A program made the position numbers and the translations under genes. A stretch of DNA of 64,000 bases, taken from assembly GCA_016748015.1 (NCBI GenBank), contig JAAOMT010000213.1, forward strand, positions 176,529 through 240,528. The letters are read 5' to 3'. A model generated the notes under the pieces. That model did no database searches. It was given only the letters and a program-made list of their open reading frames with translations, and was not told the origin of the DNA. The stretch is from Geosiphon pyriformis (lineage: Eukaryota; Glomeromycota; Glomeromycetes; Archaeosporales; Geosiphonaceae). Below, one piece after another: positions 1 through 64,000 of this stretch (the stretch's first letter is position 1; the number at the start of each line of letters is the position of its first letter).

Positions 1-795
1 TGAGAGTACAAGCCAACCAGAAAAAAACCCCTTTTATGCTTTTAACCTAACTAATGATGACCATAACATGAATAAACTAGCAATTAACACTTCTGAATTA
101 ACAAGAAAGAAAAAGAAAGCCAAGGTTGATTTCATTATAGATCCAAAGAAACCTCCACATTAACTGCTGATAACAATAAACCACCAAAGGCTAAAGTTTT
201 TAAAAATCCTTCAAAGTTGGAACCTCCAGAAATTGTACAAAAATCTGGACCCTATTTTGTTGTCAAAGATCTCATGGAAACATCTGCTCACATTACCTTT
301 GGCCAGTTAATAACCCATCTCCAATTCAGAAAAGATTTTTGCAAATCTTTAATTTCCAAGAAAAAGACACCAAAGACTAACAAGTGCCCATGCCAAGCTG
401 GACTTGCTGACAACAGCCATGTTACTCCTCTCATTTGTAAAGCCCAAGTGGCTGGTTACTTTATTGATCTGATCCTGGACAGTATATTATCTGTTAGCAT
501 TATTGTCAAACACTTTTTAGAAACAATTGGCAGAAAGATTGATGAACCATTTACAAGACCAATGACCAATATACATGGTGACAAGAAGAAAGGTTTGGGC
601 ATAGCCAAAGCTGTTCCTGTCCAAATCAATGGCATTAGCATTGAAACTGACATGGAAGTATCTGAAGCAAAAGAATATATCATAATAATTGGCAATGAAT
701 GGCTCAAGAAAGCAAAAGCCTTGCTTGATTATGAACTCTGTGAACTGACTATCAAATATGGTGAGAAACTCATCATGGTTAAGTGTTGCCATTAA
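1..795 (+). pseudogene. gag C-terminus and retropepsin-like protease, type A copy 1
   Basis: The frame from about 217 to 795 encodes a 190-residue stretch with the retropepsin-like pattern: a hydrophobic strand, then LILDSILSVSII around 466-505. This corresponds to the expected D-S/T-G type site followed by SVSII. The catalytic Asp is kept but the Gly position reads Ile. The C-terminal half (IIIGNEWLKKAKALLDY) matches the flap/ILG-like end of gypsy proteases. Bases 1-200 encode a Lys-rich linker in another frame, with a small deletion near 165 compared with copy 25661-25800. Inactive by truncation and frameshift. Homology to the copy at 25661-26398 is clear; the protease assignment rests on position and the DS/SVSII motif. 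Confidence 0.75.
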
Positions 796-972
796 ACAAC
801 TTCTCCAGTACTCAAACAAAGCCAAAAAAAAAGCAATCAAACAAATCAGATAATGAAGAAAGTGAAGAAGAAGATAAACAAGAAGAACAAAAAGAACTGC
901 TAAACTTGTCTACACTATTTTTACCAACAATGACAAGCCATTAGACAATGTTAAAGCTGACAAAAAAAAATC

Positions 973-1161
973 ATGGTAAATGGCAAGCTGATCTGCTGGC
1001 CCTACTATGATACTCTCAGAAAAACCTTTGATAGAAAATCTGGCAAGAAAGCAAAATACAGTTATTGGTGGCATGATTCTTGTGCCAGGTGCTGGTACAA
1101 TAAATCTTTGTATTTCCCTAGTGATGAATGCAAATTCTGCCTAATCTATTACAAAGATTGA
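973..1161 (+). pseudogene. Cys4 zinc-ribbon-like linker between protease and RT, type A copy 1
   Basis: A short open stretch with two CxxC pairs: CARC near 1081-1092 and CKFC near 1129-1140, 12 residues apart, followed by a Trp/Tyr-rich segment (LIYYKD). The same arrangement with the same spacing is present in copy 2 at about 26669-26745. Four cysteines in two knuckles suggest a zinc-binding finger, which is not a standard module between protease and RT in Ty3/gypsy elements. The stop after LIYYKD is TGA where the other copy reads TGG (Trp), so the domain is probably an internal part of the polyprotein. Function unknown. Confidence 0.6.
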
Positions 1162-1465
1162 AAGCCAATTAGCTTAATACTCAGAGAAAAACTAAAAGAA
1201 GTACAGAAGTCTTTTGAGAATGAACCACCTGAAATCCAATCACTAGTTGTAGAACAAAAAGAACCTTCCCTTGAAGAAAAAAAAAGTAGACATTGAAAAT
1301 CTGTTGGCTAGGAATAGTTCAGTTATCTCAAATGAAAATAATATTTCTGGATGAACCCATGTGATACAACACACTATTACCACAAAAGAAACTCATTTCA
1401 TTTATTTAAAGTTTTATTAATTCAATTAACACAATGATGAGTTTATTAAGAAAGAGATAAACCGG

Positions 1466-2690
1466 ATGAAAAATCTTGGATTTATTCAAAAAACCAAGAG
1501 TGAATGGGCTTTCCTAGTTGTAGTGGTATCCAAAAAAGGTGGAATCCTACACTTCTGTGTTGACTACTGCCAACTAAATGCATTTACTATAAGAAACATG
1601 TACTCACTCCCCAAAATTGATACAATACTAGATAAATTCAATGGTGCTGTTTTCTTCTTAACTATTGACTTAACTGCTGGATTCTGGCAAGTAGAGATGA
1701 ATTCAGAAAGCAGAAAGAAAACTGCTTTCATTACCAAGTATAGCACCTATGAATTCACAGTCATGCCTTTTGGTCTTACTAATGCCCCTTTCACCTTCCA
1801 ATGTCTAATGAACAAAGTATTTGAATCAGTAAAAGAAAACTTTGTTCTAGTCTACTTAGATGACATAATGGTCTACTCAAAAACCTGGAATGAACACCTT
1901 GAATATTTGCAGAAGGTTTTTGATCTGCTTGGAAATGCTGGTTTTAAGATCAACTCAATCAAATCTTTCTTTGAATGCCAATCCACCCAATTCTTTGGTC
2001 ATCTTATTACAAAAGATGGAATCTTTCCTGACCCAGTTAAAGTTGAAAAAGTTCAAAACATTAGACAATCAATGAATGTTTCTGAACTACACTCTTTCCT
2101 TGGTTTGGCCTCTTACTATTGCAAATTTATTAAGGATTTCTCCAAAATCGCCTTTCTTTTCAATCAGCTACTCAGAAAAAATGTCAATTATTACTGGAGC
2201 ACTTATCAATAAAAAGCTTTTTAAATTCTGAAGAAAAAACTTGTTACTGAACCAATTCTCAAGCAACCTGATCTGGACCAATCTTTTATCCTCTACACTG
2301 ATACATCTGGCTATGAACTTGGTGTTGTCTTTTTACAGAAAGATAAAAATGGCAGAGAACATGTCATAGTATATGCCAGTAGATCCTTTACACCAGCAGA
2401 AAAGAACTATTCAGTTACTAAACAAGAATGTTTAGCAGTAGTTTGGGCTACTAGTTACTGGGATTAATATCTTTTTGGTGCAAAATTCTTAATGGTAACA
2501 GATCATCAAGCCTTGGTTTGGCTGTGCAATAAAAAGAAGCTGGAACACAAATGAATAATTAATTGGATACTCCACTTGGATGAATTTGACTACAATATTT
2601 AACACCACAAAGAAACAAATCATCAAAATGCAGATGCTCTTTCTAGACTTACCAACTTAATTATTAGTAACTCCTTTACAAACAAACACA
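1466..2690 (+). pseudogene. Reverse transcriptase and RNase H, type A copy 1
   Basis: RT domain, 1466-2212, has the family landmarks in order: HFCVDYCQLN (RT motif DYRxLN), LPKIDTILD, FFLTIDLTAGFWQ (motif A Asp), TAFITKYSTYEFTVMPFGLTNAP (motif B, quoted in part: MPFGLTNAP), and VYLDDIMVYS (catalytic YLDD, about 1849-1878). RNase H follows in the same frame at 2213-2690, with YTDTSGYELG, ARSFTPAEKNY-like, VTDHQAL and NADALSRL. It is broken by stops at Gln codons, for example the TAA before KAF near 2210 and in WD-stop-YLFG near 2464, both of which are Q in the family. RT active-site residues intact; product truncated. Confidence 0.92.
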
Positions 2691-2693
2691 ATA

Positions 2694-3700
2694 ATGGACT
2701 TGGACAACTACTCTGCCTTAATGGAGTTTTTGGGTAAAGGACAATACCCACCAGAATACACTCAACAGCAAAGAGAACATTTGCTTAAACAATCAAATTT
2801 CTATTTGATCTGCCAGAACCAATTATATAAAAAAAACAGAAAAGATCCTAACTGCTCCCAGAGAGTCATCAGATTTGAAGAAAAAAAAATTGTAATATAC
2901 AACATGCATACTAATCCATTAGCTAGATACTTTGGAAAAACAAAAACAATTCAGAAAATTTTAGCTTATTATTATTGGCCTACCTTAAGAAAAGACATTG
3001 CTAAATACATTAAAACCTGTAACATCTGCCAAAGAAAAAGCAAACCCAATCACAAAGAAGATATTTATCCAATTTTTATTGGTTAACTATTTAACAAAAT
3101 TGGTATAGATGTTGTTGGACCTTTAACAATAACTCTTAATAACAACAGATACATTATTACAACTACTAATTATCTTACAAAGTGAGTAGAAACAAGAGCC
3201 ACTCTTAACCAAACAGCAGTCTTAATAGCCAATTTCATTTATGAAGATATTATTTGCCATTATGGCTGTCTCAAAGAACTTTTATCTGATAGAGGAAGAG
3301 CTTTTTTTAGTACACTGGTTGAAGAACTTTGCAGATAAATGAGAATATGTCATAAACTTTCCTTTTCTTATCACTCCCAAACAAATGGCCTAGTAGAATG
3401 TTTCAATAGAACACTATGTAAAACCCTAGCCAAAACCAGTGAAAAAACAAACTTATAGGACAAAGTACTGCTTTTAGCCTTGTTTGCTTATAGAACTGTG
3501 AATTATGACATAATAAGTTATGAATCTTTTTATTTGCTTTATGAACACATGACAATACTACCAATAGAAACTGATATTAAGACAATATTTTTTGAAAAAA
3601 TCATAATAGAAAATTACAAAAACATTTTGCAAAGAAGACTTGGTACCATTTTTGACTCCTTAAGAAAAAGAAAACTTATAAAACACTTTTTTTAAGTGTT
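2694..3700 (+). pseudogene. Integrase, type A copy 1
   Basis: The N-terminal zinc domain has the HHCC pattern (H near NMHTNPLAR, TCNICQ near 3016-3033). The catalytic core has the first Asp in GIDVVG (codon 3108-3110), the second in LSDRG (3288-3290) and the Glu in LVECFNR (3396-3398), giving the D,D(35)E spacing typical of retroviral-type integrases. SQTNG precedes the Glu as usual. Five or so in-frame stops (for example 3085, 3183, 3337, 3457) are TAA, TGA or TAG at expected Gln/Trp positions. Near 3660 a deletion relative to the copy at 29280-29370 shifts the frame into the C-terminal GDLVL segment. Confidence 0.9.
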
Positions 3701-3956
3701 GGTGACTTGGTATTGGAATACTGTTTAGACAGAGACAATGTCTATGGTAATAAATTGTCTAACCGATAGAAAAAACCTTTTATAGTCAACAAAGTTTTGA
3801 ACAATGATTTTTATATTCTTTAAGATCAATCCAGAACAATCTTTAATGATTATCCTGTTCATGATACACAACTCAAGAAATATTATAAATAACCTAATTG
3901 GTTGTCTGTTGTGATAATACTGACTCAAATGATCAACAAAAATCAAGTATAAATAA

Positions 3957-4639
3957 ATGCATTATTCCCAAACAGAGGTATTTTCAATTGACATAAGCAA
4001 TTATTTTTTGGATCAAAACATTCAAAATGCCTTCTATATTCTCCATGAGTATTGGATTAAAAACTATCTAAATACTACTCTGACCATTGGAAAACAAACC
4101 ACCATAATTGATAACAATAGAACATATACTGTTATTAGACCAAAAAAAACTACTATCAGAAGAGAAAAAATTAGTAGCAAAATAAATAAATATCTGTTGA
4201 AAAGTATAACAACAGCTATACCAGCACAATTGGAAAAACACTCCAAGAAATCTTACCTATAGACAAAAATTTGTTATATGAAAGGCAATTAAAACTCTAT
4301 GGTTGTCTTAAAGAAATCATAGAAGATATGAAACTCATAAAAAAAACAACTTCAGAGATACAGACAGAAATTTTGGGCATTATATGATTAGATATCCCAA
4401 GAGTTTTAACTATTGCTAAAAAAATCAAAACTCTAATACAAAGATTTGGTCTCTTGAATACAAAACTCATTTCACTTCAAGTGTTATATACTCTATCTAT
4501 GAAAGACTTTAACAAACTAGTTAGCTTTGAGTTAGATAAAACTCTTCAAATAGATTACACCATAAATAGCTTGATTTCACCAGAGCTCAATCTCTTTAAA
4601 GAAGATGATGTTATGGTTGAAACTTATATTTCTTATTAA
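3957..4639 (+). pseudogene. Post-integrase ORF of unknown function, type A copy 1
   Basis: Downstream of the integrase C-terminal domain lies about 680 nt of further coding sequence, conserved in the copy at 29640-30310. It starts near the segment NYFLDQNIQNAFYILHEYW, continues through a basic stretch (RPKKTTIRREK), and ends inside the 3' LTR with VETYISY (stop 4637-4639). One small deletion near 4215 and several Gln-to-stop changes break it. I see no signal peptide, membrane span or chromodomain, so neither an env-like nor a chromo-integrase tail is supported. It may be the C-terminal part of the polyprotein or a separate ORF. Its conservation across two copies that differ at many bases argues that it was once coding. 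Confidence 0.6.
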
Positions 4640-5326
4640 TTATCACATGTATTAGCCATTGATGTTATATAAATTAGTCATTCTATTTTTAGAAAGTAAT
4701 TATTGACCTAATCAATGATCTGATCAATAACCTAATCATTGACCTGATTATTGATCTGATTATTGATCTAATTGTTGATCTGATTATTGACCACTTTTAA
4801 TAGCTATATAAGTGATGAATTTTTTAGCTGTAGAAAAACATGTAGAAATCAAGGAAATCAAATAAATAAAATAACAAACTTTCATCTCAATCATTTTCTT
4901 ATTGCTAATTTTTCTTTCTCTACTTTCAAGTATTTGCATATCTTGGGATAAAAAATTACTTGTTGGTTATTTCTTACCCTTTTCCTGAAACATGTAATTG
5001 TAGCGTTTGAAGATTATTGAATAAAACGTGACTGAAGAAGTACATCTAATTCCTGATATTAAATTTTAAGAGCACCAACATAAGGCATAGAATTATACCA
5101 ATGTGTGATTATTTGTTAACAGTATGGACTATTTTTTTACCTTCAGATTCTCTGGTTATTTTTTGAAAAGTATAGCAACTGAGATATTTTATGAGACTGA
5201 TCTTGCACATTGAATCCATACTTATTTAATTTGCTCTTTGAAGTTGAATTCCCTTTGTTTTCTTTCATCACCCTACAATCCTGTTCTCCCTTGCTATCTG
5301 TTAGCTTGTTACTCCAACCCATAATA
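4609..5326 (+). repeat. 3' LTR, type A copy 1
   Basis: It begins TGTTATGGTTGAAA and ends about CCCATAATA; intact relatives end CCATAACA. It aligns along its length with LTRs at 8821, 23272, 30280, 38411 and 39218. The U3 carries a 12-bp tandem array (4699-4793), followed 12 bp later by a TATA box (TATATAA, 4805-4811). The purine-rich segment just before the LTR (AAAGAAGATGA) is the likely polypurine tract. The last codons of the post-integrase ORF overlap its first 31 bp. The matching 5' LTR is off the window. Confidence 0.92.
4699..4793 (+). repeat. 12-bp tandem array in U3 of type A LTR (about 8 units)
   Basis: Roughly eight copies of a 12-bp unit of the form TGAYCTGATYAT, drifting by transitions, with TGATCA palindromes inside. 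It ends in TGACCACTTTT just before TATATAA (4805-4811). The same array is present in every type A LTR of the window with different unit numbers: about 6 at 8909-8979, about 7 at 23362-23442, 2 at 30367-30391, about 11 at 38941-39073, and a decayed array near 39746-39850. Position directly upstream of a TATA box suggests a transcriptional enhancer array; that is inference. Confidence 0.85.
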
Positions 5327-5880
5327 TTACTTTAGATATCTTAATTATAACAAATCACTTTAAACAAATCAAATAAAAATTAAAAATTTGAAAACCAAAT
5401 TCTTAAAATTATTACACTTGAAATTCATTCAACACAACTAACATTTTGAAATTAATTAGCTACCAATTTCAGTAATCTGTTAGTAACTCCAGGCCTAGAT
5501 AGAAAACATTTCCTTTAACACAATTCTATTTTTTTTACATTTTTTTTATTTTTCTTTACTTTTCTTATCATAATCATTAAGGTAGCCTAAAACAAGATTC
5601 CTGTAGAAAAGTTAACTTTTACAGCAAAGTAACTACACAATTTTAGTGAACTTCCAAACAAGCAATTCTTGAAAAAGAGTTGACATTTACTACAATGTAA
5701 TTATATAAAGTAACTGGCAAGGAATTGGCCATTCTATTTATAAGCTCAACAGTTCAAATTATAAGAGATAATTTGAAGATAAATTTAGTTACTGAAGGTC
5801 TAACTACTTTTTGAGAATGTAAATTCACAGCAAATTAACATTAACAATATTCAAAAAAAAAGACCAAAAACCTCCAATAA
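5327..5880. other. Unassigned sequence between two elements
   Basis: No ORF, RNA gene or element match was recognised. It holds loosely repeated words such as GTTAACTTTTACAGCAAAGT and GTTGACATTTACTACAATGT, which may be a decayed short tandem repeat. It could also be the deleted inner part of the minus-strand type B remnant to its right. Nothing here supports a gene. Confidence 0.4.
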
Positions 5881-8082
5881 CATTGGTAAGTATAAGTTGT
5901 TTTTGGTTGGTTTTCAATGAGTTAGATATGGTGATTTTTCAGAATATTAAGAGACTTAAATAGTATTGAGTATTTGGGTTTTAGACATAGTTAGTTCTGA
6001 AATTTTGCTGCCATAATCTAGATTGTTGGGCTGCTGAACTGGAGATTGGTTGGTGCATTATCATTACCAATTTTCAATTCTGGCAAATTTGTGTTATTCT
6101 CAGTCTTTGGTTTTTATTGAAAGATAAGTTCTAAAACTGGATTTAAATTTGTTGGAGTTGATACATTATTTGGGATTGAGACAGTTGATAAATTACTAAT
6201 ATTAAAGTTTGATAGATTGATGACTTATAAATTAGTTGCATTAGTGGAAAGTAATGCAGTTAATAGTAGTATTGTTTAGATAATTGATTACTGGAATAAT
6301 TTGGGATTTGAAATCATTAATCAGAGTTACAATATTGGTTTTTCAATTATTGATTACTTAACTGTTATTAACAATCTATTTTTAGATGTTCTTGTTTACC
6401 ACAATAGTGACAATTATGTATTTCTTGTTGTCATTGTTGATTAGTCAATAATAATGGTGATAGATGTGACTAATTTTGGAATTGATTTGAATTTTCTTGA
6501 TTCTTATAATATTATAGAGGTTGATAAATTGCTTTATTGTTAGCTAAATACTTTTTTTGTTTCTGGTTGATTGAATTACCAAATTGTTTTAGTTAAAAAT
6601 TCAAGTCAGATAATCTGTTTATTACTAGATTTATGACTTGGGGATGGTTGATTTTTAATTCAGCCAATTTAAAATCTTGGGTATTTGTAACTGCATCTTA
6701 GAGTATTTGAAAATATAATAAGCATATATGCTGAAGAATACTACTGCATAAACCACAAATAAACTAGTTCAAAATCTGGGGTGCTGTAAAGTAATTTGTA
6801 TTAATAGCTTGTATTTGGTATAGATTTTTGTAGAAGCATTTTAGATAAGTAGTGACTGTTTTAATGTCTTTTTGCTTAATGGTAGTAAAAGTAGTTGTAA
6901 AGCAATTAATGCTGTTATTGTTATTAAAATATCTCAAAAATTCAACTTTAAATTCATTGAAGTTTTGGGGTTTCTGAATTAAGCTTTGATATCATGAGTT
7001 GACAATATCTTAGAAAAAATATGAAATGGCTTAAAGAGCTCTAGTGTCATCCTAATTATTGGCAATGATAGCTTTAATAATATTATTTAACCAAACTTGA
7101 ATGTTGTCTTCTTTGCCATTAAATTTTTCTAATTTGGTAATTGGTGCATATATCATTAGTATTATAATCAGTTGTTGTTGTAATTGTGGTTGAAATAGTT
7201 GTTGTAATGATGGTTGAGATTGTAGTTACAGCTGTTATTGTTGTGTGACAATTAAGACAACTGGTGGTGAATTAATTATGATTACCAAAAGTAAGTTTTG
7301 AGAAACAATAAGAGCTGGATTTGAATTATTCAGGTTTTACTAAGTTGAAATAATTAGAGTTTGAATTTCTGGGTTTTTTGGAATTGGGTTTTGATAATTA
7401 ACTTTTTGATCTTTGTTTTTCTTTTTTTCTAAGTCAGTTTTTTTCTAAAAATTAGTGGCTCCGAAATCAGGTTGAGGTGATAGTAATTAAAATCCTGATG
7501 ACATTAGTAATTGCAATTTAAATTCTTCAAAGAAATTGTTATAAGTTTCCAATAAATTGGCTTTTTTTTATTGGCTTTAGAACATTATTTTTGTTGATGG
7601 TGTTTTATTAATGATAAAAATACACCTCTTAATAGTATATTGATAATACTTCTAAATATGTGATAATATAATAAATAAATAGATAAGACTATTCTTGGTT
7701 TCTTTTATGTAGGTGGTTATATTTTTCTTGGTGTTTTTACTGATGTTTGTAACTTTTCTTTTTTATTATTTGCAAAGATAATAAAAAATTGCTGTCTGGT
7801 GTGTTTCTCAATTTTTCTGTTGATTTCAGTAGTTATTGGAGCAAACAAATAATTCTGTAAAAGCATAGTATTTTGGAGTAATTTACTATAGAAATTGTTA
7901 AATGCTGCTTTTAGATTTCCTTGGTCTCTTAAATAAGACTTAATTTTTTCATTGACATAAAAGTTAAAAGTTGATTCTGCTGGTCAATGATTACTTGTTA
8001 ATCCTAAATAAGTTTGATAGTATCAGAATAAAGCTTTTGTAAATTCCAAGTAGTTTGTCTTTATTTTTTTTGATTCTGTCAA
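5880..8082 (-). pseudogene. gag remnant, type B, minus strand
   Basis: The reverse complement matches the gag of the element at 13089-15260: the N-terminal region near 8079-7940 parallels the AESEKTGTNHLGF start, a glutamine-rich stretch (CAA runs, seen as TTG on the plus strand) lies at about 7160-7260, and a zinc knuckle CHYCGKQEHLKIDC (C-x2-C-x4-H-x4-C) at about 6371-6412. A Tyr/Gln/Asn-rich tail follows to about 5990. There is no open frame of useful length; stops are frequent. The gag assignment rests on order, the knuckle and parallel composition. Confidence 0.7.
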
Positions 8083-8820
8083 TTCTAAAGGTTTTGAAGT
8101 CTAAAGATTTTAGTTAAGTCTTTTGTATAATAAACAGAGATTTAATTAATGGCTTCTTTTGTGAATTTTTTTTCCAGCATAATGGTCAGTTTATTCTGAC
8201 AATTATGTCTTTTTGGTAAGCTATCTTTAAATTTCTATTCTTATTTTTAGGTCTTTTACCAGACTATTCTTAATATCAAATACTTAGTACTTAATGTCTT
8301 TAATTAATTAATAAACAACAAATAACACAAAACAAAAAAAAATAAAAAAAATAAAAAATAAAAATAAAAAATTAGTATTTTGTTAATAACTATAATCAAA
8401 AACTATTGGTTCAGTGTGGTTAAATATTGAATTTTATCAACATAGAGTGTTGATAGTATAAAGTTGATTAATAGTTCTTAATCAAGTAATGATAACATGA
8501 ATTTAGGTAATAATTGATATTTTATTAATATGTGGTTTAATTCCACTTTAAGTTGTAGAAAACTATTTTTTAAAGAAAGAGATATTGGATAATTAATGGG
8601 TTTTACTAATTTTGTTTGTATTAATTCTGTTTTTAATACTCTTACTATATATATATAACTCTTGTTATATAAAATTTTATATTTTCTTAAATAATATGCC
8701 CTATTTTTTTTAACAATGTGCTTATTGTTGTGCAATATATCATGATTTTCTAATCATGTGCTTATTGTTGAACAGTATGCTATAATTTACTAACAATGTG
8801 CCTATTATTTAGCAGTATAC

Positions 8821-9498
8821 TGTTATGGTTGAAACTCATAGTTTTTATTAGTTATCACATGTATTAGCCACTAATGTCATATAATTAGCCACTCTATTTT
8901 TAGATAGTAATCATTGATCTGATCAATGACCTGATTGTTGACCTGATTATTGACCTGATCATTGATCTGATCATTGACCACTTTAGATAGCTATATAAGC
9001 GATAATTTCCTTAGCTATAGAATGACATGATCAAAGTAATGAAATAAACAATATCAATTATTTCCTTTTATAATTGCTTATTCCCCTTTCCTTATCTTCA
9101 AGTATCTACTTGTTGGCATTCACATACCTTATCTTTTTCCCTTCTTGATTTGTGTTTGTTAAAATTAGCCTGAAAAGCAATTGGCTTGCTCTTGTAATTC
9201 ATTGAATAAAGAAACAATTGAAAAGCACAACGATACCTGTTATTGATTCTAAGAATCGCCGAGTTGAGGCATAGAATAATAGCAGTGGTGTTATCTTGTT
9301 GACAATCACAAACTATTTCTCTACTTTCAGATTTAAGAAAAGATTAGTGACTGTGATTTTTATGAGACTGATCACGCACATTGAATTCCTACTTATTCAA
9401 TTCACTTCCTTATTGTAATTCCCTCTTTGTTTATTTCCATTACCATACAATACTGTTCTCTCTTGCTATCCATTAGCTTGTTACTCCAACCCGTAACA
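8821..9498 (+). repeat. Solo LTR, type A, nested in a type B LTR
   Basis: It begins TGTTATGGTTGAAACTC and ends CCCGTAACA. It is flanked by a perfect 4-bp target duplication ATAC (8817-8820 and 9499-9502). Removing it with one ATAC restores the continuous type B LTR sequence on the minus strand. The U3 array is at 8909-8979 (about six 12-bp units) and TATATAA at 8992-8998. No internal sequence is present, so it arose by LTR-LTR recombination. Its ends and TATA box are well kept, so it is one of the younger insertions here. Confidence 0.92.
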
Positions 9499-9610
9499 AT
9501 ACTATAATTTACTAATATTGTGTTCTCTTATTAAGTATTATTTTCTTATTGGTTTATTTTTCTATTTGTTTTTTCTACTTTCTTTCTTTGCATTTTTTTT
9601 ATGAGTAATA

Positions 9611-12137
9611 TCAGCAAATTTTTTATTACTTAAGCCAATTTCTTAAAATTAATAATGTTTATAATGTTTAAAAAGACACTATTATTAACATAAATTAAAA
9701 AAATATACTAATTAGCCCAAAGCTTTAGTAATGTTCCAAAAACTGTGTACTTTCTGGTCTAAATCTTTATATTAATATTAAATTTAATTTTATTAGGTTT
9801 CAAAACCAGTTTCTTATTAACCATTAAAAAATTTAATACTATTTTATAAAAAAGTTTTTTTAATATATTTTTGATCATACGGCTTTTGTTCAAACAAAAA
9901 TTTTCTATTTTTTTCTCAATTGCACACCTGATAACAATTGTTTCAGCAGTTTTGAATTCATATATTTTAGACTTGTAATAATTTTTTTGATCTTAAACAA
10001 ATAGTTAAAAATATTTATTGTTTTAACACCACTTTAAATTATGATTTGTATCTCAAAAGCTTTTTTTATATCAAAAACCAACAATATATAAAGCAAAAAA
10101 TTGGTTCTAAACACATTATCAAATCTAAGAAATTTCATTAATTTGGTAACAAACAACTCCAATTTGTAAAATTTTGATAATTGTTTGTTAAAAAGACATT
10201 TGGCTTTATTATACTAATGTTTAAAAAATGTTTTATTAGCCAATACAATCATAATATTTTATAAAAGCCTCTATATTATATTTAAATCTTTTTTTTTACT
10301 AGCTTTATCAAGTTTATCCACAACCAAAGAAAGCTTAATTGAAAAAAGGTCATAAAAATTACTTTACTTAACAATATTAGCATTTCTAATTTTGAATTTT
10401 TAACAATTTTTATTTGTTTACTTGTAAATACTATTTAAATAAGCATTCAAAAGACTTCTTAATTTAATTAAAACCATAATTGTCTTGTGATTAGTATCAA
10501 AAAAGTCAAATATAAAGCTAATTTTATGACTTGTAACTATTAAAAACAAATTATCACTAACAAAAATATAATTAATAACTCTTATAGCTCTTTTAAAGTT
10601 GTTTTAAATAGAAATTTTAGCCAAAAAATGTTCATAAAATAAATTAACCAGATTCAGATCTAAACATTTCTTGAAACTTACACTTTTCTTAGAACTATTT
10701 TTATTAAAGTTATTACCCAAAACCATAAAAAAGTTAAAATTAACTGTTTTAAAAATAACAAAGTTGATATTATAAGCTTGATCAAACTGTGTACCAACAA
10801 ATATACCAGTATATAGACCCAAAATTATGACTAATAATTTACTCTTAAATAAAAGCTGCACAAAAATAATTCAATCAAAAACTTTTTCAACTTTTGAGAC
10901 ATATTAAACCAAAAATTTGTTTATAATAATTATTATTCCAGTGTTAAAAAAATCTTTATTTAAACCAAATGTAAAAATTCACATCTTATTAATCTTATAT
11001 ATAATTTATAATCTAATACTAGATCTTAATTTTGTTTTTGTAATGATTAAAACCATATTTTTTAAATTCACATACTAATAAACAATGTCTTTTTGCTTAG
11101 CAAAAACATTAATATTCTGAATATTGCATATAACAAACTTCCAAACTAAGTTATTTATTGAGAGAAAAAATATACTAAAAAACTTAAACCAGTATACAAT
11201 TAATTTAAATTCTTTAAAACTAAATTTATAGAGACTTTAAGAGCAATTATTTTTGATTCCAAATTATTCATCTTGGTGATCAAAATTTTTAAGCTACTTA
11301 AACCCAAATTTAATGTTTTATTTTTTGCAATTGAAGAAAGAAAAAATAATAATACCAGCAGATTATTTAAAACTATGTTTAAATTTAGTCTTAAATTTAA
11401 TATCCATAAAAACAATTAGAAAAAAAAATTAAGAGATAGAGATTAAAAATACCAAATTTATATTGCTTAGTTTTCACATAATACTAAATACTTAATTAGT
11501 CAAAAGCTCTAAGAAGCATTCCAATAAGACCAGATAAGCATTAATAAATGAATTATTTTAAACAACAAAAAAATCTTTATTAGCATATAGAGTACTAAAA
11601 AAAAATAACCCAAAGCCAAAACCAAAGCTAGTACTATTAAAAAAGACAATAAATAAAATTATTTGTGTTCATAATTGTTACCAAAGACAGCAAAATGTAA
11701 AATAAAAACACTTTTTTTTGTGTATAATTTAATTAATTGAAGATAACTCTTATCTAATACAACTTTTTTATAAGTTTTTAAAAAAAGTAAAATATATGTA
11801 TTTAACACATCATATTTCAAAGCTAAATGTTTAAAATGCCCACATTTTTTACATTAAACCAGATTTAATATAGCTTAAAAAAACTTAATATTACTTAAAA
11901 TTGGCTTTGTTTAAAAAACTGACTTCAACTTTTTCTCTAATTCAAAGCCAACTACTATATAACAAACTTTATTGCTGGTTTCAAATAATCAATTAATAAC
12001 ACAAGTTTTTCTACCAGTCTCTTCCAATAGAGCACCAAAATTATGAACAGTTATTTCTATAAAAAGAATAAATAAAAGTGCCTTGAATTAATTTTTAAAC
12101 ATTTAAATATTATAATCTTTTATAGTCTTTGTTACAT
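9611..12137 (-). mobile_element. LINE remnant, minus strand, 3' part (ORF1 end, endonuclease, start of RT)
   Basis: The reverse complement follows the LINE at 41116-47912. It includes the ORF1 zinc-knuckle region (near 11870-11820, TGTGGGCATTTT conserved), the ORF1 C-terminus (11415-11200), the endonuclease (10861-10604, with the segment VILGLYTGIF and GNNFNKN where the LINE has GGDFNEN), and sequence equal to about 44650 of that LINE near 9611. Almost all differences are C-to-T/G-to-A, leaving it very AT-rich. The other half lies at 22234-23215, separated by the type B element at 12138-22233. The RT core, RNase H and 3' end are lost. Confidence 0.85.
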
Positions 12138-13023
12138 TGTTACTTGAAAAAAAAAACAGATATAGAAAATAGTAGACCAATAGGGGAGTAGTAGTTAGCA
12201 TGTAAGCATATTGCTCAGCAATATGGAGCAATGTCAAAAATCATAACACATTGCTTAGCAATATGGAGCAATATTAGAAATCATGGCACATTGCTTAACA
12301 AGATAAAGCGATGTTAAAAAATTAAAGCACATTGCTCAGCAATGTGAGCATTGTTTAAAAAATTATAGCACATCACTCGGGAATGTGAGTGATCTTGTAG
12401 AACATCAATTATGTATATATAGCAATAGCAGTAAAAGAAGAAAAAACAGACCTCTCAGTTTAGATTTGATTTAAGCAATCTTCTCTATTATAAATATTAA
12501 TAAATCATTATTTAATATCTCAAATCTACTCCACATTATCAACTCTTCATGTTAATAGTAATTGATACTTAACCACACTGGAACAATAGCTCTTGATCAT
12601 GGCTATTGATAAGATATTAATGTGCAAATTGCCTTGGCTTATTTTTTTCTTATTTTCTTTATTTTTTTTCTTGTTTTATTTTCTTTGTTGTTTGTTAACT
12701 TGATTAAAAAAATTTACACATGGAGATACTGATGTCAGAATATAGCACTGGTAAAAAACCCAGAAATAAGAGTAGACACTCAAAATTGAGGATATCTTAC
12801 CAGAAGAATTACTGGCCATCACACTGAGAAAAAAATTGATAAAACTGTGGTTTTGGAAAGCTACAGATAAAACTATTAATTGAATTTCTGTCTATTATAC
12901 AAAAAACTCAACCAAAACCTTTAGAAACCACAATTTCAGAAATTACCAACATCATTATATCAATTGAGCACCAAGTTACAGGTTTGTTATTTGATTTGAG
13001 ACCCCAAATAATCATCTGTAACA
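12138..13023 (+). repeat. 5' LTR, type B
   Basis: Starts TGTTACTTGAAAAA, ends ATCATCTGTAACA. Paired with 21356-22233 at high identity. U3 carries five units of a ~40-bp array (12207-12400) ending 12 bp before a TATATATAG box (12413-12421). The second half holds a long T-rich stretch (12640-12690). Confidence 0.93.
12207..12400 (+). repeat. ~40-bp tandem array with inverted repeats in U3 of type B LTR (5 units)
   Basis: Five units of about 40 bp, each built on an inverted repeat of the form CATTGCTCAGCAATG followed by GAGCAATG and an A/T-rich spacer. The copy in the 3' LTR is at 21426-21619, also five units. The minus-strand type B LTR has decayed units at about 8700-8820 and 9499-9530. The array ends just upstream of the TATA box. 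It is unrelated in sequence to the 12-bp array of type A LTRs but sits in the same place. Enhancer role is inferred. Confidence 0.85.
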
Positions 13024-13025
13024 TT

Positions 13026-13043
13026 TGGTGCTCCTTGTAAAGT
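13026..13043 (+). other. Primer-binding site, type B element
   Basis: Starts TGGTGCTCCTTGTAA two bases after the LTR, as expected for a site complementary to a tRNA 3' end (TGG pairs with CCA). The type A element has TAGTGCTCTCTG at 23980, six bases after its LTR, which may be the same primer after a G-to-A change. The tRNA was not identified. Confidence 0.6.
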
Positions 13044-13088
13044 ATAATTTAACAGAAAACCAGCACCAACAAACAACTATTCAAAAAA

Positions 13089-15260
13089 GTGGCAGAATCT
13101 GAAAAAACAGGGACAAACCACTTGGGATTCACAAAATTCTTATTCCAACACTATTGCACCCATCTTAAATTAACAAATAATAGTTGGCCAACAGAATCAG
13201 CTTTCAATTGCTACATCAACAAGAGAATAGTATATCATTTGGGAGGCCAAGGAGATCCAGAATTCGTCTTCAACAATTTTTTCAGTAAATTACTACAAAG
13301 CACCACTCTTCCATAAAACTACTTATTTGCACCCACAAAAATAAACAGAGAAATTGAAAAATACACCAAGCAGAAATTTTCTATCATTTTTGCTGACAAA
13401 AGAAAAGGAAGGTTACAAACACCAGCAGAAATACCAAAACAAATTCAATTACCCACTTGGAAGAAACAAAGATTTGATTCATCTGCTAATCCAGCTTATC
13501 ACTACACACCTGGAAGTACTATTAATATAATAAACACAGCTACAACAAGCATGACAACACTACTGAATAAAATCCTATTTCAAAGTAAACAAAAGAAAGC
13601 AGAATTATTAAGAACATATGGCAATTATTTTGAGGAATTTAAATTGTGATCCCCAATACCATCAGAAATTTGATCACCACTACCACAGCCAGATTTTGGA
13701 GCTGTTAGTTCTTGGGAAATAATTGACTCCAAGGAAGAGAAAAATAGTGATCAAAAAATCAGCAAGTAAAATTCAATTCAACAAAATTCAGAAAATCAAA
13801 CTCCAAATATTCAAACTCTGACAAATCAGAACAATCCAAACTCTGACTCAATTAATCAGCAAAACTTATCTCCAATAATCAAGATTAATTCACCACCCAT
13901 TTCACCAATTACTGAACAACAACAACAACCACAACTGTTATCTCAACAACAATTTCAGCAGTAACTACAACAACAACCACAACAACAAATAGCCTACACT
14001 CCAATCACAAAAATAGAAAAATTTACCAGCAAAGAGAACAATGCCCAAGTATGGCTTAACAACATAGAAAAAGCCATCACAGCCAATGGATAAAATAATA
14101 ACAGAGCCCTTCAAGTAATCCTCTATTTTTTCCAAGATACTGCTGACTTGTGGTATCAAAGTTTAGCTGCCAAACCTCAAACATTCCAGAAATTTAAAAT
14201 TACATTCTTGGGATATTTTAGTAATAATAACAGTATTAATTGCCTAGCCAATGCCTTTATTATAATCAAACAGAGAGAAACTGAAGCAGTTACCACTTAC
14301 TTGAGATGCTTTTACAGGAACTTACACCAAATTCAAGCAATCCAAGCTGACTATTTTATAGTGCCACAGATTCTGAACCAGTTTATCTGTGACCTGCACA
14401 GTAGTCTTTTCCAATGTGTACAATTATTAGATCTAACAACACTCCAAAATGCAGTCACATAGACTAGAGACTTTGAGTCAGTTGAATTAGAGACTAATTA
14501 TGCCCAAGTCATAAACCTAGTCATGAATAGATTATCTAACTTGGATTCCAAATTGAAACAACTTAATAATTCAATTAATCAGAAATTAGAAGGATACTTA
14601 ATTGACAATTGTGTAATTTATCAGCCACCCCAATAACACAATAATTCTGGGAATGTGAATTGCTACCAAAATTAGTCGTGTTTATCATCATCATTCAATC
14701 AGCTATGACAGCAAGAGATGCATATCTGCCACAATTGTGGTAAACAAGGCCATTTGAGAATTGACTGCTGTTTTTATAATAATAACTTATGATTGGGAAA
14801 TCAATATCAAAACCCTGATTGCAGGTTTCAAACTCTGAATCAAAATACAAATCAGGATCAATACTTACCTCATTACATCCAAATGACACAACAGCCAATT
14901 TATCAACCATCAGTATATTAAGCTTCAATTTATCAACTGACAACACCCATAATTTATCAGCCACAGCTGCAACCTATTTATTAACTGCAGTCACAAGTAA
15001 TATATTAGCTGCAACAAATTCAAACACTGCCACAAAACTTATCTCAAAATGGAATTCAAAGGCCAAGAATGATACAACAAAGCTGGAGATTGGTAATAGT
15101 AGTCTATCAACTAATTCCCAGTTCTTTAACTCAACCATCAGGATCACGTCAATGGAGTTTAGGAACTGGGTATACTCCAAACTTGAGTTCCCAGAACTAT
15201 TTAAGTTTTCTGATTAATTCAGAAAACATCTTACTTAACAACCAAAAACCCAATTAAACC
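13089..15260 (+). pseudogene. gag, type B
   Basis: The first ATG (13089) opens a frame starting MAESEKTGTNHLGF, 65 bp after the LTR. With stops at Gln/Trp codons read through, it runs through a Ser/Asn/Gln-rich linker and a glutamine tract (near 13915-13990), to a capsid-like region (about 14000-14460, with NAQVWLNNIEKAI and ADLWYQSLA typical of retrotransposon gag) and a zinc knuckle CHNCGKQGHLRIDC at about 14719-14760 (C-x2-C-x4-H-x4-C). The tail is rich in Gln, Tyr and Asn. At least eight stops are TAA/TAG inside Gln-rich segments, so they are almost certainly former Gln codons. Confidence 0.85.
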
Positions 15261-15289
15261 AAATCACTTACCAGCAACATACCTCCAGC

Positions 15290-15713
15290 CACTGTCACCA
15301 ATGATGAATTACTAGCAGCAATATTCTCATTTGAACTTGAGGAACTGTTATCCACACCTTTGTTTAGTGGAGCCATGCTTGAAGAAAAACCAATTACTAC
15401 CATGTACACAAATGCTAAAATGAATGGCCACTTCATCAAACTGATCTTAAATAATAGATCAGCTGGCAGCATCATCACAAAACAATTCATAGACCAATTA
15501 GGTTACCAAGTTGATTGTGCTGTCAGTGCTAGGATAATAATAGCTGATGAAGCAACCAAAACCCCTATTGACAAGATTGATAATTTCCTATTTGAAGTCA
15601 ATAGTATTATTACACCAATCAAGATTTTGGTGATGGAAGCTATGCAATACCAAGCACTAGTTAGTAATAACTGGCTAGTCAAAACCAATGCCATGCTCAA
15701 CTGGAACATGTAG
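15290..15713 (+). pseudogene. Retropepsin-like protease, type B
   Basis: The open stretch 15360-15713 contains HFIKLILNNRSAGSIITKQF, matching the protease pattern of hydrophobic strand, active-site loop and SIIT. The loop reads NNR where DSG/DNG-type residues are expected, so the catalytic Asp is changed to Asn (one G-to-A step) and the site is dead. Downstream MEAMQYQALVSNNWLVKTNAMLNW corresponds to the conserved ALVGNDWL-type end of gypsy proteases (quoted segment: ALVSNNWLVK). The stop at 15711 is TAG before KLQF. Confidence 0.75.
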
Positions 15714-16107
15714 AAATTACAGTTTAGTCAAGATGGACAACATATAAGAGTACTGGCCATGTGCAACCACTTCAAACCAAATAATACTACATTAGCACCA
15801 CTAATTGAATTCAAGAAAAAAGAAAAAAAACTCATCTAAGAAGCTTACCAAGTTTCATGAACTGACAAAGACCACAACAAGTTACCACTGATACTTTCTT
15901 GAAACAACAATGGGAAAGGAAAGCAAAAAAAAGAACTTACCTGGAATTCTGACCAAGTCTGAGGAACTGACAATGACCAGAAAGAGCTAATAACTTGGGA
16001 GAGGGAAGAAAGCAATAAGAGAAAAAAAAAAGAGAAAAAAGAAAAAACAACACTCACCAATACTTATAACTCTTACATTAATACTACACTACAATGATCC
16101 ACCTATT

Positions 16108-16680
16108 ACTGACCAAAGCTCATATGCATCAATTGTGGCAAAAAATTGTCATTGATGGGTGCATGCTATAGTGACAATGAAAAATACTCCACAGCAACAA
16201 AATTTTACTGTTACTTATGCATCATAGAATGCTTTAGATGACCAAAACAGCCAAAAAAATGGGACAATAAACTGTGTTTCACATGTGAAACTATTTTGCT
16301 TGACAAAAAAATGTGGAATGACATTCCTGGGCATGAAAAAATATGTGATAAAACATGTCAGTATACAATCCTGATCAATAACTGAGTACACAAAAAAACA
16401 CCAATTGACAATGCCTGGAAACAAGCATTGCAACAATTGGAAAAATATCCCCATGACAAACACAAAATCTGGAGAATGACGAGTGCAAAAACAGAAGACA
16501 TAACACTCAGTAAACTACTGGAAATTAAAAACAATCTTCTATCTCTTTCTAAACCCAAATACATCCAAACTTTTGATGTTTTTGGCAATATTGAAGATAA
16601 TTCAGAAGAATTTCATGAACACTACCAGTGATTAGCACCCACTAGAGAAAAACAAAAGCAGCATTTAAAGCAGTTGAATA
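16108..16680 (+). pseudogene. Cys-rich (zinc-binding) domain between protease and dUTPase, type B
   Basis: Read from about 16108: CINCGKK, a Cys in MGACYS, CYLCIIEC, then CFTC, GHEKIC and DKTCQY by 16360, so at least nine Cys and one His over about 85 residues, arranged mainly as CxxC pairs. This is a treble- or double-ribbon pattern. After one stop (16382) it continues as a Lys/Glu-rich helical region (16428-16631) and a second CxxC cluster near 16685-16735 (LCxHC-like, CDFQYCNKC). The block is part of the polyprotein between protease and dUTPase. I recall similar Cys-rich proteins in Rhizophagus predicted proteomes but cannot verify that here. Function unknown. Confidence 0.65.
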
Positions 16681-17009
16681 CTTAATTATGTTAACATTGT
16701 TTAATTTCCTGTGACTTTCAATATTGTAATAAGTGTGATCTTATTTACAATCTACCACCACATATAATCTACACAATTCTAAAAAAAGAGAAACCAATCA
16801 GCAACTGTGCATCAGAATTGGAATCAATTTTCAATTCTAATTCAAACTCTGACAACAACAATGACAAAAACAACAGTTCCAGCTCTGCTCTATATAACAA
16901 TGAAAATAACAACAATTCGGATTCCAATTCAAACTCTGAAATATACATCGCACTTCCTGATCTTACCAAGGAGTAGAAACTTAAATAGTTCAGTAATAAT
17001 GATGAAGGT

Positions 17010-17596
17010 ATCATATCAGAATGTGTGCATAATACTGATACAGAGTTTAATCTGAGATATTCAGAAAACAATGCCATCAAATTGGAACCATACTTATGCA
17101 CCTGCATTGATTTTAAAATAGTATTGGAAATTTCAACAACAACAATAGTTTAATTAGCATCCAGAAATAGTTTAGTGAAAAAAGGAATCAACATCAGAGG
17201 AAGAATAATTGATGCAGGATATATAGTAAATATCATTGCTATGCTACAAAATAACTCAGAAAAGGCCTATATCATAGAGCCAAATGAAAAGATAGCACAG
17301 GCAATATTTCTACTTCTGATTAAAATAGTTCAATTAGTATCAGTAGGAAACAAGGAAGAATTAGAAATTACAGTTAGAGGAATATAAAAATTCAGATCAA
17401 TGAGTAGAATAGACATACCAATTAATATGGCAGAGAAAAAAATTATTAACAAAAGAAAAATTATCTCCACCCATCAATTAATTTCCATTCCACTATATAA
17501 CCAGTATATGGTAACCATAAAGAGAAAAGTAAAAGATCAGATACAGATTTTTGAGGCAAAAGCAACACTTTGTGAATCAGGAAGATTGGATTAGTC
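17010..17596 (+). pseudogene. dUTPase-like domain, type B element
   Basis: dUTPases of the trimeric family have five motifs, all recognisable here in order. Motif 1 near 17018-17065 (TDTEFNLRY; usual form AGFDL, degraded). Motif 2 near 17157-17200 (ASRNSLVKKGINI; usual SRSSLAxKGI). Motif 3 near 17205-17240 (IIDAGYIVNI; catalytic Asp and Tyr kept). Motif 4 near 17281-17315 (NEKIAQAIFL; usual GDRIAQLI). Motif 5 near 17371-17420 (RGI-stop-KFRSMSRID; usual RGxxGFGSTG, Gly residues lost). The enzyme hydrolyses dUTP to dUMP and PPi and would limit uracil in cDNA. A stop in motif 5 and missing glycines mean this copy is inactive. The sequence to 17596 continues as a beta-rich linker towards RT. Confidence 0.8.
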
Positions 17597-17599
17597 AAT

Positions 17600-19250
17600 C
17601 TACACATACCAGCCAAGAATCACAGACACATCAAAATTCTTATTTACAACAACACGGGAAACACTATTAAGATACCAAAAGGAACCACTATTGGATATTT
17701 GACTACTGAAGTTGAAAACCAACTGCCAAACACTATTCCAAACTTTGCACAACTGTGTAGATATGTAGATATCATATTTTAAACAATATACAGACAAAAA
17801 AAATATTATCTGCTCTAATTAAAACAATTAGAACAGATAAACTTGAGAAATCTAAACCCACTACAATATATGCAGCTCAAGATATTACTCAACAACTTTA
17901 ATGACATTTTTGCCAGCAAAAATAAATTTGGCAAAACTGACATAATTTAGCATCAGATCAAAACTGGAGATACAATGCCAATTAAACAAAGAGCATACAG
18001 AGTACCACCAACTAGCCATGAGATCATTTGTCAAGAAATCAATTAGATGCTTGACAACAGGCTAATTTAGCCATTAATGAGCCCATAGTTATCACCAGTA
18101 GTATTAGTCCATAAGAAAAATAGAAAAATCCACTTTTGTATGGATTATTGAAAACTGAATGGAGTAACAAAAGGAGATAGTTACCCAATACCAAAGATCC
18201 AAGAGCTGTTCAACACTTTTGAAGGAAAGAAATGGTTCTTAACTTTAGATTTAGACAGTGGTTACTAGCAAGTAGCCATGAAATCAGAAAACAAAGAGAA
18301 AACAGCTTTTACAATACAAGAAGAAAATTTCGAATTTAAAGTTATACTATTTGGCTTGATGAATGTTCTTACCATATTTCAATGGCTTATGAAAATTATC
18401 TACACAGGACTACTATAGAAATCAGTAGTTATATACTTAGATGACACCAATGTGTTCTCAAAAACCTTTGATAATCATTTGTATCATTTCTAACAAGTAT
18501 TTGAAAAACTAAGAAGAGCTGAATTAAAATTAAATACAACCAAGTGCTTTTTTGAAAAGACTGAACTCAAGTTTTTGGGATATATGGTAAGCAAAAATAG
18601 TATCAAAATGGATCCAGACAAGATTGAAGTAGTCAAGAACTTTTCAGTACCAACCAACTTGACAAAACTAAGAGCATTCTTGGGATTTGCCAGATACTAT
18701 TGCTACTTTATTAAAGATTTTTCTAAACTGGCTTAGCCATTACACCAGCTTCAATTAAAGAACACCAAGTATAAATGGACAGAAAACCAGTAAAAAGCTT
18801 TTGACATATTAAGAAGAAAGCTTATTCAAGCTCTAGTGTTGATGTATCCAGATCACAGCAAACCATTTATTATCACTACAGATATATTAGGCCAAGCATT
18901 GGAAGCAGTACTATTGCAGAGAAAATCAGATGGAAGAGAACATCCAATAGCATATATCAGCCAAAGTTTGAGTCCAGTTGAAAAGAACTATAGAACACTA
19001 GTATTAGAACACTTAGCAATCTATTGGACAGTTATGAAATGAAAAAAATACTTGAGCCAAAAGTTTGATATATATACTGATCATAAAGAATTAACTTTAA
19101 TCCAAAAGCAAAAATTTGGAAATGATTGTCATGCCAGATAGAAAATAGAACTTTTACTATTTAATTATACAGTATATTACAAAAAGAGAAAAGAAAATGG
19201 AAATGCTAATGGTTTGTCATGAATAAGACAAATTTAAAAACATTTCAACC
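17600..19250 (+). pseudogene. Reverse transcriptase and RNase H, type B
   Basis: Recognised by FCMDY-stop-KLNGVT near 18138-18170 (DYRKLN, with CGA changed to TGA), PKIQELFNTFEG, WFLTLDLDSGY (motif A Asp), and VVIYLDDTNVFS near 18427-18460 (catalytic YLDD intact). FLGYMVSKNSI and LRAFLGFARYYCYFIKDFS follow. RNase H starts with the open stretch at 18836-19042: FIITTDILGQALEAVL, AYISQSLSPVEKNY, then YTDHKELTLI and NANGLS. Stops include Q-stop-KAF near 18793, the same Gln position that is a stop in the type A copy at 2210. Upstream 17600-17880 encodes a beta-rich pre-RT linker with IPKGTTIGYL. Confidence 0.9.
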
Positions 19251-19419
19251 CAAAAATACAACAAAAGATGAATATACAAAAATACCAACAATTCCAGCAT
19301 TATATAAATACCCAATTGTTTAAGGAGAAATTATCTTAAAAAAAACAAAACAACATAAAACAACAATCAAAATATTTTATCAATTATCAAAATATATTTT
19401 AACAGAAAAACAAAAAAAA

Positions 19420-20520
19420 TTCAGATTAACCAACCAGAGTAATTACAGAACCAGAAAAAGAAACAATATTGTTCAACATGCACTTAGATTCAACAGCAGG
19501 ATGCTTTCATAAAGAAGCAACCATGAAAAGAACCAGGAATAGATATTATTGGCCATCATTGTATTCAAACATTATCCAATATGTTCAAAATTGTGATGCT
19601 TGTTAAAGAAGAGGTGAAATAAAACCCAGTAAACCATTGAAACCAATCAAAGTAGAACAACCATTTGATTACATTGAAATTGACTTAGTCGGACTATTAA
19701 CAATCACCAGCAGAGACAACAAATATATTGCAGTAACTATAGATTATTTCACTAAATGGCCAGAAACAAAAGCCATTCAAAGAGCAAATGCAAAATCTGT
19801 TGTCAAATTTGTCCATTAAGATTTAATTTGTTGACACAGATGTCCAAAAAAAACTACTATCAAATCAAGAAACTCACTTTGTGAATAGAACATTGACAGA
19901 ATTAAGTTAAAAATTTGGGATAAAAAGATCATTATTATCACTATATTATCCACAAACAAATGGGTTAGTTGAAAAATTCAACAGAATACTGTGTGAAACA
20001 ATAGCCAAGATCAGCCAAGAAAACCAGAACAAATGGGATTTGTTTATACTATTAGTATTATTTGCTTACAGAACAATGAAACAAGACACTATACAAGCAA
20101 CACCATTTGAATTAGTATATAGTAGAACAACAATATTACCAGTTGTGATAAAAGTTAGAACATATTCAACAGAACCAATAACAGAAAAAAATTTTCAAAG
20201 AACATTGTTAAGAAGAACATATGACTTAATGGAAACACTGGAAAACAAATGGCAAAAAACAGCTAACAACATCCAAAAGTTACAAGAGAAACAAAAAGAA
20301 AGACACAATAATCAACTAACAGATAAACCAATCAAATTCAGGATTGGAGACAAAGTACTTTTACATCATACCAAAGTGGAAAAACAATAGAGTGAAAAAT
20401 TTGATCCCAAATAGGACAGACCATTTCACATAGAAAAAATTCTAGGAAATAGAGCTTGCAAATTAAGGTTGAACAACAAAATTTTAACCAAAGCAGCACA
20501 TAGAAATTGACTGAAACTAT
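19420..20520 (+). pseudogene. Integrase, type B
   Basis: The HHCC zinc domain spans about 19476-19606 (H in NMHLD, H in CFHKEA, C in NCDAC). The core has the first Asp in IDLVG (near 19681), second acidic site LSNQETHF (near 19858; Asn where Asp is expected) and Glu in LVEKFNR (near 19970). QTNG precedes the Glu. The C-terminal part (20041-20390) is open, with LFAYRTMKQDT, TPFELVYSR and the GDKVLLHHTK motif common to gypsy integrase tails. A stop after VEKQ is TAG before SEKF. Broken by several stops and one frameshift near 19820-19850. Confidence 0.88.
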
Positions 20521-20639
20521 ATCAAAACATAGCACCAACATCTACCAATAATATTCCACAACTGAGAGCACAAAAAATACTAGTTCAACCAGATGAGATT
20601 CCACAAGATCTGGAACCAATCATAGTTATTGAACCAAAC

Positions 20640-21340
20640 ACATCAAATTAAACAACCAAAAGAGTATATAAAGACACAATATACATAACAAAAGCAACAA
20701 AGAAAAATAGAAATACCAGACTATATTCACACTTTAGCTCAACAGTTGTTTTAAGCTTTAAGTCAACAGCAAGTGAACATGGGAATTATTATCAACAACC
20801 AAACAATTTGTTATCAAAACACCAAACAAAAAGAGAAAAACACATTATACCAGCAACTACAGAAACAGTCAATAAACTGGTCAGATAAAATAGTAAAAAA
20901 AGTAAAGAACACTTTTGGAAAGATAACTGTTATGGTTCCAACAGAAAAACTGGTGAAAAAAAATTGGAACCAATAAATAAATCAATTTCCAATACCATAC
21001 TGCTACTATCAATTGGGACAAAAAGTAGATATTCAAAAGTTATATCTTGACAAATCCAAGAGAATCTTTAATTAAAAGATAATTTGGAATATTGAAGACA
21101 TTATTGGAAAGAAAACAAACTTGACATTACATATCAAGACCATTTATTGACTATACACTATATTTCAAAACTACTCAAAAGTATTGTTACACTCTGACAT
21201 AAAAACAATAACCATTAACCAATGAGGAAGAATGAACAATTCACAAATTGAAGAAATAAAAAATAAAGTGGAACAAATAATACTTGAAAAAAAAGTATTT
21301 GACATAATTTAAAATGAGAATTTTAATGGAGCTTAATATT
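20640..21340 (+). pseudogene. Post-integrase ORF of unknown function, type B
   Basis: About 700 nt of coding-like sequence lies between the integrase tail and the polypurine tract. The clearest open part is 20773-20976. Reading on past TAA/TAG stops at likely Gln codons gives a Lys/Asn/Ile-rich segment with regularly spaced hydrophobics, ending at the polypurine tract (ILEKKVFDII then the stop region near 21310). I see no membrane span or known motif. Type A elements carry a different extra ORF in the same position (3957-4639 and 29640-30310); I cannot align the two. Confidence 0.45.
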
Positions 21341-21355
21341 AAAAGAAGGAGATAA
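21341..21355 (+). other. Polypurine tract, type B
   Basis: AAAAGAAGGAGATAA directly before the 3' LTR TGTTAC. A purine run at this exact place is the plus-strand priming site of LTR retrotransposons. Confidence 0.75.
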
Positions 21356-22233
21356 TGTTACTTGAAAAAAGAAAACAGATATAGAAAATAGTAGACCAAT
21401 AAGGGAGTAGTAGTTAGCACATGAGCACATTGCTTAGCAATATAGAGCAATGTCAGAAATCATGGCACATTGCTCAACAATATGGAGCAATGTTAAAAAT
21501 CATAGCATATTGCTCAGCAAAATAGAGCAATGTTAAAAAATTAAGGCACATTGCTCAGCAATATAAGCATTGTTCAAGAAATCATAGCATATTGTTTGAG
21601 AATGTGAGCAATCTCATAGAACATCAATTATGTATATATAGTGATAGCAGTAGAAGAAAAAAAGACAGACCTCTTATTTTATATTTGATCTAAGCAATTT
21701 TCTTTATCATAAATATCAATAAATCATTATTTAATATCTTAAATCTACTTCACACTATTAATACTTTATGGTAATAATAATTAATACTTAACCACACTGA
21801 AACAATAGCTCTTGATTACAGCTATTGATGGAATACTAATGTGCAAATTGCCTTGGCTTATTTTTTTTTTGTTTTCTTTTTTGTTTTATTTTCTTTGTTG
21901 TTTGTTAACTTGATTAAAAAAATTTACACACAGAAGTACTGATGTTAGGATATAGCACTAGTAAAAGACCCAGGAATAAGAATAGACACTCAGAATTGAG
22001 AATATCTTATCAGGAAGATTACCAGCCATCACACTAAGAAAGAAATTAATGAAACTGCAGTTTCAGAAAGCTACAGATAAAACTATTAATTGAATCTCTG
22101 TTTATTATACAAAGGATTCAACCAAAACCTTTAGAAACCACAATTTCAGAAATTACCAATATTATTATATCAATTAAGCACCAAGTTACGGATTTATTAT
22201 TTGATTTAAGATCCCAAATAATTATTTGTAACA
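21356..22233 (+). repeat. 3' LTR, type B
   Basis: Starts TGTTACTTGAAAAAAG, ends TATTTGTAACA. It pairs with 12138-13023; most differences are transitions (for example GGAGTAG kept, CAGCAATATGG versus TAGCAATATAG). Array 21426-21619 with five ~40-bp units, TATATATAG at 21632-21640. Confidence 0.93.
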
Positions 22234-23215
22234 ATATGCATCAAATCTTTCTTAATTAAAAACAACTATTTAGTTACCAACTGATCTGTTTAAGTCAATT
22301 TAACAAACTTTATTATAGCATTTTATTATAGCTTAATTAGTTGTAATTAGATTAATATTACTTAACTAAATTCAAAAAAAACTACAATAATTATTTTTTT
22401 TAGTGTATTCATAAGAATTTTTTTAATTATTACAGTCTAATCTAAACTAATTTTTTGTTTTTTAATATTGTTGTTTACAATAATTCTCTTTTCTCTGGCC
22501 AATAATATGGTCTTTTTTATGCTTTTTTTTAATATAAATGTTGATTTGAAAATTTTAAATTTTAAAAAAGTAATGGCTCTTTTAAAATTATTAATTAAAG
22601 AAAAAATTTTCTTAATTGTTTAAGTTTTAGCCATTGCTAATTTGTTTTTTATCATTAATAAGTTTATATCCAAAGCAAAAAATTTCTTAATAATCACTTT
22701 AATTAGAGTTTTTATTATCTTAGAGTCAACTTATTTTTTATTCAAAAAATATTAAAAAAAGATAAAAGTAGTTTGACTTTTTTTTCTATATCAAACTTAA
22801 GAAAACCAAGAAAAAAATCATAATTCATAGTAGTAATTATTTTTTTGGCTTTAGAAATAATAATAATTGAACTCAAAAAAGATTTACTATTAATACTTTC
22901 TATAATATAATTGTTTTTACTACTATTGAACTTACTGTCTATATTCAAATATATATTACTAAAACCAAACTTGACCAATAATATATTTTTTTTGTTATCA
23001 AAATGTTTAATATTACTAAGAACAATTTTTTTTTAAGAGAAAAAACCATTAGCAAGACTGTAAAAAACTTTTTTCAACACTTTTTTTTTAATATATTACT
23101 ACTTAAAACAGTTTTTAAGTCTATAACAAAAAGATTAATGAATTAAAAAATATTTAAAAAAAACAACAAAGAAAACAAAAACTTTTTTTTTAAAATTATG
23201 CTTTTTGAAAAATTT
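22234..23215 (-). mobile_element. LINE remnant, minus strand, 5' part (5' UTR and ORF1 start)
   Basis: The reverse complement of 22978-22742 encodes VKFGFSNIYLNIDSKFNSS and onward, which aligns residue by residue with the ORF1 start of the LINE at 41378-41620 (LKFGSGYSVFSDVESLSDN). The 5' UTR word AAAACTTCTTT is also present at about 23213. The break at 22234 falls at the position equal to about 42125 of the LINE, and the sequence resumes at 12137, proving a single LINE split by the type B element. Heavily AT-shifted; no usable frame. Confidence 0.85.
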
Positions 23216-23271
23216 GAAATGTAAAAAAAGAAGTTTTTTGCATATTTTAGTTTTTTTAATGATAATAATAT

Positions 23272-23973
23272 TGTTATAATAGAAACTTATACTTCTTATT
23301 AATTATCATATGTATTAGCCATTGATGTCATATAAATTAGCCACTCTATTTTTAGAAAGTGATTATTGATCTAATCAATGACCTGATTATTGACTTAATC
23401 ATTAATCTGATTATTGACCTAATTGTTAACTTGATCATTGACCACTTTTAATAGCTATATAAGTGATAAATTTTTTAGCTGTAGAAAAGCATGTAAAAAT
23501 CAAGAAAATCAAATAAATAAAATAACAACTTTCATCTTAATTCTTTTCTTATTGCTAATTTCTCTTTCTTTACTTTTAAGTATCTAAATATCTTGGAATA
23601 AAAAATTACTTTTTGGTTATTTTTTACCCTTTTTCTAAAACATGTAATTGCAGTATTTGAAGATTATTGAATAAAATGTGACTAAAGAGTACATCTGATA
23701 CCTAACATTGAATTCTAAGAGTGCTGACGTGAGACATAGAATTATACCAGACATGATCATTTGTTAACAGTACAGACTATCTTTTTACTTTCAGATTCCT
23801 GGTTATCTTTTAAAAAGTATAGTAACTGAAATATTTTATGAGACTAATCTTACACATTGAATTCATACTTATTCAATTTATTCATTGAAGTTGAAATCTC
23901 TTTGATTATTTCCATCACTCTACAATCTTGTTCTCTCTTGTTATTCATTAGCTTGTTACTTCAATCCATAACA
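23272..23973 (+). repeat. 5' LTR, type A copy 2
   Basis: Begins TGTTATAATAGAAAC, ends CAATCCATAACA. U3 array of about seven 12-bp units at 23362-23442, TATATAA at 23456-23462. The partner LTR at 30280 has only two array units, so the two LTRs of one element differ in array length. Confidence 0.93.
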
Positions 23974-24025
23974 TAAAAGTAGTGCTCTCTGTGAGGTTGT
24001 CAAAATCCATTTTGTTTCCTATTGT

Positions 24026-24382
24026 ATGGGTGATTATTCATATCTGTCACAACAATCAGAGGAACACTTTGAAGCATATAACAAAAACAATTTAGACTTT
24101 ATTAAACTTAATTCTTTGCCCTTCTGCTTGATTTGCTTCCCCATTGAAGAACAATTCAGCAAACAATTCCAAAACTTTTGGAACTGGTTTCTGAACGAAC
24201 ATTTAGCTGAAACTTACACAGCCTATACAACTTATTACTTTGACCAAGCTTATTTTGAAGACAACTTTGAAGAAAGAAACAACAGCATCAATCAGTTTTT
24301 ATATTCTATAACCTTTAAACAACAGTCCCCTGATTTCAAATATCTGAATCATCAAATCCATACTTGGATTGCTGCCCATTAA
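24026..24382 (+). CDS. Short ORF at the 5' end of type A copy 2 (gag N-terminal region)
   Basis: An intact 118-codon ORF starting MGDYSYLSQQSEEHFEAYNK, 52 bp after the LTR. It is acidic and aromatic-rich (many Phe, Tyr, Trp, Gln, Asn), with no recognised motif. Its stop is TAA at a point followed by STETLLETEE, so it may be a former Gln codon and the ORF may be the N-terminal part of gag rather than a separate protein. It is one of the few stretches in this element without a premature stop. No counterpart can be checked in copy 1, whose 5' end is off the window. Confidence 0.55.
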   Translation: MGDYSYLSQQSEEHFEAYNKNNLDFIKLNSLPFCLICFPIEEQFSKQFQNFWNWFLNEHLAETYTAYTTYYFDQAYFEDNFEERNNSINQFLYSITFKQQSPDFKYLNHQIHTWIAAH

Positions 24383-24493
24383 TCAACTGAAACTCTTCTT
24401 GAAACAGAAGAAAAAAGCTATTAAACTGCTTCTGTTCTTGATTTTTTCTCAAGTAAATCAGATCATTCTACTCAAACAGTAACTTCTGAACTA

Positions 24494-25480
24494 ATGGCTA
24501 ATGATTTTATACAACAGAACATTCTGATCACTCTCCAAGACATACAAACTGCTTTGGGAAGAAGAAACAACACTCCATTACCCTTGTTTAAAGGTAATGT
24601 ACAAGATCCAATTAAATGGTTGGATGATTTTGAAAGAGTTACCACAGCCAACCAATATGATAATGAATATAAGTTCCAAATCATTGGTGATTACCTTCAA
24701 GGCTCTCCTGCTACTTGGTTCTCACAAAAAACCAATGCCAATATTCAGCAAAGAATTATTAGATGGACATTAGCAAATGCTGAAGAAGATAATATCTTTT
24801 TTACTACCTGGTTTGAAATAAAATTTAGAACTTCTATCTTGATATCTAAATGATACATGGAACTAGAAAGAAGAATCCAAAATCCTGGTAAAGTGGTAAC
24901 TAAATATGCCAAAGCCATCAAAAAGTTAATTAAAAAAGTAAACTCTGAAAGAAACTGGACAAAAAAACAAAAGATTCATTCCTTTACAAAAGGATTGAGA
25001 ACAAATCTGTTCTATGCTCTTTGGCTCCTTCTGGTTCTGAAAAACAATCTCACAATAGACATGGCCATTAAACTTGTCCAACAAATTGAAGACAGCCAAA
25101 GAATGCACTTGGGATCCACACTTTTAATTTTTGCTTCTGCTTTTGTTATGGCTTCTGCTCCTGTTATGGCTGTTATCTCTTTTGCTGTTCAAACTTAAGA
25201 CCCAAATAAACAGTTAATAGATAGACTCACAGCTAATCTTGTCTGGTTACTGAAACCTTTAACCCAAGCAGTTAGAGAGAATCAACAACCCAAAGACCCA
25301 AATTTGAACCTCATTTTAATCAAACCCAGCAACCTTCTTATCAAAGACAACAAAATTATGGTCTATCTGTGTGTTATCACTGTAGATAAACTGAACATTT
25401 CTTCAGAAATTGCAACAATCCTTCTCTGCCTTCTCTAGCTCCTAAAAACAATGACAATTAAAACAACAGAACTATCAACA
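24494..25480 (+). pseudogene. gag (capsid and zinc knuckle), type A copy 2
   Basis: The frame 24494-24853 begins MANDFIQQNILITLQDIQ and contains PLFKGNVQDPIKWLDDFER and YLQGSPATWFSQ, the hallmark of retrotransposon gag (capsid N-lobe; W near the DxFE and ATWF positions). It continues after a stop (TGA, likely TGG) at 24857-25198 with the C-lobe. A zinc knuckle follows at about 25365-25415: CYHC-R-stop-TEHFFRNC, the C-x2-C-x4-H-x4-C pattern with one Gln codon now TAA. The end (25490-25600) leads into the Lys-rich linker before protease. Confidence 0.85.
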
Positions 25481-25660
25481 ACAATGTTTTCAACCAAAGA
25501 CCCAATTATGCCAACATCAATTTCTTTAGAGAGGATCTCTTAGTTGAAGCCACTGTTTATTAGTCTTTAAACTGGTAGGCACATCTTCAAAGAGTAAGAG
25601 TGTAAGCCAACCAGAAAAAAAATTTTTTTATGTTTTTAACTTAACTAATAATAATCATAA

Positions 25661-26540
25661 CATGAACAAACTAGCAATCAACACCTCTGAATTAACAAGA
25701 AAGAAGAAAAAGGCCAAGGTTGATTTCATTCTGAACCCAAACAAGACATTCAAATCAACTGTTGATAACAATAAGCCACCAAAGACTAAAGTCTTTAAGA
25801 ATCCTCCAAAATTAGAACCCCCAGAAATTGTACAAAAATCTGGACCCTATTTTGTTGTCAAAAATCTCATGAAAACACCTGTTCACATTACTTTTGGCCA
25901 GTTAATGACCCATCTCTAATTCAGAAAAGATCTTCACAAATCTTTGATTCCCAAAAAAAAGACACCAAAGACCAACAAGCATTCATGTCAAGCTAAACTT
26001 GCTGACAACAGCAATGTTACTTTTCTCATTTGTAAAGCTCAAGTGGCTGATTACTTCATTGATCTGATTCTGAACAGTAGATCATCTGTTAGTATTATTG
26101 CCAAACACTTTTTAGAAACAATTGGCAGAAAAATTGATAAACCATCCACAAAACCAATAACCAATGTACATGGTAACAAAAAAAAAATCTGGACATAGCC
26201 AAAGCTATTCCTGTCCAAATCAATGGCATCAGCATTGAAACTGACATGGAAGTATCTGAAGCAAAAGAATACATCATAATAGTTGGCAATAAATGGCTTA
26301 AAAAAGCAAAAGCCTTACTTAATTATAAACTTTGTGAACTAACCATCAGATGTGATGAAAAACCCATTGTAGTTAAATGCCATTATTGGACAATTCCTTC
26401 AATATTCAAGCAGAACCAAGAAAAAAAACAATCAGATAAATCAGATGATAATAAGAGTAATAAAAAAAAGATCAAGAAAAACAAGAAAAAACTGCTAAAC
26501 TTGCCTATATTATCTTTACCAGCAATAGCAAGCTACTAAA
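25661..26540 (+). pseudogene. Protease and linker, type A copy 2
   Basis: From 25662 a Lys-rich linker (LAINTSELTRKKKKAKVDF) leads into the protease. The active-site loop reads LILNSRSSVSII near 26067-26100, where copy 1 reads LILDS, so the catalytic Asp is Asn here by one G-to-A step. The flap-end segment YIIIVGNKWLKKAKALLNY is at about 26270-26325. A frame slip at an A-run near 26185 and a stop at 25918 (TAA, Gln in copy 1) interrupt it. The segment after 26400 is a Lys/Asp/Asn-rich tether. Confidence 0.75.
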
Positions 26541-26599
26541 CAATGTTAAAGCTGACAAAAAAGAAATCATAATAAATAGCAAGCTGATTTGCTGGTCTT

Positions 26600-26949
26600 A
26601 CTATGATATCCTCAAAAGAACCTTTGATAGAAAACCTGGCAAGAAAGCAAAATACAATTATTGATGGCATGGTTCTTGTGCCAGGTGTTGGTGTAATAAA
26701 CTTTTGTATTTCTCTAGTGATGAATGCAAGTCTTGCCTAATTTATTACAAAGATTGGGAGCCAATTAGTTTGATACTCAAAGAAAAACTAAAAAAAGTAC
26801 AAAAGTTCTTTAAGAGTGAACCACTTAAAATTCAATCACTAGTTGTAAAACAAAGAGAACCTTCTTCTGAAGAAAGAAAAGTGGACATTAAAAATCTGTT
26901 GGCTAGGAATAGTCCAGTTATCTCAAAAGAAGGTGATACTCCTGGATAA
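26600..26949 (+). pseudogene. Cys4 zinc-ribbon-like linker, type A copy 2
   Basis: Two CxxC-type pairs with the same spacing as in copy 1: CARCW near 26680-26694 and CKSC near 26725-26738, followed by LIYYKDWEPISL. In this copy the Trp codon that is a stop in copy 1 is intact, showing the finger is fused to the downstream polyprotein. The region ends with an acidic-basic tether (LKEKLKKVQKFF) leading to RT. Confidence 0.6.
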
Positions 26950-27039
26950 ATTCATGTGATATAACACACCATCATCACAAAAGAAACTTGTTCTATCCAT
27001 TTGAAGCCTTATTAATCCAATCAATGCAATAATGAGTTT

Positions 27040-28300
27040 ATTAAGAAAGAGATAAACCGGATAAAAGATCTTGGATTCATACAAGAAACCAAGAGTAAAT
27101 GGGCTTTCTCAGTTGTAGTGATATCCAAGAAAGATAAAACCTTATACTTCTGTGTTAACTACTGCTAACTAAATGTCATCACTATAAAAAACATATACCC
27201 ACTCCCTAAAATTGATGCAATGCTAAATAAATTCAATAGTACTGCTTTCTTCTTAACTATTGACTTAACTGCTGAATTCTGGCAAGTAGAGATGGATCCA
27301 GAAAGCAGAAAGAAAACTGCCTTCATCACCAAATATGGCACCTATGAATTCACAGTTATGTCTTTTGGTCTCATTAATGCCCTTTCCACTTTTCAATGCC
27401 TAATGGACAAAGTATTTGAATCAGTAAAAGAAAACTTTGTTCTGGTCTACTTAGATAACATAATAGTCTACTCAAAAATCTGGAATGAATACCTTAAACA
27501 TTTGCAGAAGGTTTTTGACTTGCTCAGAAATGCTGGTCTCAAGATTAATCCTATTAAATTTTTTTTTGGATGCTAATCCACCCAGTTTTTCGGCCATCTT
27601 ATTACAAAAGATGAAATCTTCTCTGATATAGCTAAAGTTGAAAAAGTTCAAAATATTAGACAACCAATAAATGTTCCTGAACTATGTTTTTTCCTTGGTT
27701 TGGTTTCTTATTATTGCAAATTTATCAAGAATTTCTCCAAAATCGCCTTTTTTCTTAATCAATTATTCAAAAAAAATGTCAATTATTACTGGAACACTCA
27801 TCAACAAAAAGCTTTTGAAATTTTGAAGGAAAAACTTGTTACTAAACCAATTTTCAAGCAACCTGATCTGAACCAATCTTTTATCCTTCACATTGATACA
27901 TCTGGCTATGGACTTAGTGTTGTTCTTTTACAGAAAGATAAAAATGACAGAAAACATGTCATAGCATATGCTAATAGATTCTTTACACCAGTAAAAAAGA
28001 ACTATTCAGTTACTGAACAAAAATATTTAGCAGTAGTTTGGGCTACTAGTTACTGGGATTAATATCTTTTTGGTGCAAAATTCTTAGTGGTAACAGATCA
28101 TTAAGCCTTGGTTTGGCTGCATAATAAAAAGAAGCTGGAACACAAACAAATAACTTGCTGGATACTTTACTTGAATAAATTCGACTATAATATTCAACAC
28201 TGCAAAGGAGCAAATCATCAAAACATTGACATTTTCTCTAGATCTACTATCCAGTAATAGTACAATCTCTTAAACCAAACCAACTTAATTATTAGTAACT
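27040..28300 (+). pseudogene. Reverse transcriptase and RNase H, type A copy 2
   Basis: RT signatures: FCVNY-C-stop-LN (DYRxLN region, near 27150-27170), FFLTIDLTAEFWQVEMD, FGLINALSTFQ, and VYLDNIIVYSK near 27445-27475. The second catalytic Asp of YLDD is Asn (codon AAC, 27457-27459), so the polymerase is dead. RNase H follows: FILHIDTSGYGLSVVLLQ, YSVTEQKYLAVVWAT, WD-stop-YLFGAKF (same Gln-to-stop as copy 1), VVTDH. Stops at 27574, 28060 and later are TAA/TAG/TGA at Gln/Trp positions. Confidence 0.92.
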
Positions 28301-28319
28301 CCTTCATAAACAAACATGA

Positions 28320-29560
28320 TAATGGACTTGAACAACTACTCTGCCTTAATGGAATTTTTGGGTAAAAGACAATACTTATCAGAATACACTTGACAGCAAA
28401 AAAAACATTTGTGCAAACAATCAAATTTCTATTTGATTCACTAGAACCAGCTATATAAAAGAAATAGAAAAGATTCTGACTGCCTCTAAAGAGTCATCAG
28501 ATTTGAAGAAAGAAAAATTGTAATATACAACATGTACACTGACCCATTAACTAGACACTTTGAAAAAACAAAGACAATTCAGAAAACTTTAGCTCATTAT
28601 TATTGGCCTATCTTGGGAAAGAACATTGCTGAATACATCAAAACCTGTAATATTTGCCAAAGAAAAGACAAACCCAATTACAAAAAAGATATCTATTCAA
28701 TCTCTGTTGGTCAACTATTTGACAGAATTGGTATAGATGTTGTTAGACCTTTAACAACAACTTCTGGTGACAACAGATACATTATTATAGCTATTGACTA
28801 TCTTACAAAGTGGGTAGAAGCAAGAGCCACTTCTAATCAAACAGCAATCTCAATAGCCAATTTCATTTATGAAGATATCATTTGCCATCATGATTGCTTC
28901 AAAGAACTTTTATCTAATAGAGGAAGAGCTTTTTTCAGTATACTGGTTAAAAAACTTTGTAAAAAAATGGGAATACATCATAAATTTTCCTCCTCTTATT
29001 ACTTCCAAACAATGGTCTAATAGAATGTTTCAATAGAACACTATGTGAAACTCTAGCCAAAACAAGTAAAGAAACAAACTTATGAGACAAAATACTGCCT
29101 TCAGCTTTGTTTGTTTATAGAACTGTAAATTATGATATAACAAATTATGAACTTTTTTATTTGTTCTATGAACACATAACAATACTATCAATAGAAACTA
29201 ATATTAAGACAATACCTTTTGAAGAAATCACAATAGGGAATTACAAAGACATTTTGCAAAAAAAACTTGGTACCATTCTTGACTTCTTAATAGAAGCATG
29301 AATAATTGCTTTTAAAAAGATACAACAGTTCCAAAAAAAGCTTAAGAAAAAGAAAATCTATAAAACACTTTCTTTAAGTGTTGGTGACTTGGTATTAAAA
29401 TACCATTTAGACAGAGACAATGTCTATAGTAATAAATCTTCTAGTCAATAAAAAAGACCCTTTATAGTCAACAAAGTTTTGAAGATCAATCTAGAACAAT
29501 CTTCAATAATTGTCCTGTTTATAGTACATAACTCAAGAAATATTATAAACGATCTAATTG
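28320..29560 (+). pseudogene. Integrase, type A copy 2
   Basis: The open part 28532-29020 starts within the HHCC domain (YTDPLTRHFEKTKTIQ, TCNICQRK) and contains GIDVVRPL (first catalytic Asp), AIDYLTKWVEARAT and LSNRGRAFF. The second catalytic Asp is Asn (AAT, 28916-28918; copy 1 has GAT). One base is missing in the A-run of SYYFQTNG near 29010, shifting the frame before the catalytic Glu (LIECFNR, about 29020-29037). The C-terminal GDLVLKYHLDRDN motif is at about 29382-29425, longer than in copy 1, which has a deletion there. Confidence 0.9.
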
Positions 29561-29639
29561 GTTGCCTGTTGTGGTAATACTGACTCAAATAATCAGCAAA
29601 AATCAAGTATAAATAAATGTACCATTTCCAAAACAAAGA

Positions 29640-30310
29640 TATTTTCAATCAACATGAACAACTATTTTCTGGATCAAAACATTCAAAACACCTTTTATAT
29701 TCTTCATGAGTATTGGATCAAAAACTATCCAAATGCTACTCTGATCATTAGAAAATAAACCACCATAACTGATAACAGAAGAATACATATTGTTATTAGA
29801 CCAAAGAAAACTACTACCAGAAAAGAAAGAATTGGTAGCAAAATAGATAAATATCTGTTGGAAAGTATAACAGCAGCTATACTCCCACCTTCTAGCACAA
29901 TTGAAAAAACACTCTAAGAAATCTTATCCATAGACAAAAACTTGTTATATGGAAAGCAATTAGAACTTTATGGTTGTCTTGATAAAATTATAAAGTATAT
30001 GAAACTCATAAAGAAAACAACTTCAAAAATATAGGCAGAAATTTTGGATATTATATGGTTAGATATTTCAAGAGTTTTAACTATTGCTAAAAGAGTCAAA
30101 ACTTTAATACAAAGATTTGGACTCTTAGATACAAAATTCATTTCACTTCAAGTATTATATATTTTATCCACAAAAAACTTCAACAAACTAGTTAGCTTTA
30201 AGTTAAATAAAACTCTTCAAATAGATTACATCATGAATAGCTTGATTTTGCCAAAGCTCAATTTCTTTGGAAAGAATGATATTATGGTTGAAATTTATAC
30301 TTCTTATTAA
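29640..30310 (+). pseudogene. Post-integrase ORF of unknown function, type A copy 2
   Basis: Counterpart of 3957-4639: NYFLDQNIQNTFYILHEYW near 29660-29715, then RPKKTTTRKER-like basic stretch, LLYGKQLELYGCL near 29942-29980, and the open 3' part 30044-30310 with LDISRVLTIAKRVKTLIQRF. It ends in VEIYTSY within the first 31 bp of the 3' LTR, exactly as in copy 1. Here 12 bp (CTCCCACCTTCT-like) absent from copy 1 near 4220 are present. Leu/Ile/Lys-rich, probably helical; no known domain seen. Confidence 0.6.
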
Positions 30311-30921
30311 TTATCACATGTATTAACCACTGATGTCATATAAATTAGCCACTCTATTTTTAGAAAATGATCATTGACCTGATCATTGACCACTTTTGAT
30401 AGCTATATAAGTGATGAATTTCTTAGCTATAGAAAAGCATGTAGAAATCAAGAAAATCAAATAAATAAAATAATAACTTTTATTTTAATTCTTCTCTTAT
30501 TACTAACTTCTTTTTCTTTACCTTCAAGTATCTGAACATTTTGAGATAAAAGATTACTTGTTGGTTATTTCTTACCCTTTTCCTGAAACATATAATTGCA
30601 GTATTTGAAGATTATTGAATAAAACATAACTGAAGAATATATCTGATACCTAATATTGAATTCTAAAAGTGCCAACATAAGGCATAGAATTATACCAGGC
30701 ATGATTATTTGTTGACAGTATGGACTATCTCTCTATCTTCAAATTTCTGGTTATCTTTTGAAAAATATAGTGACTAAGATATTTTATGAGACTAATCTCA
30801 CATATTGAATCCATACTTATTCAATTCACTCATTAAAGTTGAAATCTCTTTGATTATTTCTATCATTCTACAATCCTGTTCTTTCTTGCTATCCATTAGC
30901 TTATTACTCCAATCCATAACA
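30280..30921 (+). repeat. 3' LTR, type A copy 2
   Basis: Begins TATTATGGTTGAAA (first TG changed to TA), ends CAATCCATAACA, followed by the ATAT duplication. Only two 12-bp units remain in the U3 array (30367-30391). TATATAA at 30404-30410. Confidence 0.92.
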
Positions 30922-30929
30922 ATATATTG

Positions 30930-32221
30930 TATTATATTAATTTATTTAAATGTTTACATTTTTTTTAAAATATAGTTTTTTGTTTTATTATTAATAATTA
31001 TTATTTTCAAATAACTTTTATATTTTATTTATTTCTTTTAAAAATATTAGGCTGATTGGTTTTCAATTTTTATAATAGATTAAGCAAAACATATATTTAT
31101 TATAAAGAAAATATAATAATTTATTATATCAATAGTAAATATAAAAGCTATTTATATTTAGTTTTTTTGTCAGATTTTTTGTCAAAAATTTTTTTAAAAA
31201 TATTATAGTAAAGTTAATAAATTGGCTTGTTATTAACTATAATTTATTTTTTTATTAGCTTTAACATTGTTTAAAAATTTGTTATTGCTAATAAAAATAA
31301 TATAAATAAATTTAACGGTTTTTTTTTATTTATTTTTTTATTACTTTTTTTATTTTTTTATTTTTTTTTATTTTAAAAAAATTGTCAAATAATAATACTT
31401 AATCACAATAAATTTTTTATTATATTTAATAATTAGTTTATATAATTTATAATTAAATAAGACTTTAATTTTTTTAAGCTATTTATTGTCAACAATAATA
31501 ATATATTTTTTGGTTTTAAAAACTTTTATATTAAGTTTAATACAAATATTATTAATCAAATTAAAAGTTTATTAATTTTTTTGTTAATTGTTTCTAAAAA
31601 GTATTTAGCAATAACACTAATAAATAATCTATTGTTTAGAATTAAATCAATAAAGTAGCCAGCTACTTGTGTTTTATAAATTAAAAAAATAATATTTCTG
31701 TTGTTAATAAATTTAACTTAACAAAAACATTTATTGGTTTTTGATGTTTTTTTTGGTATCAAAAATTTGTAAAGATTTTTTCTAAATTGTAAATAAATTA
31801 TTAATTGGCCAAAAATAATATGTGCTAAGATTTTTATAAGATCTTTAACAACAAAATAGGATTTTGAAAACTTTAGCTTTTGGTTGTTTATTGTTTTCAG
31901 CAATAAATGTTATGGCTTTATTAAAATCTAGAATGAAATCAACTTTAGCTTTTTTGTGGAATTAGAAGAGTTAATAACTAGTTCATTTATGTTATAATCA
32001 TCATCAGTTAAATTAAAAGTGTAAAAGAAGTTTTTTTTTGGTTGGTTTGCACTCTTATCCTTTGAAGGTATGCCTACCAGTTTAATGATTGGTAAGTGGT
32101 AGCTTCAACTAGAAAATTCTCTCCAGGTTGGTATTGTTACAGGTTAGAATAACAAGCTAACAGATAGCAAGAAAGAACAGGATTGTATGATGATAAAATT
32201 AATCAAAGAGTAATTCAACAA
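30930..32221 (-). mobile_element. Type A remnant, minus strand (LTR end, protease, Cys4 linker)
   Basis: On the minus strand, 32221 to 32135 is the inner end of a type A LTR. It is joined directly to sequence equal to copy 2 position about 25525, so the primer-binding site and gag are deleted. The protease follows (31903-31718 encodes SYFVVKDLIKILAHIIFGQL, matching copy 1 at 260-330; SVSII region near 31630), then the Cys4/LIYYKD region near 31050-31130 in very AT-rich form. It fades near 30930, next to the insertion site of copy 2. The LTR fragment stops about 50-80 bp upstream of the bS21m start codons, so this remnant borders a host promoter. Confidence 0.8.
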
Positions 32222-32300
32222 AGCGTGATTATTTCCATTTTTCACATTTACATGATACATTTGATCATAAAAATTGCTATCAACCTCTGACAACATAGCG

Positions 32301-32789
32301 ATGCTCTCTTTGCTTGCAAGGTTTAACTTCCGTATAAATTGTCAAAAAGTTTTCCCTTTTTCTTCCCATGGATATCTTAAAGATAAGCAGTTATGTTTTA
32401 ATACTTTCAAAAAGCGCACAAAACACACCAACAATACAAATAAAACAATAAAAATTCCTTATGAGCCCCCCACAGACAAATGGCATCAATCCAATTTATT
32501 CACCTTTGACTCCGGAAAGGTACAAAAAGGAACATTAGCAGGGAGGTCTATTGCTGTTCGAAGCGGCGCTGTAATGAATGCTTATAAGAAACTCTGGTCG
32601 GTTTTGAACGCAAACAAAATACGCCGTGAGGTAATGAGAAACCGTTACTATGAAAAACCAACGGTTAAAAGAAAAAGACTTAAGAAAGAGTCAAACAGAA
32701 GACGATTTAAGGAAGCAGTTGCAAAAAAGGTTGCAATAATAATGAAAATGAAACAAAGGTCTGAAATTTCAAAAGATCAATTTTATTAA
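32301..32789 (+). CDS. MRP21: Mitochondrial small ribosomal subunit protein bS21m
   Basis: The C-terminal half carries the bS21 signature: GRSIAVRSGAVMNAYKKLW, then NKIRREVMRNRYYEKPTVKR and a Lys/Arg-rich helix RRRFKEAVAKK. bS21 lies on the platform of the small ribosomal subunit. A basic, hydrophobic N-terminus (MLSLLARFNFRINCQKVF) is a good mitochondrial targeting sequence, which is why I prefer the ATG at 32301 (162 aa) over the in-frame ATG at 32274 (171 aa). The 3' end has an alternative: a donor at 32759 (AG/GTCTGA), branch site TACTAAT at 32811-32817 and acceptor CAG at 32833-32835 would end the protein as KQRGL instead of the 10 extra residues before the TAA at 32787. Tail-to-tail with NDUFV2, 272 bp apart. 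Codon use and GC are unlike the flanking elements. Confidence 0.87.
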   Translation: MLSLLARFNFRINCQKVFPFSSHGYLKDKQLCFNTFKKRTKHTNNTNKTIKIPYEPPTDKWHQSNLFTFDSGKVQKGTLAGRSIAVRSGAVMNAYKKLWSVLNANKIRREVMRNRYYEKPTVKRKRLKKESNRRRFKEAVAKKVAIIMKMKQRSEISKDQFY

Positions 32790-33061
32790 CCTATTTTCCC
32801 AAGATACCAATACTAATAGTTTAATTCTTTTACAGGGGATTGTAGCAGAGCTTATTTTGATTTTCTTCTCAAGGAAATTAATCCTCGTAACGTTGAAAGG
32901 AATATTTTTATCAAGTGGATACTAAAACGATATTTAATAATCAAAGAAATCTTTTTGATAAGTACTTGGTCTCAAAAATAAATCACCACTTCTTTCAAAA
33001 GCGATCAGGGTTTTTATATTCCTGAAGATGAGAAGATTTCAGCAGAAATTAATTGAAAATA

Positions 33062-34095
33062 CTAAAGATCTTCTCTAACGCGGAAGCCAGGTCCATATGG
33101 TTCACTTGTCAAGCTAGTCAAGCCATCTTTAGGCTCACATGTTACTCTTCCGGTTTGAGGTCCACTTCTAGGTTTTTTACCAATTATTAATTCTTCCAAA
33201 ATTTTAATGGTTGTTTCTGGAGTTAAATCCTCCTATTTAACCGCAAAAGAAATTTCAATTATCAAACATATAAAACGATAAAGCATCATTTAATCAATTT
33301 TTTAATTCTATAGAGAGGAAATAAATTTTGAAACTTTACATAATAATCATCGTTAACAGCCAATACCGGTGCGTTTACACAAGCACCCGCACATTCCACC
33401 TCGGCCAACGTGAAAAGTTTATCAGAGGTAGTCTGCCCAACTTTGATACCCAAATGTTTTTCTATAGTTTCTAAGATTTGGCTCGAGCCGCATAATTGGC
33501 AAGGGGTTGTTGTACAAAGTTGAAGAAAATATTTACCAATTGGTTCCCTGTTAAATTAGATTTGGAGTATCTTATAAAAAAATAAATAAATTTTGATTTC
33601 AAAGACATCGAAATAATTTTTAGAAAACAACTAACCTATTAAACATCGTATAAAATGTGGCAACTTCATAAACTCGCATTGGTGGTATTTCTAGCAACTT
33701 TGCCACTGTGTTCATAACAGATATACTGGTCCAACCTAATTGTCTTTGACCTAAATCTAATAATGGTATAACGGCTGCTTTCTTGTATTGAGGTGGATAT
33801 TTGGCAATGATTCGATTCGCCCGTTCCATATTCTCTCGGGTAAATTCAAAAGGAATAGATGGATTATTTTCGGGGGTATCACGGTGCTTTTAGAAAAAAT
33901 TCCAATGAGAACGGTAATTCAAATAAGTTTTATACTCATAAAATTGAGATTAATGGGTAAGCCCCAACCTACTACAAATAACTTGTCTGAAAACCATGTT
34001 GGTGAATTATGAATTGGCCGTTTTAACCATAAATTTGACCTTGTGTAAACATTTAGTGGGTTTGAACTTCTTAATAATTTCCTTACGGAATTCAT
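33062..34095 (-). CDS. NDUFV2: NADH:ubiquinone oxidoreductase 24 kDa subunit (complex I, N1a [2Fe-2S])
   Basis: Four exons on the minus strand with consistent phase: 34095-33973, 33886-33636, 33547-33340, 33232-33062; 753 nt, 250 aa, stop TAG. Introns are GT-AG of 86, 88 and 107 nt. The protein begins with a basic mitochondrial presequence ([12 protein letters not shown]), then [12 protein letters not shown] at the exon 1-2 join, [17 protein letters not shown], and the [2Fe-2S] ligands Cys136 and Cys141 (CTTTPC) and Cys177 and Cys181 (CAGAC), the C-x4-C...C-x3-C pattern of the family. It ends PKPGPRSG-like [11 protein letters not shown] and [10 protein letters not shown]. It sits in the matrix arm of complex I and takes part in NADH oxidation. 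Full length and intact. Divergent from MKT1 across 175 bp. Confidence 0.97.
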
Positions 34096-34270
34096 TTTTA
34101 CTCTATCTACTTACAAGACGATCAAAATCAAAATTTATTTCAAAAATTTTCAAGTGATGTGACGTATCCAGACAATTTGTGTTTGTATTACCATCAAATT
34201 TATCAAGTAAAAAAATCCCAATTCGCGGAACCTTTATATTCACTCGACCTTTCGTTAATATTATTTCAAT
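34096..34270. promoter_or_regulatory. Shared divergent promoter of NDUFV2 and MKT1
   Basis: Only 175 bp separate the two start codons, with no element in it. It contains TGATGTGACGTAT at 34155-34167, including TGACGT, the core of CREB/ATF-type bZIP sites. Shared or coupled transcription is inferred from spacing; the bZIP site is a motif match only. Confidence 0.55.
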
Positions 34271-37200
34271 ATGATAAGGCATTTCGATAGTAAGTGAGGC
34301 CTTTATTTAACGGGCACAGATTTTATAAAATTGTAGGAGGTTTCAATATAGTTTGTGCTCTTTATACTTTAATAATCACTTTTTCAGTTTTCACCGGTGA
34401 ACGTCGACTCCACCAACAATCTACACTTAACCTTTTAAAAGAAACACGCCTTGGCATTGAGGGTGCTTATTGGCTAAGAAAACTTTTACAAAGCTCGGGT
34501 AAAGAGCCAGCAACAGCTGCTATAGGTGGCATACCAATTGGTCTAAAGGCAGCAATTGAAAAGGAGCTAAATTTGATAAAGCAAGTATATTTGTTCAAAA
34601 TCATTGGCCTTTTAGACTTTCAAATTTTATTCATTAATGACCAATCTTTTCAAACAGATCTTTTGGAATAATCCCTTTCTTTGTATTTAACGGTCTCAGT
34701 GTCATTCGTAAAGATAAGCCTTTTTCCACCGAAGATAGTCGGCCCACAAAACGAGCCCAAGCATGGGACGCTTATGAGAAAGGGAGACAAGAGCAGGCGT
34801 TTAGTTCCTGGGGAATTTCTAACTCCATTCATCAGCCTGATCTTTTATATTTTGTCTTTAACGTGTTGAGAGAAAATGACGTGGAGTTTATGAGAGCACC
34901 CTATTCTGCTTGGGGACAGGTATATTTTATACTTTTCTTGAAAATATAGTCTTTACATTTAATTATTTCTTCACTATCAAAGAAAAATGAATTTTCCAAT
35001 TAAAACATATTTAAAGCAAAAATAATCTTGTCGCTTGGGTATTTGTCTTATTGATAATATTCCATACGTCTGAATTCGATCAATTTCTTTCTAATTTAAA
35101 ATCTTTGGTTGTTATTTCTCTAGCTTGTTTACTTAGAAAGACATCCTAAAGGATTCATTCATGCTATTTATGGTGGCTCGGAGCTCTTAATGTATGATGT
35201 CGAGAAAGTTATTGTGGGTTTAGATTTGGAGGTACATGAACATCATTAGAATTCTTCATTTTTCTTCTCACTTCCCACGTTTCATAACTTTTACAATCTT
35301 TCTTTTCACAGAAAGGCGTTTATACATGGTTAAATAAGAAATCCATACTCAATGATTTGGCTATATCAGATGAGCAATTCCTTGATATTTGTATTCTTGC
35401 TGGATTCGAATATTGTGGTACCTTCCCACCACTTACCGAGTACACTAGTTTCACATTTAAGAGTGTTCATGATTTGATAAAACAATTCAAGACGGGATTC
35501 AACGCAGTTCAAAGTTACGCAGATCATTCAGGGGTAATCAAACAGAATTATATGGATATCTTCTGTCGTACCAGATGTGCTATTAAATATCACCTAGTCT
35601 TGACTGATGAAGGGAGGGTCGAACCTTTGAACGCTGATAATGCTCCGAGTGATATACACGAATTCATTGGCTATAGATTACCCGATGAGATTTATTATTA
35701 TTTATCAAAAGGGCTGATGGCTCCCCAGGTTTGAGAGAGAATGTCAAATGGCGATATTTTTAAATTCACAATATCATACCTATTTGGTATTCTTTATTCA
35801 TTTAGGTCATTAATACCCTTATTTCAGGTGTATTAATTGAGAATCCACCTTTATGTAACGGCGAAACTCAAGAATATCGAAATTTTCTTAACCAGCTACT
35901 CGATCTGCGTACACAAGCCATGGGCCTTCTCACCCAACCCCTGCATCAATTTTATCAGTCTAGGCGAGTTGTCAGTTTATACTGGTTTGAGCCAAGTGTC
36001 GAGCATGTTTTGATTCACAATGTTGCGCCCAGCGCTCACGAAATATTGAGCACTTGGAACGTATTGGAGCGGGGTTTAGAAGATGAAAGAAAAGCGCAAA
36101 AGGTGGAATTTTTACTATCATTACATGGTGCAATAAATTATCTTCCAGAGCTCTGGGTAGATATCTATTTGACAAAGCTCATTTAATAAATTACAGACTA
36201 CGACTATTGATTTTGCTTTTTGCTTAAGAGCTACCGCGACAGATGATCAGGCGGCAAAAACCATTATGCCAAAAAATAATGACAAAATTATTGATGCAAA
36301 AGAAGAAATATTGGCCAATGTTCAATGGGAGCTATTGCAATTACGAGAGTAAGTCGACCTGCATCCCCCATTCTATTTTCATTAAAATAGCTCTCTAAAA
36401 ATCACTTGGTTTAGTTTCCTGACTCCGTCCCACACTCATACCCCTTGGGGAATCGCCTTCAGAAAAGCATTGGCCTCTTCCAAACCAAATTCTGAATCGC
36501 ACCAGGAACAATTGTTTTCTGCCCTGGAATTGATTCGTTTTCGATATCTAAATGGGAACCTTTATAGCCGTTCATATAATGGAGGCCCCACCACCGTGAG
36601 AAATGGTATATTAATTTTTACCTGAGATTGTTTTTTCATATTTAGAGAAATTTGAAAACTATTGCTTTAATGGTTCTCTTCTATTAGAGGAAGAAAAAAA
36701 ACATATTCTCTTAATATCTCGGACACTTAGCCTGTTGTCTGCGAAATATAAGGTTTTCTCAATAAAAATTTGTTTTATATATGTTCCTTAACATATAACC
36801 ATTGTTTAATCTTCATTGTCTTTATTTCTAGGGTATACCATGGGTTGCTCCACTCAGTCGCGAATTATTAGTATTTAATAGTTTTATCAAAGCTCTAAAT
36901 CGATCCTTGCGTAATCTTTGCGAAATGTTGACTTTGTCCACATTTCTCAATGGCGATTGCTGGAAGGAGCGGGGCGATTATTTAGACATTGCACTGAGGT
37001 TTGTTAACCAAATTTTCTAATTAGGAATACAATGTACTTCATTTTCAAATTTCAAACCTGTTTGTTTAGCCTTCCATTTTTACAAGACGTAAATACTGGA
37101 CTTGGAATTATTGTAAAGACCTATCTCGAACATATTATCACATCTTCAGTTGATAATGATAACAAGGTCTCAAGCGCGCATATTACTGATGCCCAAAACA

Positions 37201-37458
37201 AATTGGAAGAAATTTTTACACCGTGTATAGATGTCAAAGAAGATTTAAGGAATGGCTTTTTGTTCTGGGACGAAGTATGTAACACCATGGGTAAAGAACT
37301 TTAACGAATTCTTATTATTAAGTGATACTTATTCGGAATTTTCCCTCCTGAAGGTAGTCGTTGCTGTCCAAAGTTTGAAAACAACTGGATCTATTTCTGC
37401 CGATTTGGCATCTCAATTTTTAAATGCAAACCAATGGCTTTCCTCAAGACGACCTTAA
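34271..37458 (+). CDS. MKT1: Post-transcriptional regulator MKT1 (XPG/PIN-like fold)
   Basis: Twelve exons with matching phase: 34271-34289, 34388-34580, 34658-34919, 35124-35231, 35312-35728, 35806-36156, 36197-36348, 36415-36605, 36646-36752, 36832-36998, 37070-37274, 37354-37458; 2277 nt, 758 aa (yeast Mkt1 is about 830). Start MIRHFDIFTGERRLHQ, where a 19-nt first exon joins at GTAAGT. Family landmarks: LKETRLGIEGAYWLRKLL near residues 23-40, FFVFNGLSVIRKDKPF, AYEKGRQEQAF, then HAIYGGSELLMYDVEKVI and EQFLDICILAGFEYCG (XPG-I-like), and the MKT1 C-terminal domain LPFLQDVNTGLGIIVKTYLE ending ANQWLSSRRP. Intron 2 starts GCAAGT, a GC-AG intron. In yeast Mkt1 works with Pbp1 on mRNAs including Puf3 targets for mitochondrial proteins. 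Acidic nuclease residues look reduced (Glu31 where Asp is usual). Confidence 0.95.
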
Positions 37459-38406
37459 ATTCTGAGACATAGTCGATACAATATGGTCGAAATTCAAATA
37501 AAGGAATGATATGAGAGCTTTAAAAGTCGGCCAATTGACCATGGTATGAGATTTTCTCAATTTTTGCAGAAATCAATTGGTCATCTACTTCGGTAGAGAG
37601 AGGGATAACCCTGTGATTGCGAATAGAATACTGTTGATCCGGATGAATCTGGATGAAATGCAGATGAAGTATTGATCTATGTATGAGTTTGCATTGAGGG
37701 GATTGTAATTTGATTCCCGCAAGACAATGAAAATTATCCAGTAAACTTGGATGATAAATCGCAAAAGCTGCAGCAATTCGACCTGTAGAATTATGTATTA
37801 CTTTCAGGGTTTTGATTTAACGAATCTCGTTTCGAGGTTTTGTTTACCAGTTTGAATGACATGACAGAATGCTTAGTTTCAAGAACCATTATTTATGTTG
37901 AGCAAATTTTTTCAGCCTTTGGATAAATCCAAATTACTAAATTCTCAAAATGTTAATTATACTTTTTCAAAGCATTAATTTAACCATATTGATTTGGTAA
38001 AAATTTATATTATAATTAATAATACAAAAATGTTTTTTTTTACGTAGCACATGTACATGTTTAATGTAAATGTGAATCACCCATTTTACACATGATTAGC
38101 CATCAAAATTAAACAACAATGCACTTTTTTAAATGCTTTATAGGTTTTATTAAAATGGCACAATCCAACTGTTAGCCTAAATTGAATACAAAAAAATCTT
38201 AGCACACTAAAAAATACCAATAAAAATTTATAATTAATACATTTAATTTGATTTGTTCAATTACTATTTATTAAGAAATATAATTAATTAATCTATTTTG
38301 ATTATGTTAATTATAATTATAATTAGTATTATTAATATATTATTAAAATTTTAAATTTAACTATTTAAATCTTATTATTTGAATTATTAATTTCTAAAAA
38401 AATAAC
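37459..38406. other. MKT1 3' flank, no gene seen
   Basis: The first 350 bp keep a gene-like base composition and probably include the 3' UTR. After about 37,930 the sequence is AT-rich. No ORF with support, no RNA gene and no element match recognised, up to the ATAT duplication of the solo LTR at 38411. Confidence 0.5.
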
Positions 38407-38410
38407 ATAT

Positions 38411-39159
38411 TGTTACAGGTTGGAGTAATAAGTTAACAGATAGCAAGGGAGAACAAGATTATAAGGTGATGGAATTAATCAAAGAGAATTCAACTTCAAT
38501 GAACGAATTAAATGAGTATAAATTCAAGATGCAAGATTAGTCTCATAAAATATTTCAGTTATTATTCTTTTTAAAAGATAACCAAAGAATCTAAAAATAA
38601 AGAGATAGTCCATACTATTAACAAATAATAACACACTGGTATAATTTTATGTCTTATATTAGCACTCTTAGAATTTGATATCAAATATTAAATGTGCTTT
38701 TTAGTCATGTTTTATTTAATAATTTTCAAATGCTACAATTATATAAGTCAAAAAAAGAGTAAGTAAATGCCAACAAGTAATCTTTTATTCCAAAATGTTT
38801 AGATAATTAAAAGTAAGAAAAGAGAAATTAGCAAGAAAAAAAAATTGACATGAAGTTATTATTTTATTTCTTTGTTTTCATTAATTTGTATATGTTTTTT
38901 TACAATTAAAAAATTTATTACTTATATAGCTATTAAAAGTGGTCAATAATCAGGTTGATAACTAGGTTAATAATTAGGTTAACAATCAAATCAATAATCA
39001 GGTCATTAATTAAGTTAATAATCAAGTTAATAATCAGATTAACAGTCAAGTCATTGATCAGATTAATAATCACTATCTAAAAATAGTGTGGTTAATTATA
39101 TAACATTAGTGGCTAATACATGTAATAATTAATAAAAAATATAAGTTTTAACTATACTA
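38411..39159 (-). repeat. Solo LTR, type A, minus strand
   Basis: The plus strand reads TGTTACAGGTTGGAGTAATA at the left end and AGTTTTAACTATACTA at the right end, the complement of the type A ends. It is flanked by the duplication ATAT (38407-38410 and 39160-39163). The U3 array is the longest in the window, about 11 units of 12 bp (38941-39073), and the TATA box reads TTATATA at 38922-38928 on the plus strand. It lies 950 bp downstream of MKT1. Confidence 0.93.
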
Positions 39160-39217
39160 ATATTAAATAAGTTTATAACTAAAATTAATCAATTTAATAT
39201 ACATAAATAATTTATAT

Positions 39218-39938
39218 TATTATAAATTGAAGTAATAAATTAACAAATAGCAAAGTAAAACAGAATTATATAGTAATAAAAATAATTAAAAAAGAATTCA
39301 ACTTTAAAAAATAAATTAAATTAATATGAATTCAATATATAAAATTAGTCTTATAAATATTTTAAGCATTATTTTTTCCAAAAAATAACAAAAAAATTTA
39401 AAAATAAAAAGATAGCTTATATTGTTAACAAAAAATAATACATTAATATAATTTTATGTTTTATGTTAGCACTTTTAAAATTTAATATCAAATATTAATT
39501 ACACTCTTTAATAATATTTATTTAATAATTTTCAAAATTAACAATTATAAATAAATACTAACAAGTAATTTTTTATTACAAAAATGTTTATATATTTAAA
39601 AAAAATCGGAAAAAAAATAAACAAATTAGAAAAAATTAGATATTTAAAATAAATTTTTATTACTTTAATTTATATATCTTTTGTATATTAAAATATGTTT
39701 TTCTAAAGCTAAAAAATACATTATTTATATAGTTATTTAAAATAATAAATAACCAAATTAACAACTAAGTTATTAATTAAGTTATTAATTAAATTAATAA
39801 TCAAGTTAATAGTTAGATTAATAATCAAGTTATTAATCAGATTATTGATTACTTTCTAAAAATATAATAGTTAACTATATAATATTAGTGACTAATACAT
39901 ATAATAATTAATAAAAACTATAATTTTTAATTGTAACA
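39218..39938 (-). repeat. Solo LTR, type A, minus strand, strongly AT-shifted
   Basis: Aligns with the solo LTR at 38411 from end to end. In the first 13 bases (TATTATAAATTGA against TGTTACAGGTTGG) all five differences are G-to-A or C-to-T. Flanking duplication ATAT at 39214-39217 and 39939-39942. Array remnant at about 39746-39850. Older than its neighbour, from which only 58 bp separate it. Confidence 0.9.
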
Positions 39939-39942
39939 ATAT

Positions 39943-41101
39943 ATTTAAATAGGTTTGTTATAATATGTAAATTTAATATAATTTAACTATATATACAAAT
40001 TTTTTATTAATTTAAAAAAGTATTGATTTTATATTAAATTAACTTTTTATCTTTTTTTTTTATAATGTTTTAAATAATTGTTATTAATATTTTAAATATG
40101 TTTTAATACTTATTATTAAGATTTTAAGTTAAATTACTTTAATAATTTTTTATATGTTTATTATCAATATTTTAAGTTTTTTATTATTAAAATATATATT
40201 ATTAACATTTTATATTATGTTTTTTTTAATCAAAAATAATTATTTATTATTTAATTTTGTTTTTATTATAATATTAAATAATAATAAAAGTTATTATATT
40301 ATTTAAAAATATTATTTTTATAATAGCTTTAAATTAATTATTTATTTTAGTTTTATTTTATTTTAAAAAATTTTTAAAATTTTTTTATTCTTGTTTTTTA
40401 AATTTAGACTTTTAAATATTACATATTTTTAATAATTAATTGAAAAAATTCTGGCTTAATTTAATAATATAAGTTTGGTTTTTTGTTAGTTGTATTTTTT
40501 GTGTTTTTAATAAAAACTTTTTTTATAAAAACTTATATTAAACTAATTTTTGTTTAAAAACAAATAATAATAACAATATTTTTTTTATTTTAAATATTTA
40601 TTTTATAACTTTTTTACTTTTTTTTAAATATTAAAATAGTTTATATACTTATATATATAATTAAAAAAGTTTCTAAATTTGTAATTTTGCTAAATAATAT
40701 TAATTAATATAAAAGAAAAAATATTAAACAAAAAAAATATTTTTATTAATTAAATATTTTAATTTAATTATACAAAAAATCAAAAATCAACTTTAAATAT
40801 TTAAAATTAAATTATTATGTATTAATTAAATTCAGTAATAATTACAAATTTTTATATTATTAAAAATTACAAAAATATTTGGATTTTTATTTACAATATA
40901 TTAAATATTATTATTAAAATTTTATAAAACATATTTATTAATTATTTAAATACAATTTCAAACTTTGTTTATTATAATATTATTTTGTAAACATAAAAAC
41001 CAAAATAAATATAATTAAAAATATTAATTAATAATAAAATAATAACTTATTAACAATTATAAATTATTTTTTGCTTTTAAATTTTTTTAAAAAAATTAAA
41101 C
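39943..41101. other. Extremely AT-rich spacer
   Basis: About 1.15 kb made almost wholly of A and T, with many T-runs and TTATTA words. No ORF of note, no element that I can align. It may be an old element decayed beyond recognition. It forms the target of the LINE at 41116. Confidence 0.6.
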
Positions 41102-41235
41102 AATTATAATTTTAAAAAAAACTTCTTTCTCTCTTACCCCCAAAAACCCCAATGAATTATTTTCTGAAAAAGAAGTTTTTGTTTTTTTCTTGTTAATATT
41201 ATATCAACATTTCTTTAACTAATAACCCTTTTGTT

Positions 41236-43097
41236 ATGGATTCAGAGGCTGCTTCTAGTGGCAGTATGTCAAAAAAAAAGACGCCTAAAGGTGCTTTTCA
41301 TGGTCCTGCTGGTGGTTCTTTTACTCAGTCATTCTTGGGAATATTAAACATTCTGGCGATGAACGGAACATCTCTCTGAAGTTTGGTTCTGGTTATAGTG
41401 TTTTTTCTGATGTGGAAAGCTTATCTGATAATGAAAATGAAAATGACATTGATATGTCTGGTGGTGGTAATGGCTCTCTTCTGGGTTTAGCTGTTAATAC
41501 TCCAAGAACAAATAGATTAAGTACTGGCATGGATTTTGGCTCCTCTCTCAGTTCCCCCAACTTCGCCATGGATGAAAAGGTGAAACCTTTTCCTCTTCCA
41601 ATAAAGAAAGCCTCTTCTGATAGCAAATGAGTCGATCCTATTATCATCAAAACTCAAGTGGAGATGTCTGTCAAAAAATCTTTTGCCTTGGATATCAATC
41701 TTTTAGCTATTGAAGACAAATCAGTGACAGCAAAAACTTAATTGATCAGAAAATTTTTTTCAAAGATCAATGGTTTTGGGAGGGCCACTACCTCCTCAAA
41801 ATTTAAAGAAATCATCCAATCGACATTTACTTCTGAGAAGAGCATGAGAAAAGCTGCGTCATTGGCCGAAAAAGAAAGAATCATCGTAAACAATAATGTG
41901 AAGAAACAAGGACTTCGTTCAAATTGGACTGTAGTGATCAAAGAAATTTCTATGAATACGCCTAAAGACATAATTATCGCTGCAGTTTCTGAGTTTGGGA
42001 TAATTAAGTCGATCAAAATCCAATTGGTTGGTATGTGGCAAAAGGCTGTGGTAGAATTTGCTAACTCAGACCAGGCTGTACAATTGGCTTCAAGATGGTC
42101 ATTCCTAATTGGGAAAGATTCAGTTCATGTGGCTATGGCCATGGGAGATCATGATACATGGGCTTCTAGAGATCAGTTTAGAGCACTGTTGTTTACTTTG
42201 CCTATAAGCACTATTGTGCATGATCTTAGTATGCTTTTGGATGGGGCTGGAAGAAAAACTTGTGTCATCAATAGATCATTGGAGACTGGCAATCAGTTCT
42301 GCTGTGCTGTGGTGTGCTTTGAATCTGATGAAATGTTAGAGTCTGTTTTTTACACTAAGCCAATTTTTGGTGGTATTCGATTGTTATGGGCTAGGTTGGA
42401 GCTGGTTTGGTGTAGTAGATGTGGGCATTTTGGACATTCAGCTCTCGAGTGCGATGCCTCTGATGTATCACCTTTTGTGCCTTCTAATTTGATGAAAAAA
42501 TCTTCTTTTGGTGCATCCTGTTTTCAGCTAGCCAAATTGTACACCAGAAAAAATGTTCCTATTTCTTGCCCAACTGCCTTTGGTGGTAAATCATGGGCTC
42601 AAGTGGTGTCCTTTGCCTCCCTTCCTGGTGGCTCTCCTTCTGGCTCTGGGTTGCTTTCTAATGGTGCGTCTCCATCATTTGGTTCTTCTTATCATTAGGT
42701 CAATGGCTTAGGTGATTGTCTGGTAGTGTTGGAATGATTTATGGAAATCCTTTCTGATCAGATGTCTGTTATTCTCAGAAAATTGAGTTCTTTTGAGTTG
42801 GTGCCATTGGTGTCTCTTTTTTGTGCTCCTCCTTTGGCTGTTTCTGTGCATTCAGCTCCAGTTGTGGACTCGGGTATGGCTCTGGATGATGTGTTAGCCT
42901 CGTCTGCTCCCTCTCTTTCTGGTGGTAGTGATTCTGCTGCGGTTCTTAGTTCAAGTGGTTTAAAGGTTCTTACCTCCAAATTGGGTGGTTTGGAATCCAA
43001 GATGTCTGGTCTGAAAGCTTTGTTCAGTTCGATCCTGGTGAGATTGGATCTTTTGTGTTCTGGTTCGGGTTTGTCTCTACCTCATTTGTCCCAATGA
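41236..43097 (+). pseudogene. LINE ORF1 (nucleic-acid-binding protein)
   Basis: The ATG at 41236 starts MDSEAASSGSMSKKKTPKGA, but the frame must change near 41335 to join LGNIKHSGDERNISLKFG. The same apparent slip is present in the minus-strand copy, so it is old or part of the element's biology. The main frame then runs from 41378 to the TGA at 43095, with stops at 41628 (TGA, likely Trp), 41739, 42696 and 42737. It holds an RRM-like segment (NWTVVIKEISMNTPKDII, about 41931-42060) and the zinc knuckle CSRCGHFGHSALEC (C-x2-C-x4-H-x4-C, about 42412-42452). ORF1 proteins of this type bind element RNA. The C-terminus is Ser/Leu/Val-rich with a coiled-coil-like heptad pattern. Confidence 0.8.
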
Positions 43098-46000
43098 CCA
43101 GTTTAGTTTGGAGGATTGCCACGTGTAATGTGAGAAGTATGAACAATTTGGCAAAACAGGAAGACATTATACATTGGCACAAGAATTCTAGCAATTTGGT
43201 TTCCATTCTTATGGAGACAAAGTTAAAGGATAAGGTCTACCCTTGGCTGGCTAGCAAATTTGATGGTGTTCGTGTTTTCTCTTTTAGATTGAACTCTGAC
43301 TACGTTGGTGCTGGTGTTGTGGTCATTATGAACAATTCTTTAGCTAAGCATGTCAGTAAAGTTTCTGAGATTCCAGATCACCTCCTTTGCATTAGATTAC
43401 TCTTTAAAAACAAACTTTTGGTTTCTGTCCTAGGGCTTTATGCTGGTGTCTCCTTGACTGCTTGGTTCTCTCAAGCTGGTGAGATCAATTTTTTGATTGC
43501 AATGGCTGTGAATGAATCTTCTTTTGTTATTCTTGGTGGCGATTTCAATGAGAATGGCTCTCATAAGTGTGCTAGCTTCAAAAGATGTTTTGATTTGGGT
43601 TTGGTCAATTCTCTGAATGGGAGCCCTTTTGTGAAAGCACCAACCTGGTGCAACTTTTGTGGTGTTACTAAAATGATTGATTATGTTTTCATCTCTTCTG
43701 ATTTGGTTGGTGCTTTGGTGGATTATGGTGTGGTTGGTGTTAAGAAATTTTTTGATACTGATCACAAGGCCGTTTCTGTTTCTGTGGGCTTGGATGGTTG
43801 CCTTGATGTCTAGTTGAATTCATTATGCAGGCAGACAAATAAAGATCATTGGAAGTATGATGTCAAAAGTGCTGATAAGATCAAGTGGTCCGATTTCAGA
43901 GTCACTATGGCCAACAATGTTTCTACGTTCTTGGATGAGTTTGTCACAGCTAAATGGTTTTCAGACTTGGATGTGATGTGAGATGCTGTTTGCAAGATTA
44001 TTGTTCTCTTAGCAGAAAGAACATTCAGAAAAAAGTGGTTTAAAGGTTTTGATAGTGTTTTTAATAAGGTGTCCTCTAGGTTTCATAAACTTGAGCTACT
44101 CATGTCTAAGCTGGTAAGATCTTTTCGTTTGGTTTCTGGTGGGGATTTTGTTTTGTTGCTGGATATTTGGGACAGGCTTGATTCAGTGAATGCTTCATTA
44201 GTAAAGTCTCTTTTTTTTTCTGGCTCTGGTTTTGATGCAATTCATTCTGAGCTGTTTAAGACAAGGAAGTCTTACCACTCTTCTAAGTTGATGGAATCTA
44301 AGTGCACTGAAGAATTTCATATAAGGCAAGCTGTCGAAAGGAGGATGGAGAGTTTTGAGGTGGACAAGAGTCATACCATTAGGAGCATTTTGGAGTGCCC
44401 CTTTCACAAGGTGGTGCTGGATTATTTGGTTGTGGAGGAGAAGCTGGTCTTGAAGCCTGGGTTGGTTAAGTCTAAGGTGAATGTGATTATGGAAGATTGA
44501 ATTTGGAAGGATGTGGTTGTTTCTGATATTTTTGACGTTTGGGTGCACCAATTTTAGCCTTTGGAGTACATTTTTGATGGCATCTTCTCCAATGTGATGT
44601 GTTCAATCAGTTTTGAGGAAATGTTTGGTGTTGTTTCAAATTTGCCCGATGGAAAAGTGGCTGGTCTTTCTGGTATCACTAATGAACTTTGGAAGCATTG
44701 TAACAAGTCGGTTTTGCATATGCTTTTAGAGCTCTTGAATTTTTGCTTGATTTGTGAGTCAGTACCTGGACCTTGGAGGGAAGCTTAGGTTTCGATGATT
44801 TCTAAACCCTATGAGTGGGAGGGCATTCTTATGAATACTCAACCTATTGCTTTAATTGAAACTGCTCACAAGATTCTTTCAGACTGGATCTCTTTGGCTT
44901 GTAGCTCTTTTGATGTACTCTGTGGGGACAATTTCTCTGTCTTGAAGGGGACAACTACTCAGTCACCTATTTTTGCCATCAGTTCTGTGGTCGAGAATGC
45001 CCTAGAGAAAAACCGAGAGCTGTGGCTGGTGTTGCAGGACATGTGGAAAGCTTATAACTCTGTTGGTTGGAAGCATCTTAGGAAGAGTCTGGTCAGGATT
45101 AAAATGTGTGATAGGTTCATTAGGTTCTTTGGTTCCATCCATAATGGTCATGTTAACAGAGTAATGACAGATTTTGGGTTGACTAATGGTTATCATGTTC
45201 ACAATGGTTTGGATCAGGAGGAGGTTTTTTTGCCACTTCTTTGGCGCATATTTTATAATTCACTCTTGTGTGAGGTCAGGAGGCAGGAAAGTATGTGTGT
45301 TTACTGTTTGATTTCTCATTTTGTTTCCAAAACTGGCCATGTGGAATCTCAGAGTGGGCTAATTTTGTTTTTGACTGTTGGTGGTTTTGTTGATAATACG
45401 ATTTGAATTGGTAGCAGCCAGGCTGCTACTCAATATATTCTTGACATTGCTAGTGAATTTTTCAGATTTAATGACATTTCAATTAACAATGACAAAACTG
45501 TGGTCATTTCCATCAACTGTCAGGTTGTTGATCCAGTTTTGACTGTCAGTGGCTCACCTATTTCCATTGCCAAGAAGGGAGAACTTCATTGTTATTTGGG
45601 CATATTTTTGTCTTCTGAAGGTCTTTCAAGGCCCAGCTTGGCTAAGGCGCATTCAAACATTCGGTTTTTTGTCAATCTTATTTTGAAAAAAGTGATTTTG
45701 GATAAGCAGTTTGCTTATTTGGTGTTTTCAGTTATTTTTCCTATCATTGGCTATAGAACTCAATTCAGTTTCATTCCAGTCAGTGTGTATAATAAATAGG
45801 ATGTTCTGATCTGCAAGGGTTTGAAATCTAAATCTGGGCTTCTGCTTGACTTTCCCAATGATGCACTTCATCATCCTTCTCTGTACAATTTAAAAACTTT
45901 TGAACAGGTTCAGGCTAAGAGCAAACTGGCGTCTGTTGTTGCTTTTGCAAATTCTGCTGGTGTTTTGGGCCGTCTGTTTTCTTATAGGTCTCATGACCTC

Positions 46001-47770
46001 CAGGTTTTTAGCTGGCGTTCTTGTTACCCTTTGTTGTTTCCAGTTCATGTTAGTATTAGCCCTTCGAATAACTTTTTGGCAGGTGTGATTCATATTTTTT
46101 CTAGGTGTAATTTATTTTTGGGTGGCTTTCTGGCTGATGCTTTTTGTTTTCGAGGTGGTATCCCAATGTCTTGTGTTCTTGGTGAGAAAATTTTTTTTAA
46201 ATGTGTGTCTTCTTTCAAGCGTTATGGTATTGCCTTCATGGAACAGCTCCACGACTGGAATGGTATTGTTTTTGCCTGAAAGACCTTCAAGCATTGGAAA
46301 AGACTGGACCCTTGTGGCCCAGTTCCCTTCTGGTTTGACCTGTCTGTTTGTTTTCTTGATGACATTACTTCTTCTTCCAATTGCTCTTTGCATGCAGAAT
46401 TTCTTGACCCTTCTGATGTTCGTCAATCTTTTGGTTTTGGTGTTGTTTGTAATGATCTATCGAATGCTGGTGCTGACTGCCTTTCTGTGTATACGGATAG
46501 GTTTCTGTGTAATTTGAGTACTGTTGACATGAAGGCTGGTGCTGCTGTTTTTTTTGAGGACATTAATTCAGGTTTGGGTGTGAGTATGTTTGGTTTGGTC
46601 TCTTCTACTTTAACAGAATTGCAGGCTATTACTCTAGCTTTGGAGTGTATTCCTTCTTTTTGCTCAGTTGACCTGTTCTCAGACAGCCAAACAGCTTTGG
46701 ATGCATATAGGTCGAAGTCTTTGTTGGTTGGTCCAAACTTCAGAAATTGTTGCTGGATTGAGCATTATCACATCGCTAATATCATTTGTCGGAAAAAATT
46801 AGATGTGAATTGAATTAAGGTTAAAGGTCATTCGGGCATTCTGGGCAATAAGTGTGCTGATGTGCTTACTAAAGATGCTACTTTTTCTGCCTGGTGTCTG
46901 CTCCATTTGGTCAGTGAGAGATTTCTAAAGACTGGTAGTGCTGCAGTTTCTGGTAATTCTAAGCATTTTGTTTGTGATGTTTTCTGGTCAATCCATCATG
47001 TACACTGGGAGATTGGTTCTGGTTCACGGGTTGTCCCAGTCAGTTTGCATGCTGATATTGATTGGTTGCAGTCCTCTTTGATGTGGCACCCAAACTCTCA
47101 TTTGGCTTCAGGTTTTATTAGTAAATGTACTGCTGGCTTACAGACTTACTTTATGAAGACTCTTTATCATCAGCTCCCTGTTGCTATGTGGAAGCATTTG
47201 TATGATAGGTGCTATGCCAGTGTGGTGTGTTTGTTCTGTGGTGACATTGAGGTCTCAAACCATGTTTTTTCTTGTCCATTTGATGCTGCTGGTTGTGCTC
47301 AGTTGTTTATTGCTCATGCATTGGCTTGGGAGGCTTGTTCTGGTTTGGTTTGGTCTTTTTCATATGTCTCCCAGTTGCTGTCTACTTGCATTGCAGATGC
47401 TGTGGTCAGTACAGCTCTGTGTAAGGGCTTTGTTTTCGGTGATTGGTATCAGAAGTTATTGTCAGTTTTTATGGATTCCATAGTTGTGGCTTCTAATATT
47501 GTGAATTTTGTATGCAGGTTTTGTGTGTCTTTTTGGAATGATATTTGGCTGGTTTGCGCTAAACACCAGGCTTTCATAAAGAAGAATAGGCTGATCCCAT
47601 GTGATGGTTCTATTTTTGTTCTGGTTTCCAGTTTTCCTATGGTGTTCTCTCCTGACATGATTAGGTTATTGAGTATTGCTGATGCTGTTGGTATTGGTTT
47701 TGGGTTTCACAAACCTTGTTTGTTTTTTTCAGGTATTTGTGACATAGTCTCCATTCATATAGGTGCTTAG
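43094..47770 (+). pseudogene. LINE ORF2 (endonuclease, reverse transcriptase, RNase H, zinc finger)
   Basis: The ATG at 43094 overlaps the ORF1 stop as ATGA. One frame runs 4.7 kb to the TAG at 47768 without any indel but with nine stops (near 43811, 43980, 44498, 44556, 44787, 45404, 45797, 46277, 46811), each one transition from Gln, Trp or Arg. Domains: APE-like endonuclease 43094-43813 (TCNVRSMNN, METKL, GGDFNEN, DYVFISS, DHKAV); RT about 44560-45700 (DMWKAYNSVGW, GLDQEEVFLPLLW, FVDNT); RNase H about 46470-46880 (YTDRF, TELQAITLAL, FSDSQTAL, KVKGHSGILGNKCAD); finger CLFCGDIEVSNHVFSCP near 47228-47280. The RT catalytic YADD box reads FVDN, so the polymerase is dead. Confidence 0.93.
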
Positions 47771-47988
47771 TGTTGTTCTGGTTGGCCTGAGTGGCTGGTT
47801 ACATGTGGAAAATGCATAATTTGCTCCTAGTTTAGATCATTTGATTGATGTATAGTACTAGGTCGTGTTTGGATTTCACTCATTAAACATAATAAAAAAA
47901 ATAAAATAAAAAAATTATAATTTTAAGATTATATGCATTAAATTTTTACCAATTTAATTTGTTTTTTAAAATCATTTTTTATTTAATA

Positions 47989-48010
47989 TAATAATAATAA
48001 TAATAATAAT
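47989..48010. repeat. (TAA)n microsatellite
   Basis: About seven TAA units in the 80-bp gap between two LINE insertions, next to the target duplication of the second LINE. Confidence 0.8.
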
Positions 48011-48020
48011 ATATTTACTA

Positions 48021-51000
48021 TTACTATATCTTTCTCTTATTAATTCTCTAACTATAATAAGAATAAAAAATTATTAAAGAAATAATTCTTCTTTTCTCTT
48101 TTTTTTCTTTGTTTTTTTTAGTTATTTTTTCTAATTTATTTTTTTTGTTGTAATAGAACTGGTAGGCTTTTTTGCTAGTGGTTTTGGTTTAGATTTGACT
48201 GGTTTGAAAACATGCTTAAGCACCAAAAAAAAGCAAATAGAAAGTATATACTTCTACAGTATATTTTACAAAAAGCCAAAAAATTCTGATATGAATATTA
48301 GTATAATTAACTTGTTTATTGGTTTTTTAAGTTTTAAAAATATTGGTGTTTATAGTAGAAAGCTTGTGGTGTTTTAAGATAGTAAAGTTAACAGCAAAAC
48401 CAGTAGTATTAGTAGTTTATTGGATGTGAAAAATATGAAAAACATGATTGCTAAAGAGACTAGTTATACAGATTTAGATACTTTAGTGATTAATAAGAAT
48501 ATGGATAATATTATGCTACAGAAAACTTATACTCAAACATATATGTTGAGTTAACCACTAAAAGCTTCTTTATTTATGGATTTAAATAATAACAAAAACA
48601 TTTTAATGCTTTTGCCATCTAAGTTTAACAATTTTAAACAATTTCTATTGGTCAAGTTATATGTTTTAAAAAAATAGAGTTTTAATTTGGCAAAATTTTT
48701 TACATTAAATATTAAGCTTTCTGCTATGTCTGGAAAATCTTTTAGTAATAAGTTAATGGCAATAAAAAAAAATTTTATTGTGTTAATGGTTTTGGAGAAC
48801 ATTAATTTTTTTAAAATTTCCTGGTATAATTAGATTATTTTTTATATCTGAGTTTAGTTTGAAAAAAGCTAAGAAGTTGGCAATTAGTAAAAAAATTTTA
48901 GTTAATAATAATATCAAAATAGCAAACAAACATACAGATTAAGAAGTAATAATTAAGAAAATTTCTGTAAATCTTTCAAAATTGGCTGTAAAATTAATTT
49001 TTTCTAAATTTGGCAAGATTGTGTCTATTAAAATACAGTTAATTGGTCTTTGGCAAAAGACTTTGATAAAATTTGAGTTAGTTAAAGTCACTGATTTGGT
49101 TGCAGCCAAGTAATCTGTTTTTATAAAAAAGAATTTTGTTTGTATTACAAAGACTGTTAATAATAAACAAACATAGATACTTAAAAATTAATATTAGACT
49201 TTGCCATATACTTTGCCAATTATTATTGTTTATAATCTCTCTAAATTATTGGTTTTATATGGTAAAAAAACATGTTTTATTGGTTGCAATCTAAGTTTAT
49301 ATGTATATGACAAATTTGCTATGATTTGTTTTGTTAATAAGACATCTAAAAAAGCTGTTATTAGTTTTATTCTAATATTTAAAAGTGTAAAGTTGCATTG
49401 GACTGGTCTTTTTTTGGCTTGTTGTGCTCAGTACAAACAATTTGGGCATGTTTCTAATGCTTGTTTAGAGAGTAAAAATTTGAGTGATCACATTAAAAGA
49501 GTGGTTAATTTTTAGGATTGGATCTATTTAGCAAATATATATAAGAAAAAACAGATATTAATTGCTTATCTAGTTTTCTTTGATGAGAAAACTTGGACTT
49601 AAATTGCCAGTAGTTCTTTTTCTTGTGTAGTTTTCTGGTTTCTTTTGGTAATAATTTGTTTTCAGATATTAAACTTTTTTTATTAGTGTTTGTGGAAGTA
49701 AATAATAAATTTGCTGCTCTTAAATACAGTCTTATTAGTTTTATAAAGCAAGTTAAAAAGCTGACTAAGAGGTTGAATGCACTTGGGCCAATAGTTTCTT
49801 AGCTTAGTCTTAAATATTAATTATTAATAACTCTTTTATTACAAAATTAAGAGACAAATATAGTAATAAGTAAGAGTTCAAGTGCAACTACTAGTAATGA
49901 AATTGTTATAGAAATAATATCTTTGGATTTATTAGTAATTTCTAAATTGAAAAACAGTTTGCAAAGTCTTTTAGATATGGTTTTGGATCTTATAACTAAG
50001 ATAGACAATATTGGTTTTGGTTTAAGGATCTCTTTTTCTTAATGACTGATCTTGTATAAAAGATTGCTACATGTAATATTAAAAGTATCAATGTTTTTGT
50101 TAAGTAGACTGATGTTGTTTAATGATATGTTAATTTGGGTAATATAATTTCTATCATCACAGAAACTAAATTAAAATCTAATATTAGGCTTTAGATAATA
50201 AATAAGTTTAAAGTAGTATGAATTTTTACATTTGGTTTGGATAAAAGTTTTTTCAGTGCTTGAATAACTATAATTATAAATAATGCTTTGGCTTGACATG
50301 TTTTAAAAGTTGATAAGATTTTAAACAAAATTATTTTAATTTGTTTTTTGTTTAAAAATAAACTTTTAGTAACAATTTTGGGGTTGTATACTGGTGCTTT
50401 TTCTAAGATTAGATTTGAATAAGCATTGAGAATTAATTTTTTTGTTGCTAAAACAATTAATTCCAGTACTTTTGTGGTCTTGAGTAAGAATTTCAATAAG
50501 AATAAATCAAAAAAAGTGCAAGTTTTAAGTTTTGTTTAGATTTGGGTTTGGTTAATACATTTAATGAACATTCATTAACCAAAGCTTTTACTTAAAACAA
50601 TTTTAAGGGTGTTGAAAAAATATTAGATTTTATATTTGTGAATAAAAATCTGGCATTTGCAGTTACAAATTATAAGATTGATATTGTGTTAGAATTTTTT
50701 AATATAAATCACAAAACAGTCTTAGTTTTAGTTGGTTTGAGTGGTTTTTTGGATGTTTATCTTAATAGCATTTATAAGCAAACTAATAAAAATTAATAGA
50801 AATTTAAGATAAAAAATACAAATAAAGCCAAATGAGTACAATTTAAAAAGTGCTCTTTTAACAAGTTGCTAATAGTATCAAATGTGTTCAAAAAGACAAA
50901 GTATTGTAATAATTTAGATATAATATAGAAGATATTGAAAGAAATTTTATCATAATTTGCCAATATAGTAAATATAATTGCTTAAAAAACAAACAGTTAT

Positions 51001-54000
51001 CAAAATTTTTCAGATTAGAGCTGCTTATTGCTAAGATTGTGAAAAAATAGAATTTTAAAAATCTGTTAAAATTTGATCATTTTGTCAAAGTTTGGTCGAT
51101 CATTAATAGTATTAAAGCATCTAAAATTGCTTGTATAATTCAAAATTATATAAGATTAACAAACATTATTAAACATTTGTTATTAGTTAAAAAAAAGTAT
51201 TGAAAATCCAAGTATTATAAATTGAAGATATCTGAAGACATGGCTATTCAAAAAGTGATTAACTGACATATGAAAAATTTTTGCTTTAACAAGAGGTAAA
51301 TAATAAAAAGTATTCTAGAACAGTCTTTTTGTAAAGTTGTTTTAGATTATCTGGTAATAAAAAATGAATTGGTTGTAAAGTCTGATAAAATGAAGCTTAA
51401 AATTGATAAGATCATAAAAAAGTGAACAAAAAAATGGTTAGTATCTCCAAAAATGCTTGAACTTTAGTCTTGTCAATATATGTCTTTAAATTATGTTAAT
51501 AATAATATTTTTTCTGATATGATAAAAAAAATTAATATGAAAGAATTAGCTTTAGTGGTTAATAGTTTACCAGATGGCAAAACTGTTGGGTTATTGAAAA
51601 TTCCAAATAAACTGTGAAAACATTATAGTAATAAGGTATTAAAATGTCTTTTGAAAATTGTTGAATTTGTGCTTAACTTTGAATATAGTTCTAGTTTTTT
51701 GGAAAAAAGCATAGGTTTTGATGATTCCCAAATCTTATAAGTAGAATAGTGTTTTAACAAATATCTAACCTATCACACTGATTAAAACAGTTAAAAAAAT
51801 TCCATCAAAGATTCTTTTTAATTAGATATTCTCAGTATATAGCAAATTTAATGTTTTTTATGGTGATAACTTTTTAGTATTAAAGAATACTTTAACTCAG
51901 TCTCCTATTTTTGCCATTGAATTGATTATTAAAAATACACTAAAGAAAAATAGAGAACTTTAGTTGGTTTTACAAAATATACACAAGGCTTATAATTTAG
52001 TAAGATGATATTATTTGAGAGCTAGCTTGTAGTACATTAAGATATGCAGTCAGTTTATTAAGTTTTTTGTCAATATACATAAGAATTGAATTAATAAAAT
52101 GATAACTAATTTTGAACTTTTAAATAGTTATAAAGTACATAATAAGTTAGATCAGATGAAATTTTTTCTTTTTTTTTCTGAAAAATTTTTTATAATCCAC
52201 TTTTGTATAAAATCAAGAAACATAAATACTTGTATAAATATCAAATTAATACAAGATTTGTAGTTAAACTGGCAGAATTAAGGCTATTAAAGAAAAAACA
52301 TCATTTTTTGCTGCTAATATCTTTGTTAACAACACAATTTGGGTTGAAAGTAGCCAAGCTTCTACTCAATATATTTTGAATATTGTTAATGAGTTTTTTG
52401 ATGTTAATAATATTTTAATTAATAATAAAAAGACAATGGCTATTTCTATTAATCAAGATATTAAGACTGTTTTATTAATAATTAGTAATTTGCCAATTTT
52501 AATTGCTAAAAAAGGTGGTTCACACAGGTACTTAAAAATTTTTTTGTCAATTAAGAGTTTTTTTAAACTTAATTTGGCTTAAGCTCATATTAACATCAGG
52601 TTTTTTTCTAATGTGATGTTGAGGAAAGTAATTATAGATAAACAATTTTTTTATTTAGTCTTGGCTGTTTTGCAGCCTATTGTTAGCTATTAGTTATAAA
52701 TTAATTTTGTTTTATCAAATATGTATTATAAGTAAGATGTAATAATCAAAAAAAGTCTTAAAGCCAAGGCTAGTTTGCCATATGATTTTTTTAGTGAGAC
52801 TTTGTATTATCTATTTTTGTATAGTCTAAAGCTTTTTAAACAAATGTAGTCTAAAATAAAAATGGCTTTATTAATTGTTTTTTTTAATGCATTTAGCATT
52901 TTTGAGTATTTGTTTAAACATAAATTCTTAAATTTGCAGGTTTTGAAATGGTTTTCTTTGAACTTTTTGCAGTTTTTTATTAAGTTGCATATTAGTTTAG
53001 TAAACAATTTTTTGGCTAAGGTGGTAAAAATTTTTTTGGACAATAATTTATCTTTGATAAACAATTTTTTCAATGTATTTTATAGTCTTAGTAAATTCCT
53101 AATGTCAAACATTTTGGAGAAGTTCCTATATTTTAGCTTTGTTTTTTTTTTAAAGTGGTTTAAAATTGCTTTTGGTAATAGATATTTAAACAAAAAAGAG
53201 AATGTGATAAGTTAGAAGACATTTTGTTAATGAAAAAGATTGAATTTGAAAGACTCTTTGTCTTATTGATTCAAGTTAGTGTCTGAATTTTTGATTGATA
53301 AGGGTTTTTTGATGGTTGATTCTGTTAATGCTGGTGGATTATTTGGTCTGAATATTTTAAGATCTAAAGAGTTTTTTGATGTGTAGAAAGATTTGTTTGA
53401 GATTTGATCTAATTTTGTTGAAGTTTATACAAACAGTTCTTTAAAGTATACTGGTTTTTTTAAAGTTACTAGTAAGGTGACTGTTTACTTTCCAGCCATA
53501 AATGCAGGTTTTAGTGTTAAGATATATGGTCTTTTGTTCTCTATAATAGCTAAATTACAGATCATTACATTGTCTTTGAAGTATATTCTGTTTTTTTGTT
53601 CAGTGATTTTACATTTAGATAACCAATATATTATTGATATATATGTTTTTAAGATTTTTTTTGTTGCATTAGACTTCTACAATCAATGTTAAATAAAAAA
53701 AAGATATATTGCTAATTTGATTAAGAATAAAATTTTTTTGTTATATAAATAAAAGTTAAAAGTTATTTAAATATTCTAGACAATGTTTAAGCTAATAGAA
53801 TAGTGAGTAAGACTGCTTATTTTTCTTTTTTTCTGCCAATTGGAATTCAAAAACGTTTTATAATAATTAAAAATACAGCTATATTTAACAATATTTATTA
53901 TTTTGTTTACAATTTGTACAGATCTGTTTGTTATACTTAATAGAAAATTGGCTCTGGTTTTGATGTAATTCCAAGTGCATTGATTAAGAAGATAGATTGG

Positions 54001-54838
54001 CTAGTTACCATAAGAGTTTGGCATTCTGATTCATATATGCTCTTTAAGTTTACCAATAGAAAGTCTGTAAATATGTATACATACTTAATGAAAACTGTAT
54101 ATAAGTAATCATTGATAACAGTTAGAAAAAAATTGTATAATAAATTGTATTCTAATGTAATGTGTTTATTGTATAATAAGGTAAAATTATCTGATTATGT
54201 TTTTGCTTATGCTGAAGATAGTATTCAGAAGAATATTTTGGTAGAAGTTTCTAAGAAATAGGTATCATTGGTAGGTATTTGCTACTTATTTTTTTTTGCT
54301 ATTTTATAAATACTTTTTCAGTATTTATCAAACATGAGTTTGTATATAACAATTTGCAAAAAATTTGTGCTAAAAAACTAATATGTTGAAGCTGCCACAG
54401 TTTTTAATAGAAAACTAAAAATGGCTTCTGTTTTTGTTAAATATATGAGACATTTAGTAGAATTATATTAGACTAAGATATGGCTTATAAGATTAAAGCA
54501 TAGAATAAACATAAAAAAAGCTGGTTTGGTTAAAGATAATAACATAATTTTAGATTTGTCTTGTTGTTTGATATCTATGTTGGTAGATAGAATAATTTAA
54601 TTGCTTGGTATAGTAGAATTTTTTGTAGTTAGTTTTGATAAGCATAAATAATGCTTTTTTTTTGGTTTAGACAGAAATATATATATCAATATAAATATTT
54701 AATGTTGTTTTGTCTGATCTAAGTGGTTAGTCATATATAGTAAAAGCATAAACAGCATTTAATTTAAGCCACTTAGTTTGGTTTTATGTACTAAATAACT
54801 GTTGGGCTTTATTTATTAAATATTTAATAATAATAAAA
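48021..54838 (+). mobile_element. Second LINE of the same family, full length but strongly decayed
   Basis: Its length (6818 bp) matches the first copy (6797 bp). Flanked by a likely 10-bp duplication ATATTTACTA (48011-48020 and 54839-54848). Recognisable parts: ORF1 with IQLIGLWQKTL near 49030-49065 (first copy IQLVGMWQKAV) and a knuckle-like CCAQYKQFGHVSNAC near 49419-49465; the ATGA junction at 50042-50045; endonuclease 50045-50760; RT near 51530-52540 with FVNNT where the first copy has FVDNT; finger region near 54150-54215; 3' UTR with ATGTACTAAATAACTG. Its ORF1 start does not match the first copy well, so it is a related subfamily. Many GC pairs have become AT. Confidence 0.88.
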
Positions 54839-54989
54839 ATATTTACTAATAGAATTACTGTAAATTTGTAAATTTATATAATAAAAGTACTGTATAAACA
54901 GTTTTTAATTACTGTTTAAAAGAAGTTATATAATAAATAATATTAAAATATTATTTGTTTTTATTATAATAATATAGAGTTTCTTAATT

Positions 54990-55645
54990 ATGTTTTTACA
55001 TATAAATCAGATATGAATATAAAAGTAAAATTATTATTGAATTTGGCAAAATTATAAAAATTGTTTATTAAAATTAAATTTATATTATTTATAATATTGA
55101 GTTTTTTTTGTTTATGTTTGTTTAATAATACTTTGTATATAATATTTTATAAGAGTTTTATATATAAAAATTAATATACTAAAATTGTTTTTGTTTTTAA
55201 AAAATTGAGATTAGTTTTTTTATGTTTAGTTTTTTTGGTATATTAGATAGTTTTTAGTTATAAAAAAAGTGTTCAGTTATATAAAATTAAATACAAAGTA
55301 ATAATAAAAAAAGTAATTTGATTAATTTAATAATTCAATTTTATATAATTTAAAAAGACTTTTTATGAATTTGGCTAATAATATAGTTTATATTTTAAGA
55401 ATTAACAAAGCTCTTTTGGTTTATTTTGGTTTTTATGAAAAATATTTGTTCTTTTCAAGTTTAAACAGTTAAATTAATATAATTATAAGAGAATAATATA
55501 GTCTTAATTAATTTAAATGACCAGTTATATGTAACAAAAACATAATTTGTACTTAGTTATGAACATTTAATTTGTTTATATATACTAAGTAGTATTTAAA
55601 CAACATTTATTAATAAAGTTTAAAAAAAAAAGTTATTATTATTAA
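54990..55645 (+). mobile_element. Third LINE fragment, internally deleted
   Basis: About 54990-55090 resembles ORF1 (TTTGGCAAAATTATAAAAATTG, compare 48999-49050; quoted part TTTGGCAAAATTATAA). About 55340-55640 matches the end of ORF2 and the 3' UTR of the other two (ACATAATTTGTACTTAGTTA against GCATAATTTGCTCCTAGTTT). The middle is missing or unrecognisable. Same orientation as the other two. Confidence 0.6.
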
Positions 55646-56035
55646 ACAAATATTTTTTCCAAAAAAACAATTTTATATACATTAAAAAATTAATTTTTAA
55701 TATTTTAAAAACACAGGATTATAAAATTAAATTATTGGCATGTTAATTATAAATATATAAAAATAAATATAAAATTTGAAAATTGGTTTTTTCAAAAACA
55801 ATTATAAATATCAAAAGTTTCAATGTATATTATGTTGAATTATAATTTTCTTTTAAAGACATTAAGCAGAACTCATAGCCAACATAACATTAACCACAAT
55901 TCGGTGTATGGTATTTAATATGTTATGTTTCTCCACTGGCCTTATTTTAAAATCACATGATGTTTTTGAATCATAAAAACCTAACACTAGGACCTAATAT
56001 ACCCATGCAAAGACTGATTTGTTATTCCAATTCAC
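55646..56035. other. URB2 3' flank
   Basis: AT-rich to about 55850, then less biased sequence up to the URB2 stop codon, probably its 3' UTR. No gene or element seen. Confidence 0.5.
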
Positions 56036-59000
56036 TTATGCACCGCCTGTATACATCCATTCTTTTAAATACTGAGCCCACAAATTTTGAAAAATTACTT
56101 TTCCCGCTTTATCCAAAGTAACCATAACTTGATCTCGTTCTCGTTCTCCGCATAAATCCATTAACGAATAAATTCCACTTCTTAGTGCATCTTTAACTTG
56201 AACTCCAATTTGCTCATCAGTTTGAATTTCCATATATTCCCTGAGTAAAATAGGAACATAGCTTCCAAAAACTTTTGCCGATCGATGCATCGTTGAATTT
56301 TTTGGTGATACAGCCTTCAACAAACTGGACATTATTTCAGCACATGGTAACAGAAGGGCTTCATTGTCTAGGGGACTTCCTGTGAGCTCTAAACATGTAA
56401 AGGAAAGGGTGTATGTTTGGAGTTGTTTTCGTGACCTAGGCAGATAAGATGAAGACTTGAAAAAGTGGAATAATTCTTGTAAAATCGCGATGAAGGATGG
56501 AAGAGAATCAACAAGCTGGTTTCGACGGTGAATTAAGATCGTATGCAGCAGATGACAAGTCACTTCGAAAATTCCTTTTGCTGATTGATACTCCAAGTTT
56601 TTAGAATTGAAAATCAACGTGATTGTGGTCGATAATATCAAGGGAATAAAATTTTCTATAAAGATCTAGGGCAGAATAAAATATGACTGTCGTTATCTTA
56701 ATTGTATAAAGGCAAAATCATTATATAAAACTTATTTCAAACCTGATTAGTGACAATAGAGGTCAAAAAATCGAAGATTTTTATGCGATGCTTTATAGAT
56801 TCCATTTTCGGTCCAATAGTGCATAATTGAGTCAATATCCTTGTGGCAAATTTACGCAGTTCTTGGCGTTGATCTGGGTGAAGAGAGAAATAAGCCAAAT
56901 ATTTATTTCAGGCTCCAATATTATTCCATACCTTGGTTTGAGTCTCTTATCACAACTTCAATTAAGTTTAGAGTCACTTCAATCTCTTCATTCAATTTGG
57001 TTCTAATGTTGGAAGGGTCCAGTCTTGTGTAAAAACCGTCAAGGATTGTAGAATATTGCTCTTTAGACAATTTTTTGATAAAATTTCCAAAACAGCTTAA
57101 AAGTTGTGTTGAATATACTCCACTAGAATCTAAATTAATATTTTAGTAACTGAATAGCAACATACGTAGAAAAATAAGAGATAAATTATTTTCTTACCTT
57201 TTTCGTGAATTATTTTCAAAGAGACCCAAAGGAGGGCAAAAATCTTTAATATGGTTCCATTACTAAGAGGTGGATCGAAAAAAGGGGAAGCCTCAAGTGC
57301 TATTGATAAAATTGTTGTACAACTCTGAAATGTCTCTGAATCTTCCGCAACTGATGAAACAAGTCGCAACAAAGGAATAGGGAGGGCAAAAAAGCTTGGC
57401 AAAAACATGAAAAGGGGTTTTGATGGGCTTTCTGGCGGAGACGCTTGGACGAAGGGATGATACCGCATCAAAATCCCATAAATCCTCACCAAATTTTTCA
57501 ATCTTGAAAATTTGGACATTACCAAGACCTGGTCTTCTTTATCATCCAACTTTTTCAGTGCAAAATCAAAAAAAGTACCAAGGGCCATCCCTAAATCTTT
57601 TTCTATCGAATCACACAGTTTTGTAAATGAGCACCATATCTTTTCTTCGTTCATATTCAGCTCATCAATAGGGTTACGTTCATATCTTTAAACAAATAAA
57701 GGTCAGATATTATATCTTGATAGCTTAGAAATTTGTAACATATCACACCTGTTTTTTTTCAAAAAATGAGATACACAGGCATCCATAAAATCACAAAGAA
57801 AACTCATTTGGATGTCATATTCCAATTCATCTCGAGTTACTGAATTGATCCATTGAGAAAATCTAACAGGAGAACTTATGTAAGTGGGAAGTGACTTAAA
57901 AAAGGTCACGACTCCTTCCCAATATTCTTGTCCAGGTGTAGCACTTCTATCATGAGCTCGCAGAAGGAAATGCCTATAGAAGATAAAAAAATATTATACC
58001 TTTGACTTGACATCTGATAAGCTCAAATAAACCACTTACTCTACGCTCATAGATAAAACTTGACCAGAAACCCGAACAAGATCCTCAATTGCTTTGCTAA
58101 ATACTTTATCAATTTCATTTTTTTTAGATCGGAGCTCATTGGATCGCAGATGGTAAGTGTGGATTGACGTTAACCACCACGCTAGAAATGCTTGATGGTG
58201 CCGCTATATCAATACACCTTACAATTATTAGAGCACTTTGCTCAAAAAGAAAATAGATTCAGAATATGTACTAACCATACAACTTTCTCGATTTCCAAGT
58301 TTTATCAATTGAGCTGTTAGATTTCTGCATGTGAAAGAGAAATCTAATAACGAAATCATATCATTTCGATCTTGGACGTGGAACAAAGAGGAAATGAGTT
58401 TCTCCACGAGAAATGCCACGGTAATCAGAGAATCTTTTTCCTCTTTTTTGAAATATTCGCTGGGAAAAAGAAGAGCCATTTTGAAAAAAAGAGTAGTTTG
58501 AAAAAGAGGAAATGTTCTCTTGTTATGAGATATTGGTTGCACAAGAAATAATGGCAAAATAGATTCCCAGAAATCAATCGATGAAGTTTGATTTTGAAAT
58601 AACAGAATAGTTTTCAGATAATTTAATAATCTGCTAGCAAAATCAGAATCCAATCCAAAATATTTTAATTGATCTTCCAAAAAGCGGAATAGCTCCTCAA
58701 AGTAGATTTTCAGAAAAACTCCTTTATTGCAAAGCAAGGGTGTCACCCTTGAGAATTAGAAATAACGTGAAATTAAGGTGGAACAATAAATAATTACCTC
58801 TGAGGGCATATAACTCGAAAAATTCCGCCGATCGAAATATCTCAAAGCATACACTTTCATAACTTATTTCACCAACAAATTGAGATTTTGATGGTATTGA
58901 TATAAAAGCCTTGACGATCAACCTGGCAATTTTTTCCAATTCATTTTCTTTACTGTAATTGCTTTAATAATCAAGAGATTCGGTTACTATGATTTTGCTA

Positions 59001-62000
59001 AATTTTTAATCCCAACTATTAATCCTACTTACCATATTAAATCAAGCCATTCAGATGCAAGTTTTAAATTTGCTAAATCAAAGTTTTCTGAAGTCAAATC
59101 AAGAAACCGTCCAGTCCACGAGCAAAAATTGTTGTTTTTTGGAAGGTTCAGCGTATTCACAACAGAATATATAAAACCTTGAATCTGAAGTTCTCTATTT
59201 TCTTTTACTATTGCTGTGTCCTCACTAATTGAATAAAAAGTGTGATGATTTCGACAAACATGTTTAAGGATAATTTTGTTCTAAAGGGATAATTATAAAT
59301 TATTAAACAATAAGAATTGATTAATGCTTCTTTAAAGCATCAGCTAGAAATAAATACCGTTAAGAGTTTTATTTTTGGGTGATCAATCAATGATAGCATC
59401 TTCACCAATTCATTAGCTAAGCTCAAACCCGAAAAGTTGTGCGAATAAAACGATATATCCAATAGGTGAGAATGTAAAAGTAATGCCGGGTAAAGGTGAT
59501 CTTCAAAAAAGGTTATATCTAAGTTGTCAAATGTCCGGGATATGATGGGAGAAATGAATCTTTCAAAAAGATTTTTAAGAGATCGTTCGATATTTTCTGC
59601 ATAGGGAGGAGTAATTTTCAAAGCTTTCAAAAAATGGACAAACGTAATTATAATAAGGCTTGAAGAGGGAAGAGGAATAACTTGAAAATTGGGATTATCG
59701 TCAAAAATAATATTTAGATTGTCGTTTTTACTCGATCTGGGACGTTTCTGTGGGAGTGTTTCTGCGTCAACATTTTGGGTATGGATGCAAATCGAATCAA
59801 CTGGGTCCAAGAGCTCCTTTGTAAAAATTTCAATGAGGTCTTGTGCTTGTACCATTTTTGAGAATCTGGAAAATATAAAGTTTAAGTTAGGATTCAAATA
59901 AAGAAAAGATCGAGACTATAAGATACTTAACTGTTGTAAGAAATCCCTGCGAAATAGGGGTTTTCTAAGGACATTATCGTTTTTGGATTGCATGATTTTG
60001 AAACCATTCACCATGGTTGTAAGAAATCTTTTCATTTCTTGGGATTTAGCGTATGTCTCTAAAAGCACAGTTAACAAAGATATACACTCTGCTTCTACTT
60101 CCGTAAAAGGCTATAGAAATTTAGAAAGTGATATATGAAAATTTTTTGGAAAGATGGCAAAAAATACCAATAGAAAAATCTTTTCTAACCATTAATAAAT
60201 ATTCCCATAGTTGAGGGAGATAATGATCGACCACGCGGTAATCAATTTGCAATAGGAAAGTAATTGCTGTGAGAAAATAGCGCTGGATTTCTTGTACTTT
60301 TATATGAATCAAACATGGATTTTAAAATTAAACAGAATAATTGTGAGATAAACAATCCTTTAAAACCCAAATACTAACCTTGGCTTGACATTTTGGCCAA
60401 CTCTACTAGGAGACCAGTCACTTTGTAAAGAACCTTGTTTTGCCGGGATGATATTTGGTCATTTGAAGGCACATATAGGTTGTAATGCAGGAGCTGCGAT
60501 AACATTTGGGTTAAAGTACTCATCGAAGTAAGCAGTAACGTAATTTTACTCTTTTCTGAGATTGCGGAATCTATGGCTTGCTCCAAAAAAACATAAAGTT
60601 CTTCAAAGAAATTGAATTCAAAGAGTCTTTCTTTCTCTGAAGATAAATGTTTTTTATGGGCCCAAGTTTCGTTGGAAAGATTTTTTTTGCGAATCTCTTC
60701 AATAAAAAATCTAAAAAGTAGGGGAAAACCTTGGATAACTGATAAATCTTAGAATGGTTAGTATATTGCGGGATACAAAGAGAAATATAAAGACAATAAA
60801 CTTATATACCAATTCTTTGGTGTAAAACCGTCCCCAATCCAGATGATGGAGACTTTAACATTTCACTGATTTTATTAAAAAATTGATTTTGATATCCAGC
60901 AGGAACTTTTTCGGGGCTTTCCGAGCTTCCGGAAATATTTTGAGGTTCATTGAAACCGTATTCCATAATGTGCTCCTGTTGAAATAGCCCAATTTGAAGA
61001 ATCTCCTTGATATGCCCAATATTATTGACTATCGTTTCGGACTGATTGTCATTTTCCCGGTTCAAAACAAAGTTCTTGGTTTTGAAATCCTCCGAAAAAT
61101 AATAGGCTTCAAGTAGAGGATAAAACAATTTTCCAAAAACAATAGTATAGACCTGGTATCGATATAAATGAAAAGGTTATAGATGTTCAAGAAATGAGAA
61201 ATGGATATGCTTATCTTACCTTTTTTGAGTTTGGGCTAGAAATCAAGAATTTTTTAAAAGATGAAACTATGGATGATGCGAGTTTCAAAAACAATTCTTT
61301 TAGTGTGATTAGCTTCTTTGACAAACATGAGTGGTTTTCTTCGATTTCCTTCTGTTCGAAGTCTCCTTGAGCCTCATCACAAATGAGACTCAAGATGCGA
61401 AACAGAGCCGGATAAATTTTACAAGTGTTTAACACAAGAGCTGCTAATTGATCTAATGTTGGCTGGTATAACGTAGTATCAAGCTTATGAAAGCAAGGAA
61501 TGACTGCTTGAATCAATACTGAAGCATGGTTGACGGATATTAGAGCCGAGTGAAGATCATAATCCTCAATGCTTTTGATGGCATGAAGTATTGATATTTC
61601 AGCAAATTCCATAACTGCCGAAAAAGCAGCTGTGATAGGTGTTTTTTTCAAATAATTTGTTATATTTCGAATCTTTCGAAGATAAACATCGTCAGAATCG
61701 ATCTTATGATGAGGAAAAACATTTGAGGAGAGGCTTTCAAGATCGCGAAAATTTTTTTTGTTGCCAGAAACATAATCCAGCGTTTTTAGGAAAAGGCTCC
61801 AATAACCTTCACTTAAATGAGGTACTCTTCCAAAACTTTGTGGGTGATTAGGAGAGGTTGAGTAGCAGATTTTAGAAAAAGACAAAGAAAACCTCTAAAG
61901 AAAATAAAAAATACCCACCCTAAATCAGTTTCTTTCCCTGTGGATTTCACTAAACTAGTGACAATCCATTCTGAAAGAAAAACTTCTCTATGTGGGAGGT

Positions 62001-62118
62001 ATCCCTTCCCAGAACATAATTTTTCAGCAAGATTTAATTTTTCAGAGGCAGAAAGAGGAGGGCCTCTAAGCGCTTTCACAAGATCTTCGGAACAAGTGAA
62101 AGACAACTCTTCACTCAT
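56036..62118 (-). CDS. URB2: Nucleolar 27S pre-rRNA processing factor Urb2/Npa2
   Basis: Sixteen exons on the minus strand, every join in phase: 62118-61919, 61835-61220, 61152-60810, 60738-60379, 60296-60190, 60110-59932, 59865-59358, 59280-59033, 58952-58798, 58721-58276, 58203-58040, 57973-57749, 57685-57198, 57129-56932, 56873-56743, 56665-56036; 4998 nt, 1665 aa, against about 1170 in yeast and 1520 in human. All introns GT-AG, 57-94 nt in most cases. The last 210 residues (exon 16) are the Urb2/Npa2 C-terminal domain: VTCHLLHTILIHRRNQLVDS, ILQELFHFF, then YVPILLREYMEIQ and NLWAQYLKEWMYTGG. The rest is alpha-helical repeat-like sequence. In yeast Urb2 joins Urb1/Npa1 and Dbp6 in early 60S assembly in the nucleolus. 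Start chosen at the first in-frame ATG (MSEELSFTCSEDL). No stops or slips. Confidence 0.88.
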
Positions 62119-62936
62119 TACCAACTGATTTCACAAATTAACTGGAGAAAAATATTTGTTACTACGCGTCATGTTTGTAGATCACGCTTGTCAGCATTTA
62201 ATAATTATAAAGAATTATTATCATAATCTATTACTTTTTAACCATAAATCAAGTTATTTGGACTTATGTTAATATTATATTAAACCAAATCAAAAACTTT
62301 AAATATTTAATTATTAATTATAAAATTTATGTTAATATTAACATTTATAAACTTGTTTAACTAAATTTCAATGAGTTTTTTGCTTTAAAAACTACAGATT
62401 TCAAAGAATTAACAATTTATTTATTGTGTTATTACTTAATAAAAATAATTTTATTTCTTTTATTTTATTATTATTAAAAGAATATATATTATATTTTCTT
62501 TTGATTTTTGGTAAAATTTTTTATTAAATTAATAATTATAACAGAAATATTTTTAATATTTAATAAAAAACAATTATAATTACTAAAAATTTAATAGATT
62601 TATTATAAACTTTATTAAAAAAATAATATTTTTAATTAAAAATTTCAAAAAATTTATTTAAATTTAAGCTTACTATTAAAAAAACAAAATCTAATTTTAT
62701 AGAAAAAACAACTGTTTTAATATTTAAAATAACAGTTTTAATATAAAACATTAAAGTAAAAAACTGATTTTAAAAATTTTAAATATAATAAAACATATTT
62801 AATTACATATTTAAATTATATTACTTATATTATAAACAATATTATTAAAAATTAAAGTAACAAGTTAATAAATAACAAAAAAAAACTATTGAAAATAATT
62901 AAAATAATCAAAATTAAATTTGTAAGATTTTAATAT
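62119..62936. other. URB2 upstream region grading into AT-rich DNA
   Basis: The first 90 bp upstream of URB2 keep gene-like composition and probably hold its promoter. From about 62,210 to the LTR at 62941 it is AT-rich with no ORF or element I can align. Confidence 0.5.
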
Positions 62937-62940
62937 ATAT

Positions 62941-63880
62941 TATTACAAGTGATTATTTAGAGTGTTAATACAAATAACAAACCCATAACTTGATGCTTAA
63001 TAGCTAATGATATTGGTTTCTAAAGGTTTTGGTAATCTGAAAGTTTTTGTATCTGAAGATTTTAGTTGTTTGAAGGTTTTGTTTGAGTTTTTTGTATAAT
63101 AAACAGAGATTCAATATTAGTAGTCTCTCAGAATTGCAATTCCATTAAATTTCTTTCTTTAGCATAGTGGCCAGTTTATTTTAACAGTTATGTTCTTTTG
63201 GTAAGCTATTCATAAATTCTTTAAACTGTATATTCTTTCTTTGGGATTTTTTACTAGTCTATTTTTAATATCAATCATTCAGTGCTTAATTTTTTTAATC
63301 AGTTAATAAACAACAAACAAGACAAAATAAAAGAAAAGAAAAGAAATAAAAAAGAAAATAAAAGAAAAGAAGAAATTAGTATTTTGTCAATAGCTGTGAT
63401 TAAAAGCTATTGTTCTAATGTGATTAAGTATTAAATTTTATCAACATAAAGTATTAATAAATAGAAAAGTAATTAAATTTTCAAACAAATGACAATAATA
63501 TGGATTGAATAATAATAAGTATGTTTTATTCAATATTTTGTTAATAAATTCATTTTGGTTGATAGTAGCTATCTATAAAATAAAGGTTAATAAATAGAAA
63601 AAAAAAAGATTGTTCTAAATTAATAAAACTCTATTGAATTCTCTAGGAATTGCTTTTTCTGTTTTAATACTTTTGCTATATATATATAATTTATATTATA
63701 AGATTCTTTGAATTTCTCAATTCTCTAGCCAGGAATTCTGTAATTTCTCATATGGGAATTCTGTAATTCTAAAATTCTGCAATTCTTCTAAGAGAAATCC
63801 TGGAATTCCACTTTTGCTATGTCTATTCTGATTGGCTAATTTATGTACTAATATTTAATTCCTATATTCTATAAATAACA
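62941..63880 (-). repeat. Solo LTR, type B-like, minus strand, with a different U3 array
   Basis: The plus strand starts TATTACAAGTGATTATTTAGAG, complement of the type B LTR end (quoted part TATTACAAGTGATTATTT), and shares blocks at 63085-63200 (TATAATAAACAGAG, CAGTTTATT) and 63375-63460 with the minus-strand type B LTR at 8100-8460. TATA box at about 63676-63692. Beyond it, at 63700-63815, instead of the ~40-bp AGCAATATGG array there are repeats of GGAATTCTGTAATT type. The right end is placed at AAATAACA (63880); flanks ATAT (62937-62940) and ACAT (63881-63884) would be a one-mismatch duplication. The right boundary is the less certain one. Confidence 0.65.
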
Positions 63881-64000
63881 ACATAATTAATCTTAAATTT
63901 ATAATTACTTAATTTTTTTTGAAAAATCTAAAAGTAGAAAAATAGTTTGTAATTATTAATAAAATAATACTGCTGCAATTATTTTATGTTTTATTTAATA

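Follow-up and report, generated by a model that had tools for sequence, protein, structure and literature searches.

A decayed retroelement in the genome of Geosiphon pyriformis raises the question of why a transposable element would carry a dUTPase. An initial annotation of the 64-kb stretch of DNA analysed here (the window) had placed a dUTPase domain between the protease and the reverse transcriptase (RT) of a Ty3/gypsy element in a Glomeromycotina host, a group to which G. pyriformis does belong. In a protein search, all of the 120 matches listed, out of 331, are named Geosiphon pyriformis. Is this domain a dUTPase, what would it do in a living element, and where did it come from?

The window element contains a dUTPase homologue

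We found that there is a real dUTPase homologue between a protease piece and the RT of the window element. The read-through translation of 16950-17600 (X at stops) matched the dUTPase family PF00692 significantly (E-value 3.1e-8, 33.9 bits; cut-off 22). The stop-free open reading frame at 17175-17387 also matched when used alone (5.4e-5, 23.4 bits), and in a search of PDB sequences with the window domain, dUTPases topped the matches (best E-value 1e-4). With a profile that included Geosiphon copies, the domain scored 130.4 bits at 17022-17402 on the forward strand, the sole place in the 64-kb window at E <= 1e-3.

The five motifs of trimeric dUTPases can be traced in order in the window copy, as had been proposed. 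Motifs were scored with patterns of our own, built on what we take to be the trimeric dUTPase motif definitions. Motif 3 (IDAGY) and motif 4 (NEKIAQAI) are intact, and the glycine immediately before the IID of motif 3 is lost. Motifs 1, 2 and 5 are missing residues that most of 30 related copies retain. Nearly all of the residue losses in the window motifs are through changes of the C-to-T or G-to-A kind. There are two stops in the domain (17151-17153 and 17385-17387), the second of which breaks motif 5.

The interval originally assigned to the dUTPase (17010..17596) does contain the domain and overshoots it at the 3' end. The dUTPase ends at ~17402-17411, and the remainder of the interval is part of a linker between dUTPase and RT (17412..17794, forward strand). 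A change of reading frame sits in this linker, outside the dUTPase; matches to the gp profile are in two frames (16767-17594 and 17519-17794). We considered a second, degenerate dUTPase-like domain in the linker, based on a weak Pfam match at 17576-17779 (0.011, 15.9 bits; cut-off 22). This candidate was rejected, as profile-profile comparison with hhalign gave probabilities below 1%.

The dUTPase lies in the Pol region of a dead Ty3/gypsy element

The element is a dead copy of 10,096 bp (~10.1 kb) at 12138..22233, with all of its features on the forward strand. It is bounded by a 5' LTR (12138..13023) and a 3' LTR (21356..22233) that are 87.2% identical and have TG...CA ends; a purine-rich stretch directly precedes the 3' LTR. 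Between them are a gag piece (14094..14459; PF03732, 1.4e-6, 28.9 bits, cut-off 24.1), a putative protease piece (15258..15710), a Cys-rich stretch (16113..16382) that matches no Pfam family at E <= 0.1, the broken dUTPase, the linker, a broken RT domain (18107..18586), an RNase H piece (18794..19039; PF17919, 6.1e-24) and integrase pieces (19430..20387). The protease piece gave only matches below the cut-off (PF12384, 0.067; PF09668, 0.09) and was assigned by its position and by the clear protease of a relative, the copy L007 (below). The RT scored 244.3 bits with a profile of 30 Geosiphon RTs plus that of the window; taken singly, its pieces were under the Pfam cut-off. In the integrase, PF17921 matched at 19430-19603 (1.2e-13) and the core was below the cut-off (rve, 16.4 bits; cut-off 32.6). 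That is, the order in Pol is protease, Cys-rich stretch, dUTPase, linker, RT, RNase H and integrase. Ty3/gypsy elements have the order RT, RNase H, integrase. Because RT and RNase H lie 5' of the integrase and the TG...CA LTRs are paired, the element is Ty3/gypsy, in agreement with its initial classification.

The flanks of the element have no exact target-site duplication of 4-5 bp, and no primer-binding site was picked out when the LTR pair was examined. No chromodomain was found in the scanned pieces, which end at 20885. The Cys-rich stretch between protease and dUTPase consists of repeated CxxC pairs, both in the window and in L007 (residues ~245-335), where neither a Pfam family nor a convincing PDB match was found for it.

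The window also contains related sequences. The segments 6307-8084 and 8100-8469, in the opposite orientation and more diverged, are 66-70% alike to the gag side and the LTR of the element. Another element is present in two copies that are 84% alike (3-4718 and 25597-30389). Their RTs (1526-2005 and 27121-27600) scored best against the dUTPase-free group described below, and neither had an accompanying dUTPase in the window when searched with the profile that included Geosiphon copies.

Many copies in the genome have the same arrangement

We searched the 124.7-Mb Geosiphon pyriformis assembly for other copies. All 150 of the scored PF00692 places exceeded the Pfam cut-off (the best 150 of 3181 first-look candidates), and 127 of these 150 had no internal stop, by a count of the printed list. 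In a DNA search with 17010-17590, all 40 of the scored places matched (the best of 2150 candidates); these are the window itself plus 39 further places at 83-85%. There was no overlap by eye between the two lists, so at least ~190 distinct places are named.

We then compared the 30 best-scoring RT loci (150 were scored, of 6000 candidates). Fifteen have a dUTPase match just upstream of the RT on the same strand; the other 15 have no dUTPase within 1.5 kb. Neither outcome that the initial annotation had set as refuting, the lack of a significant dUTPase match or of other copies with the domain at this location, was observed.

One copy, L007, has protease (residues 58-147), dUTPase (501-632) and RT (866-1025) in a single open frame of 1132 residues. 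Its dUTPase matched PF00692 at 8.7e-25 (87.4 bits, profile positions 4-129 of 129) and keeps all five motifs. Thus, the genome has at least one copy with an intact set of motifs within an open protease-dUTPase-RT frame, and the location between protease and RT that had been claimed holds in the open frame of L007, and by position in the window. The dUTPase of a second locus, L004, is 56% identical to that of L007, and the motifs are kept in both.

The integrated copies decay mainly by C-to-T and G-to-A changes

The two LTRs of the window element differ by 108 transitions versus 4 transversions in 877 compared columns. The transitions are 46 C/T and 62 A/G, similar counts, indicating that both strands were hit. 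We also compared 30 copies, taking the commoner base at each site as the starting state. Most changes to a rarer base were C>T or G>A: 71 of 116 found in a single copy, 52 of 59 in two copies, and 129 of 168 in three or more. Decay is therefore dominated by changes of this kind, as the initial annotation had proposed.

We asked what kind of process might cause this damage. Repeat-induced point mutation (RIP) biased to CpA was rejected: there was no preference for a following A at the C/T sites of the LTRs (before A, 19 sites differ and 56 are unchanged; before T, the counts are 12 and 32). The observed/expected ratio of CpG was 0.05 in the element (12138-22233) and 0.74 at the open copy L007. 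It was 1.04 at the host dUTPase locus (L075) and 0.81 in the window at 32001-38000. The split within one genome is sharp, with an element nearly devoid of CpG versus the host dUTPase locus and the 32-38 kb region. Matches over the cut-off to C5-methyltransferases were found at 10 places in the genome. The damage would be consistent with deamination linked to methylation, or with a process like RIP.

The initial annotation had also linked the dUTPase to cytosine deamination in this genome. This link does not hold. The two LTRs of an element are identical at integration, so the differences between them arose after integration, and on both strands. In contrast, a dUTPase removes dUTP while the cDNA is being made, so the element dUTPase could not have prevented this damage.

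A probable role for the dUTPase of living copies in limiting uracil in cDNA

Taken as a whole, we consider it probable that the window contains a dead Ty3/gypsy copy with a Pol dUTPase and that the dUTPase of living copies would limit uracil in the cDNA. In such copies, the element protease might free the dUTPase domain, or the domain might stay in the polyprotein and function within the particle as a homotrimer. Going by the properties of the dUTPase family, it would hydrolyse dUTP, and reverse transcription would then yield uracil-poor cDNA. This cDNA would be less exposed to the uracil-DNA glycosylase of the host. The enzyme would have no effect on the deamination of integrated copies, and in the window copy it is broken.

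Both host enzymes relevant to this proposal were found. With a yeast dUTPase query, at least 150 places were returned (best 45.6 bits), and the list was filled by element copies, as if the host had no dUTPase of its own. That possibility was rejected when a motif pattern found a host gene at C262:402677; it is split by introns, and its exons have eukaryote-type motifs. One place matched a second dUTPase motif pattern in the genome search. The absence of a uracil-DNA glycosylase (UNG), which would explain unrepaired deamination, was likewise considered: there was one PF03167 match barely over the cut-off and no GQDPYH pattern. It was ruled out by four exon-sized matches to the UNG profile TIGR00628, in order, on the contig C271. 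The best of these was 1.8e-14, and none reached the whole-protein cut-off. HPSPLS is in one exon, and GQ and DPYH are in separate frames, as if split by an intron. With a uracil-DNA glycosylase gene in the host genome (in pieces), an element could pay a price for uracil in its cDNA.

Several findings speak against this reading. The host has a dUTPase of its own, so the need for a second is not obvious; half of the 30 best RT loci (15) lack the domain; and few annotated Geosiphon proteins retain all of the motif patterns (below). We also compared changes in the window's family, in a biased sample made up of the 30 sequences that best matched one protein (of 146 scored). In this sample the dUTPase had no excess of silent over replacing changes. 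A test of codon position gave p = 0.3 for the dUTPase and p = 0.069 for the linker. For silent versus replacing changes among variants shared by at least three copies, p was 0.57 for the dUTPase, 0.0054 for the linker and 0.018 for both together. A fold prediction for the protein P0039 had a pLDDT of 48, too low to use.

It is possible, if rather unlikely, that the domain has been retained for something other than hydrolysis of dUTP; it might, for instance, serve as a spacer or a structural part of the polyprotein, or act as a binding module. The lack of codon-level constraint on the dUTPase in the window's family would be consistent with this, as would the low number of full-span annotated Geosiphon proteins in which all five motif patterns survive (10 of 172). 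There is also a precedent in a bovine lentivirus, in which a dUTPase-related gene is needed without activity, according to one report (PMC4261571). However, a set made up mostly of dead copies would be expected to be decayed, and so to give a low number of this kind. In addition, the residues that surround the nucleotide are kept between the diverged lineages of L004 and L007, and in 7 of 12 external proteins (all five motif patterns kept). Hydrolysis of dUTP, with uracil-poor cDNA as the outcome, is the function that we favor for the living copies.

The dUTPase was probably not taken from the host gene and follows the RT

We compared element, host and viral dUTPases in a tree of 44 rows, including 16 viral rows picked from 54 loci. 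The dUTPases of Ty3/gypsy elements formed one clade of 16 rows (support 99/97): 8 Geosiphon rows, including the window, and 8 database proteins (P0151, P0152, P0166-P0170 and P0173). Eukaryote-type dUTPases, including the Geosiphon host gene and one poxviral enzyme, formed a separate clade (100/96). An earlier tree of 41 rows had the same separation from the host gene.

In a tree of 38 RTs, the 15 dUTPase-free Geosiphon RTs were a clade of their own (100/100), and the dUTPase-bearing Geosiphon RTs fell into two clades. The type of dUTPase (L004-like or L007-like) matched the RT clade at every one of the 15 loci. The database protein P0173 grouped with the L004-like set both by its partial RT (96/86) and by its dUTPase (92/82 in the 41-row tree, 84/74 in the 44-row tree). 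Our results show that the dUTPase is a stable component of one element lineage and is inherited along with it, beside a dUTPase-free lineage in the same genome.

It is very improbable that an element recently captured the housekeeping dUTPase of Geosiphon: the genome does have both host and element dUTPases, but introns interrupt the host gene, and in the trees it falls among eukaryote-type enzymes, outside the element clade. Chance insertion of a piece of a dUTPase gene into one element copy is hardly credible, given the same position in 15 of 30 RT loci, the 150 scored PF00692 places and the 40 scored DNA matches.

As far as sequence comparison can tell, the trees would fit a single dUTPase acquisition before the amplification in Geosiphon, with subsequent co-inheritance with the RT. 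Elements beyond the Geosiphon set share the dUTPase, and there too it tracks the RT, so it looks older than that amplification. The independent capture suggested initially thus stands insofar as the Geosiphon host gene is not the source of the domain, and fails insofar as these elements share it with others. It may be, although we would sooner doubt than assert it, that one old acquisition marks a Ty3/gypsy lineage extending beyond Geosiphon, where it has hundreds of copies or more beside an abundant dUTPase-free lineage. If so, the pair of lineages is a natural experiment on the benefit of an element-borne dUTPase, in a host with its own dUTPase and uracil-DNA glycosylase.

Some dUTPases of other long proteins fell outside the element clade in the 44-row tree, whose deep forks do not resolve. 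P0163, a polyprotein of 1937 residues with the order protease, dUTPase, RT, is one of these and possibly represents a separate dUTPase acquisition in the same position. The others are P0204, P0206 and P0207, three related long proteins, each with a strong dUTPase match; the P0204 group was on the element side in the 41-row tree. P0204 is labelled as from a diatom (Chaetoceros sp. GSL56) and has a match to RVT_2 (copia-type RT) slightly below the Pfam cut-off; its dUTPase may thus belong to a Ty1/copia element. We found no report of a dUTPase in such an element in a search of open-licence papers.

Comparison with other dUTPase-bearing elements

The initial annotation had regarded a dUTPase between protease and RT as a different architecture. 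It is already known from Postia placenta, bdelloid rotifers and a planarian. In Postia, PosPlaTy3-5 is described as having a dUTPase between protease and RT, PosPlaTy3-3 and -4 also bear a dUTPase in Pol, and related families have it in other places; the same report cites dUTPase-bearing Gypsy elements of Phanerochaete chrysosporium and Tmt1 of Tuber (PMC2864245). By its description there, PosPlaTy3-5 resembles L007 and the window element, as a fungal Ty3/gypsy element with the dUTPase in Pol between protease and RT. All of these hosts belong to other fungal phyla than Geosiphon. In addition, that report treats the Postia elements among chromodomain-bearing elements; no chromodomain was found in the scanned pieces of the window element (to 20885).

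The Juno, Vesta and TelKA elements of bdelloid rotifers (PMC5408684) and the planarian Burro element (PMC6431247) are also described with a dUTPase between protease and RT. The likeness to the Geosiphon element is by description; these elements have animal hosts and extra ORFs. In Juno, a zinc knuckle is described downstream of the dUTPase; in the Geosiphon element, the Cys-rich stretch is upstream. The comparison with lentiviruses is looser: the likeness is a trimeric-type dUTPase in a retroelement polyprotein, and in our tree the lentiviral enzyme is a single row on a long branch outside the element clade, with an unsure placement.

The eight database proteins of the element clade have the dUTPase before the RT, as in Geosiphon, and a protease is listed in seven of them. 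P0151 and P0152 differ from the Geosiphon elements in having a shorter stretch between protease and dUTPase and no comparable linker after the dUTPase.

In Entomophthora muscae, dUTPase domains are reported to be enriched together with retroelement domains (PMC11105155). In the open-licence literature, which lacks most subscription journals, we found no paper on dUTPase-bearing elements in Geosiphon or other Glomeromycotina. Our results extend the dUTPase-bearing Ty3/gypsy elements to a Glomeromycotina fungus. With dUTPase-bearing and dUTPase-free lineages in one genome, it becomes possible to test within a single host why a dUTPase is carried by some retroelements.
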